Below, one piece after another: positions 1 through 64,000 of a DNA stretch of 64,000 nucleotides (position 1 is the first letter of the stretch; each line of letters opens with the position of its first letter). The notes under the pieces were generated by a model. It saw only the letters and a list, made by a program, of their open reading frames with translations. It was not told the origin of the DNA and ran no database searches. This stretch comes from Labilithrix sp. Its GTDB lineage: Bacteria; Myxococcota_A; Polyangia; Polyangiales; Polyangiaceae. Location of the stretch: NCBI GenBank assembly GCA_019637155.1, contig JAHBWE010000033.1, positions 1 through 64,000 on the forward strand. Reading direction: 5' to 3'. Both the position numbers and the translations under genes were made by a program.

Positions 1-1
1 G

Positions 2-3000
2 GCGGAGCACCTCCGCGGCGTGAGCGCGATCGCGGACCGCGCGGCCGAGGTCGTGACGCGGCTCCACGTCGTCGCGTCGCGGTGGGAGCTCGCCGCGAAC
101 GTGCTCGCGGAGCGGGCGGCGGCGGCCTCGGACCGCGCGACGAAGATCGCGCTCGGGCTCGAAGAGGCCGCGATCTGGCTCGGTCGCCTCCACGCGCCCG
201 CGCGCGCGCTCGACGCGCTCGCGCGGCTCCCGAAGGACGCGGCCGACGACGCCGCCGTTCGCGCGGCCGCGCTCGAAGCGCTCGAGGCGCTCGGCGACGA
301 CGACCGGCTCCGCGCGCACCTCCACGACATGGCGGCGCGGACGACGGTCGCCGCGGCGAAGGCGCGCCTCTTGCTCCGCGCGGCGGAGCTCGAGGAGCAG
401 CGCGGCGCGGACGAGGCGGCGGTGCGCGCGTACGAAGACGCGCGCGCGGCGCTGCCGGTGGAGCCCCTCGTCGACGAGCGGCTCCGGCGGATCGGCGCGC
501 GCGCGCGCCTCGGCGACGCGTCGGCCGCGCTCGTGTCGCCGCGCGAAGCCGCGATGCGCGTGCTCGATCTGCCGGACGCGCCGCTCGGCTCCGCCGAGCC
601 GCTCCTCGCCTCGGGGGCGCGTGACATCGCGACGCTCCGGCTCGCGGAGCGCATCGCGCGGCGCGCGGGCTCGGGCCCGCAGCTCGCGAACGCGCTCGTC
701 CTCACCGCGGCGGGGCACCCGCACGGGCTCATCGCGATGCGCGCGTACGAGGGGCTCGCCGCGCTCGTCACGTGGACCTTGCCGCAGAGCGACGACGACG
801 AGCCGTGGATGCGCCTCCTCGCGATGGGGAGCCACGACGTCGCGGTGCTCGACACGCTCGTGCGCCGCGCGCGCCATCGCGTCCGCGCGCACGATCCCGA
901 AGCGCTCGAGGCCTGCGTCGTCGCGCTCACCCGGCGCGTCGAGTCGTCGAGCGACGAGACGGAGCGGCTCATGCTCCTCCTCGACCTCGCGCGCCTCCGG
1001 CGTCGCGCGGGCGCGACGCCAGAGGCAGGTGGGGACTGCAAGCGGGCGCTCTCGGTCGACGCATCGAGCCTGACCGCGGCGTGCCTGCTCGTCGAGATCG
1101 CGGCCGAGCTCGGGGACGACGAGGCCGCGATCGTCGCGTCGCGCGCGCTCGCCGCGATCGTGACGAAGCCGGAGACGAAGGCGGAGCTCTTGCGCGACGC
1201 GGGCGACCTCGCGACCGCGCGCGGCGAGCAGGAGCTCGCGGCGAAGCTCTTCGAGGACGCGCTCCTCGCCGATCCGGAGAACGTGCAGATCGCGGCGCGC
1301 CTCGCGGCGCACCAGCGCGCGCGGCAGGCCTTCGGCGATCTCGCGCGCGTCCTCCACCTCGCCCTCGATCGCGCCCGCTCCTCGGAGGCGATCGTGCCGA
1401 TCGCCTCCGAGCTCGCCGACGTCGCGCGGAACGACCTCCGCGATCCCGTCCTCGCGATCGCCGCGCTGGAGCGCCTGCGCCTCGTCTCCCCCACCCACGT
1501 CCCGACGTTGTTCTTGCTCTCGGAGCTCTTCATCGGCCAGCGCGCCTGGGACAAGGCGCTCGTCGCGCTCGCGCAGGCGGTCGAGGCCTCTCACGAGAAG
1601 GGCAACAAATTGGTTGCGCTTTCGGGGCGGGCGAGCATCTTCCGCCGCGTCTTCAACCAGCCCAAGCAGGCCGAGGTCGAGCTCCGGCGCGCGCTCGCGC
1701 TCGACGAGTTCGACACGCGCACGATCCGGAACCTGCTCGACCTCGGGGAGGGGGTCGAGCCGGAGGAGCGCGCCACGCTCCTCGGCCGCTTCGTCTCCGG
1801 TGACATCCCTCCCCTCGACCGGATGCGCGCGCTGCTCGAGCTCGCCGACGCGCGGAGGCTGGTCGGCGACGACGAGGGCGCCGAAGGCGCCCTCGTCGAG
1901 GCGGCGTCGCACTCGCCGGAGCCGTGGATGTTCGAGCACGTGCGCACCGCCGTCGCCGGCGACAACGAGGCGTTCGCGCGCGTCCTCTCGAAGGCGGTCG
2001 CGCGCGCGCACGAGGCGTCGCGCGTGATCGATCCGTCGTGGCTCGTCGGGCTCGGCGTGGTGGAGCTGGACCTCGATCGCCTCGACGAGGCGATCGAGCG
2101 GTTCGAGGAGGCGCTGCGCGCCGATCCCGGGCGCGACGACGCGCGGGTGTACCTCGCCCGCGCGCTCTCGGCGCGCGGGCAGCCGGCGGCGGCGGCGATC
2201 GCGATCACGACGATCCTCGCCTCGCCGCAGCGGCGCGTCGCGGTGGAGCTCGACCTCGTCCGGGCGCTCGAGCAGACGCTCGCGAGCGCGGGGCGGCTCA
2301 CCGAGCGCTGGTCGGCGCGCGAGCTCCGCGGGATCGCGGGGGACCTCAGCGGGGAGGAGCACGGCGAGCTCGAGGCGCACGTCGCGAGCGCGGCGCGCGC
2401 GGAGGCGGAGGGGCTGTCGGCGGCGTTCCTCCGCTCCTCGCTCGTGCCGAACGGGTTCGGGCGCCATCCGATCTGGGACGTCGCCGCGATCGCGGGCGGC
2501 TTCGCCGGCAAGATGGCGCGCGTCGGGCTCACCGAGCAGGGGTCCTCGACGCGCGAGCGGGTGAAGCCGCGGACGCCGCACCCGATCCGGGTGCTCTTCG
2601 ACCGGATGCTCCGCGCCTTCGGCCTCGAGGAGGTGGAGCTCGCCGTCTCCGATCACCTCGTCGTCCCCGCGGTCGCGTGCGAGGACGTGCCGTGGGTCAT
2701 CGCGCCCTCGAGCCTCTCGAACGCCTCGGAGGCGTGGGCGGTCGCCGCGCTCGCGCGGCCGCTCGCGCGCGTCGCGCTCGGCGTCCCGTGGCTCGGCGCG
2801 CTCGCCGCGAACGAGGTCGCCGCGATCCTCGTCGGCACCTCGCGCCTCGTCACGCCGAACGTCAGCGCTCGCCCGCCGGAGCGGATCGAGCCGTTCGTCG
2901 ACGACTTCACGAAGCGCGCGGGGAAGGCGATCGACCGCAAGCGGCGGCGCGCGCTGGAGGAGCTCGAGCCGATGCTGTCGACCGCGCCTCCGTTCGACGA

Positions 3001-3241
3001 CTACGTCTTCGCGGAGTCGGTCGTCACGGCCGAGACGCGCGCGGCGTTCCTGCTCTCGGGGTCGCTCCGCGCGAGCCTCGACGCGCTCGCGACGACCGAT
3101 CCGCCGCTCGGCGAGGCGCTCCGCGCGACGTCGGCGGACGCGCTCGAGGTCGTCTTCGGCCGCAACACCGCGCGGGATCTCGCGACGTTCGCGCTCTCGA
3201 GCGACGCCGTGTCCTTGCGCCGCGGTCTCGCCCGCGTTTGA
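2..3241 (+). CDS. TPR-repeat protein, truncated at the left window edge
   Basis: The reading frame is open to the window edge, so the true start probably lies upstream; the first internal start is the GTG at 20. The protein (at least 1073 aa) is alanine/arginine-rich and made of helix-turn-helix pairs typical of tetratricopeptide repeats. A clear example is the stretch GVVELDLDRLDEAIERFEEA near residue 680, followed by LRADPGRDDARVYLARAL. TPRs are protein-interaction scaffolds. The last ~270 residues are not TPR-like and resemble the C-terminal domain of large soluble myxobacterial TPR proteins of unknown role. I see no signal peptide, but the N terminus may be missing. The partner and function are unknown. 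Confidence 0.85.
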   Translation, partial: AEHLRGVSAIADRAAEVVTRLHVVASRWELAANVLAERAAAASDRATKIALGLEEAAIWLGRLHAPARALDALARLPKDAADDAAVRAAALEALEALGDDDRLRAHLHDMAARTTVAAAKARLLLRAAELEEQRGADEAAVRAYEDARAALPVEPLVDERLRRIGARARLGDASAALVSPREAAMRVLDLPDAPLGSAEPLLASGARDIATLRLAERIARRAGSGPQLANALVLTAAGHPHGLIAMRAYEGLAALVTWTLPQSDDDEPWMRLLAMGSHDVAVLDTLVRRARHRVRAHDPEALEACVVALTRRVESSSDETERLMLLLDLARLRRRAGATPEAGGDCKRALSVDASSLTAACLLVEIAAELGDDEAAIVASRALAAIVTKPETKAELLRDAGDLATARGEQELAAKLFEDALLADPENVQIAARLAAHQRARQAFGDLARVLHLALDRARSSEAIVPIASELADVARNDLRDPVLAIAALERLRLVSPTHVPTLFLLSELFIGQRAWDKALVALAQAVEASHEKGNKLVALSGRASIFRRVFNQPKQAEVELRRALALDEFDTRTIRNLLDLGEGVEPEERATLLGRFVSGDIPPLDRMRALLELADARRLVGDDEGAEGALVEAASHSPEPWMFEHVRTAVAGDNEAFARVLSKAVARAHEASRVIDPSWLVGLGVVELDLDRLDEAIERFEEALRADPGRDDARVYLARALSARGQPAAAAIAITTILASPQRRVAVELDLVRALEQTLASAGRLTERWSARELRGIAGDLSGEEHGELEAHVASAARAEAEGLSAAFLRSSLVPNGFGRHPIWDVAAIAGGFAGKMARVGLTEQGSSTRERVKPRTPHPIRVLFDRMLRAFGLEEVELAVSDHLVVPAVACEDVPWVIAPSSLSNASEAWAVAALARPLARVALGVPWLGALAANEVAAILVGTSRLVTPNVSARPPERIEPFVDDFTKRAGKAIDRKRRRALEELEPMLSTAPPFDDYVFAESVVTAETRAAFLLSGSLRASLDALATTDPPLGEALRATSADALEVVFGRNTARDLATFALSSDAVSLRRGLARV

Positions 3242-3259
3242 TGTGATACGCTGAAGTCG

Positions 3260-4177
3260 ATGCTTCGCTTCTTCGCCGCGGTCACCGCCGGTGCCGCGCT
3301 CGTCCTTGCATCTTCCGGCACGGCGCACGCGTATTGCCGCACGACGACGGTGGGCGTGGCGGCGAACTACAACCCTCAGAACAGCGGCTGCTTCACGGAG
3401 GGGCTCCTCCTCTTCTGGAAGAACGCCTGCGTCAGCTACAGCATCGCGGAGGAGGGGAGCCGCAACGTCTCGTCCGACGACGCGAAGCGCATCATCGACG
3501 CGGCGTTCGCGACGTGGCCCGACCAGACCTGCACCGGCGGCGGCAGCCCCGGCATCGCGGTCACGAACATCGGTAACGCGACTTGCACGACGATCGGCTA
3601 TAACCCGGATTCCCCGAACCAGAACCTCATCGTCTTCCGCGACGACCGCTGGCCCTACAACGACGCGTTCAGCACGCTCGGCCTCACCACCGTGACGTTC
3701 AACGCGGAGACGGGAGAGATCTTCGACGCGGACCTCGAGCTGAACTCGTCGCAGCGGAACCTCTCGACGACGGACGCCGTCCCGGCGAACGGCTTCGACC
3801 TCGCGAGCGTCGTCACGCACGAGGCGGGGCACTTCTACGGCCTGGCGCACGCGACGGATCCGCGGTCGACGATGTTCGCGAGCTACAAGCCGGGCTCGAC
3901 CGCGCTCCGCACGCTGCAGCAAGACGACGCCGACGGCCTCTGCGCGATCTACCCCGACACGAAGACGCGCATCGTCAGCCCGAGCGTGAGCCCGACCGAG
4001 GCGATCGCGGCCGACGCGTGCAACCCGCAGCCTCGGCACGGCTTCACCGCGCTCTGCGTCGAGCCAAAAGAGGAGGAGGGCTGCGCCGTCGCTCCGCGCG
4101 CGAGCGGCAACCTGTCCGCCGTCGCCGGCGTCCTCGGCGCGGGGCTCCTCGCCGCGCGCCGCAAGCGCCGGCGTTGA
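3260..4177 (+). CDS. Secreted matrixin-family zinc metalloprotease with MYXO-CTERM-like anchor
   Basis: A 305-aa protein starting at ATG 3260, 18 bp after the TPR gene. The N terminus is a signal peptide (AAVTAGAALVLASSGTAHA). The zinc-binding helix is HEAGHFYGLAH with His187, His191 and His197 as metal ligands, Glu188 as catalytic base and a glycine in the matrixin position. STMF shortly downstream is the expected Met-turn. Many cysteines fit an extracytoplasmic location. The C terminus has a Cys (EEEGCA), a short hydrophobic helix and RRKRRR, the pattern of the myxobacterial MYXO-CTERM sorting tail. It probably hydrolyses proteins at the cell surface or outside; the substrate is unknown. 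Confidence 0.9.
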   Translation: MLRFFAAVTAGAALVLASSGTAHAYCRTTTVGVAANYNPQNSGCFTEGLLLFWKNACVSYSIAEEGSRNVSSDDAKRIIDAAFATWPDQTCTGGGSPGIAVTNIGNATCTTIGYNPDSPNQNLIVFRDDRWPYNDAFSTLGLTTVTFNAETGEIFDADLELNSSQRNLSTTDAVPANGFDLASVVTHEAGHFYGLAHATDPRSTMFASYKPGSTALRTLQQDDADGLCAIYPDTKTRIVSPSVSPTEAIAADACNPQPRHGFTALCVEPKEEEGCAVAPRASGNLSAVAGVLGAGLLAARRKRRR

Positions 4178-4797
4178 GCGTCTTCCTCATCTCGCCGGCG
4201 CGGCTCGACGGCGTCCGCGCGCGCGCGATCTTCGAGCCGTCCGGGCGGGGAGGGAAGATCGCAAAAGGAGTGAGGACGCGCGAGGGGCTCCCGATCGGGG
4301 AGGTCTTCCAGATGCTCTCCGGGCTCTACTTCCGCGGCAAGCTCGCGTACGCGCGGCGCTTCGCGCGGCCGCCGGAGGGCGCGCTCTGGATCGGGAGCGG
4401 CGCGCTCGTGATCACCGCGAACCGCGGGCTCGTCCCCGCCGAGACGCGCGTGACGATCGAGCACCTCGAGGCCTTCGCCGAGACGGACATCCATCACGCC
4501 GAGCGCCGCTTCCGCGCCCCGCTCGAGCGCGACGCGGCGCTGGTGCGCGACGCGATCGGCGGAGGCGATCGCGTCGTCTTGCTGGGGAGCGTGGCGAACG
4601 CGAAGTACACCGCGCCGCTGCTCGAGGTGTTCGGCGAGCGGCTCCTCTTCCCGCGCGACTTCGTCGGTCGCGGCGACATGAGCCGCGGCGGCCTCCTCCT
4701 CCGCGCGGTCGACGCCGGCGCCGAGCTCCCGTACGTCCCGGTGAAGGGCGCGACGCTGAAGGGCGCCCGCCCGCCGAAGCTCGCGCCGCGCCGCTAG
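4174..4797 (+). CDS. Conserved hypothetical protein, TTG start coupled to the metalloprotease
   Basis: A 207-aa soluble protein. I place the start at TTG 4174 because it overlaps the metalloprotease stop (TTGA) and gives a natural beginning, SVFLISPARLDGVRA; the open frame extends further upstream but only as an overlap with the protease gene. The sequence has mixed alpha/beta character with the segments GEVFQMLSGLYFRGKLAYA and VVLLGSVANAKYTAPLLEVF. No membrane segment, signal peptide or catalytic motif is evident. I do not recognise the family with confidence. The overlap suggests co-translation with the protease. Confidence 0.75.
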   Translation: MSVFLISPARLDGVRARAIFEPSGRGGKIAKGVRTREGLPIGEVFQMLSGLYFRGKLAYARRFARPPEGALWIGSGALVITANRGLVPAETRVTIEHLEAFAETDIHHAERRFRAPLERDAALVRDAIGGGDRVVLLGSVANAKYTAPLLEVFGERLLFPRDFVGRGDMSRGGLLLRAVDAGAELPYVPVKGATLKGARPPKLAPRR

Positions 4798-4800
4798 GCG

Positions 4801-5409
4801 CTACTGGTCCGCCTGCTCGTGGCGCTGGTAGATGAGCTCCGCGCACTGGCGCCACTCCGGCTCGTCGCTCGCGTAGCACGCGTAGCCGTAGACCAGCGCC
4901 ATCGCCGGGAGCGGGATGTCGTCGATGACCTCGAGGATCCCCTCCGGCGTCATCGGGATGCCGCCTTTGTCCATGAGGTCGCCGAGCGAGTCGCGCTTCA
5001 CCGCGCGCGTCGTGTCGAGGAGCTTCGTCGGATCGATGCGGAGGCCCGTCACCGTTCCGAGGAGGCGGAGGCGCCCCTTCTCCCTGTCGTCGAGCTTGCC
5101 CGCGCGGAAGGCGACGGCGGCGCCGGCCGCGGTGAGCAGCGTGAAGACGAACGCGCCGGCGACGAGCTCGCCGGACAGGAGCGTGAGGAGCGGGAGCGCG
5201 AGGCCGAGGGCAGGGAGCCAGGTCCGCGCGTAGCCGAGGCCGACGCTGCGCCAGTCGGTCTTCACCTTCATCGGACCGAGCGGGTTCGTGACGCTCGCGC
5301 GGGCCGCCGAATTGGATGTAATATACAATGATTCGACGGGGAGCAGCGCCGCGACGAACTTCGTCGCGACGTAGTGGCCGTCGACCTCGTCGACGCGGCC
5401 GAAGATCAT
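4801..5409 (-). CDS. Hypothetical membrane protein with two hydrophobic segments
   Basis: A 202-aa protein. The chosen ATG at 5409 overlaps the stop of the DUF2277 gene as ATGA, so the two are probably translationally coupled; the 18 upstream in-frame codons are rejected for that reason. Two adjacent hydrophobic helices (WLPALGLALPLLTLLSGELV and GAFVFTLLTAAGAAVAF) at about residues 70-105 form a hairpin in the membrane, flanked by soluble regions. The C-terminal part is acidic and Cys-containing. The family is not recognised. It converges with the plus-strand gene ending at 4797. Confidence 0.8.
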   Translation of the reverse strand: MIFGRVDEVDGHYVATKFVAALLPVESLYITSNSAARASVTNPLGPMKVKTDWRSVGLGYARTWLPALGLALPLLTLLSGELVAGAFVFTLLTAAGAAVAFRAGKLDDREKGRLRLLGTVTGLRIDPTKLLDTTRAVKRDSLGDLMDKGGIPMTPEGILEVIDDIPLPAMALVYGYACYASDEPEWRQCAELIYQRHEQADQ

Positions 5410-5708
5410 CCGGTCGCGAGCTCCTTGCCGCGGGCGCGGATGCGCGACTCGCGCGTTTGCCACCGCGCCTTGGCCTTCTCGCGCTCGCCCTCGCGCGTGC
5501 GCGGGCTGCCGCGCTCGGGGAGGCGCTCGAGGAGCCGCGTCGTCGCCGCGGTCACGGCGAGGACGGCGCGCTCGACCTCGCCCGCCTCGTCTTTCGCGAG
5601 CTTCGAGATGCCCGCCACCTTGCGGACGTATTGGAGCGCGGCCGCGCGGATCTCCTCGGGGGTCGTCGGCGGCTGGAAGTTACGGAGGACGCGGATGTTC
5701 CGGCACAT
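5406..5708 (-). CDS. DUF2277 family protein
   Basis: A 100-aa protein starting at ATG 5708. Its first ~65 residues match the small DUF2277 family: it opens with MCRNIRVLRNFQPPTTPEEI and continues with RAAALQYVRKVAGISK and an acidic/aromatic helix. The cysteine at position 2 followed by RNIR is the family hallmark. The C terminus is a lysine/arginine-rich tail. The function of DUF2277 is unknown. Its stop overlaps the start of the downstream membrane protein by four bases (ATGA). The 14 upstream in-frame codons to 5750 look spurious. Confidence 0.85.
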   Translation of the reverse strand: MCRNIRVLRNFQPPTTPEEIRAAALQYVRKVAGISKLAKDEAGEVERAVLAVTAATTRLLERLPERGSPRTREGEREKAKARWQTRESRIRARGKELATG

Positions 5709-5758
5709 GCTCGCCCCCTCGGGGTTACGAGCGCTCCGGCCCACAGTCAAATGCGATG

Positions 5759-6121
5759 TCAGCGCTTGCCGTGCGTGCGGGGCTTTCGGCGCGGGAGGTG
5801 AGGGCGCGCTGCGGTCGCGGTCGGATCGGGCTCGCGCGGCGCGGCGGCGGCGGGCTTGGCGCGCTCGGGCTCGGTCGGGGCCGGCATCACCGGCGGGGTC
5901 GGGCTCACCGCCACGTGGCTCGGGCGCGGGACGTCCTCTTCCGGCGCCGCGGCGGCCGGCTTCACCGCGCCGATGCCGATCCGGAAGACGACGGCGATCG
6001 CGATGACGGCGCCGATGAAGACGAGCGGCGTGTTGGCGACGGCGGCGCCGAGCCGATGCTTCAGACGGGAGGAGATCCGCACGGCGAGGTCAGACGGTCG
6101 TGCTCCCGGAAAAGTTCCCAC
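5759..6121 (-). CDS. Small single-span membrane protein with Pro/Ala-rich tail
   Basis: A 120-aa protein from GTG 6121. One transmembrane helix (LVFIGAVIAIAVVFRIGIGA, residues ~33-53) follows a basic N terminus, giving an N-in/C-out prediction. The remainder is Pro/Ala/Glu-rich, ending in an Arg/Lys-rich tail, with low complexity. It diverges from the zinc-ribbon gene at 6156 across 34 bp that must hold both promoters. No family is recognised. Low complexity and the GTG start make the exact extent uncertain. Confidence 0.6.
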   Translation of the reverse strand: MGTFPGARPSDLAVRISSRLKHRLGAAVANTPLVFIGAVIAIAVVFRIGIGAVKPAAAAPEEDVPRPSHVAVSPTPPVMPAPTEPERAKPAAAAPREPDPTATAARPHLPRRKPRTHGKR

Positions 6122-6155
6122 GATCGTCAGGGAGACGTCTAAAGTCCCCCGCGAG

Positions 6156-6434
6156 ATGAAGCGAAAGCCGAAGCTGACGAAGCGGGAGCGGAAGGCGTTG
6201 CAGCCGTCGCGGCCGCAGCCTCGAGGCCACGATCACCAGCACATTCATTGCATTGCGTGTGGCCGCCACATCGAGCCGCAGGAGTTCGAGGCGCCCGCGA
6301 CGGCGACCGCGCTCACGTGCGACCACGGCTCGAACTTCCCGGCTTGCGTCCGCTGCGTGCCCAAGGCCCAGCAGCTCATCGCCGAGCACGACCGCACGAA
6401 CACCCCCGTCAAGACGGCCCCCGCCTTTCACTGA
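6156..6434 (+). CDS. Small zinc-ribbon-like protein
   Basis: A 92-aa protein starting at ATG 6156 with a strongly basic N terminus (MKRKPKLTKRERKAL). It has two Cys pairs, CIAC after a His-rich stretch (HDHQHIH) and CVRC near residue 62, preceded by another Cys (LTCDHG). This arrangement fits a four-cysteine metal site. The upstream open frame to 5856 is an overlap with the divergent gene and is rejected. It probably binds zinc; whether it contacts nucleic acid or protein is not evident. A GC-rich hairpin lies just after the stop. Confidence 0.75.
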   Translation: MKRKPKLTKRERKALQPSRPQPRGHDHQHIHCIACGRHIEPQEFEAPATATALTCDHGSNFPACVRCVPKAQQLIAEHDRTNTPVKTAPAFH

Positions 6435-6446
6435 GTCTCCCTTGTT

Positions 6447-6468
6447 CGAGAGGGGCCAGCCCCTCTCG
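6447..6468. terminator. GC-rich hairpin between convergent genes
   Basis: A 9-10 bp inverted repeat (CGAGAGGGG / CCCCTCTCG around a tiny loop) lies between the zinc-ribbon gene (+) and the histidine kinase gene (-). There is no T-run, so it could be a bidirectional terminator aided by Rho or only a transcript-stabilising hairpin. The following bases up to 6546 are further G/C palindromes. Confidence 0.4.
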
Positions 6469-6546
6469 AGCTCTCCCCGCCGGGGCCTCTCCGCGCGCGG
6501 AGCGCGCTGCGCCGCCCCGGGCCCCCGAGAGGGCGACCGGGGGGGG

Positions 6547-9387
6547 TTATGCTCTGACGCCGCCCGGGGTGACGATGTGTGCTCGCGTGAGCAGCGGGCC
6601 GATCGTGCGTACGAGCTCCTCGACCGTCATCGGCTTGGGGAGGACGTGGCGGATGCCGAGCCGCTCGGCCGCGAGCCAGTCCTCGTTCCGGACGAAGCCG
6701 GTGACCATCACGATCGGCAGGTCGTCGCGGATCTCCAGCACGGCGTCCGCGAGGTCGGCCCCCGAGAGGCCCGGCATCGAGATGTCCGTGATCAGGACGT
6801 CGAAGTCGTCGGGACGCGCCCGGAACTCCCGCAGCGCGAGGACCGGATCGGTGTGGCCCGTCACGGTGTGCCCGAGCCTCTCGAGCGCGCGCTTCGCGAG
6901 GTAGACGAGGGCGTCCTCGTCGTCGACGTAGAGGACGCGCGCGGCCCCGGGCGACGGCGCGGCTGGCGCGACGACGGGAGCGGGCGCGGCGGCGGGGAAG
7001 AAGAGCGTGAACGTCGTCCCGACGTCGGGCGTGCTCTCGAGCGCGATCGCGCCGTCGTGCGCCTTCACGATGCCGTGGACGGTCGAGAGGCCGAGGCCAG
7101 TCCCTTCGCCGTGCGGCTTCGTCGTGAAGAACGGATCGAAGACGCGCCTCGTCGTGGGCTCATCCATCCCGCAGCCGTCGTCGCGGACGCTCAACGAGAC
7201 GTAGTCTCCGGGGCGCAGATCGGGCGACGGCATGGACGCGTCCGCCTCGAAGCGGCGCCGGCCGAGCTGGACCTCGATCGCGCCGCTTCGGCCCTGCATC
7301 GCGTGCGCGGCGTTCGTCGCGAGGTTCATCACCACCTGATGGATCTGGACCGCGTCGGCGACGACGTGAGGCGCCGGCTCGTAGCGGCGCCTCAGCTCGA
7401 CGCCGGCGGGGAGCGTCACGCGCACGAGCTCGAGGGCCTCGTCGACCACCGCGCGGAGGTCGAGCACGTCTCGATCCGGCGCCTGCTCGCGGCTGAACGT
7501 CAGGATCCGGCGCACGAGCTCCGTCGCCTGGCGCGTCGCCCGCTGGAGCGCGTGGAGGCTCTCGCGGCACGCGGTCGGGTCCTCGACGTCGAGGAGCGCG
7601 AGCTCCGCGTTGGCGTTCACGACGGCGAGCACGTTCTTGAAGTCGTGCGCGATGCCGGCCGCGAGCGTGCCGAGGGACTGGAGGCGCTGGCCCTGCTGCA
7701 GCTGGCCCTCGAGGCGCCGTCGCTCCTCCTCGGCCGCGCGGCGCGCGGTGACGTCGTGGACCGTGCCGACGAGGTGCGTCGCGCGGCCTTGCGCGTCGAC
7801 GACGGGCGACACCGACACCTCGCCGTGCTTCACGCCGGACGGGTAGCGGGTGATCTCGTCCCAGGTCACGCCGCGCCCGGTGCGGATCGCCTCCTCGTAT
7901 TTCTCGCGGACGAAGGACAGCGACGGCTCCGGGATCACCTCGTCGATCGTCTCGCCGATCACGTCGCGCTCGCTCAGCCCGGTCATCGCGAGGAACGCGG
8001 GGTTCACCGACAAGAACCGGAAGCGCCGCTCCTCTTCGACGCCGAGGTAGAAGATGGCGTCCTCGACGAGGCTGTAGATCTGCGCGCGGAGGGCCTCGCC
8101 GGCGTGGACGGCCTCCTCCATCCGGCGGTGCTCGGTCAGCTCGATGTCCATGCAGACGTAGCAGCGCTCGGTCTTCGTGAACGGGATCTCGAAGACGGTC
8201 GACAGCAGGTACCCCGTCGTCCCGTCCACGCGGCGGTAGCGGAACTCTCGCGGCTCGACCTTCTCGCCCCGCGCCGCCGCGCGCCGGCACTCGGCGAAGA
8301 CCGACTCTTCCGCCGGGGTGAAGAACCCGAGCTCGACGAGCGTCTTGCCGATCGCCGCGCCGGGCGCCCATCCGAAGAGGCGATCCGACGCGCGGTTGCA
8401 GAAGAGGATGCGCCCTTCGGCGTCGTACCACTGGATCGCCACGTCGGGCGTGTGCTCGACGACGCTGCGCAGGCGCGCCTCGCTCTGCCGGAGGTCGACC
8501 TCCGTCTGGGCGCGGTCGAGGTGGGCGGAGACGATCCCGGCGACGGAGGTGAGGAGGTCGCGCTCCTCTTCGAGGAACGGGTGCTCGTCGTGGTAAGCGA
8601 TCTCGATCGTCCCCCTGCTCGAGCCCGTGACGAGCGGCGCCTCCAGCGTCCACGGCGTCTCGGCGAAGCCGGCGCTCGCCAGCGTCGTCCCCAGCCAGCG
8701 GACGCGCGCCGCGCAGGTGTCCGGTCGCGTCCACGCCTGCGGGAGCAGCTCGACGACGGCGCGGAGCGTCTCGACGTCCACCTCGCGCGCGTCTTGCAAC
8801 AACCGCGAGCAGCGGTGGAGGAGGGTGAGCTCCTTCACGCGCTCGTCGAGGACGCGGACGAGCCGGCGCCGCTCGTCCTCCGATCGCTCGCGCAGGATCG
8901 CGATCGCGGCGAGGTGCGTCGCCGCGTCGACCCACTCCATCTCGATCTCCGTCGGACGCCGCGGCTCGCGGTAGTAGATGGCGAACGTGCCGAGCACCTT
9001 GCGCTCCGGCGAGAAGATCGGCGTCGACCAGCAGGCGCGCAGCCCGAACGGGAGCGCGAGCGCGCGGTAGCGCTCCCAGTTCGGGTGGACGGCGATGTCG
9101 TCCACGATCACGCGCGCGCCGAGGTACGCCGCCGCGCCGCACGAGCCCTCCCCCGGCCCGATCGGGAGCCCGTCGAGCCGCGCCGAGTACGCCGGCGGCA
9201 GGCTCGGCGACGCCGCGTGGCGCACGCAGCCATGCTCGCCGTCGAGGAGCAGGACGGAGCAGACCAGATCGTCCCCCTGTCGCTCGATGAGACGCACGAT
9301 CTGCTCGAGGACGTCACCGGCCGGCGCGTCGTACGCGATCCGCTCGAGGATCTCGCGCTGCCCCCGCTCGAAGCCGGCCCCCTGCAT
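6547..9387 (-). CDS. Hybrid sensor histidine kinase (GAF-GAF-like-PAS-PAS-HisKA-HATPase-REC)
   Basis: A 946-aa cytosolic sensor kinase with no membrane segment. Residues ~15-165 form a GAF domain; ~170-290 a second GAF-like region; ~300-425 and ~440-570 two PAS domains (VVEHTPDVAIQWYDAEGRIL; YSLVEDAIFYLGVEEE). The dimerisation helix carries the phospho-acceptor His581 in GIAHDFKN. The ATPase domain shows N-box LATNAAHAM, G1 DDGCGM, the F-box FDPFFTTK and G2 GTGLGL. The C-terminal receiver has DD near 840, Asp868 (LITDISMPG) and the conserved Lys in LPKPM. It would autophosphorylate and pass phosphate to its own receiver. The input signal and downstream partner are not in view. Confidence 0.95.
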   Translation of the reverse strand: MQGAGFERGQREILERIAYDAPAGDVLEQIVRLIERQGDDLVCSVLLLDGEHGCVRHAASPSLPPAYSARLDGLPIGPGEGSCGAAAYLGARVIVDDIAVHPNWERYRALALPFGLRACWSTPIFSPERKVLGTFAIYYREPRRPTEIEMEWVDAATHLAAIAILRERSEDERRRLVRVLDERVKELTLLHRCSRLLQDAREVDVETLRAVVELLPQAWTRPDTCAARVRWLGTTLASAGFAETPWTLEAPLVTGSSRGTIEIAYHDEHPFLEEERDLLTSVAGIVSAHLDRAQTEVDLRQSEARLRSVVEHTPDVAIQWYDAEGRILFCNRASDRLFGWAPGAAIGKTLVELGFFTPAEESVFAECRRAAARGEKVEPREFRYRRVDGTTGYLLSTVFEIPFTKTERCYVCMDIELTEHRRMEEAVHAGEALRAQIYSLVEDAIFYLGVEEERRFRFLSVNPAFLAMTGLSERDVIGETIDEVIPEPSLSFVREKYEEAIRTGRGVTWDEITRYPSGVKHGEVSVSPVVDAQGRATHLVGTVHDVTARRAAEEERRRLEGQLQQGQRLQSLGTLAAGIAHDFKNVLAVVNANAELALLDVEDPTACRESLHALQRATRQATELVRRILTFSREQAPDRDVLDLRAVVDEALELVRVTLPAGVELRRRYEPAPHVVADAVQIHQVVMNLATNAAHAMQGRSGAIEVQLGRRRFEADASMPSPDLRPGDYVSLSVRDDGCGMDEPTTRRVFDPFFTTKPHGEGTGLGLSTVHGIVKAHDGAIALESTPDVGTTFTLFFPAAAPAPVVAPAAPSPGAARVLYVDDEDALVYLAKRALERLGHTVTGHTDPVLALREFRARPDDFDVLITDISMPGLSGADLADAVLEIRDDLPIVMVTGFVRNEDWLAAERLGIRHVLPKPMTVEELVRTIGPLLTRAHIVTPGGVRA

Positions 9388-9518
9388 CGTCCATCCATAC
9401 CACGAAGCGGTCGTGCGGTTCTGTCGAACATGCCGGTAATCCCAAATGGGAAATTCAAAAAGCGATTATCTTTATGCGATTAGTGGGGCCCGCCGGTTTG
9501 GGGTAGCCTCGCGAGACC
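9388..9518. promoter_or_regulatory. Divergent promoter region with an AT-rich core
   Basis: This 131-bp gap separates the histidine kinase (-) from a lipoprotein gene (+). A stretch around 9436-9484 (AATCCCAAATGGGAAATTC and following bases) is strikingly AT-rich for this genome, as expected of promoters. A small dyad CCCA-AA-TGGG lies inside it. No individual -35/-10 pair can be assigned confidently. Confidence 0.4.
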
Positions 9519-10997
9519 TTGACCCGATCGACCTTGCGTATCGCGTTCTTGCCGCTCGTCCTCTTCGGCGCCGTCGAGGCGTGCTCGGCCGACGACGACG
9601 CGCCCCCGCCGCTCGGAGCGAGCCCCGAGGGAGGCGCGCCGGACGGCTCGTCCACCCCCGCCGGCGACGGCGGCGACGCTCCGGACGCGCGCGACGCCCA
9701 GCCGGCGGAGCCGACGAGCATCCTCTCTTTCGCGGAGGCGAACGCGATCCGCGCGCTCTCGGCCGGCGTCGTCGAGGACGACGTCGTGGTCGCCGGCGCC
9801 GACAACTTCGAGGACGACGCCGGCAACCGGAACGCGGTCGCCTTCCGCTCCGACCTCGCCGGACGCGTCCGCTGGGCGAAGCGCGTCGGGGGCGACTTCA
9901 ACGATCAGCTCCTCACCCACGTCGTCGTCGGCGCCACCATGCACGGCTTCGGCATCACGCGGACGGTCTTCACCGGAGCGGCGCGCAACACCGACGTCCT
10001 CTGGGCGTCGGTCGACGTCGCGACGGGCGCGGTGAACGCGCTCCGCCACTTCGGGACGACCGCGAACGAGGACGCGCTCGGCTCGGTCGCGGTCGCCGAC
10101 GGCGTGGTCGTCGTCGGCGTCAGCGGGACCGACGCGTACGTCGCGAAGGTCGCGGACGGCGCCGTCGTCTGGGCGCGGACGTGGTCGACGCCCGGCACCG
10201 ACTCGTTCCGCTGGGTCGGCGTCGCCGGTGACGAGCTCGTCGCCGTCGGCTTCTCGACCCTCGTCGCCGAGGGAGGGAAGACGGAGCCGATCGTCGCGGT
10301 GTTCGATCGGAACGGCGGCCACGTTCGGTCGCGCCGTATCACCGGCGCGGCGCAAGACGTCTCCGTCTTCTCCGCGCGCGTCGTCGGCGGCGACGTCGTC
10401 CTGGCCGGCCAGACGCGCCCCGCCGCCGGAGCGCCCACCGTGCCGTTCGCGGCGCGCGTGCCGTTCGGCGACGGCCCGCTCGCGTGGGCGCGCACGTACA
10501 CGACGCCGGAGACGACCGGGAACGCGACCTTCCGCGCGACCGCGCTCGCCGGCGCCGACGACGCCTTCGACCTGCCCGAGACGCTCGCCGTCGGCGGGAG
10601 CGCGGGCGGCCGCGCCTTCCTCGCCCGCCTCGCGACGAGCGACGGACAGCCGCTCGCCCGTGTCCTCCTGCGCGCTCCGGCGGAGGCGACGATCGCGCTC
10701 GATCGCGAGGTCCTCTGGGAGCGCAAGGACCGCGGCTTCGGCACGTTCTTCCAGATGACGCCGAAGGGAAGCGAGGTCTCCGCGTCCGGCCTCGCGCTCA
10801 CGAACCGCCTCTTCGGCCTCGCGCCGGCGTGCACGTGGGCGTCCGAGCCCGCGCTCACGCTCGCCGAGCCGCCGGGCCTCGCCGCGGCCGACCTCGCGCC
10901 GGCCGTCGTGCCCGCGACCTTCACCGTCGCCGCGACCGGCCCCGCCCTCGTCACGACCGATCTCGCCCTCACGCAGGACGTCGGCTGCGCTCCCTGA
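9519..10997 (+). CDS. Predicted lipoprotein with beta-propeller-like repeats
   Basis: A 492-aa protein; only TTG starts are available (9519 or 9534). A short signal peptide ends at a lipobox-like Cys (FGAVEAC), followed by an Asp/Gly/Pro-rich linker typical of myxobacterial surface lipoproteins. The rest is beta-strand rich with recurring units such as GRVRWAKRVGG, DVLWASVDVATGAV and GAVVWARTWSTPG, resembling propeller blades in which a value is reported per unit (SBBP/PQQ-like). It is probably anchored in the outer or inner membrane and faces the periplasm or medium. No catalytic residues are recognised. Confidence 0.8.
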   Translation: MTRSTLRIAFLPLVLFGAVEACSADDDAPPPLGASPEGGAPDGSSTPAGDGGDAPDARDAQPAEPTSILSFAEANAIRALSAGVVEDDVVVAGADNFEDDAGNRNAVAFRSDLAGRVRWAKRVGGDFNDQLLTHVVVGATMHGFGITRTVFTGAARNTDVLWASVDVATGAVNALRHFGTTANEDALGSVAVADGVVVVGVSGTDAYVAKVADGAVVWARTWSTPGTDSFRWVGVAGDELVAVGFSTLVAEGGKTEPIVAVFDRNGGHVRSRRITGAAQDVSVFSARVVGGDVVLAGQTRPAAGAPTVPFAARVPFGDGPLAWARTYTTPETTGNATFRATALAGADDAFDLPETLAVGGSAGGRAFLARLATSDGQPLARVLLRAPAEATIALDREVLWERKDRGFGTFFQMTPKGSEVSASGLALTNRLFGLAPACTWASEPALTLAEPPGLAAADLAPAVVPATFTVAATGPALVTTDLALTQDVGCAP

Positions 10998-11041
10998 GCT
11001 GGAACGCACATTGCTCGTCATCGAGGGCAAGGAGCCCCGAG

Positions 11042-11293
11042 ATGGCGAAACCGAAGAGCAAGCGCCCGCCCCCGCCGCGCGACATCGACAGCGGCGACGC
11101 GTTCATTCCCGACGTCGCGCGTTCGCACACGCGCCTCATCGACGACGACGCCGAGTCGTTCGCGGAGGAGTTCATCGCCGAGGCGACCTCGGCCGAGCAC
11201 GTCGCCGAGGACGCGCGCGACGATCGCGCGGACGAGGAGCTCGACGGTCTCTACGTCCTCGACTTCGACGATCTCGACGAGCCCGGCGCGTGA
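11042..11293 (+). CDS. Small acidic hypothetical protein
   Basis: An 83-aa protein from ATG 11042 with a good ribosome-binding site (AAGGAG at 11029-11034). The N terminus is Lys/Pro-rich (AKPKSKRPPPPRD); the rest is Asp/Glu-rich, ending LYVLDFDDLDEPGA. No Cys, membrane segment or known motif is present. It lies 44 bp after the lipoprotein gene and just before the stress-type cluster. Function unknown. Confidence 0.7.
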   Translation: MAKPKSKRPPPPRDIDSGDAFIPDVARSHTRLIDDDAESFAEEFIAEATSAEHVAEDARDDRADEELDGLYVLDFDDLDEPGA

Positions 11294-11325
11294 CGCAAGC
11301 TTTGCGCGCGCACGCCCCGATTGCG

Positions 11326-11342
11326 TTGGTCGCGCTCTTGCT
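11326..11342 (+). promoter_or_regulatory. Predicted sigma-54 (-24/-12) promoter of the first CxC small-protein gene
   Basis: The sequence TTGGTCGCGCTCTTGCT has GG and GC separated by exactly ten bases and a TTGCT -12 element, matching the sigma-54 pattern YTGG..N..TTGCW. The predicted start of transcription (~11353) leaves a short leader that contains AAGGAGG before ATG 11364. An imperfect dyad GCAAGCTTTGC at 11295-11305 lies upstream. Confidence 0.5.
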
Positions 11343-11363
11343 GAGCCAAAGAAGGAGGTCCTC

Positions 11364-11651
11364 ATGAACGCGCCCAAGCGGATCGAACCGTCGCTCTCCG
11401 TCCGTCGTGCCAGCGGCACGCGGCCCGTGTCCGTCGTCCACCGGCACGCCGGCGTCGTGCGGACGCTCCTCGAAGAGGTCGACCGCACCGCGCCGAGCGA
11501 TCTCCCGGACGCGGTCGACGTCCAGCTCGCGGAGGAGCTGGGACGCCTGGGCTGCCGCTGCGTCGAGCTCGCCGCCGCCCTCGCGAAGCTCGCCGAAGAG
11601 CAACGCCGCGCGCGCGACGAGGCGCCTCTCGCGCCTGCACGTTGTGCGTGA
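11364..11651 (+). CDS. Small CxC-motif protein, paralogue A
   Basis: A 95-aa protein from ATG 11364 with a strong Shine-Dalgarno (GAAGGAGG). Its core, RTLLEEVDR near residue 33 and LAEELGRLGCRCVELAA near residue 55, recurs in the 71-aa protein at 14399 (RTLLDEVER ... VEELARLGCRCLELAA). The shared region is predicted to be two amphipathic helices with a Cys-Arg-Cys motif. The family is not one I recognise. Both members follow predicted sigma-54 promoters in the same cluster, suggesting a shared stress role. The CxC could bind metal or be redox active; that is inference. Confidence 0.75.
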   Translation: MNAPKRIEPSLSVRRASGTRPVSVVHRHAGVVRTLLEEVDRTAPSDLPDAVDVQLAEELGRLGCRCVELAAALAKLAEEQRRARDEAPLAPARCA

Positions 11652-11667
11652 GGGCGCCGACCTTGCA
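11651..11667 (+). promoter_or_regulatory. Possible sigma-54-type element before the DUF2267 gene
   Basis: AGGGCGCCGACCTTGCA has the GG-N10-GC spacing and TTGCA. The predicted start (~11678) falls only about two bases before ATG 11680, which would exclude the GGAG at 11668-11671 from the transcript. The match may therefore be fortuitous, or the true start codon lies further downstream. Confidence 0.3.
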
Positions 11668-11679
11668 GGAGCGACGCTC

Positions 11680-12120
11680 ATGAGCCCAGCCATGATCCCG
11701 ATCACGTACGACGCGCTCGTCGAGCTCACCGTCGGCCGCGGCGTCCCGAGCCGCGCGGCGGCGGAGCTCGCCGTCCGAACGACGCTCGCGATGCTCGGCC
11801 AGCTGCTCACCGACGACGAGGCCGCGTTCCTCGCGCGTCGCCTCGCGCCGGAGCTCGCGCGGCTCCTCGAGCGGAGCGAGGCCGACGTCGACGTCGACGA
11901 GCGCGCGCAGGTGGTCCTCCGGGTGCTCGGCGAGAGCGTCGACGAGGACGCGCGGCGCCTTCTCGTTCGTGTCTTGCCCGCCGAGCTCGCGCGCCATCTC
12001 GAGCCGGTCGTCTATGGAGAGCCCGAGCCGCATCGTCCACCTTCGGGGCACACGCTCGCGGACGGCCGGCCCGGAAGCCGCCGTCCGCTCTCCGAGGCCG
12101 GAGCGCGTCGGGACACGTGA
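11680..12120 (+). CDS. DUF2267 family protein
   Basis: A 146-aa protein from ATG 11680. It matches DUF2267: YDALVELTVGRGVPSRAAAE, then AVRTTLAMLGQLLTDDEAAF and a second half-repeat LGESVDEDARRLLVRVLPAEL. DUF2267 proteins are small helical proteins often next to universal stress and CBS-domain genes, as here; their biochemical role is unknown. The C terminus is a Pro/Arg-rich tail. It lies 28 bp after paralogue A and converges on the CBS gene with a 1-bp gap. Confidence 0.85.
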   Translation: MSPAMIPITYDALVELTVGRGVPSRAAAELAVRTTLAMLGQLLTDDEAAFLARRLAPELARLLERSEADVDVDERAQVVLRVLGESVDEDARRLLVRVLPAELARHLEPVVYGEPEPHRPPSGHTLADGRPGSRRPLSEAGARRDT

Positions 12121-12121
12121 C

Positions 12122-12652
12122 TCAGACCTGCGCGTGCGCGGTCGCGGCGAGGGTGTGGGCGACGGAGGACTCCGAGAGCGGATCGCGCCCCGGCGATTGG
12201 GCGAGGTGCGCGCGCCGCGCGATGTCCGAGAGCGAGAGGAGGCCCACGAGCCGTCCGTCGGCTCCGACGACGGGGAGGCGACCGACGGCGTGACAGCGCA
12301 TGCGCCGCTCCGCGTCGGCGAGCGGCTCGCGCACGTCGGCGGTGAAGAGGCGCTTCGACATCGCGGACGAGACGCGGAGGTCGAAGAGCGCGCGGCCCTG
12401 CGTGTACGCCGCCATGCAGACGTCGCGATCGGTCAGCATCGCGACGGGCTCGTCCCAGTGGTCGACGACCGCGACCGAGCCGCAGGCGTGCTCCCACATC
12501 AGCTGAGCCGCGCGCTCGAGCGAGTCTTCGGGACGACAGACCTGAGGCGCGGGACACATGACGTCGCGCACCAGGACGATCGGCGCGGTCGTGCTCTCGA
12601 CCGCCTGGAGGAGGGTGGCGAAGAGCTGGTCGCCGGGTCGGATGTCGTTCAT
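12122..12652 (-). CDS. CBS-domain-pair protein
   Basis: A 176-aa protein from ATG 12652. Two CBS motifs make up most of it: VRDVMCPAPQVCRPEDSLER ... VDHWDEPVAMLTDRDV (residues ~28-82) and SAMSKRLFTADVREPLADAE ... VVGADGRLVGLLSLSDIA (~95-148). Such Bateman modules bind adenosine nucleotides and act as energy sensors. There is no attached enzyme, so it probably regulates a partner. It belongs to the stress-type cluster and has a sigma-54-like element immediately upstream. Confidence 0.9.
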   Translation of the reverse strand: MNDIRPGDQLFATLLQAVESTTAPIVLVRDVMCPAPQVCRPEDSLERAAQLMWEHACGSVAVVDHWDEPVAMLTDRDVCMAAYTQGRALFDLRVSSAMSKRLFTADVREPLADAERRMRCHAVGRLPVVGADGRLVGLLSLSDIARRAHLAQSPGRDPLSESSVAHTLAATAHAQV

Positions 12653-12663
12653 GCCCCGCCGCG

Positions 12664-12680
12664 TGCAATCCCGGGGCCCG
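12664..12680 (-). promoter_or_regulatory. Possible sigma-54-type element before the CBS gene
   Basis: On the minus strand CGGGCCCCGGGATTGCA has GG-N10-GC and TTGCA. The predicted start (~12653) practically coincides with the annotated ATG at 12652, so either the transcript is leaderless, translation starts downstream, or the match is accidental. Confidence 0.3.
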
Positions 12681-12682
12681 AC

Positions 12683-13474
12683 CTACGAACGCGCGTGCTC
12701 CGCGATCGCGTCGACGAGCGCAGGATCGCGCGCGAAGAGATCGCCGTGGCGGCCGCCGTGCACGCGCCGCAGGACCGCGCCACGGATGCGGTGCGCGAGC
12801 TCTTCGCCCATCCAGAAAGGGACGATCTCGTCGGCGTCGCCGTGGACGACGAGCGTGGGGACGTCGATCGCCGGCGCCTTCGCGAGCGTGTCGAAGCGGT
12901 CTTCGACGAACAGCGACGCCGGCACGAACGGCGCCGCGTCTTCGATCACGGCCGGGATCGACGTGTACGGCGTGACGAGCACGAGCTTCGCTCCGCGGCC
13001 GCGACGCGCCATCTCCGCCGCGACGCCGGTGCCGAGCGACGCGCCGGAGAGGACGATACGGTCGCGTCCGATCCCGCGCGCCGCCAGCATGTCGAGCACG
13101 GCCTCGGCGTCGGCGTAGACGCCGTTCTCGGTCGGCGTCCCGCGCGAGCGGCCGTAGCCGCGGTATTCGACGAGGACGACGCCGAGGTTGCCCGCGTGGA
13201 GACGGCGCGCGAGGTCGGCGAGGCCCTCCGCCGTCTCGCGGTTCGTGTGGAAGTGCACGACGACGCGCGCGCCGAGGTCGGCCGCGAGCTCCAGCGCGCG
13301 GACCTCGACGCCGTCGTACGCGACGAGCTGATGCTCGACGAACCCGCGCGGACGCGGCAGCGGACGCAGGTCTTGCGCCGGGAAGAGGAACCTGCGCGTC
13401 GCGATCTTTCCGCCGGCGGCCACAGCCGTCGCGAGGGCGACCAGGAGCGCGCAACGACGGAGGCGTCCGAGCAT
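12683..13474 (-). CDS. Alpha/beta hydrolase with N-terminal membrane anchor
   Basis: A 263-aa protein from ATG 13474. A hydrophobic N terminus (CALLVALATAVAAGG) acts as signal or anchor. The alpha/beta-hydrolase core shows the oxyanion region VVHFHTNRETAEG, the nucleophile elbow GASLG (Ser), the acid in HGDADEIVPF (Asp) and the catalytic His in GGRHGDL. EYRGYGRSRGTPTENGVY is typical of the BEM46/FrsA-like branch. It is a probable esterase or peptidase-like hydrolase facing the periplasm, substrate unknown. It is divergent from the membrane protein gene at 13520. Confidence 0.9.
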   Translation of the reverse strand: MLGRLRRCALLVALATAVAAGGKIATRRFLFPAQDLRPLPRPRGFVEHQLVAYDGVEVRALELAADLGARVVVHFHTNRETAEGLADLARRLHAGNLGVVLVEYRGYGRSRGTPTENGVYADAEAVLDMLAARGIGRDRIVLSGASLGTGVAAEMARRGRGAKLVLVTPYTSIPAVIEDAAPFVPASLFVEDRFDTLAKAPAIDVPTLVVHGDADEIVPFWMGEELAHRIRGAVLRRVHGGRHGDLFARDPALVDAIAEHARS

Positions 13475-13490
13475 GGTCGCAACATGAATC

Positions 13491-13507
13491 CTGGACGACG
13501 TCTTGCA
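13491..13507 (+). promoter_or_regulatory. Predicted sigma-54-type promoter before the membrane protein/rhodanese unit
   Basis: CTGGACGACGTCTTGCA matches YTGG...TTGCW with GG-N10-GC spacing and sits in the 45-bp divergent gap. The predicted start (~13518) is only two bases before ATG 13520, which weakens the assignment unless translation begins downstream or is leaderless. Confidence 0.35.
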
Positions 13508-13519
13508 AAGGCCGAAGGC

Positions 13520-13918
13520 ATGTACGCGGTGCTCGCCGTCGCGGTCGACCTCATCCACGCCCTCGCGATGGTGCTGTGGATCGTGGGGTTGCCGCTCCTG
13601 TTCGTGCGCCGCTATCCGCGGCTCCGCCTCGGCTATGCGGTCTACGCGATCGCGTTCATCGTCCTGAATCGGCTCTCGATGGCGGTCCTCGACGAGTGCT
13701 TCCTCACCGCGCTCGTGCGTCCGCTCTGGGCGCGCGCGGGGGCGGTGGGCGCCGACGAGTGGTTCACCGTCCGAGCGGCCTACGTCGTGTTCGGCATGGC
13801 GCCCTCGCACCGCGCGGTGGCGCTCGCCGGCGAGGCGCTCATCTTCCTCACCGCGGCCGGCGTGCTCCTGACGGCGCACCGCGCGACCAAACGAGGACCG
13901 GCGCTCGCGAGCGCCTGA
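13520..13918 (+). CDS. Small integral membrane protein
   Basis: A 132-aa protein with about four hydrophobic helices: VAVDLIHALAMVLWIVGLPL, GYAVYAIAFIVLNRLSMAVL, a weaker one around AAYVVFGMAP, and EALIFLTAAGVLLTAH. I prefer ATG 13520 (preceded by GAAGG) over ATG 13484, which lies in the promoter-like region. A Cys (DECFLTALVRPLW) follows the second helix. The family is not securely recognised; it weakly resembles small DUF2784-like proteins. It is followed after 18 bp by the rhodanese-like gene, so the two are probably co-transcribed. Confidence 0.75.
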   Translation: MYAVLAVAVDLIHALAMVLWIVGLPLLFVRRYPRLRLGYAVYAIAFIVLNRLSMAVLDECFLTALVRPLWARAGAVGADEWFTVRAAYVVFGMAPSHRAVALAGEALIFLTAAGVLLTAHRATKRGPALASA

Positions 13919-13936
13919 TCGCGAAAGGGAGGCTCG

Positions 13937-14326
13937 ATGAACGTGCATCATGAACGAAATGGTCGCGACCGCGTCCGTACGGTCGATCCGGAGCTCCTCC
14001 ACCATCAGGTCCGGAGCGGGCGGTCGATCGTCGTCGTCGACGTCCGCCCGACCGCTGCTTATCGCGGCTCGCGAGGCCGCATCCCGGGCGCGATCTCGTT
14101 GCCGATCGCGCAGCTCGTGGCGCGCCGCGCGGAGCTCGAGCAGCATCGTCATCGGCCGATCGTCGTCGTCGCCGACGACGAAGCAGGCTCGCGCCTCGGC
14201 GCTCTCGAGCTCGAGGTCGCCGGCTTCACCGAGGTGTCGGCGCTCGAGGGCGGCATGCAGCGGTGGCTCGAGCTCCGGCTGCCGATCGTCGTTCCGACGC
14301 CGCCGCCTCCGCCGCTGCCGCACTGA
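13937..14326 (+). CDS. Rhodanese-like domain protein lacking the catalytic cysteine
   Basis: A 129-aa protein from ATG 13937 (SD AAAGGGAGG). The rhodanese fold is clear: VVVDVRPTAAYRGSRGRIPG, AISLPIAQL, PIVVVADDEAGSR, AGFTEVSALEGGMQRW. In active sulfurtransferases the loop after the central strand is CxxGxR; here it reads DDEAGSR, with Asp in place of Cys. It is therefore probably an inactive binding or sensing domain. The C terminus is a proline run. It lies in the stress cluster directly before the second CxC-protein unit. Confidence 0.85.
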   Translation: MNVHHERNGRDRVRTVDPELLHHQVRSGRSIVVVDVRPTAAYRGSRGRIPGAISLPIAQLVARRAELEQHRHRPIVVVADDEAGSRLGALELEVAGFTEVSALEGGMQRWLELRLPIVVPTPPPPPLPH

Positions 14327-14333
14327 GCGGCCG

Positions 14334-14350
14334 TTGGCTCTTCCCTTGCT
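14334..14350 (+). promoter_or_regulatory. Predicted sigma-54 (-24/-12) promoter of the CxC protein B/UspA unit
   Basis: TTGGCTCTTCCCTTGCT fits YTGGC...TTGCW with GG-N10-GC spacing. It lies in the 72-bp gap after the rhodanese gene; the predicted start (~14361) leaves a ~38-nt leader carrying GAGAGAGGAG before ATG 14399. This is one of the best matches in the cluster. Confidence 0.5.
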
Positions 14351-14398
14351 TGGCTCGTCGCGCCGGGCGCGTCGCCATGGTGGAGAGAGGAGATTTCG

Positions 14399-14614
14399 AT
14401 GAGCTCGTTGCCGTTGCCGACCAGCGTATCCGGGGTGCGCAGCCAGATCGCGTTCGTGCGGACGCTGCTCGACGAGGTCGAGCGCGCGACGAAGAGCAGC
14501 ACGACCGAGCCGCTGAGCGAGCAGGTCGTCGAAGAGCTGGCGCGGCTCGGCTGTCGCTGCCTCGAGCTCGCGGCGATGCTCACCACCACGACGGAGATGC
14601 CGCGATGCGCCTGA
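14399..14614 (+). CDS. Small CxC-motif protein, paralogue B
   Basis: A 71-aa protein from ATG 14399 with SD GAGAGGAG. It shares RTLLDEVER and VEELARLGCRCLELAA with the protein at 11364. Its N terminus is short and uncharged and its C terminus ends with a further Cys (MPRCA), as does paralogue A (APARCA). Its last bases overlap the start of the universal stress gene by 10 bp, which indicates translational coupling and a shared role. Function unknown. Confidence 0.8.
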   Translation: MSSLPLPTSVSGVRSQIAFVRTLLDEVERATKSSTTEPLSEQVVEELARLGCRCLELAAMLTTTTEMPRCA

Positions 14615-15042
14615 GCCACATCCTCGTGCCGATCGACTTCGGACCCGCGTCCGATCGTGCCTGCGCGCTCGCCGCCGAGATCGCGCCGAAGCTCGAGTCG
14701 AAGATCACGCTGCTCCACGTCTGGTCGATGCCGCTCCCCGCGTATGCGGAGGGGATCGTCTTTCCGTTCGACGCGATGGAGGCCGCGGCGAGGTCGAAGC
14801 TCGAACAGGCGCGCGCGCGCGTGAAGGAAAGGCTTCCGAACGTCGAGATCGCCCTCTCGATGGGCGTCGCGTGGGACCGCATCGTCGAGACAGCGAAGGA
14901 GCACGACGTCGACATGATCGTGATGGGCACGCACGGACGGCACGGCGCGCCGCGGTGGCTCCTGGGGAGCGTCGCCGAGAAGGTGGTCCGCCTCTCGCCG
15001 GTGCCAGTCCTGACCGTCCACGCCGACCGCGACCGCGCATGA
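14605..15042 (+). CDS. Universal stress protein (UspA family)
   Basis: A 145-aa single-domain Usp from ATG 14605. It opens with MRLSHILVPIDFGPASDRAC, has the central ITLLHVW strand and ends with the ATP-binding motif GTHGRHGAPRWLLGSVAEKV (G-2x-G-9x-GS), then PVPVLTVHADR. It is therefore of the ATP-binding type. Usp proteins bind ATP and support survival under energy, oxidative or starvation stress. It overlaps CxC paralogue B by 10 bp and shares the predicted sigma-54 promoter at 14334. Confidence 0.95.
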   Translation: MRLSHILVPIDFGPASDRACALAAEIAPKLESKITLLHVWSMPLPAYAEGIVFPFDAMEAAARSKLEQARARVKERLPNVEIALSMGVAWDRIVETAKEHDVDMIVMGTHGRHGAPRWLLGSVAEKVVRLSPVPVLTVHADRDRA

Positions 15043-15055
15043 GGAGGTCCGCCGC

Positions 15056-15160
15056 ATGTTGCTCGGCGTCCGCGACCGCGCGGAGCGCGCCGCTCGCGCT
15101 GCGCGGCATCGCGGATGCAGGTCGGAGGTCGGACCCTACGACCATTGGAGGACGCCATGA
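15056..15160 (+). CDS. Possible 34-aa leader or small protein
   Basis: A short ORF (MLLGVRDRAERAARAARH...) with a good SD (GAGGAGG at 15042-15048) seven bases from ATG 15056. Its stop overlaps the next start as ATGA (15157), the usual sign of translational coupling. The peptide is Arg/Ala-rich and matches nothing I know. It could be a real small protein, a coupling leader, or coincidence. Confidence 0.3.
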   Translation: MLLGVRDRAERAARAARHRGCRSEVGPYDHWRTP

Positions 15161-15369
15161 ACCAGCAGAGATCGACCTGGGGACACTGCGCGCACTGCAA
15201 GTTCTTCGCGAGCCCGGCGCGGGCGCCGCTCGACGGTGAGGAGGCCGCGTGCGGAGAGCCGACGCTCGAGAAGTTCCAGCTCCGCGTCGTCGGCGTCGGC
15301 GGGTGCAACCACTTCACGCTTCGCCCGGGGCTGACCGAGAGGGTGGAGGAGCCGCGCCTGTACGTGTGA
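15157..15369 (+). CDS. Small cysteine-rich (zinc-binding-like) protein
   Basis: A 70-aa protein from ATG 15157 with SD TTGGAGG. It has four cysteines arranged as HCAHCKFF, EEAACGEPT and GGCNHF, consistent with a single metal site. The C terminus is LRPGLTERVEEPRLYV. It is the last gene of the UspA unit and its 3' end overlaps the convergent acyltransferase gene by 56 bp. I see no catalytic motif; role unknown. Confidence 0.7.
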   Translation: MNQQRSTWGHCAHCKFFASPARAPLDGEEAACGEPTLEKFQLRVVGVGGCNHFTLRPGLTERVEEPRLYV

Positions 15370-16351
15370 TCCAAGCATCGACGTGCTCCCACCAGCGCCA
15401 GAGCCACTCGATGCGCTCCTCGCGGCTCGTGGGGACGTCGCGCGCGCGGACGCGCCAGAGGTGCACGCGCACCGTCTCGCCGACGAGCGCGCCGCTCAGG
15501 AGATCTCCGAGCGTGCGCGCGCGCTCGAGGCCGGTGTGCGCGCAGAAGATCACGTCCGCCGGCGGCGCCGCCTCGAGCGTCGCGAGCGGGCCGCCCAGGC
15601 GCGGCGGCAGGACGTGCTCGAGCCGGAGCGCGCGCTCGTGGGCGGCCGGATCGGCGGCGAGCTCGGCGAGCCTCTTCGCGCGCCGCTCGTCCGAGAAGCG
15701 GGTCCCCTCCGGGAAGAGCACGAGCGCGTCGTGGCGCCCGCACGCGCGCGCGACGGCCGCGACGCGCGCGAGGTCGCCGGCGCGATCGCGGCCGCCACGA
15801 TGCACGAACGCGCTGGCGACGCGGTGACCGACGAGATCGACGCACGGATCCCAGAGGAGCTCGCGCTTCGCCACGATGTGCGGCACGAGCTCGGCGGGCG
15901 CGCAGACCGTCACGAGCGGCAAGAGCACGTCGAGGAGGCTCGCGTGGCGCGTCATGACGACGGCGGGACCGCGGCGGTCGAGGACCTCCGCGCCCTCCAC
16001 CTCGACCCGCATCCCGAAGATGCGGATCGCCGACGACCAGACCGTCGCCGCGAACCAGAGCTCCGCCGCGCCGTCGAGCCGGCGCTCGTACGCGCGTCCG
16101 CGGAGGAGGCCCCCGACCCACGCGCGGAGCAGGATCGCGAGCCCGACGACGTGGAGCGTGACGACGACGAAGAGCGCCCCGACGACGCGGACCGCCGCGA
16201 ACGAGCGCGGCCGCGCGAGGTCGACGACGAGCGCCACCGCGAAGAGCGCCGGCAGCGTCGCCAGCATGACGAGCCAGAGCGCGACGACGCCGGGCACCGT
16301 CACCGCGCGGCGCGCCCATCGTTCCTTCTCCTGCTCCAGGCTCACGCCCAC
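15314..16351 (-). CDS. PlsC-like 1-acyl-glycerol-3-phosphate acyltransferase family protein
   Basis: A 345-aa membrane-associated protein; GTG 16351 is the longest start, and a later GTG (16 codons in) is possible. Two or three hydrophobic helices occupy residues ~20-85. The acyltransferase signature HX4D is in TRHASLLDVLLP, and the substrate-binding motif is FPEGTR. Family members transfer an acyl chain to lysophospholipid or lyso-lipid acceptors at the inner membrane. Its 3' end overlaps the small Cys-rich gene. The promoter region contains the large dyad at 16358-16388. Confidence 0.85.
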   Translation of the reverse strand: MGVSLEQEKERWARRAVTVPGVVALWLVMLATLPALFAVALVVDLARPRSFAAVRVVGALFVVVTLHVVGLAILLRAWVGGLLRGRAYERRLDGAAELWFAATVWSSAIRIFGMRVEVEGAEVLDRRGPAVVMTRHASLLDVLLPLVTVCAPAELVPHIVAKRELLWDPCVDLVGHRVASAFVHRGGRDRAGDLARVAAVARACGRHDALVLFPEGTRFSDERRAKRLAELAADPAAHERALRLEHVLPPRLGGPLATLEAAPPADVIFCAHTGLERARTLGDLLSGALVGETVRVHLWRVRARDVPTSREERIEWLWRWWEHVDAWITRTGAAPPPSRSAPGEA

Positions 16352-16357
16352 CGCGAT

Positions 16358-16388
16358 GCAAGGCGCGGCCCGCCGGTACGCGCCTTGC
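16358..16388. promoter_or_regulatory. 10-bp perfect dyad between the acyltransferase and ABC ATPase genes
   Basis: GCAAGGCGCG (16358-16367) and CGCGCCTTGC (16379-16388) are exact inverted copies around an 11-bp spacer, in the 98-bp divergent region. Each arm supplies the TTGC of a GG-N10-GC match: 16373-16389 (+) toward the ATPase and 16357-16373 (-) toward the acyltransferase. It may be a regulator-binding dyad, back-to-back sigma-54-like elements, or both. No T-run follows, so a terminator is unlikely. Confidence 0.45.
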
Positions 16389-16389
16389 C
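16373..16389 (+). promoter_or_regulatory. Possible sigma-54-type promoter of the ABC ATPase gene
   Basis: CCGGTACGCGCCTTGCC has GG-N10-GC spacing and TTGC. The predicted start (~16400) leaves a ~50-nt leader with GAGGAGGAAG before ATG 16450. The right arm of the 16358-16388 dyad overlaps it, so the two readings compete. Confidence 0.35.
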
Positions 16390-16449
16390 GCTGGGGTCTT
16401 CGACGCGCAGCTCGCGCGCCGCGGCGCAGGAGCTGCGCGAGGAGGAAGC

Positions 16450-17160
16450 ATGATGCCGATCATCGACGCACGCGATCTCGTGAAGAGCTACACGCTCGGC
16501 GGCGTGACGTTGCACGCGCTCGATCGCGTGAGCTTCGCGGTGGAGGAAGGGGAGCTCGTCGCGATCATGGGCGCGTCCGGCTCCGGCAAGTCGACGCTCT
16601 TGAACGTCCTCGGCTGCCTCGATCGACCCGACGAAGGGACGTACGTGCTCGCCGGTCGCGACGTCTCCGATCTCGGCCGCGACGCGCTCGCGGACGTCCG
16701 CAACCGGCTGCTCGGCTTCGTCTTCCAGAGCTTCAACCTGCTGCCGCGCACCACCGCGCAGGAGAACGTGGAGCTGCCGCTCCTCTACGGCGGCGTCGGA
16801 AGAGCGGAGCGCGCCCGGCGCGCGCGCGTCGCGCTCGAGCGGGTCGGGCTCGCCGATCGGATGCAGCACGTCCCCGGCGCGCTCTCCGGCGGACAGCAGC
16901 AGCGCGTCGCGATCGCGCGCGCGATCGTGAACGAGCCGCGCGTGGTCCTCGCCGACGAGCCGACCGGCAACCTCGACACGAAGACGAGCGCCGCGATCAT
17001 GGCGCTGTTCCAAGACTTGTGGCGCGCCGGCCTCACGATCCTCTACGTGACGCACGAGCCCGACGTCGCTCGTTACGCGTCGCGCGTCGTCACGATGAAA
17101 GACGGCCGCATCGTCTCCGACGTGAAGCAGTCGCCCTCGTCCGCGCCGCTGGCGGCCTGA
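16450..17160 (+). CDS. Orphan LolD/MacB-type ABC transporter ATPase
   Basis: A 236-aa ATPase; start ATG 16450 (or 16453) with SD GAGGAGGAA. Walker A is GASGSGKS (~residues 40-47), the signature is LSGGQQQR, Walker B is [11 protein letters not shown] and the H-loop is [26 protein letters not shown] is characteristic of the MacB/LolD/FtsE branch that powers FtsX-fold permeases. No permease gene is adjacent, so the partner must be encoded elsewhere. Its relatedness to the ATPase at 43546 (same LGCLDRP and FNLLPRTTA segments) is visible. Confidence 0.9.
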
Positions 17161-17171
17161 GTCACCGGCGA

Positions 17172-17828
17172 TCAGTCGTCGTGCTCCGGGGGTAAGAGGC
17201 GCAGCTCGACGCGTCGATCGGTCGCGTCTCCGGAGCGGCGCTGCGTGTCGGCGTAGCCGGCGAACGACAGGCGTCCGCGCTCGATCCCTTCGCCGACCAG
17301 GAAGTCGACGACGCGGCGCGCGCGCGCCTCGGAGAGGACCCTCCTCGCCGGCTCGCGCTCGGTCGCGTGCCCGGCGACGTGGAACCGCGCGCCGGGCAGC
17401 GATCGCGCGACGACGGCGAGCTCGCGGAGCGCGACGCGCGCCGGCGGCGAGAGCTCGTCGCTGCCGTGCGTGAACGAGACCTCGGCGTCGCGCGCGGCCG
17501 CGCGCGCGCGCTCGATGCGCTCTTGCGCGACGGCGACGCGCTCGATGTCGCGTGCGCGCTCGCACCGCCGCGCGTCGATGAACGCGAGCAGCGCGGCGGC
17601 CTCCGCCAGTCCTCCCGTCGGCGCGGGGAGCGGCTCGGCCGCGGTCGCGGCGGGCGGTGTGTCGGTCCATCGCTCGAGCGTCGCGCTCCACTCGCGGGCG
17701 TCGGCCGCGACGCGCGCCTCCTCCAGCGCGCGCGCTCGGAGCTCCGCCGCGCCGGCGGAGGGAGACGTCGGCTCCGTCACGATGCAGGCGGCGAGCGCGA
17801 GCACGAGCGGCGTTCGGAGGAGGTCCAC
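17172..17828 (-). CDS. OmpA-family lipoprotein
   Basis: A 218-aa protein. I choose GTG 17828, which gives a compact signal peptide ending at a lipobox (LALAAC); a TTG at 17873 only adds non-signal residues. The middle is Ala/Glu/Arg-rich and probably helical. The C-terminal ~100 residues form an OmpA-like peptidoglycan-binding domain: VSFTHGSDELSPPARVALRE, FHVAGHATEREP, LSEARARRVVDFLV, LSFAGYADTQRRSGDATDRR. It would tether the outer membrane to peptidoglycan. It is divergent from the CBS gene at 17922. Confidence 0.85.
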   Translation of the reverse strand: MDLLRTPLVLALAACIVTEPTSPSAGAAELRARALEEARVAADAREWSATLERWTDTPPAATAAEPLPAPTGGLAEAAALLAFIDARRCERARDIERVAVAQERIERARAAARDAEVSFTHGSDELSPPARVALRELAVVARSLPGARFHVAGHATEREPARRVLSEARARRVVDFLVGEGIERGRLSFAGYADTQRRSGDATDRRVELRLLPPEHDD

Positions 17829-17881
17829 GTCCGCGGTCGAGCACGCTCCGTACCTTTGCGCGACGACTCGCAAGGATTGCG

Positions 17882-17898
17882 CTGGCGCGCTGGTTGCT
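17882..17898 (+). promoter_or_regulatory. Predicted sigma-54 (-24/-12) promoter, best match in the window
   Basis: CTGGCGCGCTGGTTGCT differs from the sigma-54 consensus YTGGCACGRNNNTTGCW at only two positions and has exact GG-N10-GC spacing. The predicted start (~17909) leaves a short leader beginning at GGGAGG, ahead of ATG 17922. An inverted repeat TTGCG-N8-CGCAA (17856-17873) lies just upstream and could bind a regulator. Confidence 0.55.
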
Positions 17899-17921
17899 CT
17901 GGCTCTCTCGGGAGGTGCGCC

Positions 17922-18635
17922 ATGGCGACGTTCCTACGCGAGATCATGAACCCCGAGCTGGTCGCGTTCCCCGAGAGCGCTCGTCCCGACGAGGCGCTCG
18001 AGCGACTCCTCGCGCTCGAGATCACGGCCGCGCCCGTGATCGACGCCGATCGCCGCCCGATCGGCGTCACCTCCATCCGCGACCTGCTCCGCGACGCGCG
18101 CACGCGGCCGCCGATGAGCGCCCCTGCGCTCGCGGTGTCCGCCAACATGCTCGTCGAGGACGCGGCGCAGGTCCTCGCCGAGAGCGGGCGGCATCACCTC
18201 GTCGTGGTGGGGAGCGACGGGCGGCTCGCCGGCTTCGTGACGAGCCTCGACCTCCTCCGCGCGCTGGTGGGGCTGCCGCCGCGTTTCCCGGCCACGTTCC
18301 CTCATCGCGACGAGAAGCTCGGCGTCGCCTGGACGGACACGATGCCGTTCGACGCGAGCCACGTCGCCGCTGCGCCGGAGGAGGCCGGCGTCCTCGTCCT
18401 CTCCGTCGGCGGCGTCGCGCGCACCGAGCAGGACCTGCGCGTCGAGGAGGCGGCGTCGCTGCGGACCCGCCTGCGCGAGCTGCGCGAGCTTCCGCTCGGC
18501 GACGGGAGCGCGCTGGCGCGGGCGCTCCAGCGGACGGACCTGCGGTTCCGCTGCGCTCGAACCGACGATCCGGCGCTGCGGGCGCACGTCGTCCGCGAGC
18601 TCCGCGAGCGCATCGAGCGCGCACCCGTCGCGTGA
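17922..18635 (+). CDS. CBS-domain protein with an extra C-terminal domain
   Basis: A 237-aa protein from ATG 17922 (SD GGGAGG). CBS motifs occupy residues ~5-60 (LREIMNPELVAFPESARPDE ... VIDADRRPIGVTSIRDLL) and ~70-130 (LAVSANMLVEDAAQVLAESG ... VVGSDGRLAGFVTSLDLL). The C-terminal ~100 residues are a charged helical region not typical of bare CBS proteins. It is predicted to bind adenine nucleotides and regulate a partner. It follows the best sigma-54-like promoter in the window and parallels the CBS gene at 12122. Confidence 0.9.
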   Translation: MATFLREIMNPELVAFPESARPDEALERLLALEITAAPVIDADRRPIGVTSIRDLLRDARTRPPMSAPALAVSANMLVEDAAQVLAESGRHHLVVVGSDGRLAGFVTSLDLLRALVGLPPRFPATFPHRDEKLGVAWTDTMPFDASHVAAAPEEAGVLVLSVGGVARTEQDLRVEEAASLRTRLRELRELPLGDGSALARALQRTDLRFRCARTDDPALRAHVVRELRERIERAPVA

Positions 18636-18640
18636 GCGCA

Positions 18641-18657
18641 GCGGCACATGCACTGCA
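18641..18657 (+). promoter_or_regulatory. Weak sigma-54-like element upstream of the CNNM/CBS gene
   Basis: GCGGCACATGCACTGCA has GG-N10-GC and the GGCAC half of the consensus but CTGC instead of TTGC. It lies in the 181-bp gap 18636-18816, which otherwise holds only a doubtful ORF (ATG 18648 or 18672 to 18809; 53 or 45 aa, MDPSCILVVHLSRPG...) with no recognisable relatives. Confidence 0.2.
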
Positions 18658-18816
18658 AGCGAAGGCGCTGCATGGATCCGTCCTGCATCCTGGTCGTGCA
18701 TCTCTCGCGGCCCGGCACGACGCGCGCCGTCTCGATCGCGATTCACGCGAGCTCGAGGGCACCGTCGAGCGCGATCGCCGCCGCACGGACGCACGAGCTG
18801 GTCGCGTGAGCGGAGC

Positions 18817-19836
18817 ATGAGCGACTCGCTCTTGTCCCTCGCGCTCGCGTTCGCGCTCGTCGGCGTCAACGGCGTCTTCGTGGCGGCGGAGTTCGCGATC
18901 GTGCGCGTGCGCCGGACGCGGCTGGAGGAGCTGGTCGGCCTCGGGCACGCGCGCGCGACGGAGGCGATCGAGCTCGTCGACAAGATGGCCGACTACCTGA
19001 CGACGACGCAGATCGGCGTGACGGCGACGAGCCTCGGCGTCGGGTGGCTCGGCGAGAGCGCGTTCTCGCGCCTCATCGCGGGGGTGCTGCCGGAGGGGAA
19101 CGACGCGCTCGCCCATCTCCTCGCCGGCGGCGCGGCCTTCCTCGTCGTCACGTTCGTGCACGTGGTGCTCGGCGAGATCGTGCCGAAGAACCTCGCCGTC
19201 GTGCACGCCGATCGTTATCTCATCGCGCTCGCGCCGCCGCTCCGGATCCTGCACCGCGTGCTTCGCCCGCTCTCGGTCGCGTTCACCGCCGTCGCCGGGG
19301 CGGTGCAGCGCGTGCTCGGCCACCGCGAGCGAACGCCGTCGCCGCTCTCGGAGCATGAGCTGAAGCTCGTGATGATGGACTCGCACGAGGACGGCGTCCT
19401 GACGCGCGGCGAGGCGTCGATCATCCTCCGCGCCTTCGAGTTCGCCGACAAGCACGCGAGCGAGATCATGACGCCGGCGGAGGACGTGGACTACGTCTCG
19501 CTCTCGCGCACGTTCGAAGAGAACCTCGCCGTCGCGCGCGCGCACATGCACACGCACGTGCCGCTGTGCCGGACCGGCCTCGACTCCGCCTACGCGCTCG
19601 TGTCCGTGCTCGACGTCCTCTTCCGTTTCGAGAGCTCGAACGAGGCGTTCGAGCGCGCGGCCAAGCCGCTCCTCGAGGTCCCGGCCGACCTCTCGCAGGA
19701 GGAGGTCCTTCGCCGCTTGAAGGTCTCCGGCGCGCACCTGGTCGTCGTCCGCGCGGCCCCGGCCCGTCGCGTGCTCGGCGTCGTCACCCTCGAAAACGTC
19801 CTCGGCTCCCTCGTCGCCGGCGTCGCGGAGCCGTGA
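18817..19836 (+). CDS. CNNM/CorC-type membrane protein (DUF21 plus CBS pair)
   Basis: A 339-aa protein from ATG 18817. The N-terminal DUF21/CNNM domain has helices at LLSLALAFALVGVNGVFVAA, the conserved EFAIVRVRRTRLEEL, YLTTTQIGVTATSLGVGWLG and HVVLGEIVPKNLA. A CBS pair follows from ~residue 200 (SEIMTPAEDVDYVSLSRTFE ... GVVTLENVLGSLV). The usual C-terminal CorC_HlyC domain is missing, so the protein is shorter than typical ~430-aa members. Relatives are linked to Mg/Co transport or efflux. The left copy of the 23-bp repeat begins immediately after its stop codon. Confidence 0.9.
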   Translation: MSDSLLSLALAFALVGVNGVFVAAEFAIVRVRRTRLEELVGLGHARATEAIELVDKMADYLTTTQIGVTATSLGVGWLGESAFSRLIAGVLPEGNDALAHLLAGGAAFLVVTFVHVVLGEIVPKNLAVVHADRYLIALAPPLRILHRVLRPLSVAFTAVAGAVQRVLGHRERTPSPLSEHELKLVMMDSHEDGVLTRGEASIILRAFEFADKHASEIMTPAEDVDYVSLSRTFEENLAVARAHMHTHVPLCRTGLDSAYALVSVLDVLFRFESSNEAFERAAKPLLEVPADLSQEEVLRRLKVSGAHLVVVRAAPARRVLGVVTLENVLGSLVAGVAEP

Positions 19837-19859
19837 CGTCACCGCGCGCGGACGTCGTG
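19837..19859. repeat. Left copy of a perfect 23-bp direct repeat
   Basis: This copy begins right after the CNNM/CBS stop codon and is identical over 23 bp (core CACCGCGCGCGGACGTCG) to 23692-23714. The two copies bracket the lower-GC NHL lipoprotein gene, as attachment sites or an insertion-associated duplication would. The flanking bases differ on both sides. Confidence 0.8.
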
Positions 19860-19955
19860 CGGAAACGTCGACACGCCACATTCTGTGTGTCAGACCGTTC
19901 GGCTATCCCAGAATGGCCTCTACCATTTCGGCGTCTCGGCTACTCTTCTCGATCG

Positions 19956-22900
19956 ATGCGCTGGCAGTTCGGAGGGGTCGCGCTCATCGGTCTCGTCGCG
20001 TCGTGCGGTGGGAAGACAGGGATACCCGACGATCGGCTGCCGGATGAGGAGCAGCCGAAGCTGGGGCTGCAGGGGTCGTGTCCGGCCCAGCACCCATGCG
20101 CGACCGAGCACTGCCTGCTCGTTATCCCTTCGGGTGCGCTGCCCGTCGAGGCGAAGGTGGAGCTCGTCGAGCACGTCCGGCCAAGTGCGCTCGAAGGTGA
20201 GACCACGGCGCCCTTCGTTTGCGAGATCACGACGAGCGGCACTCCGGCGTCGCCGCTCGACCTCACCGTGCGTCTCGGCGGACCGATCCCGCCGGACACG
20301 ATCCTCTTCAAGTACGGCGATGTCGTCACTGCCGTGAAATCATCCACTCCAACCGGCGAACGCGTCCAGGCGCTCGTTCCTGGCGCAGGGGTCTACGGGG
20401 TCACGCAGGCATCCGAGACGTGGCGGCTCGAGAGTACGTTCGAGCACGATCCGCTCTCTTCGGGCGATACCCCCGCGCTCCTCCGCAACTTCGCGCGGCA
20501 CAGCACGTTCGCCGCCTACTGGGATGGTACCCGCTTCTTTCTCGGCAATGGACCACGCGTCCTGATCTGGAATGGGATCCCGAAGCCGGGAGAACGACCA
20601 TCCGTCATCGTAGGTTCTCCCGACATCGATCACGTTCCGGAAGGTACCTCTTCCTCGAAGCTCGGTGGGACGGTCGCGGCAATCTGGTCCGACGGCAAGA
20701 AGCTCGTCGTTGCGGCAGGCAATCGAGTGCTCGTTTGGAGCTCGGTCCCGAGCCGTAACTTTGCAACGGCCGATCTCGTGTTGGGGCAGCAGGACTTCGT
20801 GGCGAACGGCGCGAACGCCGGTGGCGTCTCCGCTTCAACGATGTCGAGGCCCAGCGCAATCGACTCGGATGGCGAGCGTCTCCTCGTCGCTGATCTCTTG
20901 AACCATCGTGTTCTTGCATGGTCGCGGTTTCCCACCAGCATTGGCGAGCCGGCGACCTCCGTGCTGGGGCAAGGATCTTTCGGTTCCAGTGATATCGCTA
21001 CTTTTTACCAGCCTTGGAGTGCGGTTCTCGACGGCCCCGGCGCACACGTCGCGAGCTACTTCGGGGGACCATCATGGTTCGAGAGTCTCGCGACCAACAC
21101 GACACCGTCTCCACCGCCGATTCCGGCCGGCGGTCCGACGCGTGTCCATTCGGATGTGTTGCCTCATACCTCCGGCGTCGCGCGGCTGCCGAGCGCCGTG
21201 GCCTACCTCGATCCATTTGGTCGGCGCATCGCAGTCCATCGCGACGGAGCGAACGACGCGATCCGCTTCGTCCTCGGACAGCCCGACACAACACGTGCAG
21301 CGATGAACCCCGTCTCGGCGTCCACCTTCGAAGAGGGGAGGCTGCTCTTTGCGCACGGACGTCTGCTCGTTCCGGATCGCGGTCGCGTCCTCGTCTACGA
21401 CACGCTTCCGACATACAACTTTGCACCGGCGTCCCGCGTCGTCGGGACAGCGGGATTCACCGTCTCGGATTCGGCTGCCGATTATCGCCGTATCTCGGCC
21501 TCCGCGCTCGCTCGTCCGGCCGATGTCGCCGCGAATGGTTCCGTCGTCGCGGTTGCTGACCGCGCCAACAACCGCGTCCTCCTCTACGACGCGCGCCTGC
21601 CGATCTCGAACGCAGCTGCCACCGTGGTGCTCGGGCAGCCGGACGCGCGCTCGTTCATTCCGAACGTCGATCAGGTCAAACCTGGCGCCGCGACCCTGTC
21701 GGGGCCGACGGCGGTGGCGCTCGACGACCGTAGGTTGTTCGTCGCCGATACCGAGAACCACCGCGTCCTCATGTGGTCCCCAATCCCGACGAGATCGGGC
21801 GTCCCTGCGAACGTCGTGCTTGGACAAACCGATGCTGTATCCAATCGACCCAATCATGGCAATGACGACGCGGACGGAGATGGGTATTCGGATGCGGACG
21901 CGCGGGGACTCTTCGCGCCCTCCGGCATCGCGACGGACGGGACGAACCTCTTCGTTTCGGACCGCGTGAACAACCGCATACTGGCGTGGAGAGACACCTC
22001 GAGGCTGTTCGACGGTCGCCCTGCCGACGTCGTCATCGGACAGCCGACCTTCACCGAGAGCAAGGCCAATCACGGGACCGACCCGTTCTCGCCGCGGCCG
22101 GACGGCTTCAACCTTCCGACGGGCATTACGCTCGCGCGTGGTGCTCTATGGATTGCCGACACGGAAAATAACCGGATTGTCCGTTGGGACGAGCCACTCT
22201 CATCAACGGCCGCGACGAGCTTCATCGGTCAGGCGACCGGCTCGGCGATTTCGAACCCCAACGTTTACGGCAGGACGTCGGTGAACGCGGGCGCTGCGCT
22301 CGTCTCTCCGACGAGCGCAGCATCGGTTGTCCGGCCGAGGGCCGTCGCCGTCCGCGGTGACGTCGTGTTCGTCAGTGAGTCGACGACGAACCGTGTCCAT
22401 GTCTTTCGTTCCACGGAGACCGGTGCCCAGCCCATTGGACAGATCGGCCAGCGCGAAGCGACGACCGCGATTCCGAACGAGAATGGTCTTGGACCGCGAT
22501 CGCTCTCCGCTCCCGAAGGCCTCTTCGTTCGCGACAATGACCTGTTCGTCGCCGACAGCGCGAACCATCGCGTGCTCTGCTTCGACGCCAGCATCTCGAC
22601 GAGCGAGATGAGCGCGACGAAGGTCCTCGGACAGGCTTCCTTCTTGTCGTCGGGCTTCAACCAGTCTGCTGCGGTGACCGCCGGCGGGGCGACGAGGCCG
22701 CGCGGTCTCTGGCTCCAAGGCAATGACCTCTTCGTTGCAGAGTCGAGCCGCAATCGAGTCGTCGTTCATACCATCCCGCTCGTCGCCGGCGCGACGCCGA
22801 CGCGGATCCTGGGCCAGCCTGACGCGAACCTCTCTCTCCCCAATGCCGGGGGGGAGGCGACAGCGGCGTCGTTGTCGTCGCCGAGTGGTGTCTTCGTGGA

Positions 22901-23681
22901 CAACGGACGCGTGATCGTCGCTGACACGGGCAATCATCGCGTCTTGATCTTTCCGCGCAATGGATCGGAGGCTGCGGTCGTCCTCGGACAACAGACGTTC
23001 ACGGCGTCGGAACGAAACGGAGGACGGAGACCGTCCGCATCGACCCTCGCCGCGCCCAGTGCCGCCGTTTCCGACGGCGAACGTCTCATCGTCGCTGATA
23101 CCGGCAACCATCGAGTACTGGTATGGGACCGGATCCCGACGCAAAATGGACAGCCTGCCGATCGCGTTTTCGGACAATCCGACTTCGAGGTGGTCATGTC
23201 GAACCGCGGTAGCGCGGCCGCGTCCGGTCACACGCTCAACCTGCCGAGCGCACTGCTCGTCGACGGCCATCGCCTCTACGTCTCCGACACCGGCAACAAC
23301 CGCGTTCTGGCGCTTCGTTTGCCTATCACGAAGGACGCCGAGGCCGAGCTCGCGCTCGGTCAACCGGATCTACGGTCGCGTACGGCGTCTGCGGATATCA
23401 ACGATTCGTCGCGTCTTAGCGGGCCTGTCGCGCTCGCGTCGGACATGACGAACCTCTTCGTCGCGGACCGCGACTCGAACCGCGTGGTCGCGTATGATCT
23501 CGCGACGGTGGCGATGGGCGCGACGGCGCACACGCTCTTCAATTCCAACAGCGGGCTTGTCGCGGTGGGACCAGCTGGGCTCGCGGTCGAGCGGACGCCG
23601 CTCTTCACGTCGCGGCTCTTCGTGGCCGATACGAACAACGATCGTATCCTCGTCCTTTCGTCGGTGACCCGGCTTCGGTGA
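19956..23681 (+). CDS. NHL-repeat lipoprotein, compositionally atypical
   Basis: A 1241-aa protein from ATG 19956; the upstream frame to 19566 is only an overlap with the preceding gene. The signal peptide ends at a lipobox (GLVASCGG). A ~200-residue N-terminal domain precedes at least thirteen NHL-like units, each with a VADxxNxRVLxW strand (for example VADTENHRVLMW, VADTGNHRVLIF) and a following VLGQ motif, which should form one or more beta-propellers. It probably sits on the cell surface and binds protein, glycan or nucleic acid. Codon use is less GC-biased than in its neighbours, and 23-bp repeats flank it, suggesting acquisition. Confidence 0.9.
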   Translation: MRWQFGGVALIGLVASCGGKTGIPDDRLPDEEQPKLGLQGSCPAQHPCATEHCLLVIPSGALPVEAKVELVEHVRPSALEGETTAPFVCEITTSGTPASPLDLTVRLGGPIPPDTILFKYGDVVTAVKSSTPTGERVQALVPGAGVYGVTQASETWRLESTFEHDPLSSGDTPALLRNFARHSTFAAYWDGTRFFLGNGPRVLIWNGIPKPGERPSVIVGSPDIDHVPEGTSSSKLGGTVAAIWSDGKKLVVAAGNRVLVWSSVPSRNFATADLVLGQQDFVANGANAGGVSASTMSRPSAIDSDGERLLVADLLNHRVLAWSRFPTSIGEPATSVLGQGSFGSSDIATFYQPWSAVLDGPGAHVASYFGGPSWFESLATNTTPSPPPIPAGGPTRVHSDVLPHTSGVARLPSAVAYLDPFGRRIAVHRDGANDAIRFVLGQPDTTRAAMNPVSASTFEEGRLLFAHGRLLVPDRGRVLVYDTLPTYNFAPASRVVGTAGFTVSDSAADYRRISASALARPADVAANGSVVAVADRANNRVLLYDARLPISNAAATVVLGQPDARSFIPNVDQVKPGAATLSGPTAVALDDRRLFVADTENHRVLMWSPIPTRSGVPANVVLGQTDAVSNRPNHGNDDADGDGYSDADARGLFAPSGIATDGTNLFVSDRVNNRILAWRDTSRLFDGRPADVVIGQPTFTESKANHGTDPFSPRPDGFNLPTGITLARGALWIADTENNRIVRWDEPLSSTAATSFIGQATGSAISNPNVYGRTSVNAGAALVSPTSAASVVRPRAVAVRGDVVFVSESTTNRVHVFRSTETGAQPIGQIGQREATTAIPNENGLGPRSLSAPEGLFVRDNDLFVADSANHRVLCFDASISTSEMSATKVLGQASFLSSGFNQSAAVTAGGATRPRGLWLQGNDLFVAESSRNRVVVHTIPLVAGATPTRILGQPDANLSLPNAGGEATAASLSSPSGVFVDNGRVIVADTGNHRVLIFPRNGSEAAVVLGQQTFTASERNGGRRPSASTLAAPSAAVSDGERLIVADTGNHRVLVWDRIPTQNGQPADRVFGQSDFEVVMSNRGSAAASGHTLNLPSALLVDGHRLYVSDTGNNRVLALRLPITKDAEAELALGQPDLRSRTASADINDSSRLSGPVALASDMTNLFVADRDSNRVVAYDLATVAMGATAHTLFNSNSGLVAVGPAGLAVERTPLFTSRLFVADTNNDRILVLSSVTRLR

Positions 23682-23691
23682 TCTTCGCGGT

Positions 23692-23714
23692 CGTCACCGC
23701 GCGCGGACGTCGTG
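23692..23714. repeat. Right copy of the 23-bp direct repeat, at the 3' end of the Nudix gene
   Basis: Identical to 19837-19859. On the minus strand this copy encodes the last residues (HDVRAR) and the stop of the MTH1-like Nudix protein. Integration at a gene's 3' end that regenerates the coding end is typical of attachment sites. The spacing between copies is 3855 bp. Confidence 0.8.
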
Positions 23715-24176
23715 GGAGAGCATGCGGTCGCCGTCGAAGATGAAGCGGCCTTGGAAGTGTTCGCGGCGGAGGAGGCGTGGGAGCCATATCGCGTCGTCGG
23801 CCCACATGCGTGGCCATGGGATCGCGTCGAGAGGAGTCCAGATCGGCTTGGCCTCGTCGGTCTCGATCGGCTCGCCCACGCATGCGTCGGCGCGGAACAC
23901 GTGGCAGTGCAGCGTGTAGCCGTCGACGAAATGGAACGAGAGCTCGCCGTGCTCGACCACGCCGGTCGCGCCGACGCCGACCTCCTCGCGGAGCTCCCGC
24001 ACCGCCGCGTCGAACGCGGACTCGTCCGGCTCGATGCGACCGCCCGGCGCGTTGATCTTCCCCGCGCCGAGCCCCCGCTTCTTCTCGATGAGGAGGAGCC
24101 GCCCAGCCTCCTCCTCCACGATGAAGAGGAGCGTCGCGCGGTCCCGCGGGCTCCACGACTCCCAGTCGACGTCCAT
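23694..24176 (-). CDS. MTH1-like Nudix hydrolase (probable oxidised purine dNTP pyrophosphatase)
   Basis: A 160-aa protein from ATG 24176. The Nudix box GX5EX7REUXEEXGU is complete at residues 46-68 (GRIEPDE...RELREEVGV). Beyond the box it resembles human MTH1 throughout: Asn42 in GKINAPGG corresponds to Asn33, and MWADD (Trp125, Asp127, Asp128) corresponds to the base-recognising Trp117, Asp119 and Asp120. EHFQGRFIFDGD matches the MTH1 C-terminal region. It likely cleans 8-oxo-dGTP or 2-OH-dATP from the nucleotide pool. The longer upstream open frame is spurious. Its 3' end forms one copy of the 23-bp repeat. Confidence 0.9.
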   Translation of the reverse strand: MDVDWESWSPRDRATLLFIVEEEAGRLLLIEKKRGLGAGKINAPGGRIEPDESAFDAAVRELREEVGVGATGVVEHGELSFHFVDGYTLHCHVFRADACVGEPIETDEAKPIWTPLDAIPWPRMWADDAIWLPRLLRREHFQGRFIFDGDRMLSHDVRAR

Positions 24177-24181
24177 GCCCC

Positions 24182-24200
24182 GGAATTTTCCAGCAATTCC
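24182..24200. promoter_or_regulatory. Inverted repeat upstream of the Nudix gene
   Basis: GGAATT and AATTCC (24182-24187 and 24195-24200) form a 6-bp dyad just upstream of the Nudix start, in the AT-rich 168-bp divergent gap to the GAF-like gene. It could be an operator or promoter element; no regulator is identified. Confidence 0.3.
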
Positions 24201-24344
24201 GTGGATAATGCACGGGTCCTGGAGCCGCCTCGAGATCCATGGACAACGATGTGCGCCGGCCTGGAAAAGGGCTGCAAATAGCTGGAATGATTGGTTGGTT
24301 GCTGTTCCGCCCGGAGCGGAACGAGGCTTGCTGGACTCCTTCGC

Positions 24345-25190
24345 ATGAGCGCGAGCGTCCGTCCCTCGATTCCCCGTCCCTCGATCGCGAAGGCCTCGGC
24401 GCCGCCGCCGCCGCCGCGCGAGAAGATGGCCACGCTCGATCTCGAGGACGACGACATCGTCGGCATCGCCGTCGCGCCGATCGTCAAGAAGTCCTCCGCG
24501 CCGCCGCCGCCGCCCTCGATCCGCAGCGCGCCGCCGCCGCCGCCGAGCCACGTCGCCCCGAAGGCGTCGGTCGCGCCGCCCGCGTCGGTCGCGCCCGTTT
24601 CGTTCCCGCCCGCCTCGATCCCCGCGCCGATCGGCGCTGCGCCGATGGCGATGCCCTCGATCCCGCCGCCCGCGCCGGTCGCGAACGTCTTCCGCCTCTC
24701 CGTCACCGATCCGACCGACGTCGTGTTCGAGGGGATGTACGGGCTCGCGTTCGCGAAGTCGACGGGGGAGGCCGCCGAGATGTGCGCCGAGACGCTCGCG
24801 AAGGCGCTCGGGGCGCGCGCGGTCGTGATTCACCGCCACGACCTCTCGAGCCGCGAGCTCCGCGCGATCGGCGCGCACGGCGACGGCGACTTCGACATCA
24901 TCGGCTCCGCCGAGACGAGCGAGGACGACCTCGTCGCGTCCGCCGTCATCTGCAACCAGAAGTCCGTCACGATGAAGTTCGACGGCGAGCTCCCCGCCGT
25001 CGCGCCGAAGCGCCTCCGCCACGTCGGCGCGCCGCGCACCGTGGTCGCTGCGCCCGCGATGTCGTGGGGCCGCTGCCTCGCCATCGTCGAGGTCATCGAC
25101 GCCGACGAGCGCTACGCCGCCCGCGTCGCCGACTCGGCCACCTACGTCGCAGAACAGCTCGCCCGCTTCCTCCTCACCCAAGCGGCCTGA
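24345..25190 (+). CDS. Proline-rich protein with a C-terminal GAF-like domain
   Basis: A 281-aa protein; ATG 24345 is chosen because the 18 preceding codons carry no recognisable sequence. Residues 1-125 are a low-complexity Pro/Ala/Ser linker with repeated APPPPP runs. The C-terminal ~150 residues (VTDPTDVVFEGMYGLAFAKS ... AKALGARAVVIHRHDLSSRE ... SWGRCLAIVEVIDADERYAA ... YVAEQLARFL) have the strand and helix order of a GAF domain. It would sense a small ligand and dock through the linker; the ligand is unknown. No strong SD is seen. Confidence 0.75.
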   Translation: MSASVRPSIPRPSIAKASAPPPPPREKMATLDLEDDDIVGIAVAPIVKKSSAPPPPPSIRSAPPPPPSHVAPKASVAPPASVAPVSFPPASIPAPIGAAPMAMPSIPPPAPVANVFRLSVTDPTDVVFEGMYGLAFAKSTGEAAEMCAETLAKALGARAVVIHRHDLSSRELRAIGAHGDGDFDIIGSAETSEDDLVASAVICNQKSVTMKFDGELPAVAPKRLRHVGAPRTVVAAPAMSWGRCLAIVEVIDADERYAARVADSATYVAEQLARFLLTQAA

Positions 25191-25198
25191 GCTCGTCA

Positions 25199-25220
25199 GG
25201 GTGGGGTCCATGGATCCACC
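25199..25220. terminator. Imperfect hairpin after the GAF-like gene
   Basis: GGTGG and CCACC arms enclose the palindrome TCCATGGA, giving a bulged stem just downstream of the stop at 25190. No T-run follows, so termination by this element is only possible. Confidence 0.3.
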
Positions 25221-25241
25221 GCTGACGGTTTCCGTTTAGGT

Positions 25242-25269
25242 CGGATTCCAGCCGTCGGGAGCGGATTCC
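25242..25269 (+). promoter_or_regulatory. Tandem CGGATTCC sites upstream of a lipoprotein gene
   Basis: CGGATTCC occurs at 25242-25249 and again at 25262-25269, spaced 20 bp (two helical turns), as expected for a protein binding twice to one face of DNA. GATAAA at 25273-25278 could be a -10 element for the gene starting at 25372. No regulator is assigned. Confidence 0.35.
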
Positions 25270-25371
25270 TTCGATAAAGAACGAGGGTGGGGTTGCCTTC
25301 GCGGCGGCATGCCTGCTGCACTTGGTCTCCTGGGCCGGTTGTCGGGACCGGCCATTGGAGAGGTGAAGGCA

Positions 25372-26532
25372 ATGCGGATTACGCTCGGCGTTCTCGTCCT
25401 CGGCGCGATGGCTCTCGTCGTTGGTTGCAGCGGCGATGACGAAGGCACGACGCGCAGGCCGGGCGGAAACACGAGCAGCAGCGGCGGCCCGGACGATCCG
25501 GGCGGACCCCAGACGCCCGGACCCACCGGCACCGCGAGCGCCGCCGTGACCGCGTGCGAGGCCGTCGCCGCGCCGAAGCAGCTCTCCGACGCGAAGGCCG
25601 CGGGCGAGCTCCGCATCGCGGGCACCGGCGTCTTCTTCCGCTCGGGCACCAACGTCGAGCGCATCCTCAAGGACGGCAACGGCAAGAAGACCGTGTTCAC
25701 GTCGCCGAACCTCGTCCGCATGTTCGCCGACAGGAAGGGGCTCCTCCTCGTCGAGCAGACGAACGAGGGCAACCCGAACGCGATCCTGCGCGGGTACGCC
25801 GCGAACCAGATCGAGGACGACGGCGACCCCGAGACGCCGCCCCCGCCGGAGCCCGCCTTCCCCGAGTTCCCCGTCGCCGAGGGCGAAGACCCCGGCGGCA
25901 CCACCGCCGCGACGAACTTCAACGCGATCAGCGCGACGGTCTTCGGCGCCGACGCGAAGAGCTACTACGCGCTCGCGGAGGACAACAACGGCGGCAACGC
26001 GATCCTCATCGCGATCGACCGCACCGCGCTGACGCAGACGACGATCGTGTCGACGGACAAGGAGATCAAGAACCCGATCCTCGCGAACAACACGATCTTC
26101 TGGGTCGAAGATACCCAGCGCATCAAGAAGATCACGCTCGCGACCGAGGAGCAGCCGCAGGGGCAGGCGACGGAGATCTTCGGCCTCGGTGACTGCAACC
26201 TCGCCGTGAGCGAGAGCCTCGCCTACTGCAGCGTCGGCGCCACGATCGAGACGCGCGACCTCGAGGGCAAGAACGCGAAGACGGTGTTCGGCGTGGACAA
26301 GAGCAAGAGCACGTCTCCGTTCGGCGTGGCCGAGTTCTTCGGCGACAAGCTCTACGTCCGCTCCGCGTCGCCCGACGCCGAGGTCCAGCACTTCATCCGT
26401 TCGATCGCGCCCGACGGCAGCGACGAGTCGTTCGTCGCCTGCAAGCGCACCGCGATCCGCGACCTGACGTCCGACGGCACCGACGTCGTCTGGGCCGACG
26501 ACACCGGCGTGTTCATGGTCGCGAAGAAGTGA
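25372..26532 (+). CDS. Surface lipoprotein of unknown function
   Basis: A 386-aa protein from ATG 25372 with SD GGAGAGG. The signal peptide (MRITLGVLVLGAMALVVG) ends at Cys in VVGCSGDD, followed by a Gly/Ser/Pro linker. The mature part is beta-rich with repeated sensor-like units (IAGTGVFFRSGTNVERILK; NTIFWVEDTQRIKKITL; GTDVVWADDTGVFMVAKK), the style of myxobacterial propeller lipoproteins. An acidic Pro/Glu insert lies near residue 170. It ends with a four-base GTGA overlap with the next gene, although the products look unrelated. Confidence 0.85.
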   Translation: MRITLGVLVLGAMALVVGCSGDDEGTTRRPGGNTSSSGGPDDPGGPQTPGPTGTASAAVTACEAVAAPKQLSDAKAAGELRIAGTGVFFRSGTNVERILKDGNGKKTVFTSPNLVRMFADRKGLLLVEQTNEGNPNAILRGYAANQIEDDGDPETPPPPEPAFPEFPVAEGEDPGGTTAATNFNAISATVFGADAKSYYALAEDNNGGNAILIAIDRTALTQTTIVSTDKEIKNPILANNTIFWVEDTQRIKKITLATEEQPQGQATEIFGLGDCNLAVSESLAYCSVGATIETRDLEGKNAKTVFGVDKSKSTSPFGVAEFFGDKLYVRSASPDAEVQHFIRSIAPDGSDESFVACKRTAIRDLTSDGTDVVWADDTGVFMVAKK

Positions 26533-27341
26533 CGGCGCTCGAGGTCACGAAGAGCGAAGGCGTCGCGGAGGTCGTCCTCACCGGGCCCGGCAAGGGCAAC
26601 GCGATGGGGCTCGACTTCTTCCGCGAGCTCCCCGAGGTGTTCGGCGCCCTCGACGAGGACGAGGCCGTGCGCGCGGTGGTCGTCCGCGGAAAGGGCGGCA
26701 TCTTCTCGTACGGCCTCGACGTGAGGTCGGTCGCGCCGACGCTCTTGCCGCTCGTCGCGCCGGAGAACCTCGCGAAGGAGCGCACCGCGCTCCTCAAGAA
26801 GATCGGCGAGTGGCAGCGCGGCTTCGACGCGGTCGCGCGCTGCGCGAAGCCGGTCATCGCCGCGATCGCGGGGCCGTGCATCGGCGGCGGCGTCGACCTC
26901 GCGTCCGCGTGCGACGTCCGCTTCTGCGCGCGCGACGCGAAGTTCAGCGTGCGCGAGGTGAAGCTCGCGATCGTCGCCGACATGGGCAGCCTCCAGCGGC
27001 TGCCGCGCATCATCGGTCACGGCCACACGCGCGAGCTCGCCTTCACGGGCAAGGACATCGACGCCGCGCACGCGCATCGCATCGGCCTCGTGAACGAGGT
27101 CCTCGACGACGAGGCCGCGCTCCTCGATCGCGCGCGCGCCACCGCGCGGGAGATCGCGGCGAACCCGCCCCTCGCGGTGCAAGGCATCAAGCAGGTGCTC
27201 GCCTTCGGCGAGGAGCGCCGCACGCTCGAGGCCGAGCGCTACGTCGCGGTCTGGAACGCGGCGTTCCTCTCGTCGAAGGACCTCGTCGAGGCGATGACCG
27301 CGTTCATGGAGAAGCGGCCCCCGAAGTTCACCGGGCAGTAG
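26529..27341 (+). CDS. Crotonase family, delta(3,5)-delta(2,4)-dienoyl-CoA isomerase-like
   Basis: A 270-aa enzyme; GTG 26529 overlaps the lipoprotein stop (GTGA). It resembles mammalian ECH1 beyond the generic crotonase fold. Asp123 (GGGVDLASACDVR), Glu143 (VREV) and Asp151 (VADMGSLQRLP) line up with the three acidic residues of that isomerase, and the C terminus YVAVWNAAFLSSKDLVEAMT is also ECH1-like. It should shift double bonds in 3,5-dienoyl-CoA during beta-oxidation of unsaturated fatty acids. No other beta-oxidation gene is adjacent. Confidence 0.85.
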   Translation: MTALEVTKSEGVAEVVLTGPGKGNAMGLDFFRELPEVFGALDEDEAVRAVVVRGKGGIFSYGLDVRSVAPTLLPLVAPENLAKERTALLKKIGEWQRGFDAVARCAKPVIAAIAGPCIGGGVDLASACDVRFCARDAKFSVREVKLAIVADMGSLQRLPRIIGHGHTRELAFTGKDIDAAHAHRIGLVNEVLDDEAALLDRARATAREIAANPPLAVQGIKQVLAFGEERRTLEAERYVAVWNAAFLSSKDLVEAMTAFMEKRPPKFTGQ

Positions 27342-27346
27342 CCGCG

Positions 27347-29482
27347 TCAGACCTGCTCGCTCGCCATGAGCTGCACGTAACGGGCGACCTGCTTCGTCGT
27401 CTCCGCGCCGGGCGACACGAGCTCGATCCCGATCGCGCGCACCGCGCCGACGTCGTCCGCGTTCGGCGCGCGGCTCCACTTCACGATCGCCATCTCCGAG
27501 ACGACCTTGCCGTCGATCGGGAGCGCGAAGCGGATCGTGACCTGCGCGCGGTCGGCGATGTGGCCGCGCGTGACGACGAAGAGGCCGCCGGCGGAGATGT
27601 CCTCGCTCCGGCCGTCGACCGCGCCGATGCCCGCGATCTCGACGCGCACCGGCGTGCGGTACGGCGCGCGCGGGAAGCGGCGCAGCTCCTTCGGCGACTC
27701 GGCCGGCGGCGCCGCGGGCGGACGCATCGACGCGCCGCGCTTCTCCGGGACCGCGGTGAGGACCGTCGTCGGCTCGCGCGCCTTCATCGCGTCCGCGAGC
27801 GCGTCGGCGAAGTCCTTCACCGAGCCTTCCTTCGCGAGCGCGCGCTTCACGACCGGCGCGAGGGCGGCGTCCTTGATCGCGGCCGTCGCGTCCTCCTTGT
27901 CGCCGGCGGGTCGCCCCACCAGCGCGAGGAACGCGCACGCCCCGACCCCGGAGAGGTCCGGTCCCGTGTCGCTCGTCGCGTCGTCGACGCTCGCCGCCTC
28001 CCAGCCCACGAGCTTCACGCGCTCGGTGCCCCACGCGTCGCGCGCGATGACGACGTGCTCCGGCCGCACGCTCGAGTGGCGCACCCCGGCCTCGTGCGCG
28101 GCGGCGAGCACCTCCGCGAGCTGGCGGACGATCGCGCAGGCCTCCTGCGTCTCGAGCGCGCCGCGCGCCGCGACGAGGCCCTCGAGCGTCTTGCCCTCCG
28201 CGCTCTCCACCACGATGAACGGATCGCCGAGCTCGGTCGTGCCCGCGTCGCGGAGCTCGAGCGCGCCGGGATGGTGGACGCGCGCGAGCGCATACTGCTC
28301 GCGGCGCACGCCCGAGTAGTCGTTCGCGCGGAGGCCGATCTTGGCGATCGATCGGCGCGCGGTCCGCACGTGCTTCACCTCCCACGTGACGACGCGCTTC
28401 GGTCGCGTGCGCGGGGTGAGGTCGCGCAGGAGCTCGTAGCGGCCTTCGAGGACGTTGCCCTTCTCGTACGCCGCGCGCCGCCAGCGCTCGACCGAGCCTT
28501 TGAGGAGGCCGTAGAGCTGCGGTCCGGTGAAGAGCTCGTTCGAGACGATGATCGGCGCGTTCGCGTCGTGGGCGAGCCGATCGATCGCGGCGCGCTCGTT
28601 CGCGTAGATCTCCGCGCCGACGACGAACGCGCAGATGGTCGTGTTCGCGACCTCCTCCTTCGCCTCCGGGATGCTCGCGCTCGTCGCGAACGCGGCGACG
28701 GAGCGCGACGCGGCGCGGACCCGCGCGAAGAGCTCCTCCTTCGCGCCGATGACGAGGATGTGCGGCGTCGCCCCGGGGCTGTGCGACTCGGGGGCGGGCT
28801 CGTCGAAGAGCTCCGACGCCTCGAGGACGGCGGAGACCTCGATCACGCTCGAGCTCTCGCGGAGGATGACCGGCGGCGGCTGCGGCGTGCTCACCGACGC
28901 CTGCGTCGCCTTCGAGATCGGCAGCGGCGGCGGCGGCTTCGACACCGCCGGGCGCGGCATCTGCGGGTTCGTCTTCGGCGACACGGGGGGGAACGATCCC
29001 TCCGGCACGACGATCGGCGGCAGCGGCGAGGGCTCCGGCGGCGCGGGGTAGAGCCGATCGAGGTGCTCCTTGATCTCGCTCGCGAGCGCGACCATCGGCT
29101 TCACCGGCATCGTCGCCGCCGACGTCGCCTCCGAGAGCGCGACGTCGTCGGTCGGGTCGTCCATCGCGACGTAGAGCGCGGTCGACCCGCGCGAGGTGCG
29201 GAGATGGACCGGGATCATGAAGTGGCGGCGCGCGATCTCGCGCGGGAGCTTCTCCACCGCCTCGGGCGCGATCTCGACGCGCTGGAGCGAGACCCACGGG
29301 CACGCGAGCTGATGGGAGAGGAACTGCGCGAGCTGGTGCGGGCGGACGAGGCCCTTGTCCGCGAGGACGTCGCCGAGGCGCTTGCCCTCGGCCTTCTGGA
29401 CGGCGAGCGCCTCGTCGAGCTTCTCCTGCGTGAGGAGGCCCGAGGAGACGAGGAGGCGTCCGAGGGGTGCTGCCGATTCCAT
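27347..29482 (-). CDS. MshEN domain - receiver-like - pseudokinase - PilZ fusion protein
   Basis: A 711-aa soluble protein. Residues ~5-145 are a MshEN/T2SSE-N domain with two tandem motifs (LGRLLVSSGLLTQEKLDEAL and RLGDVLADKGLVRPHQLAQF); some members bind c-di-GMP. A Pro-rich linker follows, then a degenerate receiver-like region (HILVIGAKEELFARVRAASR). Residues ~340-575 have a protein-kinase fold, but the catalytic loop reads HSSVRPEHVV rather than HRDxKxxN, the DFG is replaced by VGWEAA and no glycine loop is seen, so it is a pseudokinase. The C-terminal PilZ domain has RRFPRAPYR and DISAGG, the c-di-GMP-binding motifs. It is a likely c-di-GMP effector; its output is unknown. Confidence 0.85.
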   Translation of the reverse strand: MESAAPLGRLLVSSGLLTQEKLDEALAVQKAEGKRLGDVLADKGLVRPHQLAQFLSHQLACPWVSLQRVEIAPEAVEKLPREIARRHFMIPVHLRTSRGSTALYVAMDDPTDDVALSEATSAATMPVKPMVALASEIKEHLDRLYPAPPEPSPLPPIVVPEGSFPPVSPKTNPQMPRPAVSKPPPPLPISKATQASVSTPQPPPVILRESSSVIEVSAVLEASELFDEPAPESHSPGATPHILVIGAKEELFARVRAASRSVAAFATSASIPEAKEEVANTTICAFVVGAEIYANERAAIDRLAHDANAPIIVSNELFTGPQLYGLLKGSVERWRRAAYEKGNVLEGRYELLRDLTPRTRPKRVVTWEVKHVRTARRSIAKIGLRANDYSGVRREQYALARVHHPGALELRDAGTTELGDPFIVVESAEGKTLEGLVAARGALETQEACAIVRQLAEVLAAAHEAGVRHSSVRPEHVVIARDAWGTERVKLVGWEAASVDDATSDTGPDLSGVGACAFLALVGRPAGDKEDATAAIKDAALAPVVKRALAKEGSVKDFADALADAMKAREPTTVLTAVPEKRGASMRPPAAPPAESPKELRRFPRAPYRTPVRVEIAGIGAVDGRSEDISAGGLFVVTRGHIADRAQVTIRFALPIDGKVVSEMAIVKWSRAPNADDVGAVRAIGIELVSPGAETTKQVARYVQLMASEQV

Positions 29483-29500
29483 CGCGGTTCTTACTTCACT

Positions 29501-30514
29501 TCACTTCGCGAGCTTCAGCTCGACGGCCTTGGGGACGGACTCCACGACGTCGACCTCCGCGCTCGCCTCCTTGTAGCCCGCCGCCCACGCCGTGATCTTG
29601 TAGTGCCCCGGGTTGACGGGACGGGCGATGCCGAGGACCTCGTTCGGGAGCGAGTTGCCGTTCAGCTTCACGACGAGCTGCGTGAGCGTGCTCGCCGCGG
29701 GGAGCACCTGCACCCGGAGCGTCGGCACGCGCGGCTTGAGCGCGGAGAGCTCCTTGTTCCCTTCGTCCTGCGCCTGCTTGAACGCTTCGGGCGCGCCCTT
29801 CTCGAGCGTCACGTGCGCGAGGGCTTCGTAGGTCTCCTGCGCCTCGAGCAGCTTGCCGAGCTTCGCCTGGCACTGCGCGATGCGGAGCTGGTGCGTCGGG
29901 GCGGCGTAGAACTTCTGCGCCGTCTCGTACTTCGGGAGCGCCTCCGCGCAGTCGCCCTTGTCCTGGAACGCGACGCCCTCGAGGTACGCCGCGCGCGCGG
30001 TCGCCTTGCGCTCCGACTCGCTCATGTTCGGCGGCGGACCCGCAGGCGTCGCCGCGCTCCCCGACGCCGGTGGCGCGGGCGTGCCCGGCGTCACGGTCGG
30101 GACCGGGGCGCCGGCGGCGGCGGCGAGGGTCGCGGACTCGCCGGGCTTCATCGTCGCGACGTACTTCTCGTTGACGTCGAACCAGGCGCCCGAGATCGCG
30201 TCGATGAGGATCGGGATGCAGAGGCAGACGGGGATGACGCAGGTGAGGATGTCGAGCGTGACCCAGGCCGGGTTGATGCTCTTCTGCACCACGCCGATGT
30301 GGTCCTCGTAGCCGGCCTTCACCATCGTGATCTGCGTCGTGCCGTTGCGCTCGATGTCGACCTTCTTCGGCGTCGCCCCGAGCTTGCGCGGGCCCATGTT
30401 CGCCTCCGCGCCGGCGGGGTTCGACTCGAACTGGACCGATTCTTTCGAGCCACGAAAGACCGCTGCGCAGCTGCAGAGCGACAAGGAAAGGACGAGGACG
30501 TAGCCCGTGCGCAT
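29501..30514 (-). CDS. Lipoprotein with PEGA-like region, hydrophobic segment and TPR-like repeats
   Basis: A 337-aa protein from ATG 30514. The signal peptide (MRTGYVLVLSLSLCSC) ends at a lipobox. Residues ~25-70 are PEGA-like (VQFESNPAGAEANMGPRKLG), followed by a hydrophobic stretch LTCVIPVCLCIPILIDAISG. After a Pro/Ala linker come TPR-like helices (ARAAYLEGVAFQDKGDCAEA; HQLRIAQCQAKLGKLLEAQE), then a second PEGA-like C terminus (GHYKITAWAAGYKEASAEVD). It is probably envelope-associated with scaffold function. It lies 18 bp upstream of the pseudokinase gene on the same strand and is probably co-transcribed. Confidence 0.8.
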   Translation of the reverse strand: MRTGYVLVLSLSLCSCAAVFRGSKESVQFESNPAGAEANMGPRKLGATPKKVDIERNGTTQITMVKAGYEDHIGVVQKSINPAWVTLDILTCVIPVCLCIPILIDAISGAWFDVNEKYVATMKPGESATLAAAAGAPVPTVTPGTPAPPASGSAATPAGPPPNMSESERKATARAAYLEGVAFQDKGDCAEALPKYETAQKFYAAPTHQLRIAQCQAKLGKLLEAQETYEALAHVTLEKGAPEAFKQAQDEGNKELSALKPRVPTLRVQVLPAASTLTQLVVKLNGNSLPNEVLGIARPVNPGHYKITAWAAGYKEASAEVDVVESVPKAVELKLAK

Positions 30515-30559
30515 GGGCTGCCGAGGCTAGGCAAAACCGCGCCTGCTTTCAATCAACGT

Positions 30560-30574
30560 CGGGGCTTTGCCCCG
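30560..30574. repeat. CGGGGC-TTT-GCCCCG hairpin in a palindrome-rich intergenic region
   Basis: The 198-bp gap 30515-30712 between divergent genes contains this 6-bp-stem hairpin and further G/C palindromes up to ~30660. It looks like a dispersed GC-rich intergenic element; no second identical copy was seen in this window. Any promoters for the two flanking genes must also lie here. Confidence 0.35.
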
Positions 30575-30712
30575 ACACCCCACCCCAGACACGGCCCTCG
30601 CGCTGGCGCGCTCGGGGCGCTTCGCGCCCGCTTGCGCGGCCGCTTCTGGGGCCCCGCTCGATGGATCGAAAGAGATTGCTACTGGCGTCGGGTGGCGTGT
30701 GTCATCTACGCG

Positions 30713-31501
30713 ATGACGACAACGACTGTGAATTATGCGGGTCAGGCGCTCCAGATGCTTCGCTTCGATGGCAAGGAGGACTTGCAGCGCCGGGATCCGA
30801 CGATCTTCGAGAAGGTCCGCGACAGCGTCTTCAAGGAGTACGATCCGATGCTCGCCTCGATCGCGGCGGGGTGGCCGGGCACCGTCGTTTACGGGGACGT
30901 GCGGTTCCCGCATACGGAGGAGACGGAGGCGAGCTGCTTCGAGGACTTCTATGACGCCCTCGGCGAGGACCACGGCAAGTCGCTGGTGTTCGCCGGCTCG
31001 CTCGACGTGGAGAGAGGTATGATGCTTCCCGACCGCGCGAGGGTCGTGGTCCTCGGCGACCTCGCGACGGTGGGGCTCTGCAATGTCCAGTGCGAGATTT
31101 GGGTCGAGGGGACGACCACCATCGCGGGTGGGCTCTACTTCGACTCGAACAACGGCGGCTACACGAAGCTGACGCTGGCCGTGCCGGCGGGCTTCATCGC
31201 CACGTCGGCGAACCTCTTCGACGTCGAGCTACGCGCGAAGTACTACTTCGACCCGCTCTTCCGCTGCGGCTTCGGCGCGACACCGACGACCAGGCACGAG
31301 GAGATCATCACGGAGGCCTTCCGTCCGGGCGAGCGTGTCCAACAGGTCACCCTCGACGACCTCGCCGACTTCTTCACGAAGATGAACCCCGAGGTCGGGG
31401 AAGAGGTGCGCGCCGGCGACTACGGATCGTGGCTCGAGGTCCTCCTCGCCACGCTCGACTCGCGATCGTTGGTGACGTTTCTCGACGAGCGCTACGGCTG
31501 A
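30713..31501 (+). CDS. Hypothetical protein with beta-helix-like core
   Basis: A 262-aa protein from ATG 30713; no clear SD. The central part, VVLGDLATVGLCNVQCEIWV, followed by EGTTTIAGGLYFDSNNGG and LTLAVPAGFIATS, has the repeating short strands of polymer-forming (bactofilin/beta-helix) folds. The C-terminal third is helical and acidic (VTLDDLADFFTKMNPEVGEE). GC is slightly lower than in the surroundings. The long open frame back to 26810 is an antisense artefact. No catalytic motif is recognised. Confidence 0.75.
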   Translation: MTTTTVNYAGQALQMLRFDGKEDLQRRDPTIFEKVRDSVFKEYDPMLASIAAGWPGTVVYGDVRFPHTEETEASCFEDFYDALGEDHGKSLVFAGSLDVERGMMLPDRARVVVLGDLATVGLCNVQCEIWVEGTTTIAGGLYFDSNNGGYTKLTLAVPAGFIATSANLFDVELRAKYYFDPLFRCGFGATPTTRHEEIITEAFRPGERVQQVTLDDLADFFTKMNPEVGEEVRAGDYGSWLEVLLATLDSRSLVTFLDERYG

Positions 31502-31512
31502 GACGGCGGCGC

Positions 31513-32325
31513 TCAGTTTGGGGCGCCGGCGATTCGGGTTGGCTTTGCGGTGGGATCGAGGGGTTTTTCGTTGGCGGCCAGCCAGTCGAAGGCCTCGCCG
31601 AAGAGGCGTTCGCCGTCGCCGACTTGGCCGTGTATGCAGCCTGGCATCTCGAGGTAAGTCGCGGGGGTTCCGAGCCGCTTCGTCGCGGCCGCGGCTTGGC
31701 GCATCCGCGCGGTCACCTCGCGATCGCATGCCATCGTGACGAGGGCGCGTGACTTCGCGAAGCTCGCAGGCGAAGGATCGCGCGGCGACGCGATGACGAC
31801 GACGCGCGCGTACCGCCCGGGGTGACGCGCCGCGAGCTGCTCGCCGAGCGCGGCGCCCTGCGAGTACCCGACGAGGGTGATGCCTTCCTTCGGGATCTCC
31901 ATCACGCCGGACGCGGCGAGCGCGGCCTCGATGCGCGCATGCAGGCGCGACGCGTCCCACGAGAACGTGTGGTAGTCGGACGAGGCGCCGGGTCCGCACG
32001 GCTGATCGCCCTCGAGCGCGACGACGCCGCCGGCCTTCTGCGCGGCCTCGCGGAACGACCACAGGTACGCGCCCGCGTTCGAGCACACGCCGCCGACGAA
32101 GACGGAGAGCGGCGCCTTGCCGTCGGCGGAGCGCACGATCGAGGCGACCGTGTCGCCGGGCACGAGGAGCTTCTCGACCGTCGCCGGCGGCGCAGGCTTG
32201 GTCTCCTCGAGCTCGATCTCGACCTTTGGCGCGGGCTCCGCCACCGCGGCTGGCTTGTTTTCGGCGGCCGGAGGGCGGCGGCAGGCGACGAGGAAGAGGA
32301 ACGCGACGGCGAGCCAGCGAGGCAT
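31513..32325 (-). CDS. Lipoprotein alpha/beta hydrolase
   Basis: A 270-aa protein from ATG 32325. The signal peptide ends at a lipobox Cys (FLFLVACRRPP), then a Pro/Ala/Glu linker. The hydrolase core has LSVFVGGVCSNAGAYLW, the nucleophile elbow VGYSQGA (Ser), VVIASPRDPS and a His in GCIHGQVGDGERLFGEAFDW that fits the catalytic position. It is a probable envelope esterase/lipase-like enzyme, substrate unknown. It lies 35 bp downstream of the kinase gene on the same strand. The 724-residue open frame in which it sits is not one protein. Confidence 0.85.
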   Translation of the reverse strand: MPRWLAVAFLFLVACRRPPAAENKPAAVAEPAPKVEIELEETKPAPPATVEKLLVPGDTVASIVRSADGKAPLSVFVGGVCSNAGAYLWSFREAAQKAGGVVALEGDQPCGPGASSDYHTFSWDASRLHARIEAALAASGVMEIPKEGITLVGYSQGAALGEQLAARHPGRYARVVVIASPRDPSPASFAKSRALVTMACDREVTARMRQAAAATKRLGTPATYLEMPGCIHGQVGDGERLFGEAFDWLAANEKPLDPTAKPTRIAGAPN

Positions 32326-32360
32326 GAGCGTTCTTCGCGCGAGCCTCCGAGATCGTGACG

Positions 32361-33680
32361 CTACTTGAACCACTGATCCGGCGGCGGGATGTAGATGCCG
32401 CCGGGGCCGGTCTTTCGCTGCTTCTTCGGGGCCGGCTTGGGCGCGGGGCGCGCCGGCGCGGCAGAGGACGCGGCCGGCGGGGGCTCGGCGGCGACCGCGG
32501 GCTCCGGCTCTGGAGGCGGCGGCGGCGGAGGCGGAGGTGGTGGAGGTGGGGGCATGAACGCCGAAGGCACATGCTTCAGCGTGCCCGAGTGGGTGGTCGC
32601 GTCCTTGGCGGGCTTCGCGTCCTTGCCGCCGCTCATGCCGAGCGCGATGAAGACGAGCAGGAGCGCGCCCACCGACGCGATCCCCGCCGGCACGAGCCAC
32701 CGCGGCCGCTCCGGCGGCGTGGGCGCGGGCCGGCTGCTCGTCTTCGCGTCCGGCGGCGCCTCGATCGACGCGATGCTGCGCGCGACCGCGACCGCGACGG
32801 GCCCCGGCTCCGGCGTCTCGAGCGCGTCGATCGCGGTGAGGAGATCGGCTGCGGTCTGCACGCGATCGTCCGGCTGGCGCTGCAACATCTTCGTGATGAG
32901 CGCCTTCGCGGCGTCGGTCGGGACCGCGCTCAGATCGAGCGGCGCGGTCATGAGGATGCGCTCGCGCAGCACGTCGAGGACCGCGCCGCCGAACGGGCAC
33001 TTGCCGGAGAGCATCTCGAGGAAGATGACGCCGATCGCGAAGATGTCCGCGCGCGCGTCGACCTTGTCGCCGACGGCCTGCTCCGGCGCCATGTACTCCG
33101 GCGTCCCGAAGACGGTGCCGACGCGCGTGACGATGTTCGGGCCGCCGCTCGGCGCCTGCTCCGCGAGCCCGGCGTCGATCTTCGCGATGCCGAAATCGAG
33201 GACTTTCACGAAGTCCGGCATGCCGTCGCGTTCGACGAGCATGACGTTTTCCGGCTTGAGGTCGCGATGGACGATGCCCTTCGCGTGCGCGGCCGCGACG
33301 CCGTTCGCGATGCCGCGGAGGATGACGAGGGCGCGCTCGAGCGGGATCGGGCCCTTCTCGATCTCGTCGCGGAGGCTCGTGCCCTTGAGGAGCTCGAGCG
33401 CGAGGTAGAACGCGCCGTTGGGGAGGCGACCGAAGTCGGTGGCGGCGGCGACGTTGGGGTGCTCGATGTTGGCGGCGGCGACGGCCTCGCGCTCGAACCG
33501 CGCGACGACGTCGGGCATCGCGCACATCTCGGCGTGGAGGACCTTGACCGCGACCTCCTTGCGCATGAGGACGTGCTCGGCGGCGTAGACGACGCCCATG
33601 CCGCCTTCGCCGAGGACGCGATCGATCCGATAGCGATCGGCGAGGACGCTGCCGACCGCGATCTGTGCGTCGCCGCTCAT
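32361..33680 (-). CDS. Transmembrane Ser/Thr protein kinase with a poly-proline region
   Basis: A 439-aa kinase from ATG 33680. The kinase domain (~residues 20-285) has GEGGMGVVYAAEH, VAVKVL, the catalytic loop HRDLKPENVM (Asp140), DFGIAK and APEQAVG, so it should be active. A single membrane helix follows (VPAGIASVGALLLVFIALGM). The tail beyond it contains fourteen consecutive prolines, then a Pro/Ala-rich end (KKQRKTGPGGIYIPPPDQW). It would phosphorylate Ser/Thr in the cytosol, with the tail outside. It neighbours a second kinase 19 bp upstream. Confidence 0.95.
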   Translation of the reverse strand: MSGDAQIAVGSVLADRYRIDRVLGEGGMGVVYAAEHVLMRKEVAVKVLHAEMCAMPDVVARFEREAVAAANIEHPNVAAATDFGRLPNGAFYLALELLKGTSLRDEIEKGPIPLERALVILRGIANGVAAAHAKGIVHRDLKPENVMLVERDGMPDFVKVLDFGIAKIDAGLAEQAPSGGPNIVTRVGTVFGTPEYMAPEQAVGDKVDARADIFAIGVIFLEMLSGKCPFGGAVLDVLRERILMTAPLDLSAVPTDAAKALITKMLQRQPDDRVQTAADLLTAIDALETPEPGPVAVAVARSIASIEAPPDAKTSSRPAPTPPERPRWLVPAGIASVGALLLVFIALGMSGGKDAKPAKDATTHSGTLKHVPSAFMPPPPPPPPPPPPPPEPEPAVAAEPPPAASSAAPARPAPKPAPKKQRKTGPGGIYIPPPDQWFK

Positions 33681-33699
33681 CTCGCACGATTCTAACGAC

Positions 33700-35100
33700 T
33701 CATCGAACGGGACGACGAGGTGTGTTGCCGCGTTGCGACGGCGTGGTCGTTGGCATGACCGGAGCAATGGCTGGGCTCGTGCCACCGTCGAGCGCTGCGG
33801 GTTGCATCACCGCCGGTGGTCGCGCTTTGTCCCGCGCCATCGTCGACCACATCCACACGAGCGCGAGGAGCAGCAAGAGCAGCGCGCCGATCAGCGCGAG
33901 GTGCTCGCGGTTCGCTTCGCGCTCGGCCTGCTCGTTGCGTCGCGAGCGCGCGCGCGCCGTCGGCGGCGGTGCAGAACGCGACGGCTGCGGAGGGGGATGG
34001 GACGGAGGATGGGATGGATGAGGTGGCGGGCGCGACGTGCGCGAGGCCGGCGGATACGACGGCGGCGGCAGCGAGACCCGCCGCGCGGAGTGCACCTGGG
34101 TGGGGAGATCGCCGGACGGCTCCGGGTCCGGCACGTCCATCCCCGGCGGCAGCGGCAGCGCGCCGTGGTGCATCGTCGGCGCCTCCGCGCGCGCGAGCCG
34201 CCGGCGCTCGGAGATCTCCGGCTCCGCGACGCGCTCGACGAGGTCGGCGACCTCTTCGCGTGACGCGAGCAGATCGTAGCCGCGCCCGATGTGCTCGAGC
34301 TCGGCCGCCATCTCGGCGACGGAGAAGAAGCGATCCTCGGGCTGCTTCGCGAGGGCGCGCGTGAAGATCGGATCGAGCGCGCGGAGCTCGCGCCGCGCGG
34401 AGGAGAGCGGCAACGTGTTGGCGTCCGCGATGAGCGCGAGCGTCTCGATGTCGGAGTGGCCCTTGAAGAGGCGGCTCCCCGCGAGCGACTCCCACGCGAC
34501 GACGGCGTACGAGAAGAGGTCGCTCGCGGCGTCGACGCGCTGGTACATGATGTACTCCGGCGCCATGTACGCGAGCTTGCCCTTGAGGATGCCGGTCGCG
34601 GTGCGCTCGCCGTCGCTGCTCTCGAACTGAGCCTTCGCGAGCCCGAAGTCGGCGAGGCGCGCGATGCCGTCGCTGCCGACGAGCACGTTGCTCGGCGACA
34701 CGTCGCGATGGATGAGGCCGATGCGATGCGCGGCCTCGAGGCCGGCCGCGACGTCGAGCACGATGCGGAGCATCTCGCGCGGTCGCCACTCGCCGCTGCG
34801 CTCGAGGCGCGTGAACAGCGTGCGCAGCGTGCAGCCTTCGACGTAGTCGAGGACGATCACGAGATCGCCTTGGTCCTCGTCGACGTCGAGGACGTTCACG
34901 ACGTTGGGGTGGCGCACGCGCGCGGCGAGGTTCGCCTCGCGCAGCATGCTCTCCGCCGCCTTCGGGTCACGCTTGATGTGCGGGTGCGCTCGCTTCAGCG
35001 CGACGAGCTCGTCGCCGCCGCGCGCGCGACCGAGGAACACCGACGCCATGCCGCCGGTGCCGATCTCCGCGATCGTCTCGTAGCGGGAGGCGGAACCCAT
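33700..35100 (-). CDS. Transmembrane Ser/Thr protein kinase with HRDVSPSN catalytic loop
   Basis: A 466-aa kinase from ATG 35100. It shows GTGGMASVFLGRARG, VALKRAHPH, HRDVSPSNVL (Asp133), ADFGLAK and APEYIMYQRVD. The loop has Ser where most Ser/Thr kinases have Lys (HRDxKxxN), a variant common in myxobacterial kinases; activity is still likely. After a Pro/Ser/His-rich linker a membrane helix (LALIGALLLLLLALVWMW) sits near the C terminus. With the gene at 32361 and the hydrolase it forms a same-strand unit; the signals sensed are unknown. Confidence 0.95.
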   Translation of the reverse strand: MGSASRYETIAEIGTGGMASVFLGRARGGDELVALKRAHPHIKRDPKAAESMLREANLAARVRHPNVVNVLDVDEDQGDLVIVLDYVEGCTLRTLFTRLERSGEWRPREMLRIVLDVAAGLEAAHRIGLIHRDVSPSNVLVGSDGIARLADFGLAKAQFESSDGERTATGILKGKLAYMAPEYIMYQRVDAASDLFSYAVVAWESLAGSRLFKGHSDIETLALIADANTLPLSSARRELRALDPIFTRALAKQPEDRFFSVAEMAAELEHIGRGYDLLASREEVADLVERVAEPEISERRRLARAEAPTMHHGALPLPPGMDVPDPEPSGDLPTQVHSARRVSLPPPSYPPASRTSRPPPHPSHPPSHPPPQPSRSAPPPTARARSRRNEQAEREANREHLALIGALLLLLLALVWMWSTMARDKARPPAVMQPAALDGGTSPAIAPVMPTTTPSQRGNTPRRPVR

Positions 35101-35128
35101 CGATCCTCCACCATGCTACTAAGGAGGA

Positions 35129-35713
35129 ATGGGCGAGGGTGATGCCGAAAACCAGGCGAGGGCGAGAGACATCGCCGCGATGGTGATAGGCCTCGCCGTC
35201 GGCTCGAGCCTGACCCCTTTCGTCCCCGTTCCGTTCGTGGACGACTGGATCCTCGAGCGATTGCTGCGGCGAATTGCACGCAAGGTGATGGATAAGGGCG
35301 GCATGTCGTTCGACGCGAAGCCGATCGTCCGGTCGTACCTCGAGACCGGCGATCCGAGCTTCGGCGTGAAGGCCGCCACCACCGTGGCGCGCTTCGTCGT
35401 CCGCAAGGTCGCGGTCGTGCTCGACGTGATGAAGAGCCACGACGTCTTCGGCGAGGCGATCGCGTTCGCGCTCGCGCTCGACTCCGCGGTGAGGGCGAAG
35501 GCGCTCGACGCGACGAACGGGCCCGCCGTCGGCGCCGCGATCCATCGCTCGATCCAGGCCGTCGGCTCGGGCCTCGTCGACGCGATCACGCGCGCGGGGA
35601 AGGCCTCGTTCAAGAGCGGCAAGCCGCATCAGCGCATCGCGGAGGAGATCGGCGCGCAGATCGACGATGCGTGGCTCCACCTCGATCGCGCGATGCACAT
35701 GGAGCTGCGGTAA
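35129..35713 (+). CDS. Hypothetical helical protein upstream of cstA
   Basis: A 194-aa protein from ATG 35129 with SD AGGAGG. The N-terminal part has a weakly hydrophobic helix (MVIGLAVGSSLTPFVPVPFV); the rest is helical with RIARKVMDKGG and TTVARFVVRKVAVVLDVMKS. No catalytic motif is seen and I do not recognise the family. It lies six bases before cstA, so the two are almost certainly co-transcribed; a role linked to peptide uptake or starvation is only inference from this position. Confidence 0.75.
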   Translation: MGEGDAENQARARDIAAMVIGLAVGSSLTPFVPVPFVDDWILERLLRRIARKVMDKGGMSFDAKPIVRSYLETGDPSFGVKAATTVARFVVRKVAVVLDVMKSHDVFGEAIAFALALDSAVRAKALDATNGPAVGAAIHRSIQAVGSGLVDAITRAGKASFKSGKPHQRIAEEIGAQIDDAWLHLDRAMHMELR

Positions 35714-35719
35714 GGGCGT

Positions 35720-37768
<2,049 letters not shown>

Positions 37769-37777
<9 letters not shown>

Positions 37778-38326
37778 GAGGGCGTCGAGCCTGCGCCTCA
37801 CGTCCTCCCCGAGCGCATCCGCTTGCGCCCGCAGGTAAGCCATGTCGAGTCGTGCTCCGACCCCGTCTTTGATCGCGATGGCATCATCGAGGTCGACGGG
37901 GCGATTGGCTTCGAGCTTCATGAGGAGCAGATCTTCCGGCGTCGCGACCGGCACGTTCGATCCGAGCACCTCCACGAGCGTGGCTCGCCGCACGACGTCT
38001 TCGTTGAAAGGAGAGTCGGTGAGGAGGACGTCGAGCCCGAGGCCTTCCTGCCGGGAGGGCGGTCCCCACATGCGGAGCAGCCCCGCCGCGAGAAAGTCGT
38101 CCACGTCGGCTTCTTCCCAGTCATAGCCGTGGCGCCGGGCCACCTCGAGCAGCCGCCGAGCGCCTCCGATCGGGCACGACACGAGCAGGTCCACGTCCTT
38201 CGTCGCGCGCACGAAGACACGCGCGATGACCGCGACGCCGCCGATGAGCGCGCAGGGCAAGGCGAGCTCCTGCGTGAAGCGCAGCATGCGGGCAACCGCT
38301 TCGGGGAGTGAGTCGCGCGCGCTCAC
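37769..38326 (-). CDS. Nucleotidyltransferase-fold protein (AbiEii/MNT-like)
   Basis: A 185-aa protein; GTG 38326 overlaps the stop of the upstream 66-aa gene (GTGA), so I reject the longer open frame to 38398. Motifs CALIGGVAVIARVF and TKDVDLLVSC give the GG...DxD pattern of nucleotidyltransferases, LGLDVLLTD provides the third acidic strand and TPEDLLLMKLEANRPVDLDD the usual C-terminal segment. Similar proteins include AbiEii-type toxins and minimal nucleotidyltransferases. With the coupled small gene it may be a toxin-antitoxin-like pair; that is inference. Confidence 0.8.
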
Positions 38327-38523
38327 CGGTTCCGTTTCGCGCGCCGTGCCGCGAGCAGCGACCAGGGTTCCTCCGGCGGCGGTCCATGAAGGGACCACGC
38401 GAGCGCGAGCAGCTCTTCGGCGCGCTGGAGGCGTTCGGTGGGCGACAGCGCGGCTTCGTCCAAGATCTGGCGCTGCCGAAGACGAGCGAAGACCTGTGCG
38501 CGCCGTTCGTGATCGAACGTCAT
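38323..38523 (-). CDS. Small helical partner of the nucleotidyltransferase
   Basis: A 66-aa protein from ATG 38523 (MTFDHERRAQVFARLRQRQI...), highly charged and predicted helical, ending in an Arg/Lys cluster (LLAARRAKRNR). Its stop codon overlaps the start of the nucleotidyltransferase gene by four bases (GTGA). Small basic or helical partners encoded just upstream of such enzymes are often antitoxins or stabilising subunits. No recognised domain is visible. Confidence 0.7.
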   Translation of the reverse strand: MTFDHERRAQVFARLRQRQILDEAALSPTERLQRAEELLALAWSLHGPPPEEPWSLLAARRAKRNR

Positions 38524-38565
38524 CGCAGCGATCTTAGCGCGCGAGGCCGCAGCGTCGAGGTTACT

Positions 38566-39007
38566 TCAATCGCGCGTCGGGTCGTCCTCGTCGAGCGCGG
38601 CGAGGTCGCGCGGCGCGAGCGTCAGGCTGCACGAGTCGCTCCGGAGGACGATCGCCTCGAGCGCGGGCATTCGCGCACGGACCCACGCGAGATCGCCAAG
38701 CGTCGGGCGCGCGCGCGGCTGCCCCTCGCGCGCGTGGAGCGCGACGCACGCGAACGGCAGCGGCGCTACACGCCACGTCGCGGCCGCCGGCGCGGAGCTC
38801 CTCCTCGCGTGTCTTCGCGCGCCGCCACGCCACGCTCCGTCGCGGCAAGCGCGCGACGGCGCACTGCGCGATGATGAGCTCGCCGCGACGATGCTCACCG
38901 CGTTCGAGCAGGTGGTCGGCGTAGACGAGCCGAGGCGCGTCGTCGTCCGGCGACGCGCAGATCGCGGCGAGGAACGCCGCGTCACGCTCGGTTGCCCGCC
39001 ACTTCAT
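38566..39007 (-). pseudogene. TIGR02996-type repeat-companion domain gene with an apparent frameshift
   Basis: The N terminus in one frame (from ATG 39007 or 39016) is a clear TIGR02996 domain: DAAFLAAICASPDDDAPRLV, YADHLLERGEHRRGELIIAQ. After roughly 38780-38830 sensible sequence continues in the neighbouring frame (LGDLAWVRARMPALEAIVLR, then SDSCSLTLAPRDLAALDEDD, stop at 38566), while the first frame degrades into Arg/Ala-rich sequence. This indicates a one-base frameshift, real or a sequencing error. Such proteins in planctomycetes and myxobacteria carry leucine-rich-like repeats after this domain. Confidence 0.6.
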
Positions 39008-39080
39008 TGCCGACAAAAAGCAAAGCCCGACGACCGCGCGCGAGGCACGGCGTCGAGCTCACGTGGCAGAGAGACCGCGA

Positions 39081-39242
39081 CTACTTCGCGGGCTTCGCGT
39101 CCGCCGCCGTCGCCGAGTACCCCTCGGGGTGAATCGGGAAGGCGGGCGTACCGAGCGCGCGGCGCTCGCGCTTGTTGCGCTTGCCGGAGGTCGTCTTCTT
39201 GCGCTTGCGAATGCGCTCGAACTGCTGCGTCGAGGAAACCAT
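39081..39242 (-). CDS. Small basic protein
   Basis: A 53-aa protein from ATG 39242 (MVSSTQQFERIRKRKKTTSG...). It is rich in Lys and Arg in its first half (RIRKRKKTTSGKRNKRERR) and then has a distinctive TPAFPIHPEGYSAT segment. Size and charge fit a nucleic-acid or ribosome-associated small protein, but there is no recognised domain. It is flanked by short gaps and is likely monocistronic. Confidence 0.65.
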   Translation of the reverse strand: MVSSTQQFERIRKRKKTTSGKRNKRERRALGTPAFPIHPEGYSATAADAKPAK

Positions 39243-39305
39243 CGGGCCGCGCAAAATGGCGAAAGACCGCCCTCGTGTCAAGCCCACGCGCGGACCAGCG
39301 GAGGA

Positions 39306-39866
39306 TTAGGCGTAGCTCGCGTCGACCGAGATCGCGGCGCCGTGAATGCGCGCGCTCTCGCCGGGGCCCGCCACTTCGGTGCTCCACCCGCGCGGCCCGC
39401 GCCGGCGCACCTCGATCCGGCGCTCGTTCTGAGAGACCAGCACGTACTCTTCGAGCGATTCGACCTGCTGAAAGAGCGCGAAACGATCGCTCCGGTCACG
39501 TTGCTCCGTCGACTTCGAGAGCACCTCGACCACGACGGCGGGGTTCGTGATCGCCTCGCCGAGGCTCTTGCCGTTCTTGTCCTTTGCGCCGCGCGTGAGG
39601 ATGGCCCCGCAGACGATGCTGGCGTCTGCATACGTCGAGTGGTGCGCCTGCTCGATGTAGAGGGGCGTGTCGGACGAGTACACGCGGCACTGCTCCGACT
39701 GCGGCAGCGCGCGGAGCATGGCGGCCGAGAGCCGACCGTGCTCCGGCGTCCCGCGCGACATCGCGTAGACGAGCCCGTTGATCCACTCGTGCTTCTGGTC
39801 GCTCGTCGACTCGAGCGCCAGGTACGCGTCGTATGGCGTGAAGAGCAGCTCCGCGGCGGTCGTCAC
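39306..39866 (-). CDS. Uma2-family PD-(D/E)XK nuclease-like protein
   Basis: A 186-aa protein; GTG 39866 gives a natural start (TTAAELLFTPYDAYLALEST). Uma2 features are DQKHEWINGLVYAMSRGTPE, the strand with Asp in YADASIVCG, NPAVVVEVLSKSTEQRDRSD and YVLVSQNERRIEVRRRG. The Asp and the Glu of VEVLS fit the PD-(D/E)XK active site. Uma2 proteins are widespread, often in multiple copies, and biologically uncharacterised. It lies 14 bp downstream of the ECF partner gene on the same strand, possibly by chance. Confidence 0.85.
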   Translation of the reverse strand: MTTAAELLFTPYDAYLALESTSDQKHEWINGLVYAMSRGTPEHGRLSAAMLRALPQSEQCRVYSSDTPLYIEQAHHSTYADASIVCGAILTRGAKDKNGKSLGEAITNPAVVVEVLSKSTEQRDRSDRFALFQQVESLEEYVLVSQNERRIEVRRRGPRGWSTEVAGPGESARIHGAAISVDASYA

Positions 39867-39880
39867 GCCTCGAGCGTAGC

Positions 39881-41383
39881 TTACTGGTGCCGGATCGTGA
39901 TGTTCGCGGTGTAGCTCGTCTCCGCGAACGGCGTCAGCTTCGCCTTCTTCAGCGAGTCCTTGATGCAGGGCTCCGCCGGCTTGCCCGCCGCGCCGCCGCT
40001 GACGGTGACGCTGTAGACCGAGCCGTCCGAGTTGAAGACGACGGACGCGCGCGAGATCGGATCGTCGGGACCGAGGCACGCACGCGCGGCGGGGAGCACC
40101 GCGCCGATCGCGCCCGTGACCGCGCCCTGCGAGGGCTTCTGCGGGACGTTGCCCATCGACGCGCTGCCGCCGGCCGCGGCCGCGGGCTTCACTTCTTCCT
40201 TCGCCGGGACCGCCGCCGCCATCGCGGCGCCGAGATCGCCCGGCGGACCCGACGGCGCGGGGGGCTCCGCCTTCGCCTCGGCCTTCTCCGCCGCCGCCTT
40301 CACGGCCGGCTTCTCCGCCTTCGCGACCGGCTCGTCCGCCTCGGCCTTCGGCGCCTTCGCGTGCGTGCTCTTCGACGCGACCACGTGCGAGCCGCCGCTG
40401 CTCTTCGCCGGCGACGACACCGACGGGAGCGCGTTCGGATCCATCGTGTTCTCGGAGGGCTTCGCCTCCTCGCCCGGCGCGGCGGGCTCCGCCGGCTGCG
40501 CGTTGTCCGCGACGACGGCGGGCTGCGTGACCGGCGTCGACGCCGCGGGCGCCGGCTTGTGCGAGTTGATGTAGAGGAAGCCACCCGCGGCCGCCGCGCT
40601 GATCGCGAGGAGGCTGCCGATCGCGAACACGACGCCGCCGCCGCTCTTCTTCTTCTGAGGAGAGAGCTGCGGGCCGATCGGGTGCACGCTCGCGTACGCG
40701 GGCGGCGGAGCCGACGGCGTGTAGACGGGCGGCGGCGGAACCGACGGCGCCGGCTGCTGGTACGCGTACGCCGCGGGGATGTGCGGGCCGCTGACGGGCG
40801 GGACGCTCGCGGGAGGCGCGTTGACCGGAGGAGGCGGCGGGACGTGATCGTCGAAGAGGCTCTGGCTCGCGAGCGGCGTCTGCTGCGCGCGCGCGGCCGC
40901 GTGCGGATCGGCGGCCGAGGCGGCGGCGAGATCGACGATGCCGGAGTCGTCCTTCTTCGAATCGCTCGGAAGCGAGGTCACGGAGCGTGAGCTCGGGACC
41001 GGCCCGAACGAGGCGGCGGACGGCGGCGGCGTCATGCCTTGCGCCATCTTCGCCAGATCCTGGAGGCTCTTCCTGTCCCGCTCTCGGTCGATCGTCTGCA
41101 TCTTTCCCTCACGAGTCCTGGGAGTTGCAGCGGGGTGGGTAACCGCCGCACCAGGCAACGACCCGTTATGACCGTCCTCGGGGCTTTGTCCAAGGGGATC
41201 CGCAAAAAGATCGTCGTTAGAGACGTACGCCGCGGACGCGCCGCGCTCGCCGCGCCGCAGCCGGCCCATCACCGACTCGGCCCGCTCATCCCAGTCCGCC
41301 GCGGATTTCTCCGCGTCAGGCCAGTCGCGGAGCACTGCGTCAATGCTCGGCATGGCGGTCCCTTTGTTTCGCGTCTCACTCAC
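39881..41383 (-). CDS. Single-span membrane protein with TonB/AgmX-like C terminus, partner of the ECF sigma factor
   Basis: A 500-aa protein; GTG 41383 overlaps the sigma-factor stop (GTGA), so translation is coupled. The cytosolic N-terminal half opens MPSIDAVLRDWPDAEKSAAD and becomes a Pro/Ala-rich linker. One membrane helix (GGVVFAIGSLLAISAAAAGG) is followed by an Ala/Lys/Pro periplasmic linker. The C-terminal ~85 residues (AIGAVLPAARACLGPDDPIS, then SVYSVTVSGGAAGKPAEPCI) have a TonB/AgmX-type fold with two cysteines. By position it should be the anti-sigma or signalling partner. Confidence 0.8.
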   Translation of the reverse strand: MSETRNKGTAMPSIDAVLRDWPDAEKSAADWDERAESVMGRLRRGERGASAAYVSNDDLFADPLGQSPEDGHNGSLPGAAVTHPAATPRTREGKMQTIDRERDRKSLQDLAKMAQGMTPPPSAASFGPVPSSRSVTSLPSDSKKDDSGIVDLAAASAADPHAAARAQQTPLASQSLFDDHVPPPPPVNAPPASVPPVSGPHIPAAYAYQQPAPSVPPPPVYTPSAPPPAYASVHPIGPQLSPQKKKSGGGVVFAIGSLLAISAAAAGGFLYINSHKPAPAASTPVTQPAVVADNAQPAEPAAPGEEAKPSENTMDPNALPSVSSPAKSSGGSHVVASKSTHAKAPKAEADEPVAKAEKPAVKAAAEKAEAKAEPPAPSGPPGDLGAAMAAAVPAKEEVKPAAAAGGSASMGNVPQKPSQGAVTGAIGAVLPAARACLGPDDPISRASVVFNSDGSVYSVTVSGGAAGKPAEPCIKDSLKKAKLTPFAETSYTANITIRHQ

Positions 41384-41967
41384 GTCCCATCTCCCTCGGG
41401 GTCGAAGCCCCGGGTCTGCATGTACTCCCTTAGCTTGCGCCGAGCTTCGTGAACGCGCCAGGCGATGGTGCCTTCGGGCGCGCCGAGGATCGCGGCGACC
41501 TCCTCGTGCGAGCGCCCGTCGACGCACACGAGGATCAGCGTGGTCCGCAGCGTGTCGGACAGCCCGTCGATGCCGGTCGTCAGCGCGCGGTACATCTCCT
41601 GCCGCTGCGCGGTCGCGCCGGGATCGCTCGTCTCGGGCTTGCGATCGACGAGCACCGCGTCGAGCCGCGGATCGTCCGTGTCGTGCGACGTCTTCCGCGC
41701 CTTCCGCGAGCGGATGCGGTTCAAGGAGAGGTTGATCGTGATGCGGTAAAACCAGGTGTACGGCTCGCTCCGGCCGTCGAAGCGCGCGAGCGCCTGGTAG
41801 GCGCGGATGAACGTCTCTTGCGTGACGTCCTCGGCCTCCGCGCGATCGCGCAGCATGTGGATCGCGAGCCGATGGATGCGCTGCTGGTGCTTCTTCACCA
41901 GCTCGCCGAACGCGGAGGCGTCACCGTCCCGGGCGCGGTCGACGAGCTCGCGGTCGGTCGGCTTCAT
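41380..41967 (-). CDS. ECF (RpoE-type) sigma factor
   Basis: A 195-aa form from ATG 41967; the frame is open to a TTG at 42126, but the extra 53 residues are Ser/Pro-rich and no SD favours them. Region 2 is LVDRARDGDASAFGELVKKH ... RAEAEDVTQETFIRAYQALA and FYRITINLSLNRIRSRK; region 4 is LSDTLRTTLILVCVDGRSHE and EVAAILGAPEGTIAWRVHEA. It would direct transcription in response to an envelope signal. It is translationally coupled to the membrane partner downstream and divergent from the export operon at 42278. Confidence 0.9.
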   Translation of the reverse strand: MKPTDRELVDRARDGDASAFGELVKKHQQRIHRLAIHMLRDRAEAEDVTQETFIRAYQALARFDGRSEPYTWFYRITINLSLNRIRSRKARKTSHDTDDPRLDAVLVDRKPETSDPGATAQRQEMYRALTTGIDGLSDTLRTTLILVCVDGRSHEEVAAILGAPEGTIAWRVHEARRKLREYMQTRGFDPEGDGT

Positions 41968-42277
41968 GCGTGGCGGGCTCTTCGTTTGCCGCCTCGGCAG
42001 CGGCTTGGGCCGAGCTTCCGACGAGGAGGAGAAGAGCCCGAAGAACCCTTCGGGCTCCCCATTCGCAGCAACGCCGAGAAGAGGCAGCGACGATACCGTG
42101 TCCACGAGCCGTGTGACAAAAGACAAAGCCTTTTGCTTGGGTGGAAGATCGCCACCGGCCGCATCCGAGCGTCATCGGTGGGGATAGGGAGCCTTTCCTC
42201 CGCAGAGCTTGGTTCCCCGGCGGGGAATAACTATGGTCCCGGCGACCTTTTAGCCCGCCCGGAAGGCCTCCTTATCA
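41968..42277. other. Divergent intergenic region between the ECF sigma gene and the export operon
   Basis: About 310 bp without an assigned gene. Its left half (to 42126) could encode an N-terminal extension of the sigma factor from a TTG start. The right half is AT-rich in places (ATAACTATGG, CTTTTAGC, CTTATCA) and must hold the promoter of the operon starting at 42278. The dyad at 42214-42228 is the only clear structure. I see no RNA gene. Confidence 0.5.
42214..42228. promoter_or_regulatory. TTCCCC-GGC-GGGGAA dyad upstream of the MacAB-like operon
   Basis: A perfect 6-bp inverted repeat around a 3-bp centre lies ~50 bp before the first gene of the export operon. It is followed by the AT-rich GGAATAACTATGG. 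It could be an operator, or GGAATAAC could act as an ECF-type -35 element; neither is proven. Confidence 0.4.
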
Positions 42278-43546
42278 ATGACGGAACGCGCTGCAATTAC
42301 TCAGGATGTTCGCCGCGCCCTCGCGGCGGAGGAGGGGGGCCGCCGCTGGCTTCGTCGTCTGGCCGCGCTCGGCGTGGTCGCGGTGCTGGTGGGAGGCGGG
42401 CTCGCCTACCGTGCCAAGAACCGGCCGCTGCCGCCCGCGCGGTACGTGACCGCGGCACCCACCACCGGCGACGTCTCGGAGAAGGTGCAGGCCACGGGCG
42501 CGGTCCAGCCGGTGCTCCAGGTCAACGTCGGCTCGCAGGTCAACGGCCGCATCGCGAAGGTCTACGTCGACTTCAACTCCGTCGTGAAGAAGGGCGATCT
42601 CCTCGCGGAGATCGATCCGGTGCAATACGGCGCCGCCGCGAGCCAGGTGTCGGCGCAGGTCACCGCGCAGCGAGCGTCGGTCGAGAGCTCGAAGGCGAAC
42701 GCCGAGGCCGCGCGCATCACGTACGAGCGCACGAAGCGCCTCTACGAGCAGGGCCTCGCCTCGAAGGGCGAGCTCGACACGGCGTACGGTCAGTCCGAGG
42801 TGTCGAAGGCGCAAGCGCTCGCGGCGGAGGCGCAGGTCGGCGCGATCCAGGCGCAGCTCCAGCAGTCGCAGACCAACGTCGGCTGGACGAAGATCTACTC
42901 GCCGGTCGATGGCGTCGTCGTGAACCGCTCGATCGATCCCGGCGCGACCGTGGTCGCGAGCTTCCAGGCGCCGGTCCTCTTCGTCATCGCGCAGGACCTC
43001 CGGAAGATGCGCGTGATGGCCGACGTCGACGAGGCGGACGTCGGCAAGCTGAAGGAGGGGATGGAGGCCGAGGCCGTCGTCGACGCGTTCCCCGGCGAGA
43101 CGTTCAAGGGCTCGGTCGAGCAGGTCCGCTACTCGCCGACCACGACCGCGGGCGTCGTCACGTACTCCGCCGTCGTCGAGGTCGAGAACCCGGAGGAGAA
43201 GCTCCGCCCCGGCATGACGGCGACGGTGACGATCAAGACGAAGGAGGCGAAGGCCGCGCTCCGCGTCCCGAACGCCGCCCTCCGCTACAAGCCGACGCCG
43301 CCGATGGGCCCGAACGGCAAGCCGATCCCGCAGCCGCCGGAGCCGCCGCTCACGAAGGGCAACGGCCGCGTGTGGCTCCTCGTGAACGACAAGCCGGGCG
43401 ACGAGAAGACGGAGCAGAAGCTCATCTCCATCGGCATCACCGACGGCATCAACACCGAGGTGACGGGCGGCCTCCCGCCGGACGCGAAGCTCGTCACCGA
43501 CGAGACCGACGATCCGAACCAGAAGAAGACCAAGAAGCCCTTCTGA
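42278..43546 (+). CDS. MacA/HlyD-type periplasmic adaptor protein
   Basis: A 422-aa membrane-fusion protein from ATG 42278. A basic N terminus leads into one membrane helix (LAALGVVAVLVGGGLAYRAK). Then come the first biotinyl-lipoyl half (GDVSEKVQATGAVQPVLQVN), a coiled-coil hairpin (VTAQRASVESSKANAEAARI ... AEAQVGAIQAQLQQSQTNVG) and the second half (IYSPVDGVVVNRSIDPGATV). Beta-barrel and membrane-proximal regions follow. It should bridge the inner-membrane transporter encoded next to an outer-membrane channel of TolC type, which is absent here. It overlaps the ATPase gene by one base (TGATG). Confidence 0.95.
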   Translation: MTERAAITQDVRRALAAEEGGRRWLRRLAALGVVAVLVGGGLAYRAKNRPLPPARYVTAAPTTGDVSEKVQATGAVQPVLQVNVGSQVNGRIAKVYVDFNSVVKKGDLLAEIDPVQYGAAASQVSAQVTAQRASVESSKANAEAARITYERTKRLYEQGLASKGELDTAYGQSEVSKAQALAAEAQVGAIQAQLQQSQTNVGWTKIYSPVDGVVVNRSIDPGATVVASFQAPVLFVIAQDLRKMRVMADVDEADVGKLKEGMEAEAVVDAFPGETFKGSVEQVRYSPTTTAGVVTYSAVVEVENPEEKLRPGMTATVTIKTKEAKAALRVPNAALRYKPTPPMGPNGKPIPQPPEPPLTKGNGRVWLLVNDKPGDEKTEQKLISIGITDGINTEVTGGLPPDAKLVTDETDDPNQKKTKKPF

Positions 43547-44790
43547 TGGACGTGCTGATCGCCTGCAAGCACCTCTCGAAGGACTACGAGTCCGGGGCGG
43601 GGGTGGTGCGCGCGCTGCGCGAGATCGACCTCGAGATCGCGCAGGGCGAGTTCGTCGCGATCGTCGGGACGAGCGGCTCGGGCAAGAGCACGCTCATGAA
43701 CATCCTCGGCTGCCTCGATCGCCCGACCCGCGGCGCCTACGAGCTCGCCGGCTTCGACATCGGCGAGCGCTCGAGCGACGCGCGCGCGATCCTCCGCAAC
43801 CGCCTCATCGGCTTCATCTTCCAGGGCTTCAACCTCCTCCCGCGCACGACCGCGCTCGAGAACGTGGAGCTCCCGCTCGTCTATCGCGGCGTCTCGGTGA
43901 AGGAGCGCCGCCGGCGCGCGCTCGAGTCCCTCGACGCGGTCGGGCTCGCCGAACGCGTGCACCATACACCCAACCAGCTCTCCGGCGGCCAGCAGCAGCG
44001 CGTCGCGATCGCGCGCGCGCTCGTCACGAGCCCGCCGATGCTCCTCGCCGACGAGCCCACCGGCAACCTCGACACGCGCACGAGCCTCGAGGTCCTCGCG
44101 CTCTTGCAGAAGCTCAATCGCGATCGCGGCATCACGATCGTCCTCGTCACGCACGAGCACGACATCGCCGCGTGCGCGTCGCGCGTCGTCACCTTCCGCG
44201 ACGGCCGCATCGTGAGCGACGTGCGCGACGAGCCGGTCGACGCCGCGACGGAGCTCGAGAAGCTCCCGCCGCCGGACACGTCGGCGGCGGCGAGCGACGA
44301 CGCCGACGATCCCGCCGCGGCGGAGCGGCGCCGCCTCGGCGGGCCGGTCCCGAAGCTCCTCTACCTCGCGATGATGGCGGGCGCGCTCCTCGGCGTCTGG
44401 CTCGGCGGCCTCTACGAGTCGGCGATCCTCGACCTGAGATCGGGCTGGATCCCGTACGCGTTCGCGTTCGTGTTCGAGGCGCTCGCGGCGGTGTGGTGGG
44501 CGCGGCGGAGCATGCCGCGCCCGCTCACGAGCGATCAGCGCGTGCGCGTCGCGCTCACGTACACGCTCGGCGCGGCGGTGGTCCTCGCGCCGCTCACCGC
44601 CTTCGGCCTCATGCCGTGGAGCAAGGCGGTCGAGGCGCGCCTCGAGTCCCTCTCCTCGAGCGGCGTCGCCCTCGCGATCGGCGTCGTCCTCCTCGGCCTC
44701 GCGACCGCCGCGCTCGCGCGCTACCTCGTCATCGCGCTCGTCACGCCGCTCTTCGCCCCGGTCAAGCGAGACCACGAGAAGCCGGCATGA
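43546..44790 (+). CDS. MacB-type ABC ATPase fused to a C-terminal four-helix membrane domain
   Basis: A 414-aa protein. The ATPase (residues ~1-235) has Walker A GTSGSGKS, signature LSGGQQQR, Walker [12 protein letters not shown] and [20 protein letters not shown] of the MacB branch. After an acidic linker, four hydrophobic helices follow (LLYLAMMAGALLGVWLGGLY; WIPYAFAFVFEALAAVWWA; ALTYTLGAAVVLAPLTAFGL; VALAIGVVLLGLATAALARY). This is not the FtsX fold normally fused in MacB; the FtsX permeases are encoded separately by the next two genes. The extra domain may anchor the ATPase or contact the permeases. Confidence 0.9.
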   Translation: MDVLIACKHLSKDYESGAGVVRALREIDLEIAQGEFVAIVGTSGSGKSTLMNILGCLDRPTRGAYELAGFDIGERSSDARAILRNRLIGFIFQGFNLLPRTTALENVELPLVYRGVSVKERRRRALESLDAVGLAERVHHTPNQLSGGQQQRVAIARALVTSPPMLLADEPTGNLDTRTSLEVLALLQKLNRDRGITIVLVTHEHDIAACASRVVTFRDGRIVSDVRDEPVDAATELEKLPPPDTSAAASDDADDPAAAERRRLGGPVPKLLYLAMMAGALLGVWLGGLYESAILDLRSGWIPYAFAFVFEALAAVWWARRSMPRPLTSDQRVRVALTYTLGAAVVLAPLTAFGLMPWSKAVEARLESLSSSGVALAIGVVLLGLATAALARYLVIALVTPLFAPVKRDHEKPA

Positions 44791-46007
44791 CGCTGTTCCT
44801 CGGCGCGGTCCGGCTCGCGCTGTCCGCGATCGTGCGGAACAAGCTGCGCGCGGCGCTCACGGTGCTCGGCATCCTCATCGGCGTCACCGCGGTGGTGATG
44901 GTCACCGCGCTCGCGGGCGGCGCCTCCGCGAGCGTGGGCGATCAGATCGACGCCTTCGGCTCGAACATGCTCTTCATCAACCCGCAGAGCGTGCAGACGT
45001 CGGGCGCGCGGGCGAAGGCGACCGGCCGCCTGACCGAAGCGGACGGCCGCGCGATCGCGCGCGAGGCGGTCAGCGTCGCCGGCGTCGCGCCGTGGCTCTC
45101 GACGATGGGGCAGGTCGTCTACGGCGATAAGAACGTCTCGACCTCGCTCGTGGGCACGACGACGAGCTACTTCCCGATCCGCCGCTTCAGCATCGGCAAG
45201 GGCGAGCTCTGGACCGAGAGCGACGAGCTCGTGAAGACGAAGGTCTGCGTGATCGGGATGACGGTCGCGGAGAAGCTCTTTGGCAATCAAGACCCGGTCG
45301 GCCGCACGATCCGGATTGGCCGTTATCCATACCGCATCATCGGCACGCTCGCGCCGAAGGGCACTTCCCCTTTCGGCGAGGACCAGGACGACCGCCTCCT
45401 CATGCCGATCGGCAGCTTCCGCGGCCGCGTGATGCGCACCTCGCCGGGTCGCGTCGACATGCTCCTCGCCTCGGCCACCTCGGTCGAGACGACCTCGCGC
45501 GCGCAGGCGCAGGTCACCTCCATCCTGCGCCAGCGCCACCGCATCGCGGACGGGCGCGAGGCGGATTTCTCGGTGAACACGCAGTCCGAGTTCCGCCAGA
45601 AGCAGGAGGCGATCGCGCAGGTGCTCTCCGCGCTCCTCCTCTCCGTCGCCGCCGTCTCGCTCGTCGTCGGCGGCATCGGCGTGATGAACATCATGCTGGT
45701 CTCGGTCGCCGAGCGGACGCGCGAAATCGGTATTCGATTGTCGATCGGCGCGCGAGGGCAGGACATCCTCGTCCAGTTCCTCGTCGAGGCGATCGTGCTG
45801 TCGCTCGCGGGCGGCATATTGGGTATTGCGATCGGCTCCGGCGCGACGATCGCGCTCGGGCGCGCCCTCGGCTGGAACGCGACCCCGACCGCCGCGTCGA
45901 TCGGCGTCGCCGCGGTGACGAGCGCCGTCATCGGCGTCGTCTTCGGCTTCCTGCCGGCGCGGCGCGCGGCGCTGCTCGATCCGATCGACGCGTTGAGGAC
46001 GGAGTGA
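44787..46007 (+). CDS. FtsX/MacB-type permease, first copy
   Basis: A 406-aa protein from ATG 44787, overlapping the ATPase stop (ATGA). It has the MacB topology: an N-terminal helix (VRNKLRAALTVLGILIGVTA), a ~230-residue periplasmic core domain (LTEADGRAIAREAVSVAGVA ... KVCVIGMTVAEKLFGNQDPV), then three helices including SLVVGGIGVMNIMLVSVAER, TREIGIRLSIGAR and GVVFGFLPARRAALLDPIDA. Mechanotransmission transporters of this type move substrates across the periplasm or outer membrane. It probably forms a heterodimer with the next gene product. Confidence 0.95.
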   Translation: MTLFLGAVRLALSAIVRNKLRAALTVLGILIGVTAVVMVTALAGGASASVGDQIDAFGSNMLFINPQSVQTSGARAKATGRLTEADGRAIAREAVSVAGVAPWLSTMGQVVYGDKNVSTSLVGTTTSYFPIRRFSIGKGELWTESDELVKTKVCVIGMTVAEKLFGNQDPVGRTIRIGRYPYRIIGTLAPKGTSPFGEDQDDRLLMPIGSFRGRVMRTSPGRVDMLLASATSVETTSRAQAQVTSILRQRHRIADGREADFSVNTQSEFRQKQEAIAQVLSALLLSVAAVSLVVGGIGVMNIMLVSVAERTREIGIRLSIGARGQDILVQFLVEAIVLSLAGGILGIAIGSGATIALGRALGWNATPTAASIGVAAVTSAVIGVVFGFLPARRAALLDPIDALRTE

Positions 46008-47236
46008 TGCTCTCCGCGCTCCTCACCGGCGTCCGACTGGCCATTCTGTCGATCACGCGCTCGACGCTGCGCGCGGGCCTCACGATCCTGGGCATCCTCA
46101 TCGGCGTCGCGGCGGTCGTCACCGTCACCGCGCTCGGCGCGGGCGCGCGCGATCAGGTGTCCTCCCAGATCGAGGGCATGGGCTCGAACGTGATCATGGT
46201 GTCGCCGCAGAGCGCGGCCGCCTCCGGCGCGCGCGGTGCGCTCGGCTCGGGCGTGCGCCTGACCGAGGACGACGGCAAGGCGATCCTGCGCGAGGCGGTG
46301 AGCGTCAGCGCCTTCACGCCCGCGCTCCGCTCCGGCGGCCAGGTGATGGCGGGCGACAAGAACTGGCTCACGCAGTTCATCGGCGGCAACCGCTCCTTCT
46401 TCAAGGTCCGCAACTGGAAGGTTGCGCGAGGCGCGGAGTGGGACGAGCACGACGAGGCGACGAAGGCGAAGGTCTGCATCCTCGGCTCGACCGTCGCGGA
46501 GAAGCTCTTCGGCAACGAGGACCCGGTCGGCCGTCACGTGCGCATGGGCCGCTACTCGTGGCGCGTCGTCGGCGTCCTCGAGTCGAAGGGCGAGGCCCCG
46601 TTCGGCGGCGATCAGGACAACATGGTCCTCCTCCCGATCGGCTCGATGCGCGGCCGCCTCATGCGCACGGCGCCGGGGTTCGCCGGGGTGCTCCTCATCT
46701 CCGCGACGAGCGCGGAGACCACGCAGCGCGCGGTCCAGCAGATCGACTCGATCCTCCGCCAGCGTCACCGCATCATCGAGGGGCGCGAGCCGGACTTCTG
46801 GATCCGCACGCAGCAGGAGTTCCAGGCGATGCAGGGGGCGATCTACGGGCTCCTCACGGTCCTCCTCGTCTGCATCGCCGCGGTCTCGCTCGTCGTCGGC
46901 GGCATCGGCGTGATGAACATCATGCTCGTCTCGGTGACGGAGCGGACGCGCGAGATCGGCATCCGGATGGCGATCGGGGCGCGCGCCAACGACATCATGA
47001 CGCAGTTCCTCGTGGAGGCGGTGTTCCTCGCCCTCATCGGCGGGGTGTCGGGAGCGCTCGCAGGAGTCGGCCTGATCCACTTCCTCGGCGACACGCTGGG
47101 CTGGCCGATGAAGCTCGATCCGACCGCGCTCACCGTCGCGGTGATGACGAGCGCGCTGACGGGCATCGCGTTCGGCTTCTTCCCCGCGCGCCGGGCCGCA
47201 GGCCTCGACCCGATCGTCGCTCTCCGGCACGAGTAA
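46007..47236 (+). CDS. FtsX/MacB-type permease, second copy
   Basis: A 409-aa paralogue of the preceding permease; ATG 46007 overlaps its stop by one base (TGATG), with a GTG at 46004 as alternative. It shows TRSTLRAGLTILGILIGVAA, VCILGSTVAEKLFGNEDPVG, SLVVGGIGVMNIMLVSVTER, TREIGIRMAIGAR and GIAFGFFPARRAAGLDPIVA. Having two different permeases beside a separate ATPase suggests an obligate heterodimer rather than the MacB homodimer. It completes the four-gene export operon begun at 42278. Confidence 0.95.
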   Translation: MLSALLTGVRLAILSITRSTLRAGLTILGILIGVAAVVTVTALGAGARDQVSSQIEGMGSNVIMVSPQSAAASGARGALGSGVRLTEDDGKAILREAVSVSAFTPALRSGGQVMAGDKNWLTQFIGGNRSFFKVRNWKVARGAEWDEHDEATKAKVCILGSTVAEKLFGNEDPVGRHVRMGRYSWRVVGVLESKGEAPFGGDQDNMVLLPIGSMRGRLMRTAPGFAGVLLISATSAETTQRAVQQIDSILRQRHRIIEGREPDFWIRTQQEFQAMQGAIYGLLTVLLVCIAAVSLVVGGIGVMNIMLVSVTERTREIGIRMAIGARANDIMTQFLVEAVFLALIGGVSGALAGVGLIHFLGDTLGWPMKLDPTALTVAVMTSALTGIAFGFFPARRAAGLDPIVALRHE

Positions 47237-47306
47237 TGCCACGCGCTCCTTGGCTCGATCGAGGCTTGCGTGTCGGCGCTGGATGAGGCCGAATGAAGTC
47301 TTGGCA

Positions 47307-48353
47307 ATGTCCTCGTCCGAGCTCCCGATCCGCGGAACCATCACGAGCTGGCAACCGGACGACTCGATAGGACGAATCAAGCTCGCGTCGGGGGAGGAGG
47401 TCCGCTTCGGCCACTCCGCCTGCGTCAACATTCGCCCCGCCGTCGGCGCGGAGGTCTGGGTCGTCGAGCTCGCCCCGCACCCGCTCGGCGGGCGCCGCGC
47501 GAAGGTGGTGAGCTCCACCGGCGCGGTCACCTCCGATCGCGCGACCGACGCGCGCAAGGCGGAGGAGCAGCGCGCGCAGCTGCGGGCCGCGATCGAGGCG
47601 GAGATCAAGAAGATGCGCCGCGAGCGCGACGTCGATCTCGCGGCGCTCCGGCGCCCGTGGGAGGTGGCGGAGGACATCGGGATGGGCATCGAGGCGATCA
47701 AGGCGCTGCGTGACCGCATGCCTCGCGACGAGGTCGCGGCCTTCGCGTCGACGATCGCGGCGGTCGACGACTCCGCGCGCATCTCGACCCGCAAGACGGC
47801 GTCGCAGCCGGACCTCCGTCTCTTCGAGCTCGAGTGGGCGGACGCGTGGACGCACCTCGCGCTCTGGACCGATCCGGTCTTCGTGCCGTTCGCGGAGGAG
47901 CCGGCCGCGGGGGATCAGCGAGGCAATCACCTCGGCCTCTTCGCGCACCCCGCCGCGCTCGCGACCGGCATCGCGGCGCCGGTGGTGTTCCGCTTCCAGG
48001 AGCACGATCCGGTCTTCGCGTGGGTCGCGGAGAGCGCCGACCATTTCGTGCGGATGATCGACGCCGCGTCACGCGGCGACGACGTCGAGTCGCTGCGCGG
48101 CAAGAAGCACGACGTGGTGATCTCGCTGATGGACCAGGTGCAGAAGGAGGAGGCCTTCGAGGACGTCGAGCGCAAGGACGTCCACGCCCTCTTCTGGTCC
48201 GGCGCCCGCAAGCGCGAGACCGAAGCCGCGAAGCGCCTCGAAGCCCGCTACCGCGATCGCGCCTGGAGCTTCCCGCTCGCCTCGATCGAGGCGCAGCAAA
48301 TCCTGGCCACCTGGCAAGACAAGATCGACGCCGCGTGGTCGAAGCTGAAGTAG
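47307..48353 (+). CDS. Hypothetical protein with N-terminal cold-shock/OB-like segment
   Basis: A 348-aa protein. ATG 47307 is chosen as the start of sensible sequence (MSSSELPIRGTITSWQPDDS); ATG 47283 is an alternative. The first ~60 residues (GRIKLASGEEVRFGHSACVN, then AVGAEVWVVEL) resemble a cold-shock or OB-fold barrel. The rest is acidic and helical and mixes with beta segments such as LRLFELEWADAWTHLALWTD, a SUKH-like or DUF-type region I cannot place. The last codons (WSKLK) lie in a 16-bp sequence repeated at 51833. Confidence 0.75.
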   Translation: MSSSELPIRGTITSWQPDDSIGRIKLASGEEVRFGHSACVNIRPAVGAEVWVVELAPHPLGGRRAKVVSSTGAVTSDRATDARKAEEQRAQLRAAIEAEIKKMRRERDVDLAALRRPWEVAEDIGMGIEAIKALRDRMPRDEVAAFASTIAAVDDSARISTRKTASQPDLRLFELEWADAWTHLALWTDPVFVPFAEEPAAGDQRGNHLGLFAHPAALATGIAAPVVFRFQEHDPVFAWVAESADHFVRMIDAASRGDDVESLRGKKHDVVISLMDQVQKEEAFEDVERKDVHALFWSGARKRETEAAKRLEARYRDRAWSFPLASIEAQQILATWQDKIDAAWSKLK

Positions 48354-49441
48354 CCACGACGGCGAGACGTCGGATCGGTCGTTCAGGCGCCGTCGGCGCG
48401 CTCGCGTTCGCGCTGGCGTGCGGCGGGCACGAGGAACGAGGGGGGAGCGTGACGCAGGCCATTCAGGGAGGCGCCGTCGACACGACGAGCAGCTACGCCG
48501 TCGCCGTCTGCCGGGAGGGGGACGACGGCGCTTGCGTCGAGGTCTGCACCGGCACGCTCCTCCTCCCCAACCTCGTCGTGACGGCGCGCCACTGCATCGC
48601 GCACGCGCCGAGCACGTTCGACTGCGCCGACGGCCCCACGTTCGGCCAGGACGAGCCTGGTCGTCTCGCGATCGGCACCCGCCCCACGGTCGATCGCGGC
48701 GGGGCGGGGTGGCACAACGTCGACGATTTCATCGTTTCAATCGAAAATAGTGCATGTGGCAATGATATCGCTTTACTTGTTTTAGCGGATCTCGTCACGC
48801 CCGAGGAGGTCGTGCCCGCCACGCCGGAGCTCTCGCGCGCGGCGTCGGATCCCGCGTTTCGCGGGAGGTTCGTCGCGCTCGGCTACGGCGCGACGGGACC
48901 GGCGACGAACGAGGGCGTTGGAGCACGCCGCGTGCTCGAGAACATCCCGGTGGTGTGCGTCCCGGGAGAGGCGAACCTCGACTGCCCGCCAGGCGCCAAC
49001 GTGCACCCGTCCGAGATGGTGGGAGGTAGCGGCGTCTGCTCCGGCGACAGCGGCTCGGGTGCGTTCGAGCAAGGAGCCTTCGACCGGGGCGAGGCGCTCC
49101 TCCTCGGCGTCTTCTCGCGAGGTGGAGAGGATCGAGAGCACTGCTTCGGCTCGATCTACACGCGCCTCGACCGGCACCGCGACCTCGTGCTCACCGCCGC
49201 CCGCGAAGCGTCGGCCGACTTCACGAAGTACCCCAGGCCCGCGTGGGCGATGGACGTCAGCGATGCGGGGGCCGCCGGCGACGACGCGGGCGTCGGTCGC
49301 CGCGAGGCCGGCGACATCGTGGCTCGGGGCAGCGGCTGCGCGTGCGCGGTCGGGCCGACGCCTGGACTTCGAGGTGGACTAGGTGGGCTGGCGGCGGTCG
49401 CCGTCGCCGTGCTGTCTACACGCTTTCGGCGGAGGAAGTGA
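48335..49441 (+). CDS. Trypsin-like serine protease with lipobox-like signal and MYXO-CTERM-like tail
   Basis: A 368-aa protein; the only plausible start is GTG 48335, inside the end of the preceding gene. The signal region ends at Cys in LAFALACGG. The S1 triad is visible: His in VVTARHCIA, Asp in CGNDIALLVL and Ser in CSGDSGSGAFE. The C terminus has GSGCACAVGPTPG, a hydrophobic helix and RFRRRK, the MYXO-CTERM pattern. It is an extracellular or surface protease. Bases ~48721-48790, around the catalytic Asp, are unusually AT-rich for this gene. Confidence 0.9.
   Translation: MVEAEVATTARRRIGRSGAVGALAFALACGGHEERGGSVTQAIQGGAVDTTSSYAVAVCREGDDGACVEVCTGTLLLPNLVVTARHCIAHAPSTFDCADGPTFGQDEPGRLAIGTRPTVDRGGAGWHNVDDFIVSIENSACGNDIALLVLADLVTPEEVVPATPELSRAASDPAFRGRFVALGYGATGPATNEGVGARRVLENIPVVCVPGEANLDCPPGANVHPSEMVGGSGVCSGDSGSGAFEQGAFDRGEALLLGVFSRGGEDREHCFGSIYTRLDRHRDLVLTAAREASADFTKYPRPAWAMDVSDAGAAGDDAGVGRREAGDIVARGSGCACAVGPTPGLRGGLGGLAAVAVAVLSTRFRRRK
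48337..48352. repeat. 16-bp direct repeat, copy 1
   Basis: GGTCGAAGCTGAAGTA, at the 3' end of the gene ending at 48353, is repeated exactly at 51833-51848. The pair brackets the serine protease and VWA genes. A 16-bp match is expected by chance a few times in a window of this size, so its meaning is uncertain. Confidence 0.4.
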
Positions 49442-49634
49442 CCTCGCAAACTCTTTTCGGCGTTGCAGAAGTTGCGTAGCGCCATCCTGCATCCACGCGC
49501 TTTTTTGCTGGTGGGAGCGGGCCCTATGGAGGCGGCTCGAAAGATGCTTTCTTGCAGCGGCTCTCGTTGCGCCGTGTCGCACATTCCACGATAGAGTACG
49601 TGAGTCGGCGGAGATCCGATGATGGAGGACCACA
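49442..49634. promoter_or_regulatory. Promoter region of the VWA lipoprotein gene
   Basis: This 193-bp gap contains a TTGCGC (49567-49572) and a GATAGA (49590-49595) separated by 17 bp, a weak sigma-70-type match. A good SD (GGAGG) precedes ATG 49635. A run of T (CGCTTTTTTGC near 49500) may help end transcription of the protease gene. No RNA gene is evident. Confidence 0.3.
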
Positions 49635-51833
49635 ATGACTAGGTGGCGGAGGCACGGCGTTCTGGCCGTGGTCGTGTCCTTCATCATCGCGCTGTTCGCC
49701 TGCGGGGACGGCCGACCCCCGGCCGCCGACGACTGGGGCGATCTCGCCAAACCCCCCGATCCCACGCCCCTACAACCGTGCGTGGAAGGCGCGGTTCAAC
49801 CGTGCAAGGTGTCGATCGACGCGAAAAACTGCTTCTCGGGCGAACAGGTGTGTCGCGGCGGTTCGTGGGGTGAGTGCGGGCGTAGCCAGTTCGGAACGGG
49901 GTTCAAGACGAAAGCGGCGGCGCTCGGCACCCAGGGAGCGTGCACGCACAACTCCTGCAACCCGAACTGCCAGGCGTTCGAGGACGAAGTCCCGCCGTCA
50001 CCTCTTCAAGCGGCAGGCTCGGCGCCGACGCCGGGCGGCCCGGTGGAAGGGTTGCCGCAGAGCTACATCGACGCGGGGCTCCGGGCGTCCTGCACGAACG
50101 ACAACCAGTGCCAGTTCGACCACCACTGCTCGTCCGGGACGTGTGTGCCGTGGGGGACGGGCGAGTTCGTCAACACCGCTCCCAACGCCGACCTCACCGT
50201 GCAGCCCATCTGCGACCCCGACGCCATCACCGTCTGCAACCGCGGCGGCGTCGCGGCCCCGCCGGGCGTGTCGGTGATCGTCGTCTCGGGGGCCTCCGAG
50301 AGCACGATGGGGAGCTGCTCGCCGCTAACCTTGCCGGACGGCGGCCCGGGCGGAACGGTCCACAGCACCTGCACGACGGGTCAGGCGATCCCGCCGGGGG
50401 GGTGCCGCCAGGTCACCGGCTGCAACGTGACGGGCGGCACCTACCTCGTCTACGCCAACCCGTCCGGTATGCCCGGCTCCGTCACGGAGACGTCATGCGG
50501 GAACAACTACTCGGTCGCCTACAACGACGCGGAGTGCAAGTGCTTGGCGACCAGCGTGACCCAGGCCCTCCGCCCTGTGACGATGTTCATGATGCTCGAC
50601 AACTCGGGATCGATGAACACCACACCGGCGCCCAGCCTCTGGACCTCGACCAAGAACGCGCTCGAGTCGTTCTTCGACAGCACGCAGTCGAACCCGATCA
50701 ACTTCACCATGCGCCAGTACGGCACCCATGGTGGGTCCAACTGCAACGATTCGTCTTGCAGCACCGCCAACTGCTCCAATTTCGCTACCACGCCATCCCC
50801 GCTCGTGGGCGCGCACATCGCTACGATGAAGGGCATGCTCCCCAACTCCGCGCCGGGCGGCGCGGGCACGCCCCACCGAGCGGCGGTGGCGGGTCTCGCG
50901 AAGGCGGCGAGCGACTGGCAAACGGCCCATCCGGATCACAAGACGGTCGCTGTCTACATCAGCGACGGCGCAGCCACCACGTACGCCAACTGTGGAGGCA
51001 CGAACACGGACATCAATGGACCGGTAGGGACCGCGTACACGACGCTCGGCGTCGAGACCTACACCATCGCGATGCCTGGAGCGAGCGTCAGTCTGCTCAA
51101 CAGCATCGCCACGGCCGGCGGCACGACGTCCTTCAACCTCACAACCGTCCCCGCGGCCAATCTCAACACGGCGGTAACGAACGCGCTGTCGAGCATCGCG
51201 GACGCCGTCCTGACCTGCGACGTGCCCATCCCGAATCCGGCCGCCGTCGATCCCGACGACGTCGGGGCCGTCTACCTTCCCAACGGCAATCCCCCGGGGA
51301 GCACGATCAACAAGGTCGGCAACGCCGCAGCTTGCACGTCAGGCAACCAGTTCTACCTCGACAATCCGACCACTCCGTCGAACCTGACGATCTGCCCGTC
51401 GACGTGCAGCACCATCCAGGGCGATCCGAACGCCATCATCGAGATCACCGGCGGCTGCGCCGGAGGGTACACGCCGCAGACGTTCACCTATGAGTACGAG
51501 GGCGATTGCAGCGCGTACACCGGCGCAGCGGTCGAATGGATGTTCTTCTCCTACGACTCGACGATCCCCGACGACGCGAACATCGTCTTCCGCGCGCGCA
51601 CCGCCGACACGATCGCCGATCTCAGCGCCGAGGCCTACGCGAGCCTCACGACGGCCACCAACGCCACGGAGGTGGTGCCGCCCTCGGCGCCGTTCGACCT
51701 GAACGCGGCGCTCCCCAACCCGCAGAGGAATGCGCTCCAGCTCGAGATCACCATCAACCCGACGTCCAACGGCGCCGCGACGCCCAGCCTGACCAGTTGG
51801 GACATCCAGTTCTCCTGCACGCCGAACGAATAG
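49635..51833 (+). CDS. VWA-domain surface lipoprotein
   Basis: A 732-aa protein from ATG 49635. The signal peptide ends at a lipobox (FIIALFACGDG). A Cys-rich N-terminal part follows (CVEGAVQPCKVSIDAKNCFS), then a von Willebrand A domain from ~residue 315: MFMMLDNSGSM is the MIDAS DxSxS, with GGAGTPHRAAVAGLAKAASD and TVAVYISDGAATTYANCGGT downstream. The C-terminal ~190 residues are beta-rich with paired cysteines. VWA domains bind protein ligands through a metal ion. GC bias is lower than in its neighbours. It may act in adhesion; that is inference. Confidence 0.9.
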   Translation: MTRWRRHGVLAVVVSFIIALFACGDGRPPAADDWGDLAKPPDPTPLQPCVEGAVQPCKVSIDAKNCFSGEQVCRGGSWGECGRSQFGTGFKTKAAALGTQGACTHNSCNPNCQAFEDEVPPSPLQAAGSAPTPGGPVEGLPQSYIDAGLRASCTNDNQCQFDHHCSSGTCVPWGTGEFVNTAPNADLTVQPICDPDAITVCNRGGVAAPPGVSVIVVSGASESTMGSCSPLTLPDGGPGGTVHSTCTTGQAIPPGGCRQVTGCNVTGGTYLVYANPSGMPGSVTETSCGNNYSVAYNDAECKCLATSVTQALRPVTMFMMLDNSGSMNTTPAPSLWTSTKNALESFFDSTQSNPINFTMRQYGTHGGSNCNDSSCSTANCSNFATTPSPLVGAHIATMKGMLPNSAPGGAGTPHRAAVAGLAKAASDWQTAHPDHKTVAVYISDGAATTYANCGGTNTDINGPVGTAYTTLGVETYTIAMPGASVSLLNSIATAGGTTSFNLTTVPAANLNTAVTNALSSIADAVLTCDVPIPNPAAVDPDDVGAVYLPNGNPPGSTINKVGNAAACTSGNQFYLDNPTTPSNLTICPSTCSTIQGDPNAIIEITGGCAGGYTPQTFTYEYEGDCSAYTGAAVEWMFFSYDSTIPDDANIVFRARTADTIADLSAEAYASLTTATNATEVVPPSAPFDLNAALPNPQRNALQLEITINPTSNGAATPSLTSWDIQFSCTPNE

Positions 51834-51848
51834 GTCGAAGCTGAAGTA
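51833..51848. repeat. 16-bp direct repeat, copy 2
   Basis: Exact copy of 48337-48352, lying at the stop codon of the VWA gene. See copy 1 for the caveat on chance. Confidence 0.4.
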
Positions 51849-51926
51849 ATCCGTGCCGATAGCGGCGCGCCGGCAGAAATCGAACCGGCCCGTTAACGAT
51901 TCCTCGCGGGGCGGCTACGAAGGGGC

Positions 51927-53327
51927 GTGGCTTATCTCTTATCGGCACTGCGGGCGCTCTTCGTGGCGTTCGTGTTGCTCCTCGCGGCGCCGGCTTGGGC
52001 GCAGGGGGACGCGATCTTGTTGCTCGTCCACGGAGACGAGCTCCCGAAGGAACGGCTCCGCGACGCCATCGCCGCCGAGCTGAAGAAGCCCGTCGCGATC
52101 GACGCAGGCGCTGGCGGTGCCGGCGGCGTCGTGACCGTCACCTACCGCGCGGCCACGCGCGAGCTGGCGGTGACCTGGGACGGACCGAAGCGAGGGACCG
52201 TGAGCCGTGTCGTGAGCGCAGCGGACAAGGTCGACGACGTCGTGCGCGACGCGGCGTTGCTCGCGGGGAACCTCGCGCGCGACGAGGCCGACGAGCTGCT
52301 CGGACCCAAGCCACCGCCGCCCGTCGAGCCCGCCGAGCCCGCGGCGCTGCCGCCGCTGCCGCCTCCGATCGAGCCCTCGACGCCGTCGTCGCCGGGCGCG
52401 GATCGGCCCACGCCGCCGGCGCGCGATCCGAACGATCGCGACTTCAACCTCGGCGTCATCTATCCGCTCGCCACGAACTTCGGGCGGCCGCAGGTGAAGA
52501 CGAAGTTCGACTGGAACCTGTTCTCGAGCCGCATCGGTGAGCTCGACGGCTTCCAGCTCGGCGGCGCGAACGTCGTCGGGCGCGACGCCTCCGGCGTTCA
52601 GATCGGATGGATCGCGAACGTGGTCGGCGGCACGGCCGCGGGCTGGCAGGTCGCGCCGTTCGTGAACCGCGCCGGCGCGCTCGAGGGGATCCAGACCGCC
52701 GCGCTCGTGAACACGGCGGGACGCGCGAGCGGCGGACAGGTCGCGCTCGTCAACCTGTCGGGCGATCTCGACGGCGCGCAGGTCGGTCTCGTCAACGTCG
52801 GCGGTCACGTGCGCGGCGCCACCGTGGGTCTCGTCAACGTCGCCGACAGCATCGACGGCGTCCCGGTCGGCCTCGCGAGCATCACGAAGGACGGCGGGAT
52901 CCACCCGCGAGCCTGGTCGTCGAACGCGTCCTTCGCGAACCTCGGCTTGAAGCTCGCGACGCGGCACACGTACACGATGCCGTCACTTCACTACCACCGT
53001 GCCTACCAGCACGATTTCTACGGCGCCGGATTCACGATCGGCGGACATATCCCATTTCGCGCGGTGGACAATGGCCCTTATCTCGACACGGAGCTGGCGT
53101 TTTCCTGGCTCTACGCGCCGGAGCGGTCCATCCCGTCGAGCAGCCAGAACACGTACCACCAGCACCTGCTCCAGCCGCGCCTCCGCGCGATGTTGGGGTG
53201 GCGGTTCGTCGAGCACTTCAGCGTCTTTGCCGGCGCGGGGCTCCTGACGCAGGTGCGTTTCCTCGACGACGGAGACCGCGCGCTCATCCGCATCGGTCCC
53301 GAGTTTGTGGCCGGGGTCGAGCTGTGA
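51927..53327 (+). CDS. Exported protein with LA_2272-type surface repeats
   Basis: A 466-aa protein from GTG 51927 (GGGG upstream). The signal peptide is LFVAFVLLLAAPAWA with cleavage before QGDA. A ~100-residue N-terminal domain and a Pro-rich linker precede about six ~20-residue repeats such as GVQIGWIANVVGG, GGQVALVNLSG, GAQVGLVNVGGHVRG and GATVGLVNVADS, the pattern of LA_2272-type surface repeats. The C-terminal part has beta strands ending in GPEFVAGVEL, as in outer-membrane barrels. Its stop overlaps the sigma-factor start by one base. Confidence 0.85.
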   Translation: MAYLLSALRALFVAFVLLLAAPAWAQGDAILLLVHGDELPKERLRDAIAAELKKPVAIDAGAGGAGGVVTVTYRAATRELAVTWDGPKRGTVSRVVSAADKVDDVVRDAALLAGNLARDEADELLGPKPPPPVEPAEPAALPPLPPPIEPSTPSSPGADRPTPPARDPNDRDFNLGVIYPLATNFGRPQVKTKFDWNLFSSRIGELDGFQLGGANVVGRDASGVQIGWIANVVGGTAAGWQVAPFVNRAGALEGIQTAALVNTAGRASGGQVALVNLSGDLDGAQVGLVNVGGHVRGATVGLVNVADSIDGVPVGLASITKDGGIHPRAWSSNASFANLGLKLATRHTYTMPSLHYHRAYQHDFYGAGFTIGGHIPFRAVDNGPYLDTELAFSWLYAPERSIPSSSQNTYHQHLLQPRLRAMLGWRFVEHFSVFAGAGLLTQVRFLDDGDRALIRIGPEFVAGVEL

Positions 53328-53926
53328 TGCTCTGGCCCACCGTCGTGGCGCGCGAATCCGTTCTGGCGGAGGCACTCGAAGATCGGATCGCGCGGGGCCA
53401 CCCCGACGCGATCGTGGAGGCCTATCGCGCGCACCACGCCCACGTCCGCGCGTTCGCGGAGCGCCTCGTCGGCGATCGCATGGCGGCGGAGGACCTTGTC
53501 CACGAGGTCTTCGTCGCGCTCCCCGACTCCATGCGTCGCTTCGAAGGCCAGTGCTCGCTCCGGACGTGGCTCATCGCGATCGCGGCGCGGCGGGCGCAGA
53601 ACCACGTGCGTACGGCGCAGCGCCGTCGTCGCGCGGAGAGCGGCCTCGCGTTCGAGCCGCGCCCCGATCCCACGCGCCCGGACGAAGCGGCGGAGCGCGC
53701 GGAGCTCGCGACGCTCCTGACCCGCGCGCTCGACGCGCTGCCGCTCGATCAGCGCGTCGCGTTCGTGCTGTGCGAGGTGGAGGAGCGCACGAGCGTGGAG
53801 GCGGCGCAGATGCTCGACACGAGCGACGGCACGGTCCGCGCACGCGTCCACCTCGCGAAGAAGAAGCTCCGCGCGGAGCTCGAGCGCCTGGCCCCGACCA
53901 CGCCGCGCGCGAAGGAGGCCCCATGA
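53327..53926 (+). CDS. ECF sigma factor coupled to a surface-repeat protein
   Basis: A 199-aa protein from ATG 53327 (TGATG overlap with the preceding gene). Region 2: AYRAHHAHVRAFAERLVGDR, AAEDLVHEVFVALPDSMRRF, TWLIAIAARRAQNHVRTAQR. Region 4: LDALPLDQRVAFVLCEVEER and EAAQMLDTSDGTVRARVHLA. It is followed by a doubtful 58-aa ORF and the membrane/TPR partner at 54096. The order exported protein, sigma, membrane partner suggests one signalling unit. Confidence 0.9.
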   Translation: MLWPTVVARESVLAEALEDRIARGHPDAIVEAYRAHHAHVRAFAERLVGDRMAAEDLVHEVFVALPDSMRRFEGQCSLRTWLIAIAARRAQNHVRTAQRRRRAESGLAFEPRPDPTRPDEAAERAELATLLTRALDALPLDQRVAFVLCEVEERTSVEAAQMLDTSDGTVRARVHLAKKKLRAELERLAPTTPRAKEAP

Positions 53927-54099
53927 ATCGCCACTCGGCGAGCACGACACGTCCGTGTCGTCGCACACATTTTTCTTTGGGCCCGCACGACGTCTTCTCC
54001 CGTTTCGGCCTCGTCGCGTGGGGCGCTGGTGGGCCTTCTCACCTACGACGCCTTCATCCCTGTCCCCCGCAGCGCCAAGCCAATGCGGAGGCCTCATGA
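53923..54099 (+). CDS. Possible 58-aa linker ORF between the sigma factor and its partner
   Basis: An ORF (MNRHSASTTRPCRRTHFSLG...) that overlaps the sigma stop (ATGA at 53923) and the next start (ATGA at 54096). Both overlaps suggest coupling, but the sequence is of low information and contains the hairpin at 53944. It may be chance or a translated leader. Confidence 0.3.
   Translation: MNRHSASTTRPCRRTHFSLGPHDVFSRFGLVAWGAGGPSHLRRLHPCPPQRQANAEAS
53944..53979 (+). terminator. Hairpin with T-tract after the sigma gene (possible attenuator)
   Basis: ACGACAC-GTCC-GTGTCGT (53944-53961) forms a 7-bp stem, followed after eight bases by the T-rich TTTTTCTTT. This is the only intrinsic-terminator-like element clearly seen in the window. 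Its place between sigma factor and partner would limit expression of the partner; the gap before the T-run weakens the call. Confidence 0.4.
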
Positions 54100-55844
54100 C
54101 CCACGACCTGCTCACCATCGCCACCCGCGCCCTCCGCGACCAGACCGCGCCGCGCCCGAGCGACCGCGCGCTCCCCGAACCGACATCGCCGCGCGCGAGC
54201 GACCGCGCACTCGCCGAGCCGCTCTCGCCGCGCACGAGCGACCATGCGGAGGCTGCTGCGTCGCGCGCGAGTGACCGCGCGCTCCTCGAGTCGACGTCGC
54301 CGCTCGCGAGCGATGGTGCGGTCGAGGCTGCTGCATCGAGCGCGAGTGAGCGTGCGCTCCTCGAGTCGACGTCGCCGCGCGCGAGCGATGGTGCGGTCGA
54401 GGCTGCTGCATCGAGCGCGAGTGAGCGTGCACTCCTCGAGCCGACGTCGCTGCGCGCGAGCGATGGTGCGGTCGAGGCTGCTGCATCGAGCGCGAGTGAG
54501 CGTGCACTCCTCGAGCCGACGTCGCCGCGCGCGAGCGATGGTGCGGTCGAGGCTGCTGCATCGAGCGCGAGTGAGCGTGCACTCCTCGAGCCGACGTCGC
54601 CGCGCGCGAGCGATCGTGCGACCGTCGAGTCGACGTCGCCTCGTGCGGGCGATCGTGCGCTCCTCGAGCCGACGTCGCCGCGCGCGAGCGATCGTGCGGC
54701 CGAGGCTGCTGCGTCGCGCGCGCGTGAGCGTGCGCTCTTCGAGTCGACGTCGCCTCGTGCGAGCGATCGGGCGGAGGATGCTGCGTCTCGCGCGCGTGAG
54801 CGTGCGTCGGAGGCTGCTGCGTTGCGTGCGCGTGAGCGTGCGTCGGAGGATGCTGCGTTGCGTGCGCGTGAGCGTGCGGTCGAGGGTGCGGGGGCGCGCG
54901 CGAGTGAGGGCGCGTTGAGGGATGCGGCGTCGCGCGTGGGGGCGGTGGGGGATGCGGCGCCGGTGAGTGTGCGGGAGCTCGTTGCGGCGGAGACGCTGGC
55001 GCGGATCGAGCGGTCGCTTCGCGGCGGTGGACGGACCGGGGCGCGTGCGCGCGTGCGGTGGATTGCGTGGCCGCTCGCGGCGGCGTTTCTCGTCCTCACC
55101 GCGTGGGCGAGCGCGTCGGGGCAGCTTGCGCGGCTCGTCGCTTTCGCGACGCACGCGGACGTCGAGCACACGCGCGAAGCGAAGTCCCCCGCACCGTCGA
55201 CAACCGCTCCGGCAGGATGGGGGCTGCCGCCACGCGCTCCGTCCGCGACAAGCACCGAGAGCGCCGCCGAAACCGACGCGCCTTCACCCTCCGAGCTCGC
55301 GCCCTCCGAGCCCGTGCCTTCCGCACCCGTGCCTTCCGAGCTCGGCTCCGCCGTGCTCGCTCCCGCCGCGCCTGCCGCCTCCGCCGCGCTCGGGTCCACC
55401 ACCCCCACCGCGCTCGCGCTCGCGCCTGCCGCGCCCGCGCTTGGATCCGCGCCTGCTGCGCCTGCGCGCGGACCCGCGGCCCCGCTCGGACCCGCGCCCG
55501 CCGCGCCCGCGCTCGGACCCGCGGCTGCGTCGTCGAGTCGTGGCTTGGGCGGGGCTCTAGGGCCGGCGGGGGCGTCCGATGTTGACGTGCTGTACCGCGA
55601 GGCCCATGACGCGCACTTCGAGCGGCGCGATCCGCAGGCGGCGCTCGTCGCGTGGGACAGGTACCTCGCGGCGGCGGGGACGAATGGTAAGTTCGTGCTC
55701 GAGGCTCGTTACAATCGGGCGCTTTCGCTCGTTCGGCTTGGTCGGAAGACGGAAGCGGTTCATGCGCTAAAGCCTTTTGCGAATGGCGATTACGGCGGAT
55801 ACCGCCGCGAAGAAGCCATTCGGCTCTTGCAGACTCTCGAATAG
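54096..55844 (+). CDS. ECF-associated membrane protein with minisatellite-expanded cytosolic region and C-terminal TPR
   Basis: A 582-aa protein from ATG 54096 (SD GGAGG). After MTHDLLTIATRALRDQT come ~270 residues of alternating 11-13-residue units, type A RALLEPTSPRASD and type B GAVEAAASSASE. Four adjacent A/B pairs are near-identical at the DNA level (75-bp period). ETLARIERSLRGGGR then leads to one membrane helix (WIAWPLAAAFLVLTAWASAS), a Pro/Ala repeat linker (PAAPALGS-type) and a TPR-like domain (LYREAHDAHFERRDPQAALV ... ARYNRALSLVRLGRKTEAVH). Without the repeats it looks like an ordinary anti-sigma/TPR partner. The repeats are the anomaly. Confidence 0.8.
   Translation: MTHDLLTIATRALRDQTAPRPSDRALPEPTSPRASDRALAEPLSPRTSDHAEAAASRASDRALLESTSPLASDGAVEAAASSASERALLESTSPRASDGAVEAAASSASERALLEPTSLRASDGAVEAAASSASERALLEPTSPRASDGAVEAAASSASERALLEPTSPRASDRATVESTSPRAGDRALLEPTSPRASDRAAEAAASRARERALFESTSPRASDRAEDAASRARERASEAAALRARERASEDAALRARERAVEGAGARASEGALRDAASRVGAVGDAAPVSVRELVAAETLARIERSLRGGGRTGARARVRWIAWPLAAAFLVLTAWASASGQLARLVAFATHADVEHTREAKSPAPSTTAPAGWGLPPRAPSATSTESAAETDAPSPSELAPSEPVPSAPVPSELGSAVLAPAAPAASAALGSTTPTALALAPAAPALGSAPAAPARGPAAPLGPAPAAPALGPAAASSSRGLGGALGPAGASDVDVLYREAHDAHFERRDPQAALVAWDRYLAAAGTNGKFVLEARYNRALSLVRLGRKTEAVHALKPFANGDYGGYRREEAIRLLQTLE
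54316..54615 (+). repeat. Tandem 75-bp repeat, four near-identical copies
   Basis: Copies begin at 54316, 54391, 54466 and 54541 (each opening GTGCGGTCGAGGCTGCTGCA) and differ at only a few bases. Degenerate units continue on both sides, roughly 54150-54900. The period is a multiple of three, so the coding frame is kept when copies are gained or lost. Antisense and +2 frames are also open here, which is a by-product of the repeat. Confidence 0.9.
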
Positions 55845-55939
55845 CGGCTGCGGCCGCGGTCGCGGCGGCGTCGAAGCTCTTGGCGGGCGTGCGGTTGGTC
55901 GCACGAACGGCGGCTCTCGTCCTTTTCCTGGAGGTCATC

Positions 55940-57178
55940 ATGGTGCGTCGGTTGGTCGGTGTCTCGTTCCTCTTGCTCGCGGCGTGTGAGATCGAGGTGG
56001 TCGATGGGGTGGGAAGCCACGGATCGTCGCGCGCGCGGCCCGAGGTGCCGCGGCTGCCCGCCGAGCCGGCGGAGCCGGGAGAAGGAGGCGAGACCGAGTA
56101 CACCCGCGTCCCCGGCGCTGGCGACGCGTGCTCGCTCCCGATCGTCCGCGACAAGGAGCTCGTCATCACGCAGCAGAGCGTCCTCCTCGATCGCCGGCCC
56201 GCGTGGAGCTTCCGCGCGCGCATGACGGAGCTCGCCGGGAGCGAGGCGGCCGCGGCCTCGTTCACCTACGCCTGGGTCGATCAATGGCGCACCGTGACCG
56301 AGGTCGGGCCCGCGCGCGCGCCGGTGACACCTCGGCCCGACGCCGCGAAGGTGCTCGGCGATCCGTTCGCGCTGCGGCTGCTCGCGATCGTGAATCGGCC
56401 CGATCTCCGCGCGGAGGACGACGGCTGCGCCGGCGCCGGCGGAGAGCTCCGCTTCGTGTACGGCGCGTCGTTCGCGTTCACCATCATCGTCGAGATCCCC
56501 TGGCCTGCGACGCGGACGCCGCGCGCGTGGACCGAGGCGTGGCACGCGCTCGGCGAGCAGAAATTCGGCGACGGCTACAACGCCGCGCTCGAGGCGCTCA
56601 CCGACGCGATCGTGGGCGCGTCGCCGCCGGCGACGTGGAAGGTGCGCACGAACGAGCGCGCGTTCGGGGCGACGTGGGAGATGCGCGACTTCGCGCTCGC
56701 CGGCGGGGCGCTCGTGCAGGTGCCGATCGCGACGACGCCGCGCATCGAGCTGAACGGGAGCGCATCGCTCGATGCGTGGGCGAAGGACAATCGCGCGAGC
56801 ATCGCCGACCGCTCGTTCGCGTTGCCCTCCGCGTTCCAGGCCGGCGCGGCGCCGGTCCCGAACGCGAGCTTCCGCTGGACGTCGCGGACGCTCTCGGAGA
56901 CGGAGCGGGCGCGGCTCAGCGGCGAGACGTGCAACGGCTGCCACGGCGGCGAGCACTCCGGCGGGTCGCTCTCGTTCCAGCACATCGCGCCCGCCAACGC
57001 ACCTTCGTACTACGACGGCAACACGAGCGGCGAGACGCAGCTCTCGCGCTGGCTCCGCGACGAGGAGCTCCCGCGCCGAGAGCGCTCCGTCCGCGCCGCG
57101 CTGTGCGCGCCCGCCTGCACGACCGCCCCACCCCCGGGAGGGAACGACGGGAGCGACGACGGCTACCGCGAGCCGTAG
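55940..57178 (+). CDS. Lipoprotein with a CxxCH (haem c-like) motif
   Basis: A 412-aa protein; ATG 55940 is preferred (SD GGAGGTC) over an upstream start that adds a non-signal segment. The signal peptide ends at LLLAACEIE. The mature protein has beta-rich sequence (LVITQQSVLLDRRPAWSFRA; LLAIVNRPDLRAEDDGC) and, near residue 335, the motif CNGCHGGEHSGG followed by SLSFQHIAPA. CxxCH could bind covalent haem c, with Met or His elsewhere as second ligand, though a single motif in a Cys-containing lipoprotein may be structural. Function unknown. Confidence 0.8.
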   Translation: MVRRLVGVSFLLLAACEIEVVDGVGSHGSSRARPEVPRLPAEPAEPGEGGETEYTRVPGAGDACSLPIVRDKELVITQQSVLLDRRPAWSFRARMTELAGSEAAAASFTYAWVDQWRTVTEVGPARAPVTPRPDAAKVLGDPFALRLLAIVNRPDLRAEDDGCAGAGGELRFVYGASFAFTIIVEIPWPATRTPRAWTEAWHALGEQKFGDGYNAALEALTDAIVGASPPATWKVRTNERAFGATWEMRDFALAGGALVQVPIATTPRIELNGSASLDAWAKDNRASIADRSFALPSAFQAGAAPVPNASFRWTSRTLSETERARLSGETCNGCHGGEHSGGSLSFQHIAPANAPSYYDGNTSGETQLSRWLRDEELPRRERSVRAALCAPACTTAPPPGGNDGSDDGYREP

Positions 57179-57205
57179 CGCTTCATCTTCTCGAGCAGCG
57201 TCAGG

Positions 57206-57832
57206 TCAGTCGCTCCAGACCTGGGCCGCCCAGGCGCCCTTGCCGCTGCCGACGCCGACCGTGAGGGTGACCTCGTCCGCGGCGGTGAAGCACGCGGCGC
57301 CGCCCTGAGGCGCGGAGGGGCCCGGCGCCTCGGCGACGACGTCGCCCGCGGAGTCGCGCAGGACGACGACGACGTCCTTCACTGATTCGTCGGTTGCAAA
57401 GTACACGCGATAGCAGTGGTTCGCCTCGGCGCGGAACTTCTGGTCCTGGTGCGCGTCCTTGTCCGCCTGCGTCCCGCGGAGGAGCGCGCCGACCGGCTTC
57501 ATCTTCGAGCTCGCCGCGCAGCCCTCTCCGATCTTCTTCACGAGCGCGGCCGGATCCTTCGCCTGCGCGGAGGTCTGGCCGCCGCACGCGAGGAGCGCGC
57601 CGTCCGCCTTCACCTTCGCCTTCTTCGATCCCGCGACGCCGGGCGGCGGCATCGACGCCATCGCGGGGAGACCGCTCGGCGGCGGCGTCGTCGCGAACGA
57701 CGCCGGCGCGCCCCCGTCGGCGGACGCGCTCGACGCCGGCACCGCGATCGGCTTCGGCGCGGTCCCGCCCTTGCACGCCGCGAGCGCGGTGAGCCCTGCC
57801 ACAACGAAGAGTCCAACGACCTCGACCTTCAC
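57206..57832 (-). CDS. Predicted lipoprotein of unknown function
   Basis: A 208-aa protein from GTG 57832. The signal peptide (VGLFVVAGLTALAAC) ends at a lipobox. An Ala/Ser/Pro linker precedes a Cys-containing domain (DGALLACGGQTSAQAKDPAA, KKIGEGCAASSKMKPVGALL, ANHCYRVYFATDESVKDVVV, GAACFTAADEVTLTVGVGSG) that looks like a compact beta fold with disulfides. It is divergent from the TsaC-type gene across 30 bp. No known family is recognised. Confidence 0.8.
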   Translation of the reverse strand: MKVEVVGLFVVAGLTALAACKGGTAPKPIAVPASSASADGGAPASFATTPPPSGLPAMASMPPPGVAGSKKAKVKADGALLACGGQTSAQAKDPAALVKKIGEGCAASSKMKPVGALLRGTQADKDAHQDQKFRAEANHCYRVYFATDESVKDVVVVLRDSAGDVVAEAPGPSAPQGGAACFTAADEVTLTVGVGSGKGAWAAQVWSD

Positions 57833-57862
57833 GCGGACAACGTAGCCGAGATTTGAGCTACC

Positions 57863-58897
57863 GTGCGCGACGTGCCTCGCGTCTCGAAGGTCGACCCCGT
57901 GACCCCCGATCCCGTCGCCGTCGCCGAAGCGGCCGACGTGCTGCGGACCGGCGGGCTCGTCGCGTTTCCGACCGAGACCGTGTACGGCCTCGGCGCGCGC
58001 GGGCTCGATCCCGCGAGCGTCGCGCGGATCTTCGAGGCGAAGGGGCGCCCCGGCGGACACCCGCTCATCCTCCACGTCGACGGCGAGGAGATGGCGCGCG
58101 GGCTCGCGGCGGAATGGAGCCCTCGCGCGGCCGCGCTCGCGGCGGCGTTCTGGCCGGGGCCGCTCACGCTCGTCGTGCCGCGCGCGGCGCACGTGCCGCC
58201 GGAGGTGAGCGGCGGCCTCGCCACCGTCGGCCTCCGCGCGCCCGTGCACCCCGTCGCGCTCGCGCTCATCGCCGCCGCCGGCGAGCCGATCGCCGCGCCG
58301 AGCGCGAACGCGCACACGCACGTGTCGCCGACGACGGCCGAGCACGTCGTGCGATCGCTCGGCGATCGCGTCGACCTCGTCCTCGACGCCGGGCCGTGCC
58401 GGCACGGGATCGAGTCGACCGTCGTCGCGGTCGGCGCGCATGACGAGCCCCTCCGCGTGCTCCGCCCCGGCGCCGTGACGCTCGAAGCGCTCCGCGCGAT
58501 CGATCCCCACACCGTCGACGCGACGAGCACGATCGCGGAAGGCCCGCGCCCCGCGCCCGGCATGGCGGCGAAGCACTACGCGCCGCGCACGCGCGTCGTC
58601 CTCGCGCCGCGCGGTCAGGTCGGGTGGACGGTCGCGGAGGCGACGGTCCCCGCCGCGACGAACAGCTTCCGCGTCGCCGCGATCGTCGCGACCACCTCAG
58701 GAGAGAGTGACGCCGCGGGCTGCGAGCCGCTGATCGTGCTGCCGGACGAGCCCGCGGGGTACGCGCGCGGACTGTATTCCGCGCTCCACGAGGCCGACGA
58801 GGCCGGCGTCGATCTCCTCGTGATCGAGGCGCCGCCCGACGGCGACGTCGCGTGGTGGGCGATCGCCGACCGGCTGCGCCGCGCGGCGAAGGCCTGA
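57863..58897 (+). CDS. L-threonylcarbamoyladenylate synthase (Sua5/YwlC type)
   Basis: A 344-aa protein; GTG 57863 is used, a later GTG is possible. The YrdC/TsaC domain spans residues ~18-205: LRTGGLVAFPTETVYGLGAR, IFEAKGRPGGHPLILHV, FWPGPLTLVVPR, VGLRAPVHPVAL and PIAAPSANAHTHVSPTTAEH. The C-terminal Sua5 domain has GPRPAPGMAAKHYAPRTRVV and later YARGLYSALHEADEAGVDLL. It makes threonylcarbamoyl-AMP from threonine, bicarbonate and ATP for t6A37 modification of ANN-decoding tRNAs. Confidence 0.95.
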   Translation: MRDVPRVSKVDPVTPDPVAVAEAADVLRTGGLVAFPTETVYGLGARGLDPASVARIFEAKGRPGGHPLILHVDGEEMARGLAAEWSPRAAALAAAFWPGPLTLVVPRAAHVPPEVSGGLATVGLRAPVHPVALALIAAAGEPIAAPSANAHTHVSPTTAEHVVRSLGDRVDLVLDAGPCRHGIESTVVAVGAHDEPLRVLRPGAVTLEALRAIDPHTVDATSTIAEGPRPAPGMAAKHYAPRTRVVLAPRGQVGWTVAEATVPAATNSFRVAAIVATTSGESDAAGCEPLIVLPDEPAGYARGLYSALHEADEAGVDLLVIEAPPDGDVAWWAIADRLRRAAKA

Positions 58898-58963
58898 GCC
58901 CCGGGATGCTTTACAACTGAAGGGATCGATCCTAATCCCGTCGGGAAGGAGAGGCAGAGTCCC

Positions 58964-59362
58964 ATGGCGCACCAGGTCATCATGCCGTCGCACTTCCCGA
59001 AGCCGCGCGGCTACTCGAACGGCATCGTCGCGACCGGGCGCCTCCTCTACATCGCCGGCCAGATCGCGTGGGACAAGGACGCGCGCATCGTCAGCCCCGA
59101 CTTCGCGACCCAGTTCCTGCAGTCGCTCGACAACGTCATCGCGGTCGTCCGCGAGGCCGGCGGCGCGACGGAGCACATCGTGAAGCTCACCGCGTTCGTC
59201 ACCGACCTCGACGCGTACCGCGCGGCCACGTCGTCGATCGGCGAAGGCTGGCGCGCCCGGATGGGCAAGTTCTACCCCGCGATGACGCTCGTGAAGGTCG
59301 CCGGCCTCCTCGAGCCCGGCGCCCTCGTCGAGATCGAGGGCGTCGCGGTGCTCCCGGCCTGA
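58964..59362 (+). CDS. RidA/YjgF family protein
   Basis: A 132-aa protein from ATG 58964 with SD GGAAGGAGAGG. RidA sequence features are GIVATGRLLYIAGQIAWDKD, QFLQSLDNVIAVVREAGGAT, HIVKLTAFVTDLDAYRA, and PAMTLVKVAGLLEPGALVEI. The Arg that holds the substrate carboxylate in canonical RidA (...xR) is replaced in the VKV segment, where PAMTLVKVAGL has Lys, so it belongs to a non-deaminase subgroup and may act on another substrate. It opens the series RidA-MarR-crotonase-acyl-CoA dehydrogenase. Confidence 0.9.
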   Translation: MAHQVIMPSHFPKPRGYSNGIVATGRLLYIAGQIAWDKDARIVSPDFATQFLQSLDNVIAVVREAGGATEHIVKLTAFVTDLDAYRAATSSIGEGWRARMGKFYPAMTLVKVAGLLEPGALVEIEGVAVLPA

Positions 59363-59378
59363 GCGAAAGAAGACGCCC

Positions 59379-59849
59379 GTGCCCGCCGCCAAGCGCCGCG
59401 CGGAGAGCGAGTGGCCGCGCGACTCCGAGGCGGTGAGCCTCTGGTACCGGCTCCTTCGCTGCCACGCGCTCATGCTCGGCACGCTGCGGCGCGAGCTCGA
59501 GGACCGGATGACGCTCGCGCGCTTCGATCTCCTCGCGAGCCTCAACCGCAGCGACGGGCAGACGCTCGCCGCGCTGAGCCGCGACCTCCTCGTCACGGCG
59601 GGGAACGTGACCGGCCTCGTCGATCGCGCCGAGCGTGACGGTCACGTCGTCCGCCGCGCCGAGCCGAGCGACCGCCGCGTCGCGCGCGTCTGGCTCACGC
59701 CGGAGGGCCGCGCCCTCATCCGCTCGCTCTTGCCGATCCACACCCAGCACGTGAACGCGCTCATCGACGGGATGCCCGCCGCCGAGCGCCGCGACCTCCG
59801 CCGCCTCCTCGGCAGCCTCCGCGATCACCTCGAGAGGACGACGCCATGA
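59379..59849 (+). CDS. MarR-family transcriptional regulator
   Basis: A 156-aa protein from GTG 59379. The winged helix shows LEDRMTLARFDLLASLNRSD, QTLAALSRDLLVTAGNVTGL, VDRAERDGHVVRRAEPSDRR and VARVWLTPEGRALI, the MarR helix-turn-helix and wing. C-terminal helices (NALIDGMPAAERRDLRRLLG) mediate dimerisation. It is coupled to the crotonase gene by ATGA at 59846. It probably represses the degradation genes until an aryl- or acyl-CoA ligand binds; the ligand is inferred from the neighbours. Confidence 0.9.
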   Translation: MPAAKRRAESEWPRDSEAVSLWYRLLRCHALMLGTLRRELEDRMTLARFDLLASLNRSDGQTLAALSRDLLVTAGNVTGLVDRAERDGHVVRRAEPSDRRVARVWLTPEGRALIRSLLPIHTQHVNALIDGMPAAERRDLRRLLGSLRDHLERTTP

Positions 59850-60679
59850 CGATCAACCCGAAGACCTTCGCGTACGACCTCTCGCCGAGCGGCGTCGCCA
59901 CGATCACGCTCTGTCGCCCGGACCGGCTCAACTCGCTCACCTTCGAGGTCTACGAGGAGCTCCGCGACACGTTCGCCGCGCTCGATCACGAGAGCGCGGT
60001 CCGCTCCGTCGTCGTCACGGGGCAGGGGCGCGCGTTCTGCTCCGGCGGTGACGTCGAGAGCATCATCGGCGAGCTCTTCGCGCGCGACATGCAGGGGCTC
60101 GTCGCGTTCACGCGCGTCACCGGCGCGCTCATCCGCAACATCCGCGCGCTGCGGAGGCCCGTCGTCGCGGCGGTGAACGGAACCGCGGTCGGCGCCGGCG
60201 CCGTCATCGCGCTCGCCTGCGATTTCCGCGTCGCGAGCGCGACCGCGAAGATCGGCTTCATCTTCCCGAAGGTCGGGCTCTCTGGCGCCGACATGGGCGC
60301 GACGTACTTGCTCCCGCGCGTGGTCGGCCTCGGGCGCGCGAGCGAGCTCCTCTTCCTCGGCGACATCATCGGCGCGGAGGAGGCGCACCGCATCGGGCTC
60401 TTCGGCAAGGTCGTCCCCGCCGAGGAGTGCGTCCCCGCCGCGCGCGCGCTCGCCGAGCGCCTCGCGTCCGGCCCCGCGTTCGCGAACGCGATGACGAAGC
60501 AGATGCTCGAGAGCGAATTCACGATGACCCTCGATCAGGCGATCGAGGCCGAGGCGCAGGTGCAGGCGATCTGCATGCAGCACCCCGACTTCCGGACCTC
60601 GTACGACGCGTGGGTCGCGAAGAAGCCGATCGTCTTCCAGGGGTCCACGATCCCGTTCGACGCGGGCGGCAAGAAATGA
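59846..60679 (+). CDS. Enoyl-CoA hydratase/isomerase family protein lacking both canonical glutamates
   Basis: A 277-aa crotonase from ATG 59846 (overlaps the MarR stop). The CoA site is visible (VVVTGQGRAFCSGGDVESII; VVAAVNGTAVGAGAVIALAC). The usual catalytic Glu positions are replaced (GAGAVIAL and FPKVGL), while an Asp remains in SGADMGATYLLPRVVGL, the position of the catalytic Asp in PaaG-type isomerases. It may therefore be an isomerase or a ring-modifying enzyme rather than a hydratase. It overlaps the acyl-CoA dehydrogenase gene by ATGA. Confidence 0.9.
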   Translation: MTINPKTFAYDLSPSGVATITLCRPDRLNSLTFEVYEELRDTFAALDHESAVRSVVVTGQGRAFCSGGDVESIIGELFARDMQGLVAFTRVTGALIRNIRALRRPVVAAVNGTAVGAGAVIALACDFRVASATAKIGFIFPKVGLSGADMGATYLLPRVVGLGRASELLFLGDIIGAEEAHRIGLFGKVVPAEECVPAARALAERLASGPAFANAMTKQMLESEFTMTLDQAIEAEAQVQAICMQHPDFRTSYDAWVAKKPIVFQGSTIPFDAGGKK

Positions 60680-61824
60680 CCGCGCCCGCCAGGTCCCCCT
60701 CCTCCTGGTCCACGCTCCCGATGTTCTTCGAGGAGGGACATCGCGCGCTCGGGGCGAGCCTCGCCGATCTCCGCGACGACGACGTCGGGCTCCACGATCC
60801 GAAGCGCGTCATCCCCCGCCTCGCCGAGCTCGGGCTCACGAAGCTGCTCGTGCCCGGCGCCGAGCGCATCTCGGTGCGCTCCCTCTCCGTCGCGCGCGAG
60901 GCGCTCGCGTACGTCTCCGGCACCGCCGACTCCATCTTCGCGGTCGAGGGCCTCGGCTCGTATCCGTTCACGCTCGCGAACGAGACCGACAAGCGCGCCG
61001 CGATCCTCGCCGAGGTCACCCGCGGCACGCGCGTCTGCGCCTTCGCGCTCACGGAGCCGGAGGCGGGCTCGGACGTCGCGGCGATGAAGACCACCGCGCG
61101 CCGCGAGGGCGAGCACTGGGTCCTCGACGGCGAGAAGGTCTTCATCTCCAACGTCGGCATCGCGCATCACTACGTCGTCTTCGCGAACGCGGACCCGTCC
61201 GCCGGCAAGAAGGGGATCAGCGCGTTCCTCGTCGACGCCGGCGCGCCGGGCCTCGTCACCGAGCCGATCGCGCTCCACGTCGATCACCCGCTCGGCCGCC
61301 TCGCGTTCCGCGGCTGCAAGGTGCCGGCGAGCGCGCTCGTCGGTGAGGTCGGGATGGGGCTCCGCCTCGCGCTCGGCACCCTCGACGTGTTCCGCACCTC
61401 CGTCGGCGCGGCCGCGATCGGGATGGCGCATCGCGCCCTCGACGAGTCGATCGCGCGCGTGAAGAAGCGGGTGCAGTTCGGCAAGCCGCTCGCGGAGCAG
61501 CAGCTCACGCAGGCCGCGCTCGCCGACATGGCGACGGAGCTCGACGCGTCGCGCCTCCTCGTCGCCCGCGCGGCGTGGGAGAAGGACCACGAGGCGCTGG
61601 GCGCGCGCAGCGACGGCGTGTCGGTCGCGATGGCGAAGATGTTCGCGACGGAGGCGGCGCAGCGCATCGTCGATCGCGGCGTGCAGCTCTTCGGCGGCCT
61701 CGGCGTCGTCGACGGCACGGTGGTGGAGCGGCTCTACCGCGAGATCCGCGCGCTCCGCATCTACGAAGGCACGACCGAGATCCAGAAGCTCATCATCGGC
61801 GGCGCGCTCGTTCGATCGCGCTGA
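60676..61824 (+). CDS. Acyl-CoA dehydrogenase
   Basis: A 382-aa protein from ATG 60676 (ATGA overlap). It shows the FAD-binding signature CAFALTEPEAGSDVAAMKTT, the WVLDGEKVFISNVGIAHHYV region, the substrate-side LDESIARVKKRVQFGKPLAE and the catalytic base in RIYEGTTEIQ (Glu). The tail ends GGALVRSR. It should oxidise an acyl- or aryl-CoA to the enoyl form and pass electrons to ETF. With the neighbouring crotonase and MarR it fits a ring-degradation or branched-acyl pathway. Confidence 0.95.
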   Translation: MTAPARSPSSWSTLPMFFEEGHRALGASLADLRDDDVGLHDPKRVIPRLAELGLTKLLVPGAERISVRSLSVAREALAYVSGTADSIFAVEGLGSYPFTLANETDKRAAILAEVTRGTRVCAFALTEPEAGSDVAAMKTTARREGEHWVLDGEKVFISNVGIAHHYVVFANADPSAGKKGISAFLVDAGAPGLVTEPIALHVDHPLGRLAFRGCKVPASALVGEVGMGLRLALGTLDVFRTSVGAAAIGMAHRALDESIARVKKRVQFGKPLAEQQLTQAALADMATELDASRLLVARAAWEKDHEALGARSDGVSVAMAKMFATEAAQRIVDRGVQLFGGLGVVDGTVVERLYREIRALRIYEGTTEIQKLIIGGALVRSR

Positions 61825-61833
61825 CGCGCACCG

Positions 61834-63456
61834 TCACTCGCTCGGGCAGGTCGGGTCGGGGACGATCTCGATGTCGTCGACGTCGAGCGTGGCGCCGGTG
61901 CAGCCGTTGACCCGTCCGTCGAGCTCGAAGTGGAGCGTGAAGCGCGAGCCGGTGTGGAGCGGGGGGATGCATTCGACGTGCTGGGTCCACGTCGTCGCGG
62001 GCGCGAGCTCGTGGCGGTGGACCGGGTTGGTGGACACCGTCGCGACCGAGACGGCGTCCGGCTGGTAGCGGTACCAGAAGCGGACGGCCGGCCCCTCCGT
62101 GTCCGTGAACGCGGGGACCGTCGTCACGAGCGTGGCCCGCGGCTCCCAAGGCCGGACCGATCCGCACACGTCCGGCGACGTCTGGAGCGAGAGGTACCCG
62201 GACCCCGATCGAGGCGACGCCGTCGCGCGCCCGGCAAAGTGTCCGGCCCGCTCGGTGACGAACCACCCGAAGACCGGATCGCCGCTCGTCTCGAAGCCGA
62301 GGTTCGTGACCGCCGCGTCGCCGTCGCAGGCGGCGACCTCGGCGAAGGCGACGTCGTCGATCGCGACCTCGCTCGGAGCCTCGCCCGGGGCGCGGAAGCT
62401 GTCCTGCGCGCACCCGATCGCGAGCTCGCTCACGACGCCGTGGGTCCAGCGCGGCAGGCACACCGTCTGCGTCGTCCGTGACGGATCCGATCGAAGCCGC
62501 ACGAGCTCTCGCTGGTCGAGCAGCACGTGGACGTTGCCGGTGCCGTACGTGCGCATCGTGACGGCGTTCACGCCCGACTTCGGGATCGAGACGGCCTGGA
62601 ACATGACGCCGTTGCTGCCCGACTCGCTCACGAGGCACTTCGCGGCGCGGCTCCCGTTGGTGCCGGCGCCGGGGACCACGTTGATGGTGGTGGGAACGGC
62701 GATCTGAAACCCGCCCGCCGTCTCGAAGTCGCCGTTCGCGAGGACGCCGGGGCGAGGGCAGGTCGGGTCCGGGACGACGCGGAAGTCGTCGACGTCGATG
62801 CGGTCGAAGAGGTCTCCGGTGCTGACCAGAAAATTGGTCTTCTTGCCGTACGCGGCCTCGCCGAGACAGACGCGCGTGGTGTCCGACCACGTGCCCACGA
62901 AGGAGGACCGGGAGCGAGCGTCGAGGATCGCGACTCCGTCGATGAACGGCACGAGCGGGTAGTCGTTCCTCTTCGACGAGACAACCATGACGTCGCCCAA
63001 CCAGGCGAGCGGGCCCGTCTCCGCGAACGGCGGGAGCACGATCGACTGCGCGACGGCGCCGTAGTGGTAGCGAGGGGTGGCGACGTCGGCGAGGCGCGCG
63101 ACTCCGAGATCGGTCTTCATCGTCGCGCCGCCCGACACCGTCCAGGCTCCGGCCGGGACGCCGGTGAAGCTCGGATCGACGAACGGGTTCGCGAGGACGC
63201 AGCCGCTCGTGCCCAGCTCGAAGCCGATCGGGCAGGGCGAGCCGGCCTCTGCGTCGGCGCCCGCGTCGGCGTCGGCGCCCGCGTCGCTCGGCGCGCCGGC
63301 CTCCGGCGTGGTCGCCGCGTCGTCGACGGATCCGCCCGCGTCGACGATGGGATCGCCCGCGTCGTCCGCCGGCGCCGGACCTGCGTCGACGGGAGCCTCC
63401 GCGTAGTCCGACTGGCATGCGCACAAGAGCGCAAGGACGACGCCCGACCTTCGCAC
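61834..63456 (-). CDS. Surface lipoprotein with carbohydrate-binding-like beta domains
   Basis: A 540-aa protein from ATG 63456. The signal peptide ends at a lipobox (VVLALLCACQSD). An Asp/Ala/Gly-rich linker (residues ~20-75, repeated DAGADA) follows. The rest has three beta-sandwich-like units, each with a Cys and a closing phrase similar to DVDDIEIVPDPTCP (seen also as DVDDFRVVPDPTCP), which resemble CBM/laminin-G-type jelly rolls. It may bind glycans. It converges with the acyl-CoA dehydrogenase gene and is unrelated to it. Confidence 0.85.
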   Translation of the reverse strand: MRRSGVVLALLCACQSDYAEAPVDAGPAPADDAGDPIVDAGGSVDDAATTPEAGAPSDAGADADAGADAEAGSPCPIGFELGTSGCVLANPFVDPSFTGVPAGAWTVSGGATMKTDLGVARLADVATPRYHYGAVAQSIVLPPFAETGPLAWLGDVMVVSSKRNDYPLVPFIDGVAILDARSRSSFVGTWSDTTRVCLGEAAYGKKTNFLVSTGDLFDRIDVDDFRVVPDPTCPRPGVLANGDFETAGGFQIAVPTTINVVPGAGTNGSRAAKCLVSESGSNGVMFQAVSIPKSGVNAVTMRTYGTGNVHVLLDQRELVRLRSDPSRTTQTVCLPRWTHGVVSELAIGCAQDSFRAPGEAPSEVAIDDVAFAEVAACDGDAAVTNLGFETSGDPVFGWFVTERAGHFAGRATASPRSGSGYLSLQTSPDVCGSVRPWEPRATLVTTVPAFTDTEGPAVRFWYRYQPDAVSVATVSTNPVHRHELAPATTWTQHVECIPPLHTGSRFTLHFELDGRVNGCTGATLDVDDIEIVPDPTCPSE

Positions 63457-63498
63457 GCGCGCAGCATATCACGTAGCGGCTAAGATGCGCCGCTCACG

Positions 63499-64000
63499 AT
63501 GAGCGCGCTGTTCGAGCCCTTCCGCATCAACCAGGTCACGCTGCCGAACCGGCTCGTCTTGCCGGCGATGGTGACGCGGCTCTCCGGCGAGGACGGGCTC
63601 GTCAACGACGACATCCGTGCACGATACACGCGGTTCGCGCGCGGCGAGGTCGGCCTCGTCGTCGTCGAGGCGATGGCGGTGCACGGCGCGAAGAGCGGGC
63701 CCCTCCTCCGCATCTCGTCCGACGAGTACGTCCCCGGCCTCGCCGATCTCGCGGCGCGCGTGCACGACGCGGGGCCGAGCAAGGTGGTGCCGCAGATCAT
63801 CCACTTCCTCAAGATCTCGCGGTCGGGGTGGCGCCAGACGGTGGACATGCTGTCGCGCGAGGAGATCGACGGCGTCGTCGACGCGTACGGCGCGGCGGCG
63901 GCGCGCGCGCGGCGCTGCGGGTTCGACGGCGTCGAGCTCCACATGGCGCACGCCTACACGCTCTCGTCGTTCCTCTCCCGCCTCAATCCGCGGAAGGACG
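63499..64000 (+). CDS. NADH:flavin oxidoreductase (old yellow enzyme family), 3'-truncated by the window
   Basis: ATG 63499 begins MSALFEPFRINQVTLPNRLV; the frame is open to the window edge (167 codons visible). LFEPFRIN, TLPNRLVLPAMVTRL and the late FDGVELHMAHAYTLSSFLSR match OYE-family enzymes; HMAH is the usual HxxH/N substrate-anion site region and SRLNPRKD is the following FMN loop. It is an FMN enzyme that reduces activated double bonds. In known aryl-CoA clusters such a domain appears in 2-aminobenzoyl-CoA and salicylyl-CoA hydroxylase/reductases, with RidA, MarR, crotonase and ACAD nearby; here the hydroxylase half is not visible. Confidence 0.9.
   Translation, partial: MSALFEPFRINQVTLPNRLVLPAMVTRLSGEDGLVNDDIRARYTRFARGEVGLVVVEAMAVHGAKSGPLLRISSDEYVPGLADLAARVHDAGPSKVVPQIIHFLKISRSGWRQTVDMLSREEIDGVVDAYGAAAARARRCGFDGVELHMAHAYTLSSFLSRLNPRKD

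Follow-up and report, generated by a model that had tools for sequence, protein, structure and literature searches.

A lower-GC gene coding for an NHL-repeat lipoprotein probably entered this genome at the 3' end of a Nudix hydrolase gene, duplicating 23 bp of that end in a one-off illegitimate event at a junction where gene content varies. The evidence consists of a perfect 23-bp direct repeat in the window (the whole 64-kb stretch of DNA that was analysed), the single gene enclosed by its two copies, the odd composition of this gene and a cargo-free version of the same junction in a congener.

The 23-bp repeat and the end of the Nudix gene

The left copy of the repeat (CGTCACCGCGCGCGGACGTCGTG, 19837..19859, plus strand) opens directly 3' of the TGA stop codon (19834-19836) of a gene coding for a CNNM-domain protein of 339 aa with a C-terminal CBS-like stretch (18817..19836, plus strand). 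Read in the direction of the Nudix gene, which is on the minus strand, the right copy (23692..23714, plus strand) spans the six final codons of this gene (HDVRAR), its stop codon and 2 bp past it. The preliminary description had already placed the two copies at these coordinates, between differing flanks, with the left one starting right after the CNNM stop and the right one encoding the last Nudix residues and stop, and all of this was confirmed (the identity extends over exactly 23 bp and the flanks are unlike each other), with the addition of the 2 bp beyond the stop. Only two exact copies of the 23-mer exist in the whole 10.1-Mb genome, so it is no widespread motif, and a search allowing up to 3 mismatches yields one more site, with 2 mismatches. 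No paired arms are evident by inspection around the repeat, no Rfam family was matched, no promoter or terminator was recognized by consensus at the left edge, and no tRNA lies near the repeat (the only one in the window is at 59314-59399).

The Nudix hydrolase (160 aa, 23694..24176, minus strand; Pfam PF00293) has orthologues at 74-78% in three congeners, in which its neighbourhood is conserved. The C-termini of its relatives read FDGDRMVDHDL(V) followed by a variable tail, and the protein of this genome ends in FDGDRMLSHDVRAR; the His-Asp-Val contained in the right copy aligns with the His-Asp-Leu/Val of the relatives. The conserved codons are alignable over just 9 of the 23 bp; carrying them in frame, the right copy is native at least over this stretch, the first 9 bp as read along the Nudix gene. 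No such role falls to the left copy, which is the derived one.

Markov models of order 3 and 5, trained on the window minus the tandem array at 54200-54900 (300 simulations each), produced a 64-kb sequence with a repeat of at least 23 bp in 1.0-1.7% of simulations (1.7-2.3% in a Gumbel fit), and the fitted value falls to 0.4-0.5% when the copies are required to lie no more than 5 kb apart. The earlier estimate for a chance match, well under 0.01, was therefore somewhat optimistic for the window as a whole (1-2% per 64 kb), although about 0.4% applies within 5 kb. Placement is a stronger statistic than repeat length. The longest exact repeat shared by the two 200-bp flanks was determined for 1,306 genes in 1.68 Mb of this genome: it is 12 bp in 27 genes, the number drops to 3 at 15 bp, and it exceeds 15 bp in three genes only, namely the NHL gene, with 23 bp, and two of the three paralogous lipoprotein genes that make up a tandem array. 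Chance is unlikely because, tandem paralogues aside, no other surveyed gene has flank repeats longer than 15 bp.

Other repeats were observed in the course of this work. Positions 54249-54900 of the window form a tandem array whose units recur about every 75 bp, with exact repeats of up to 88 bp. Elsewhere in the genome (G000), contig C4 carries a 38-bp perfect repeat (268132 and 272683) around 4.6 kb in which two genes were called (its right copy falls within the 3' portion of a gene for 882 aa), and contig C1 carries two near-identical copies, 8 kb apart (158558 and 166632), of an 80-bp element that contains a long perfect hairpin (AAAAACGT-TCTG-ACGTTTTT), whose core is found at five places in 1.68 Mb.

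The NHL gene and its relatives

The segment between the repeats (19860..23691, plus strand, GC 0.646) consists of 96 bp upstream, one complete gene as its sole gene, and 10 bp downstream. This gene (19956..23681, plus strand) codes for an NHL-repeat lipoprotein of 1,241 aa (Pfam PF01436, E 8e-47), full length when compared with its orthologues. Its N-terminus (LVASC) marks it by inspection as a lipoprotein, and the protein, whose sequence is only distantly related to those of solved propellers (NHLRC2 and TRIM71, for instance), is taken to be a secreted beta-propeller. The weaker GC bias noticed earlier for the one gene between the repeats is borne out by its GC of 0.649 (vs 0.71-0.73 nearby) and by its GC3 of 0.754, the lowest among the 158 genes of more than 600 aa in 1.68 Mb, all others being at 0.83 or above; values as low as this occur in about 0.1% of the 1,185 genes of more than 150 aa. 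The orthologues of two relatives have a GC3 of 0.87 (G006) and 0.93 (G020), so a low GC3 is peculiar to the present copy and no trait of the family.

This is the only NHL gene of its kind in the genome, and a search of 183 further genomes of the order found full-length orthologues in seven, counting a truncated one. A search of GTDB contigs for near relatives gave one full-length match, at 40%, plasmids gave partial matches only (below 60% identity) and phages gave no match with the protein. In the tree, the gene groups with that of G006, then with that of G020 and then with another family of the order; since this follows the taxonomy of the order, it is within the order that the gene is passed around or inherited, and an origin in a distant phylum was rejected. 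On these sequence relationships, relocation or old inheritance with losses would be as possible as transfer from afar. The G006 orthologue lies at another convergent 3'-3' junction (locus L094, 6322-10098 on contig C36 of G006), and this junction is itself variable, being occupied by two small genes in G004 and by one 364-aa gene in G003.

Gene content at the junction in congeners

In the congeners G003, G004 and G006 the 3' end of the Nudix gene faces the 3' end of a small MKRK-type gene, the conserved ancestral neighbour, which in the window lies at 6153..6434 (plus strand), and the NHL gene is absent from the junction. Gene order is common to the three congeners on both sides: on the Nudix side it covers the window genes from 24345 to 31513 where contigs reach, and on the far side the MKRK-type gene and the genes at 5406 and 4801, together with the gene at 3260 and the first gene of the window in two of them. 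The gap between both genes measures 134 bp in G003 (an empty site), 0.7 kb with one gene in G006 and 6.2 kb in G004, where it holds three genes. In this genome 17.3 kb separate the two, and the MKRK-Nudix junction is therefore a gene-gain site.

The remainder of what separates them here (6435..19836) is missing from the junction in G003, G004 and G006; it codes for a histidine kinase, DUF2267, CBS, hydrolase, rhodanese and Usp proteins, and also for acyltransferase, ABC ATPase, OmpA, CBS and CNNM proteins. No close orthologue of the CNNM protein was found in 57 related genomes (the best match is at 36% identity), nor in any congener, and the CNNM/Nudix junction is not ancestral for the latter reason. 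By this comparison of gene orders, the whole of 6435-23691, CNNM gene included, is variable cargo, of which the NHL gene is one part and probably the last arrival. The idea that the NHL gene alone constitutes the insertion was rejected, as the whole of 6435-23691 is lacking at the same junction in G003. The preliminary description had looked to relatives for an empty site at the CNNM/Nudix junction: a cargo-free junction does exist (G003), but the ancestral neighbour in it is the MKRK-type gene and not the CNNM gene. The opposite outcome that it had envisaged, relatives always keeping the NHL gene there without the repeat, does not hold, given the relatives without the gene at this place.

At 6431-6550 lies one copy of an element that is strongly palindromic, roughly 100-120 bp long and has at least 60 matches in the genome. 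Most of the 30 copies examined begin a few bases from a stop codon, many occupy gaps between convergent genes, and small tandem arrays are formed on contigs C5 (9843-10425), C13 (175187-175746) and C6 (7018-7408). It has no Rfam match, and no copy of it was found among the matches listed for 11 congeners.

Origin of the duplication and comparison with known systems

The course of events that we regard as probable would start from convergent CNNM and Nudix genes with stop codons 2 bp apart, in the order CNNM-TGA-CG-TCA-Nudix obtained by joining the sequence at the repeat. None of the genomes searched has a CNNM gene directly beside the Nudix gene together with just one copy of the repeat, so this exact pre-insertion state is one that we infer. 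The complete lower-GC NHL gene, together with 96 bp of upstream and 10 bp of downstream sequence, would have been inserted at the end of the Nudix gene, arriving alone and last; the Nudix gene would have been kept intact, and its last 23 bp duplicated beyond the NHL segment. The cause was probably a one-off illegitimate event acting with no dedicated recombinase, such as the filling-in of a staggered break with a captured fragment between its ends. Neither in the NHL segment nor in the cargo proteins scanned was a recombinase, transposase or phage domain detected. Gene calls from the Nudix loci of ten relatives were set against the window, and the scanned cargo proteins of the congeners include no integrase. 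Terminal inverted repeats are lacking (at best 11 of 25 positions match). Neither a transposase domain in the segment nor related NHL copies elsewhere in the genome were found. Terminal repeats of at least 16 bp end just one of the 54 low-GC segments surveyed, the NHL segment itself, and a search over 1.68 Mb for a general cassette mechanism showed terminal repeats at low-GC segments in no excess over random segments. An illegitimate insertion is favoured because of the lack of recombinase, transposase and terminal inverted repeats and because this is the sole repeat-ended case among those 54 segments. What had been proposed earlier thus stands in part: a late, compositionally foreign gene is precisely framed by the two copies of the end of the Nudix gene and is absent there in relatives, but the site-specific component of the proposal is not supported: neither a recombinase nor a terminal inverted repeat nor a second example was found.

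Site-specific integration is unlikely on balance but stays the main rival, because tyrosine-recombinase elements recombine between direct repeats 8-60 bp in length and frequently take the 3' ends of genes as targets, leaving the genes undisrupted (PMC5704250), and because such events occur in this very genome, where a 43-bp perfect duplication of the 3' end of a tRNA-Cys gene forms an att-type scar around a 2.4-kb stretch in which three small genes lie and an integrase is not obvious (locus L198, contig C5, 137757-140160). The 23 bp would be the attL and attR cores of an element without a recombinase of its own, lost or never possessed, similar to cis-mobilizable ones, with the Nudix 3' end as the target. 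However, no recombinase domain lies between the repeats or in the rest of the cargo, in congeners with the same Nudix gene any repeat of its 3' end within the locus measures 13 bp at most, and the repeat has no evident arms, so that an att-type cassette devoid of recombinase is possible but unsupported. The narrower proposal that the NHL segment is a minimal one-gene cassette, whose target, the Nudix 3' end, is recognized and restored by a recombinase encoded elsewhere, is quite improbable; if true, myxobacteria could swap secreted-protein genes as bare cassettes.

The data leave the order of the two acquisitions free, and the cargo at the junction differs among strains, so alleles for recombination exist; the NHL gene might then have come to lie beside the Nudix gene before the cargo from the MKRK-type gene to the CNNM gene was joined in front of it together with a donor Nudix end, of which the left copy would be the last 23 bp. 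This is somewhat less likely than site-specific integration, since the donor must match the last 23 bp of the Nudix gene, a non-homologous join is required on the other side, and the low GC, confined to the NHL gene, points to it as the later arrival. That two GC-rich gene ends match by chance, or that the assembler joined a separate circle at a common 23-mer, is very unlikely, even if 1-2% of the simulated windows contain such a repeat and the assembly is a draft, in 46 contigs: the copies edge the compositionally oddest long gene, within 120 bp on the 5' side and within 10 bp on the 3' side, the background of flank repeats ends at 15 bp in the 1,304 other genes (tandem paralogues aside), and an assembly loop would require a circle with the same 23-mer.

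The illegitimate insertion at the Nudix end, if correct, offers a clear one-gene example of large soil bacteria adding surface-protein genes at conserved tail-to-tail junctions, which are left undamaged, and the exact scar makes the insertion step testable in close strains. The locus resembles CIMEs and other integrative elements of gene 3' ends in its short direct repeats (8-60 bp in those systems), one of them holding the intact end of the host gene, in its recombinase-less cargo and in the stacking of cargo at one site; unlike in CIMEs, no related integrase-bearing element is known at this Nudix gene, the core site lacks symmetry and the cargo is a single gene. It shares with transposon target-site duplications the doubling of the target sequence on both sides of the insert, but not a transposase or terminal inverted repeats, and 23 bp exceeds most transposon target duplications. 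With gene-gain hotspots it has in common the conserved convergent flanks, a cargo that differs per genome and a near-empty site (the 134 bp of G003), although most hotspots have no repeat and one cargo boundary here keeps a 23-bp duplication. As a scar left by gene gain the locus is clean but ordinary, and the kind of event that it records is already known.

Follow-up and report, generated by a model that had tools for sequence, protein, structure and literature searches.

An in-frame minisatellite between the two cytosolic helices of a putative anti-σ factor in Labilithrix sp.

The locus lies in a 10.1-Mb draft genome of Labilithrix sp., assembled in 46 contigs; the window analyzed is the stretch of 64,000 nucleotides at positions 1 to 64,000 of contig JAHBWE010000033.1. 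The genes and features described here are all on its forward strand. An LA_2272-type surface-repeat protein is encoded at 51927-53327 (NCBIfam NF047436, 30.2 bits against a cut-off of 25), and the stop of its gene overlaps the next start in TGATG, as read from the window sequence. What follows (53327-53926) is the gene of a 199-residue ECF σ factor (Pfam Sigma70_r2, 7.4e-15, and Sigma70_r4_2, 2.8e-14; NCBIfam TIGR02937, 1.7e-30) that matches SigE, RpoE and SigW among solved structures, and CnrH weakly. This σ gene is the immediate upstream neighbor of the gene (54096-55844) for its membrane partner, a putative anti-σ factor of 582 residues recognized by homology at both ends. (A start picked automatically, with a gap of 28 and a product of 629 residues, is wrong; the curated start at 54096 agrees with the homologues.) Both strands contain long open frames, a common feature at such a G+C content, and antisense or other-frame coding was considered and rejected: the forward-strand gene is favored because of the homology at both ends and because dN/dS of the 39-bp repeat units described below is lowest in its frame. 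An Rfam search of positions 51000-58000, up to an E-value of 1, gave no structured RNA match.

An LA_2272-type ORF stands beside the σ/partner pair, before or behind it, in 31 of 40 homologous stretches (two of the matches are weak, and two of the entries, L104 and L150, are one locus). The locus belongs to a type of Polyangiales cassette made up of a surface-repeat protein, an ECF σ and a membrane protein that combines a short cytosolic domain of two helices, a single membrane helix, a linker rich in proline and a TPR-like domain in the periplasm. The surface-repeat protein may be the signal source or the target of the cassette.

In the homologues, the cytosolic part of the membrane partner consists of helix 1 (with conserved L6, A9 and A12), a short loop, and helix 2 (with T-R-x-R) leading towards the membrane helix; a model of one of them, L010, has helices at residues 4-16 and 22-72, the second continuing into the membrane helix. 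Comparison with the homologues and an AlphaFold model agree that all the native elements are retained in the present protein: helix 1 (MTHDLLTIATRALRDQT; 54096-54146, with L6, A9 and A12), helix 2 (54969-55025, containing AETLARIERSL), the membrane helix (55035-55118) and the TPR-like C-terminal domain (55572-55841). The model places the three helices at residues 4-17, 292-310 and 314-341, respectively. A P/A-rich periplasmic linker with weaker repeats of its own, seen with TRF and in the homologue survey, occupies 55119-55571. The C-terminal domain is assigned by homologue alignment and structure model; its conserved YL, EARYNRAL and GGYR positions are present here, the fold of L010 matches the TPR domains of YbgF and BamD with weak E-values, and Pfam TPR_2 reaches only 0.12 on this partner.

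Helix 1 and helix 2 are parted by an in-frame tandem array at 54165-54953, delimited with TRF and by unit alignment. Its 20 regular units of 39, 36 or 33 bp span 54165-54908 and are followed by a degenerate end (54909-54953); every unit length is a multiple of three, and the array holds no in-frame stop. Central to it are four 75-bp units (36+39; 54316-54615) that differ pairwise at 1-3 of 75 bases, while outer units diverge down to 25 matches in 39. A near-identical center with diverged edges is the usual pattern for recent central growth. The original prediction had given the gene, the four 75-bp units and the frame-preserving period just as they are found here, and had placed the array correctly in the cytosolic part of the ECF σ partner, with an otherwise normal N-terminal helix before it and the membrane helix behind; alignment with repeat-free homologues, which it called for, puts the insertion point between helix 1 and helix 2. 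Its alternating 39- and 36-bp units also stand, with 33-bp units to be added, but the repeats start a unit before the point it gave, because the native sequence at 54126-54164 is the founder unit (see below).

With tandem units longer than 10 bp, in frame and above chance, the array is a coding minisatellite. Its TRF score is 791; when the window is shuffled 30 times with dinucleotides preserved, the highest score per shuffle lies at 51-87. Within 864 kb sampled from its own genome (400 kb of each of two contigs, besides the window) it ranks second, and first among arrays with periods divisible by three. The one array with a higher score, a 74-bp repeat in 90 copies (G000:C3:273964-280633), is not spanned by an open frame; we take it to be probably a CRISPR. 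A search of 58 related genomes, its own included as the single assembly of this species, yielded no second copy of the array and, in one genome (G024), a single weak match with a stop inside; a search of plasmids and viral contigs found nothing.

The AlphaFold model, for which alignment depth over the array is nil, draws the first part of the array as disordered and residues 195-281 as a long helix. In-frame GTG codons lie right behind the array (54963-54971), preceded by a G-rich stretch. Judged from sequence, an internal start at these codons could yield a product that lacks the array and helix 1.

Among 183 genomes of the order, this one included, 78 have the C-terminal domain. (A scan of named genomes by means of the C-terminal profile found 38 loci, in myxobacteria, Deltaproteobacteria or Proteobacteria; the same scan with the part of the protein that follows the array gave no matches.) The survey of the family took in 71 homologues whose fetched stretch included a σ gene and whose partner frame was intact, and left aside 12 loci lacking a σ gene there, near-duplicate loci, and one locus with a broken frame (L027). 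The cytosolic part is 41-67 residues long in 70 of the 71 and 117 residues in one (mean 48, median 46). In that one, L033 of genome G057, the length seems to come from partial duplication of the two-helix module. The cytosolic part of the present protein, at 322 residues, exceeds the family-typical length of about 41-67 and makes it a variant member. A cytosolic tandem array with a TRF score of at least 100 occurs in none of the 71 homologues (there are two weak ones, with scores of 55 and 68). Periplasmic linkers range from 69 to 172 in length, and 12 of the 71 carry a tandem array with a score of at least 100. Cytosolic length is thus tightly kept and linker length is free, and this gene breaks the rule on the inside. 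Two observations concern L104 of genome G004: its linker contains repeats with a 39-bp period (positions 1908-2030), and its frame is broken between the membrane helix and the TPR domain, as a pseudogene or through an assembly error.

In a tree of the σ factors, the σ of the window groups with those of L010 and L011, from the same genus (100/100), and both of these loci are array-free, as is L039, the second cassette in the window's own genome. The branch to the window's σ measures 0.42, the others in its clade 0.34 and 1.05; its length is not unusual, and so the σ factor has apparently not been released from constraint.

The source of the array is still in place. The native unit at 54126-54164 (RALRDQTAPRPSD), which covers the end of helix 1 and the loop behind it, is identical to unit 2 of the array at 32 of 39 positions; elsewhere in the window, on both strands, the best match to unit 2 is 27 of 39. 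The residues of this founder are also found in array-free homologues (ATRALRDQSAP in L088), and this, together with the match itself, indicates that the array arose out of the protein's own sequence, at the end of helix 1 and in the loop. The array is derived, since the closest σ relatives, L010 and L011, lack it and keep an ATGA overlap of the two genes. It is best read, from the sequence at hand, as a locally born and recently amplified coding minisatellite. In the lineage leading to this species, a native 39-bp segment would have been duplicated in tandem; the copies would have diverged into 39-bp and 36-bp types, the latter presumably derived from the former, and the 75-bp pair of the two (36+39) would then, and recently, have been amplified. 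The origin of a minisatellite is rarely visible; here the founder remains in place and dozens of array-free relatives fix the insertion point.

The junction between the σ and partner genes is altered as well, by a dispersed element that had escaped the original prediction. In 69 of the 71 homologues the σ stop and the partner start overlap as ATGA (-4); the remaining two have overlaps of 8 and 11 bases (for one homologue, L035, an alternative partner start would give a gap of 5). Against this direct overlap in 71 of 71, the genes are separated here by 169 nt. Two junction copies, identical at 12 of 13 positions, flank the element that lies in this gap: the left copy (GGAGGCCCCATGA; 53914-53926) has a ribosome-site-like sequence and the ATGA overlap, and the right copy (GGAGGCCTCATGA; 54087-54099) contains the partner start. 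This flanking pair is equalled by 1 of 100 shuffles, though ribosome sites resemble each other in any case. The old start still opens an ORF of 58 codons (53923-54099, by translation), which runs from the ATGA of σ to the ATGA of the partner, so that a coupling relay may persist.

Within the gap, a genome search identified a copy of a dispersed element of about 100 nt (53966-54072, ends approximate). This genome has 15 copies of the element; those at the other 14 sites (L052-L065) are 78-91% identical to this one over the matched parts, and comparable copies are absent from the 34 other genomes searched. By a rough check of G+C by codon position the copies are apparently intergenic. The layout is a T-rich start followed by a hairpin, GGCCCGCAC...GTGGGGCGC; across copies, zero base pairs are changed on both sides, and the intergenic stretch folds barely better than its shuffles (z -1.45). 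A simple σ70 scan of the gap, which covers this single promoter type, found no promoter. Target-site duplication was rejected as a general property of the element: the other 14 copies have no flanking repeats beyond those of shuffles. Placed between the genes, the element would have exchanged the direct ATGA overlap for a relay through the 58-codon ORF, and such a relay may change the ratio of anti-σ to σ.

In the annotated frame, dN/dS of the 39-bp units is 0.50, lower than in any of the other five frames; that of the 36-bp units is 0.94, and here another frame has a lower value. Since unit pairs are not independent, these values lend weak support to a translated, mildly constrained array, and retention of frame over so few length changes is likewise weak evidence. 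The RAL of the founder is largely preserved: among the 39-bp units, the founder included, all 11 have the R and the A, and 10 have the L.

By its architecture, the membrane protein would be an anti-σ factor of the CnrY (class II) kind. In a compact clamp of that kind helix 1 would grip σ region 4 and helix 2 would grip σ region 2, and the array would add ~265 residues exactly between the two grips, as a tether predicted to be partly disordered and partly helical. With each grip weak by itself, the hold on σ would loosen, or a lower signal would suffice for its release. On this view the array would pull a CnrY-like clamp apart into two halves joined by a long tether and probably weaken it, a reading by analogy that we rank first and put at even chances. 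A worm-like-chain estimate with chosen parameters gives an effective concentration of ~144 mM for 8 intervening residues and 0.76 mM for 265; at the present length, a 25-residue unit changes it by ~12%. Loss of the whole array would therefore matter and loss of one unit little, which argues against fine tuning by single repeats, if not against larger jumps. Should the clamp model hold, the gene would be a natural experiment on the grip separation that an anti-σ factor tolerates before failing, and every array length would come with a simple prediction of its own. A limit on this reading is set by the linker arrays of the homologues (12 of 71), which show that such repeats arise readily and with no obvious purpose.

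Those same linker arrays are the starting point of a serious rival, ranked next after the tethered clamp: neutral slippage, in which the expansion has merely been tolerated in a flexible loop of a low-constraint gene and σ control is unaffected. The near-unity dN/dS of the 36-bp units is in keeping with it, as are the ATGA overlap broken by the inserted element and the homologue of G004 whose frame is broken within its repeated linker. What neutrality explains poorly is the tight cytosolic length of the family (41-67 residues in 70 of 71), the intactness here of both helices, the membrane helix and the TPR domain, and the dN/dS of 0.50 of the 39-bp units in frame; we hold it to be possible, short of probable. 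Because the central units are nearly identical (1-3 differences per 75 bp), and thus a substrate for slippage or recombination with a period that preserves the frame, length could also vary between cells; the original prediction went further and proposed that copy number might tune access to σ. For M. tuberculosis promoters, PMC12817950 reports repeat copy numbers that vary at rates of 1e-2 to 1e-3 per chromosome. Set against frequent variation of this kind as a tuning device are the ~12% by which, on the estimate, one unit would alter the clamp, and the fact that an in-frame change is no on/off switch; we consider it unlikely. In a combined form, repeat number would set the tether length and, with coupling reset by the element, make for a heritable and reversible adjustment of the σ set-point, a proposal to which we attach similarly little credence.

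The remaining alternatives carry less weight still. Near-identical 75-bp units in a 46-contig draft invite the thought that the repeat number, or the entire array, is an artefact of assembly, and repeat arrays are known to be misassembled (PMC6868369). The number of central units may indeed be wrong. For the array as such an artefact is very improbable: collapse or chimera does not create distinguishing substitutions and strongly diverged outer units, and the contig continues through conserved sequence on both sides. Another thought is that σ docks on the repeats themselves, which would then offer it additional, decoy or multivalent binding sites. In its favor, the closing residues of helix 1 (RAL) belong to the founder and recur with the 39-bp units, where they are largely kept. 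By eye, though, the units recreate only the A12 position of the L6, A9, A12 pattern, and we give docking scarcely any chance.

The tethered clamp draws on comparison with known anti-σ factors. CnrY of Cupriavidus metallidurans has a small cytosolic part and one membrane helix. The family of the present partner resembles it in layout, with a short cytosolic part of two helices (split by the array in this protein), a single membrane helix and an ECF σ partner; it differs in having a periplasmic TPR-like domain and, in this protein, in the ~265 repeat-coded residues that part the two helices. According to PMC7406223, CnrY wraps its σ with two helices, the first binding σ4 and the second σ2; the paper, which deals with class I anti-σ domains, treats domains of fewer than 50 residues as possible class II members. 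The N-terminal profile matched no anti-σ factor among solved structures, and CnrY is not among its 7 matches up to an E-value of 10. The likeness is for this reason one of size, helix count and position, and the relation of the family to class II is one of analogy, not membership. Anti-σ domain models of Pfam and NCBIfam, up to an E-value of 1, have zero matches on this partner. A search of open-licence papers for literature joining anti-σ factors with minisatellites or VNTRs found nothing relevant.

RseA-type (class I) anti-σ factors are similar in being membrane-bound partners of ECF σ factors that grip σ4 and σ2 with different helices, but a class I domain has four helices, against two in the shorter domain of this family. 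With bacterial coding minisatellites and in-frame VNTRs, such as those of the mycobacterial pe/ppe genes, the array shares its long in-frame units; unlike them, it lies in the cytosolic grip of a putative signaling protein. The Polyangiales homologues (L010, L011, L088 and others) have the same gene pair, the same domains and the same native helix-1 residues, and they differ from the present locus in a cytosolic part free of any array and in the directly overlapping ATGA that joins σ and partner.
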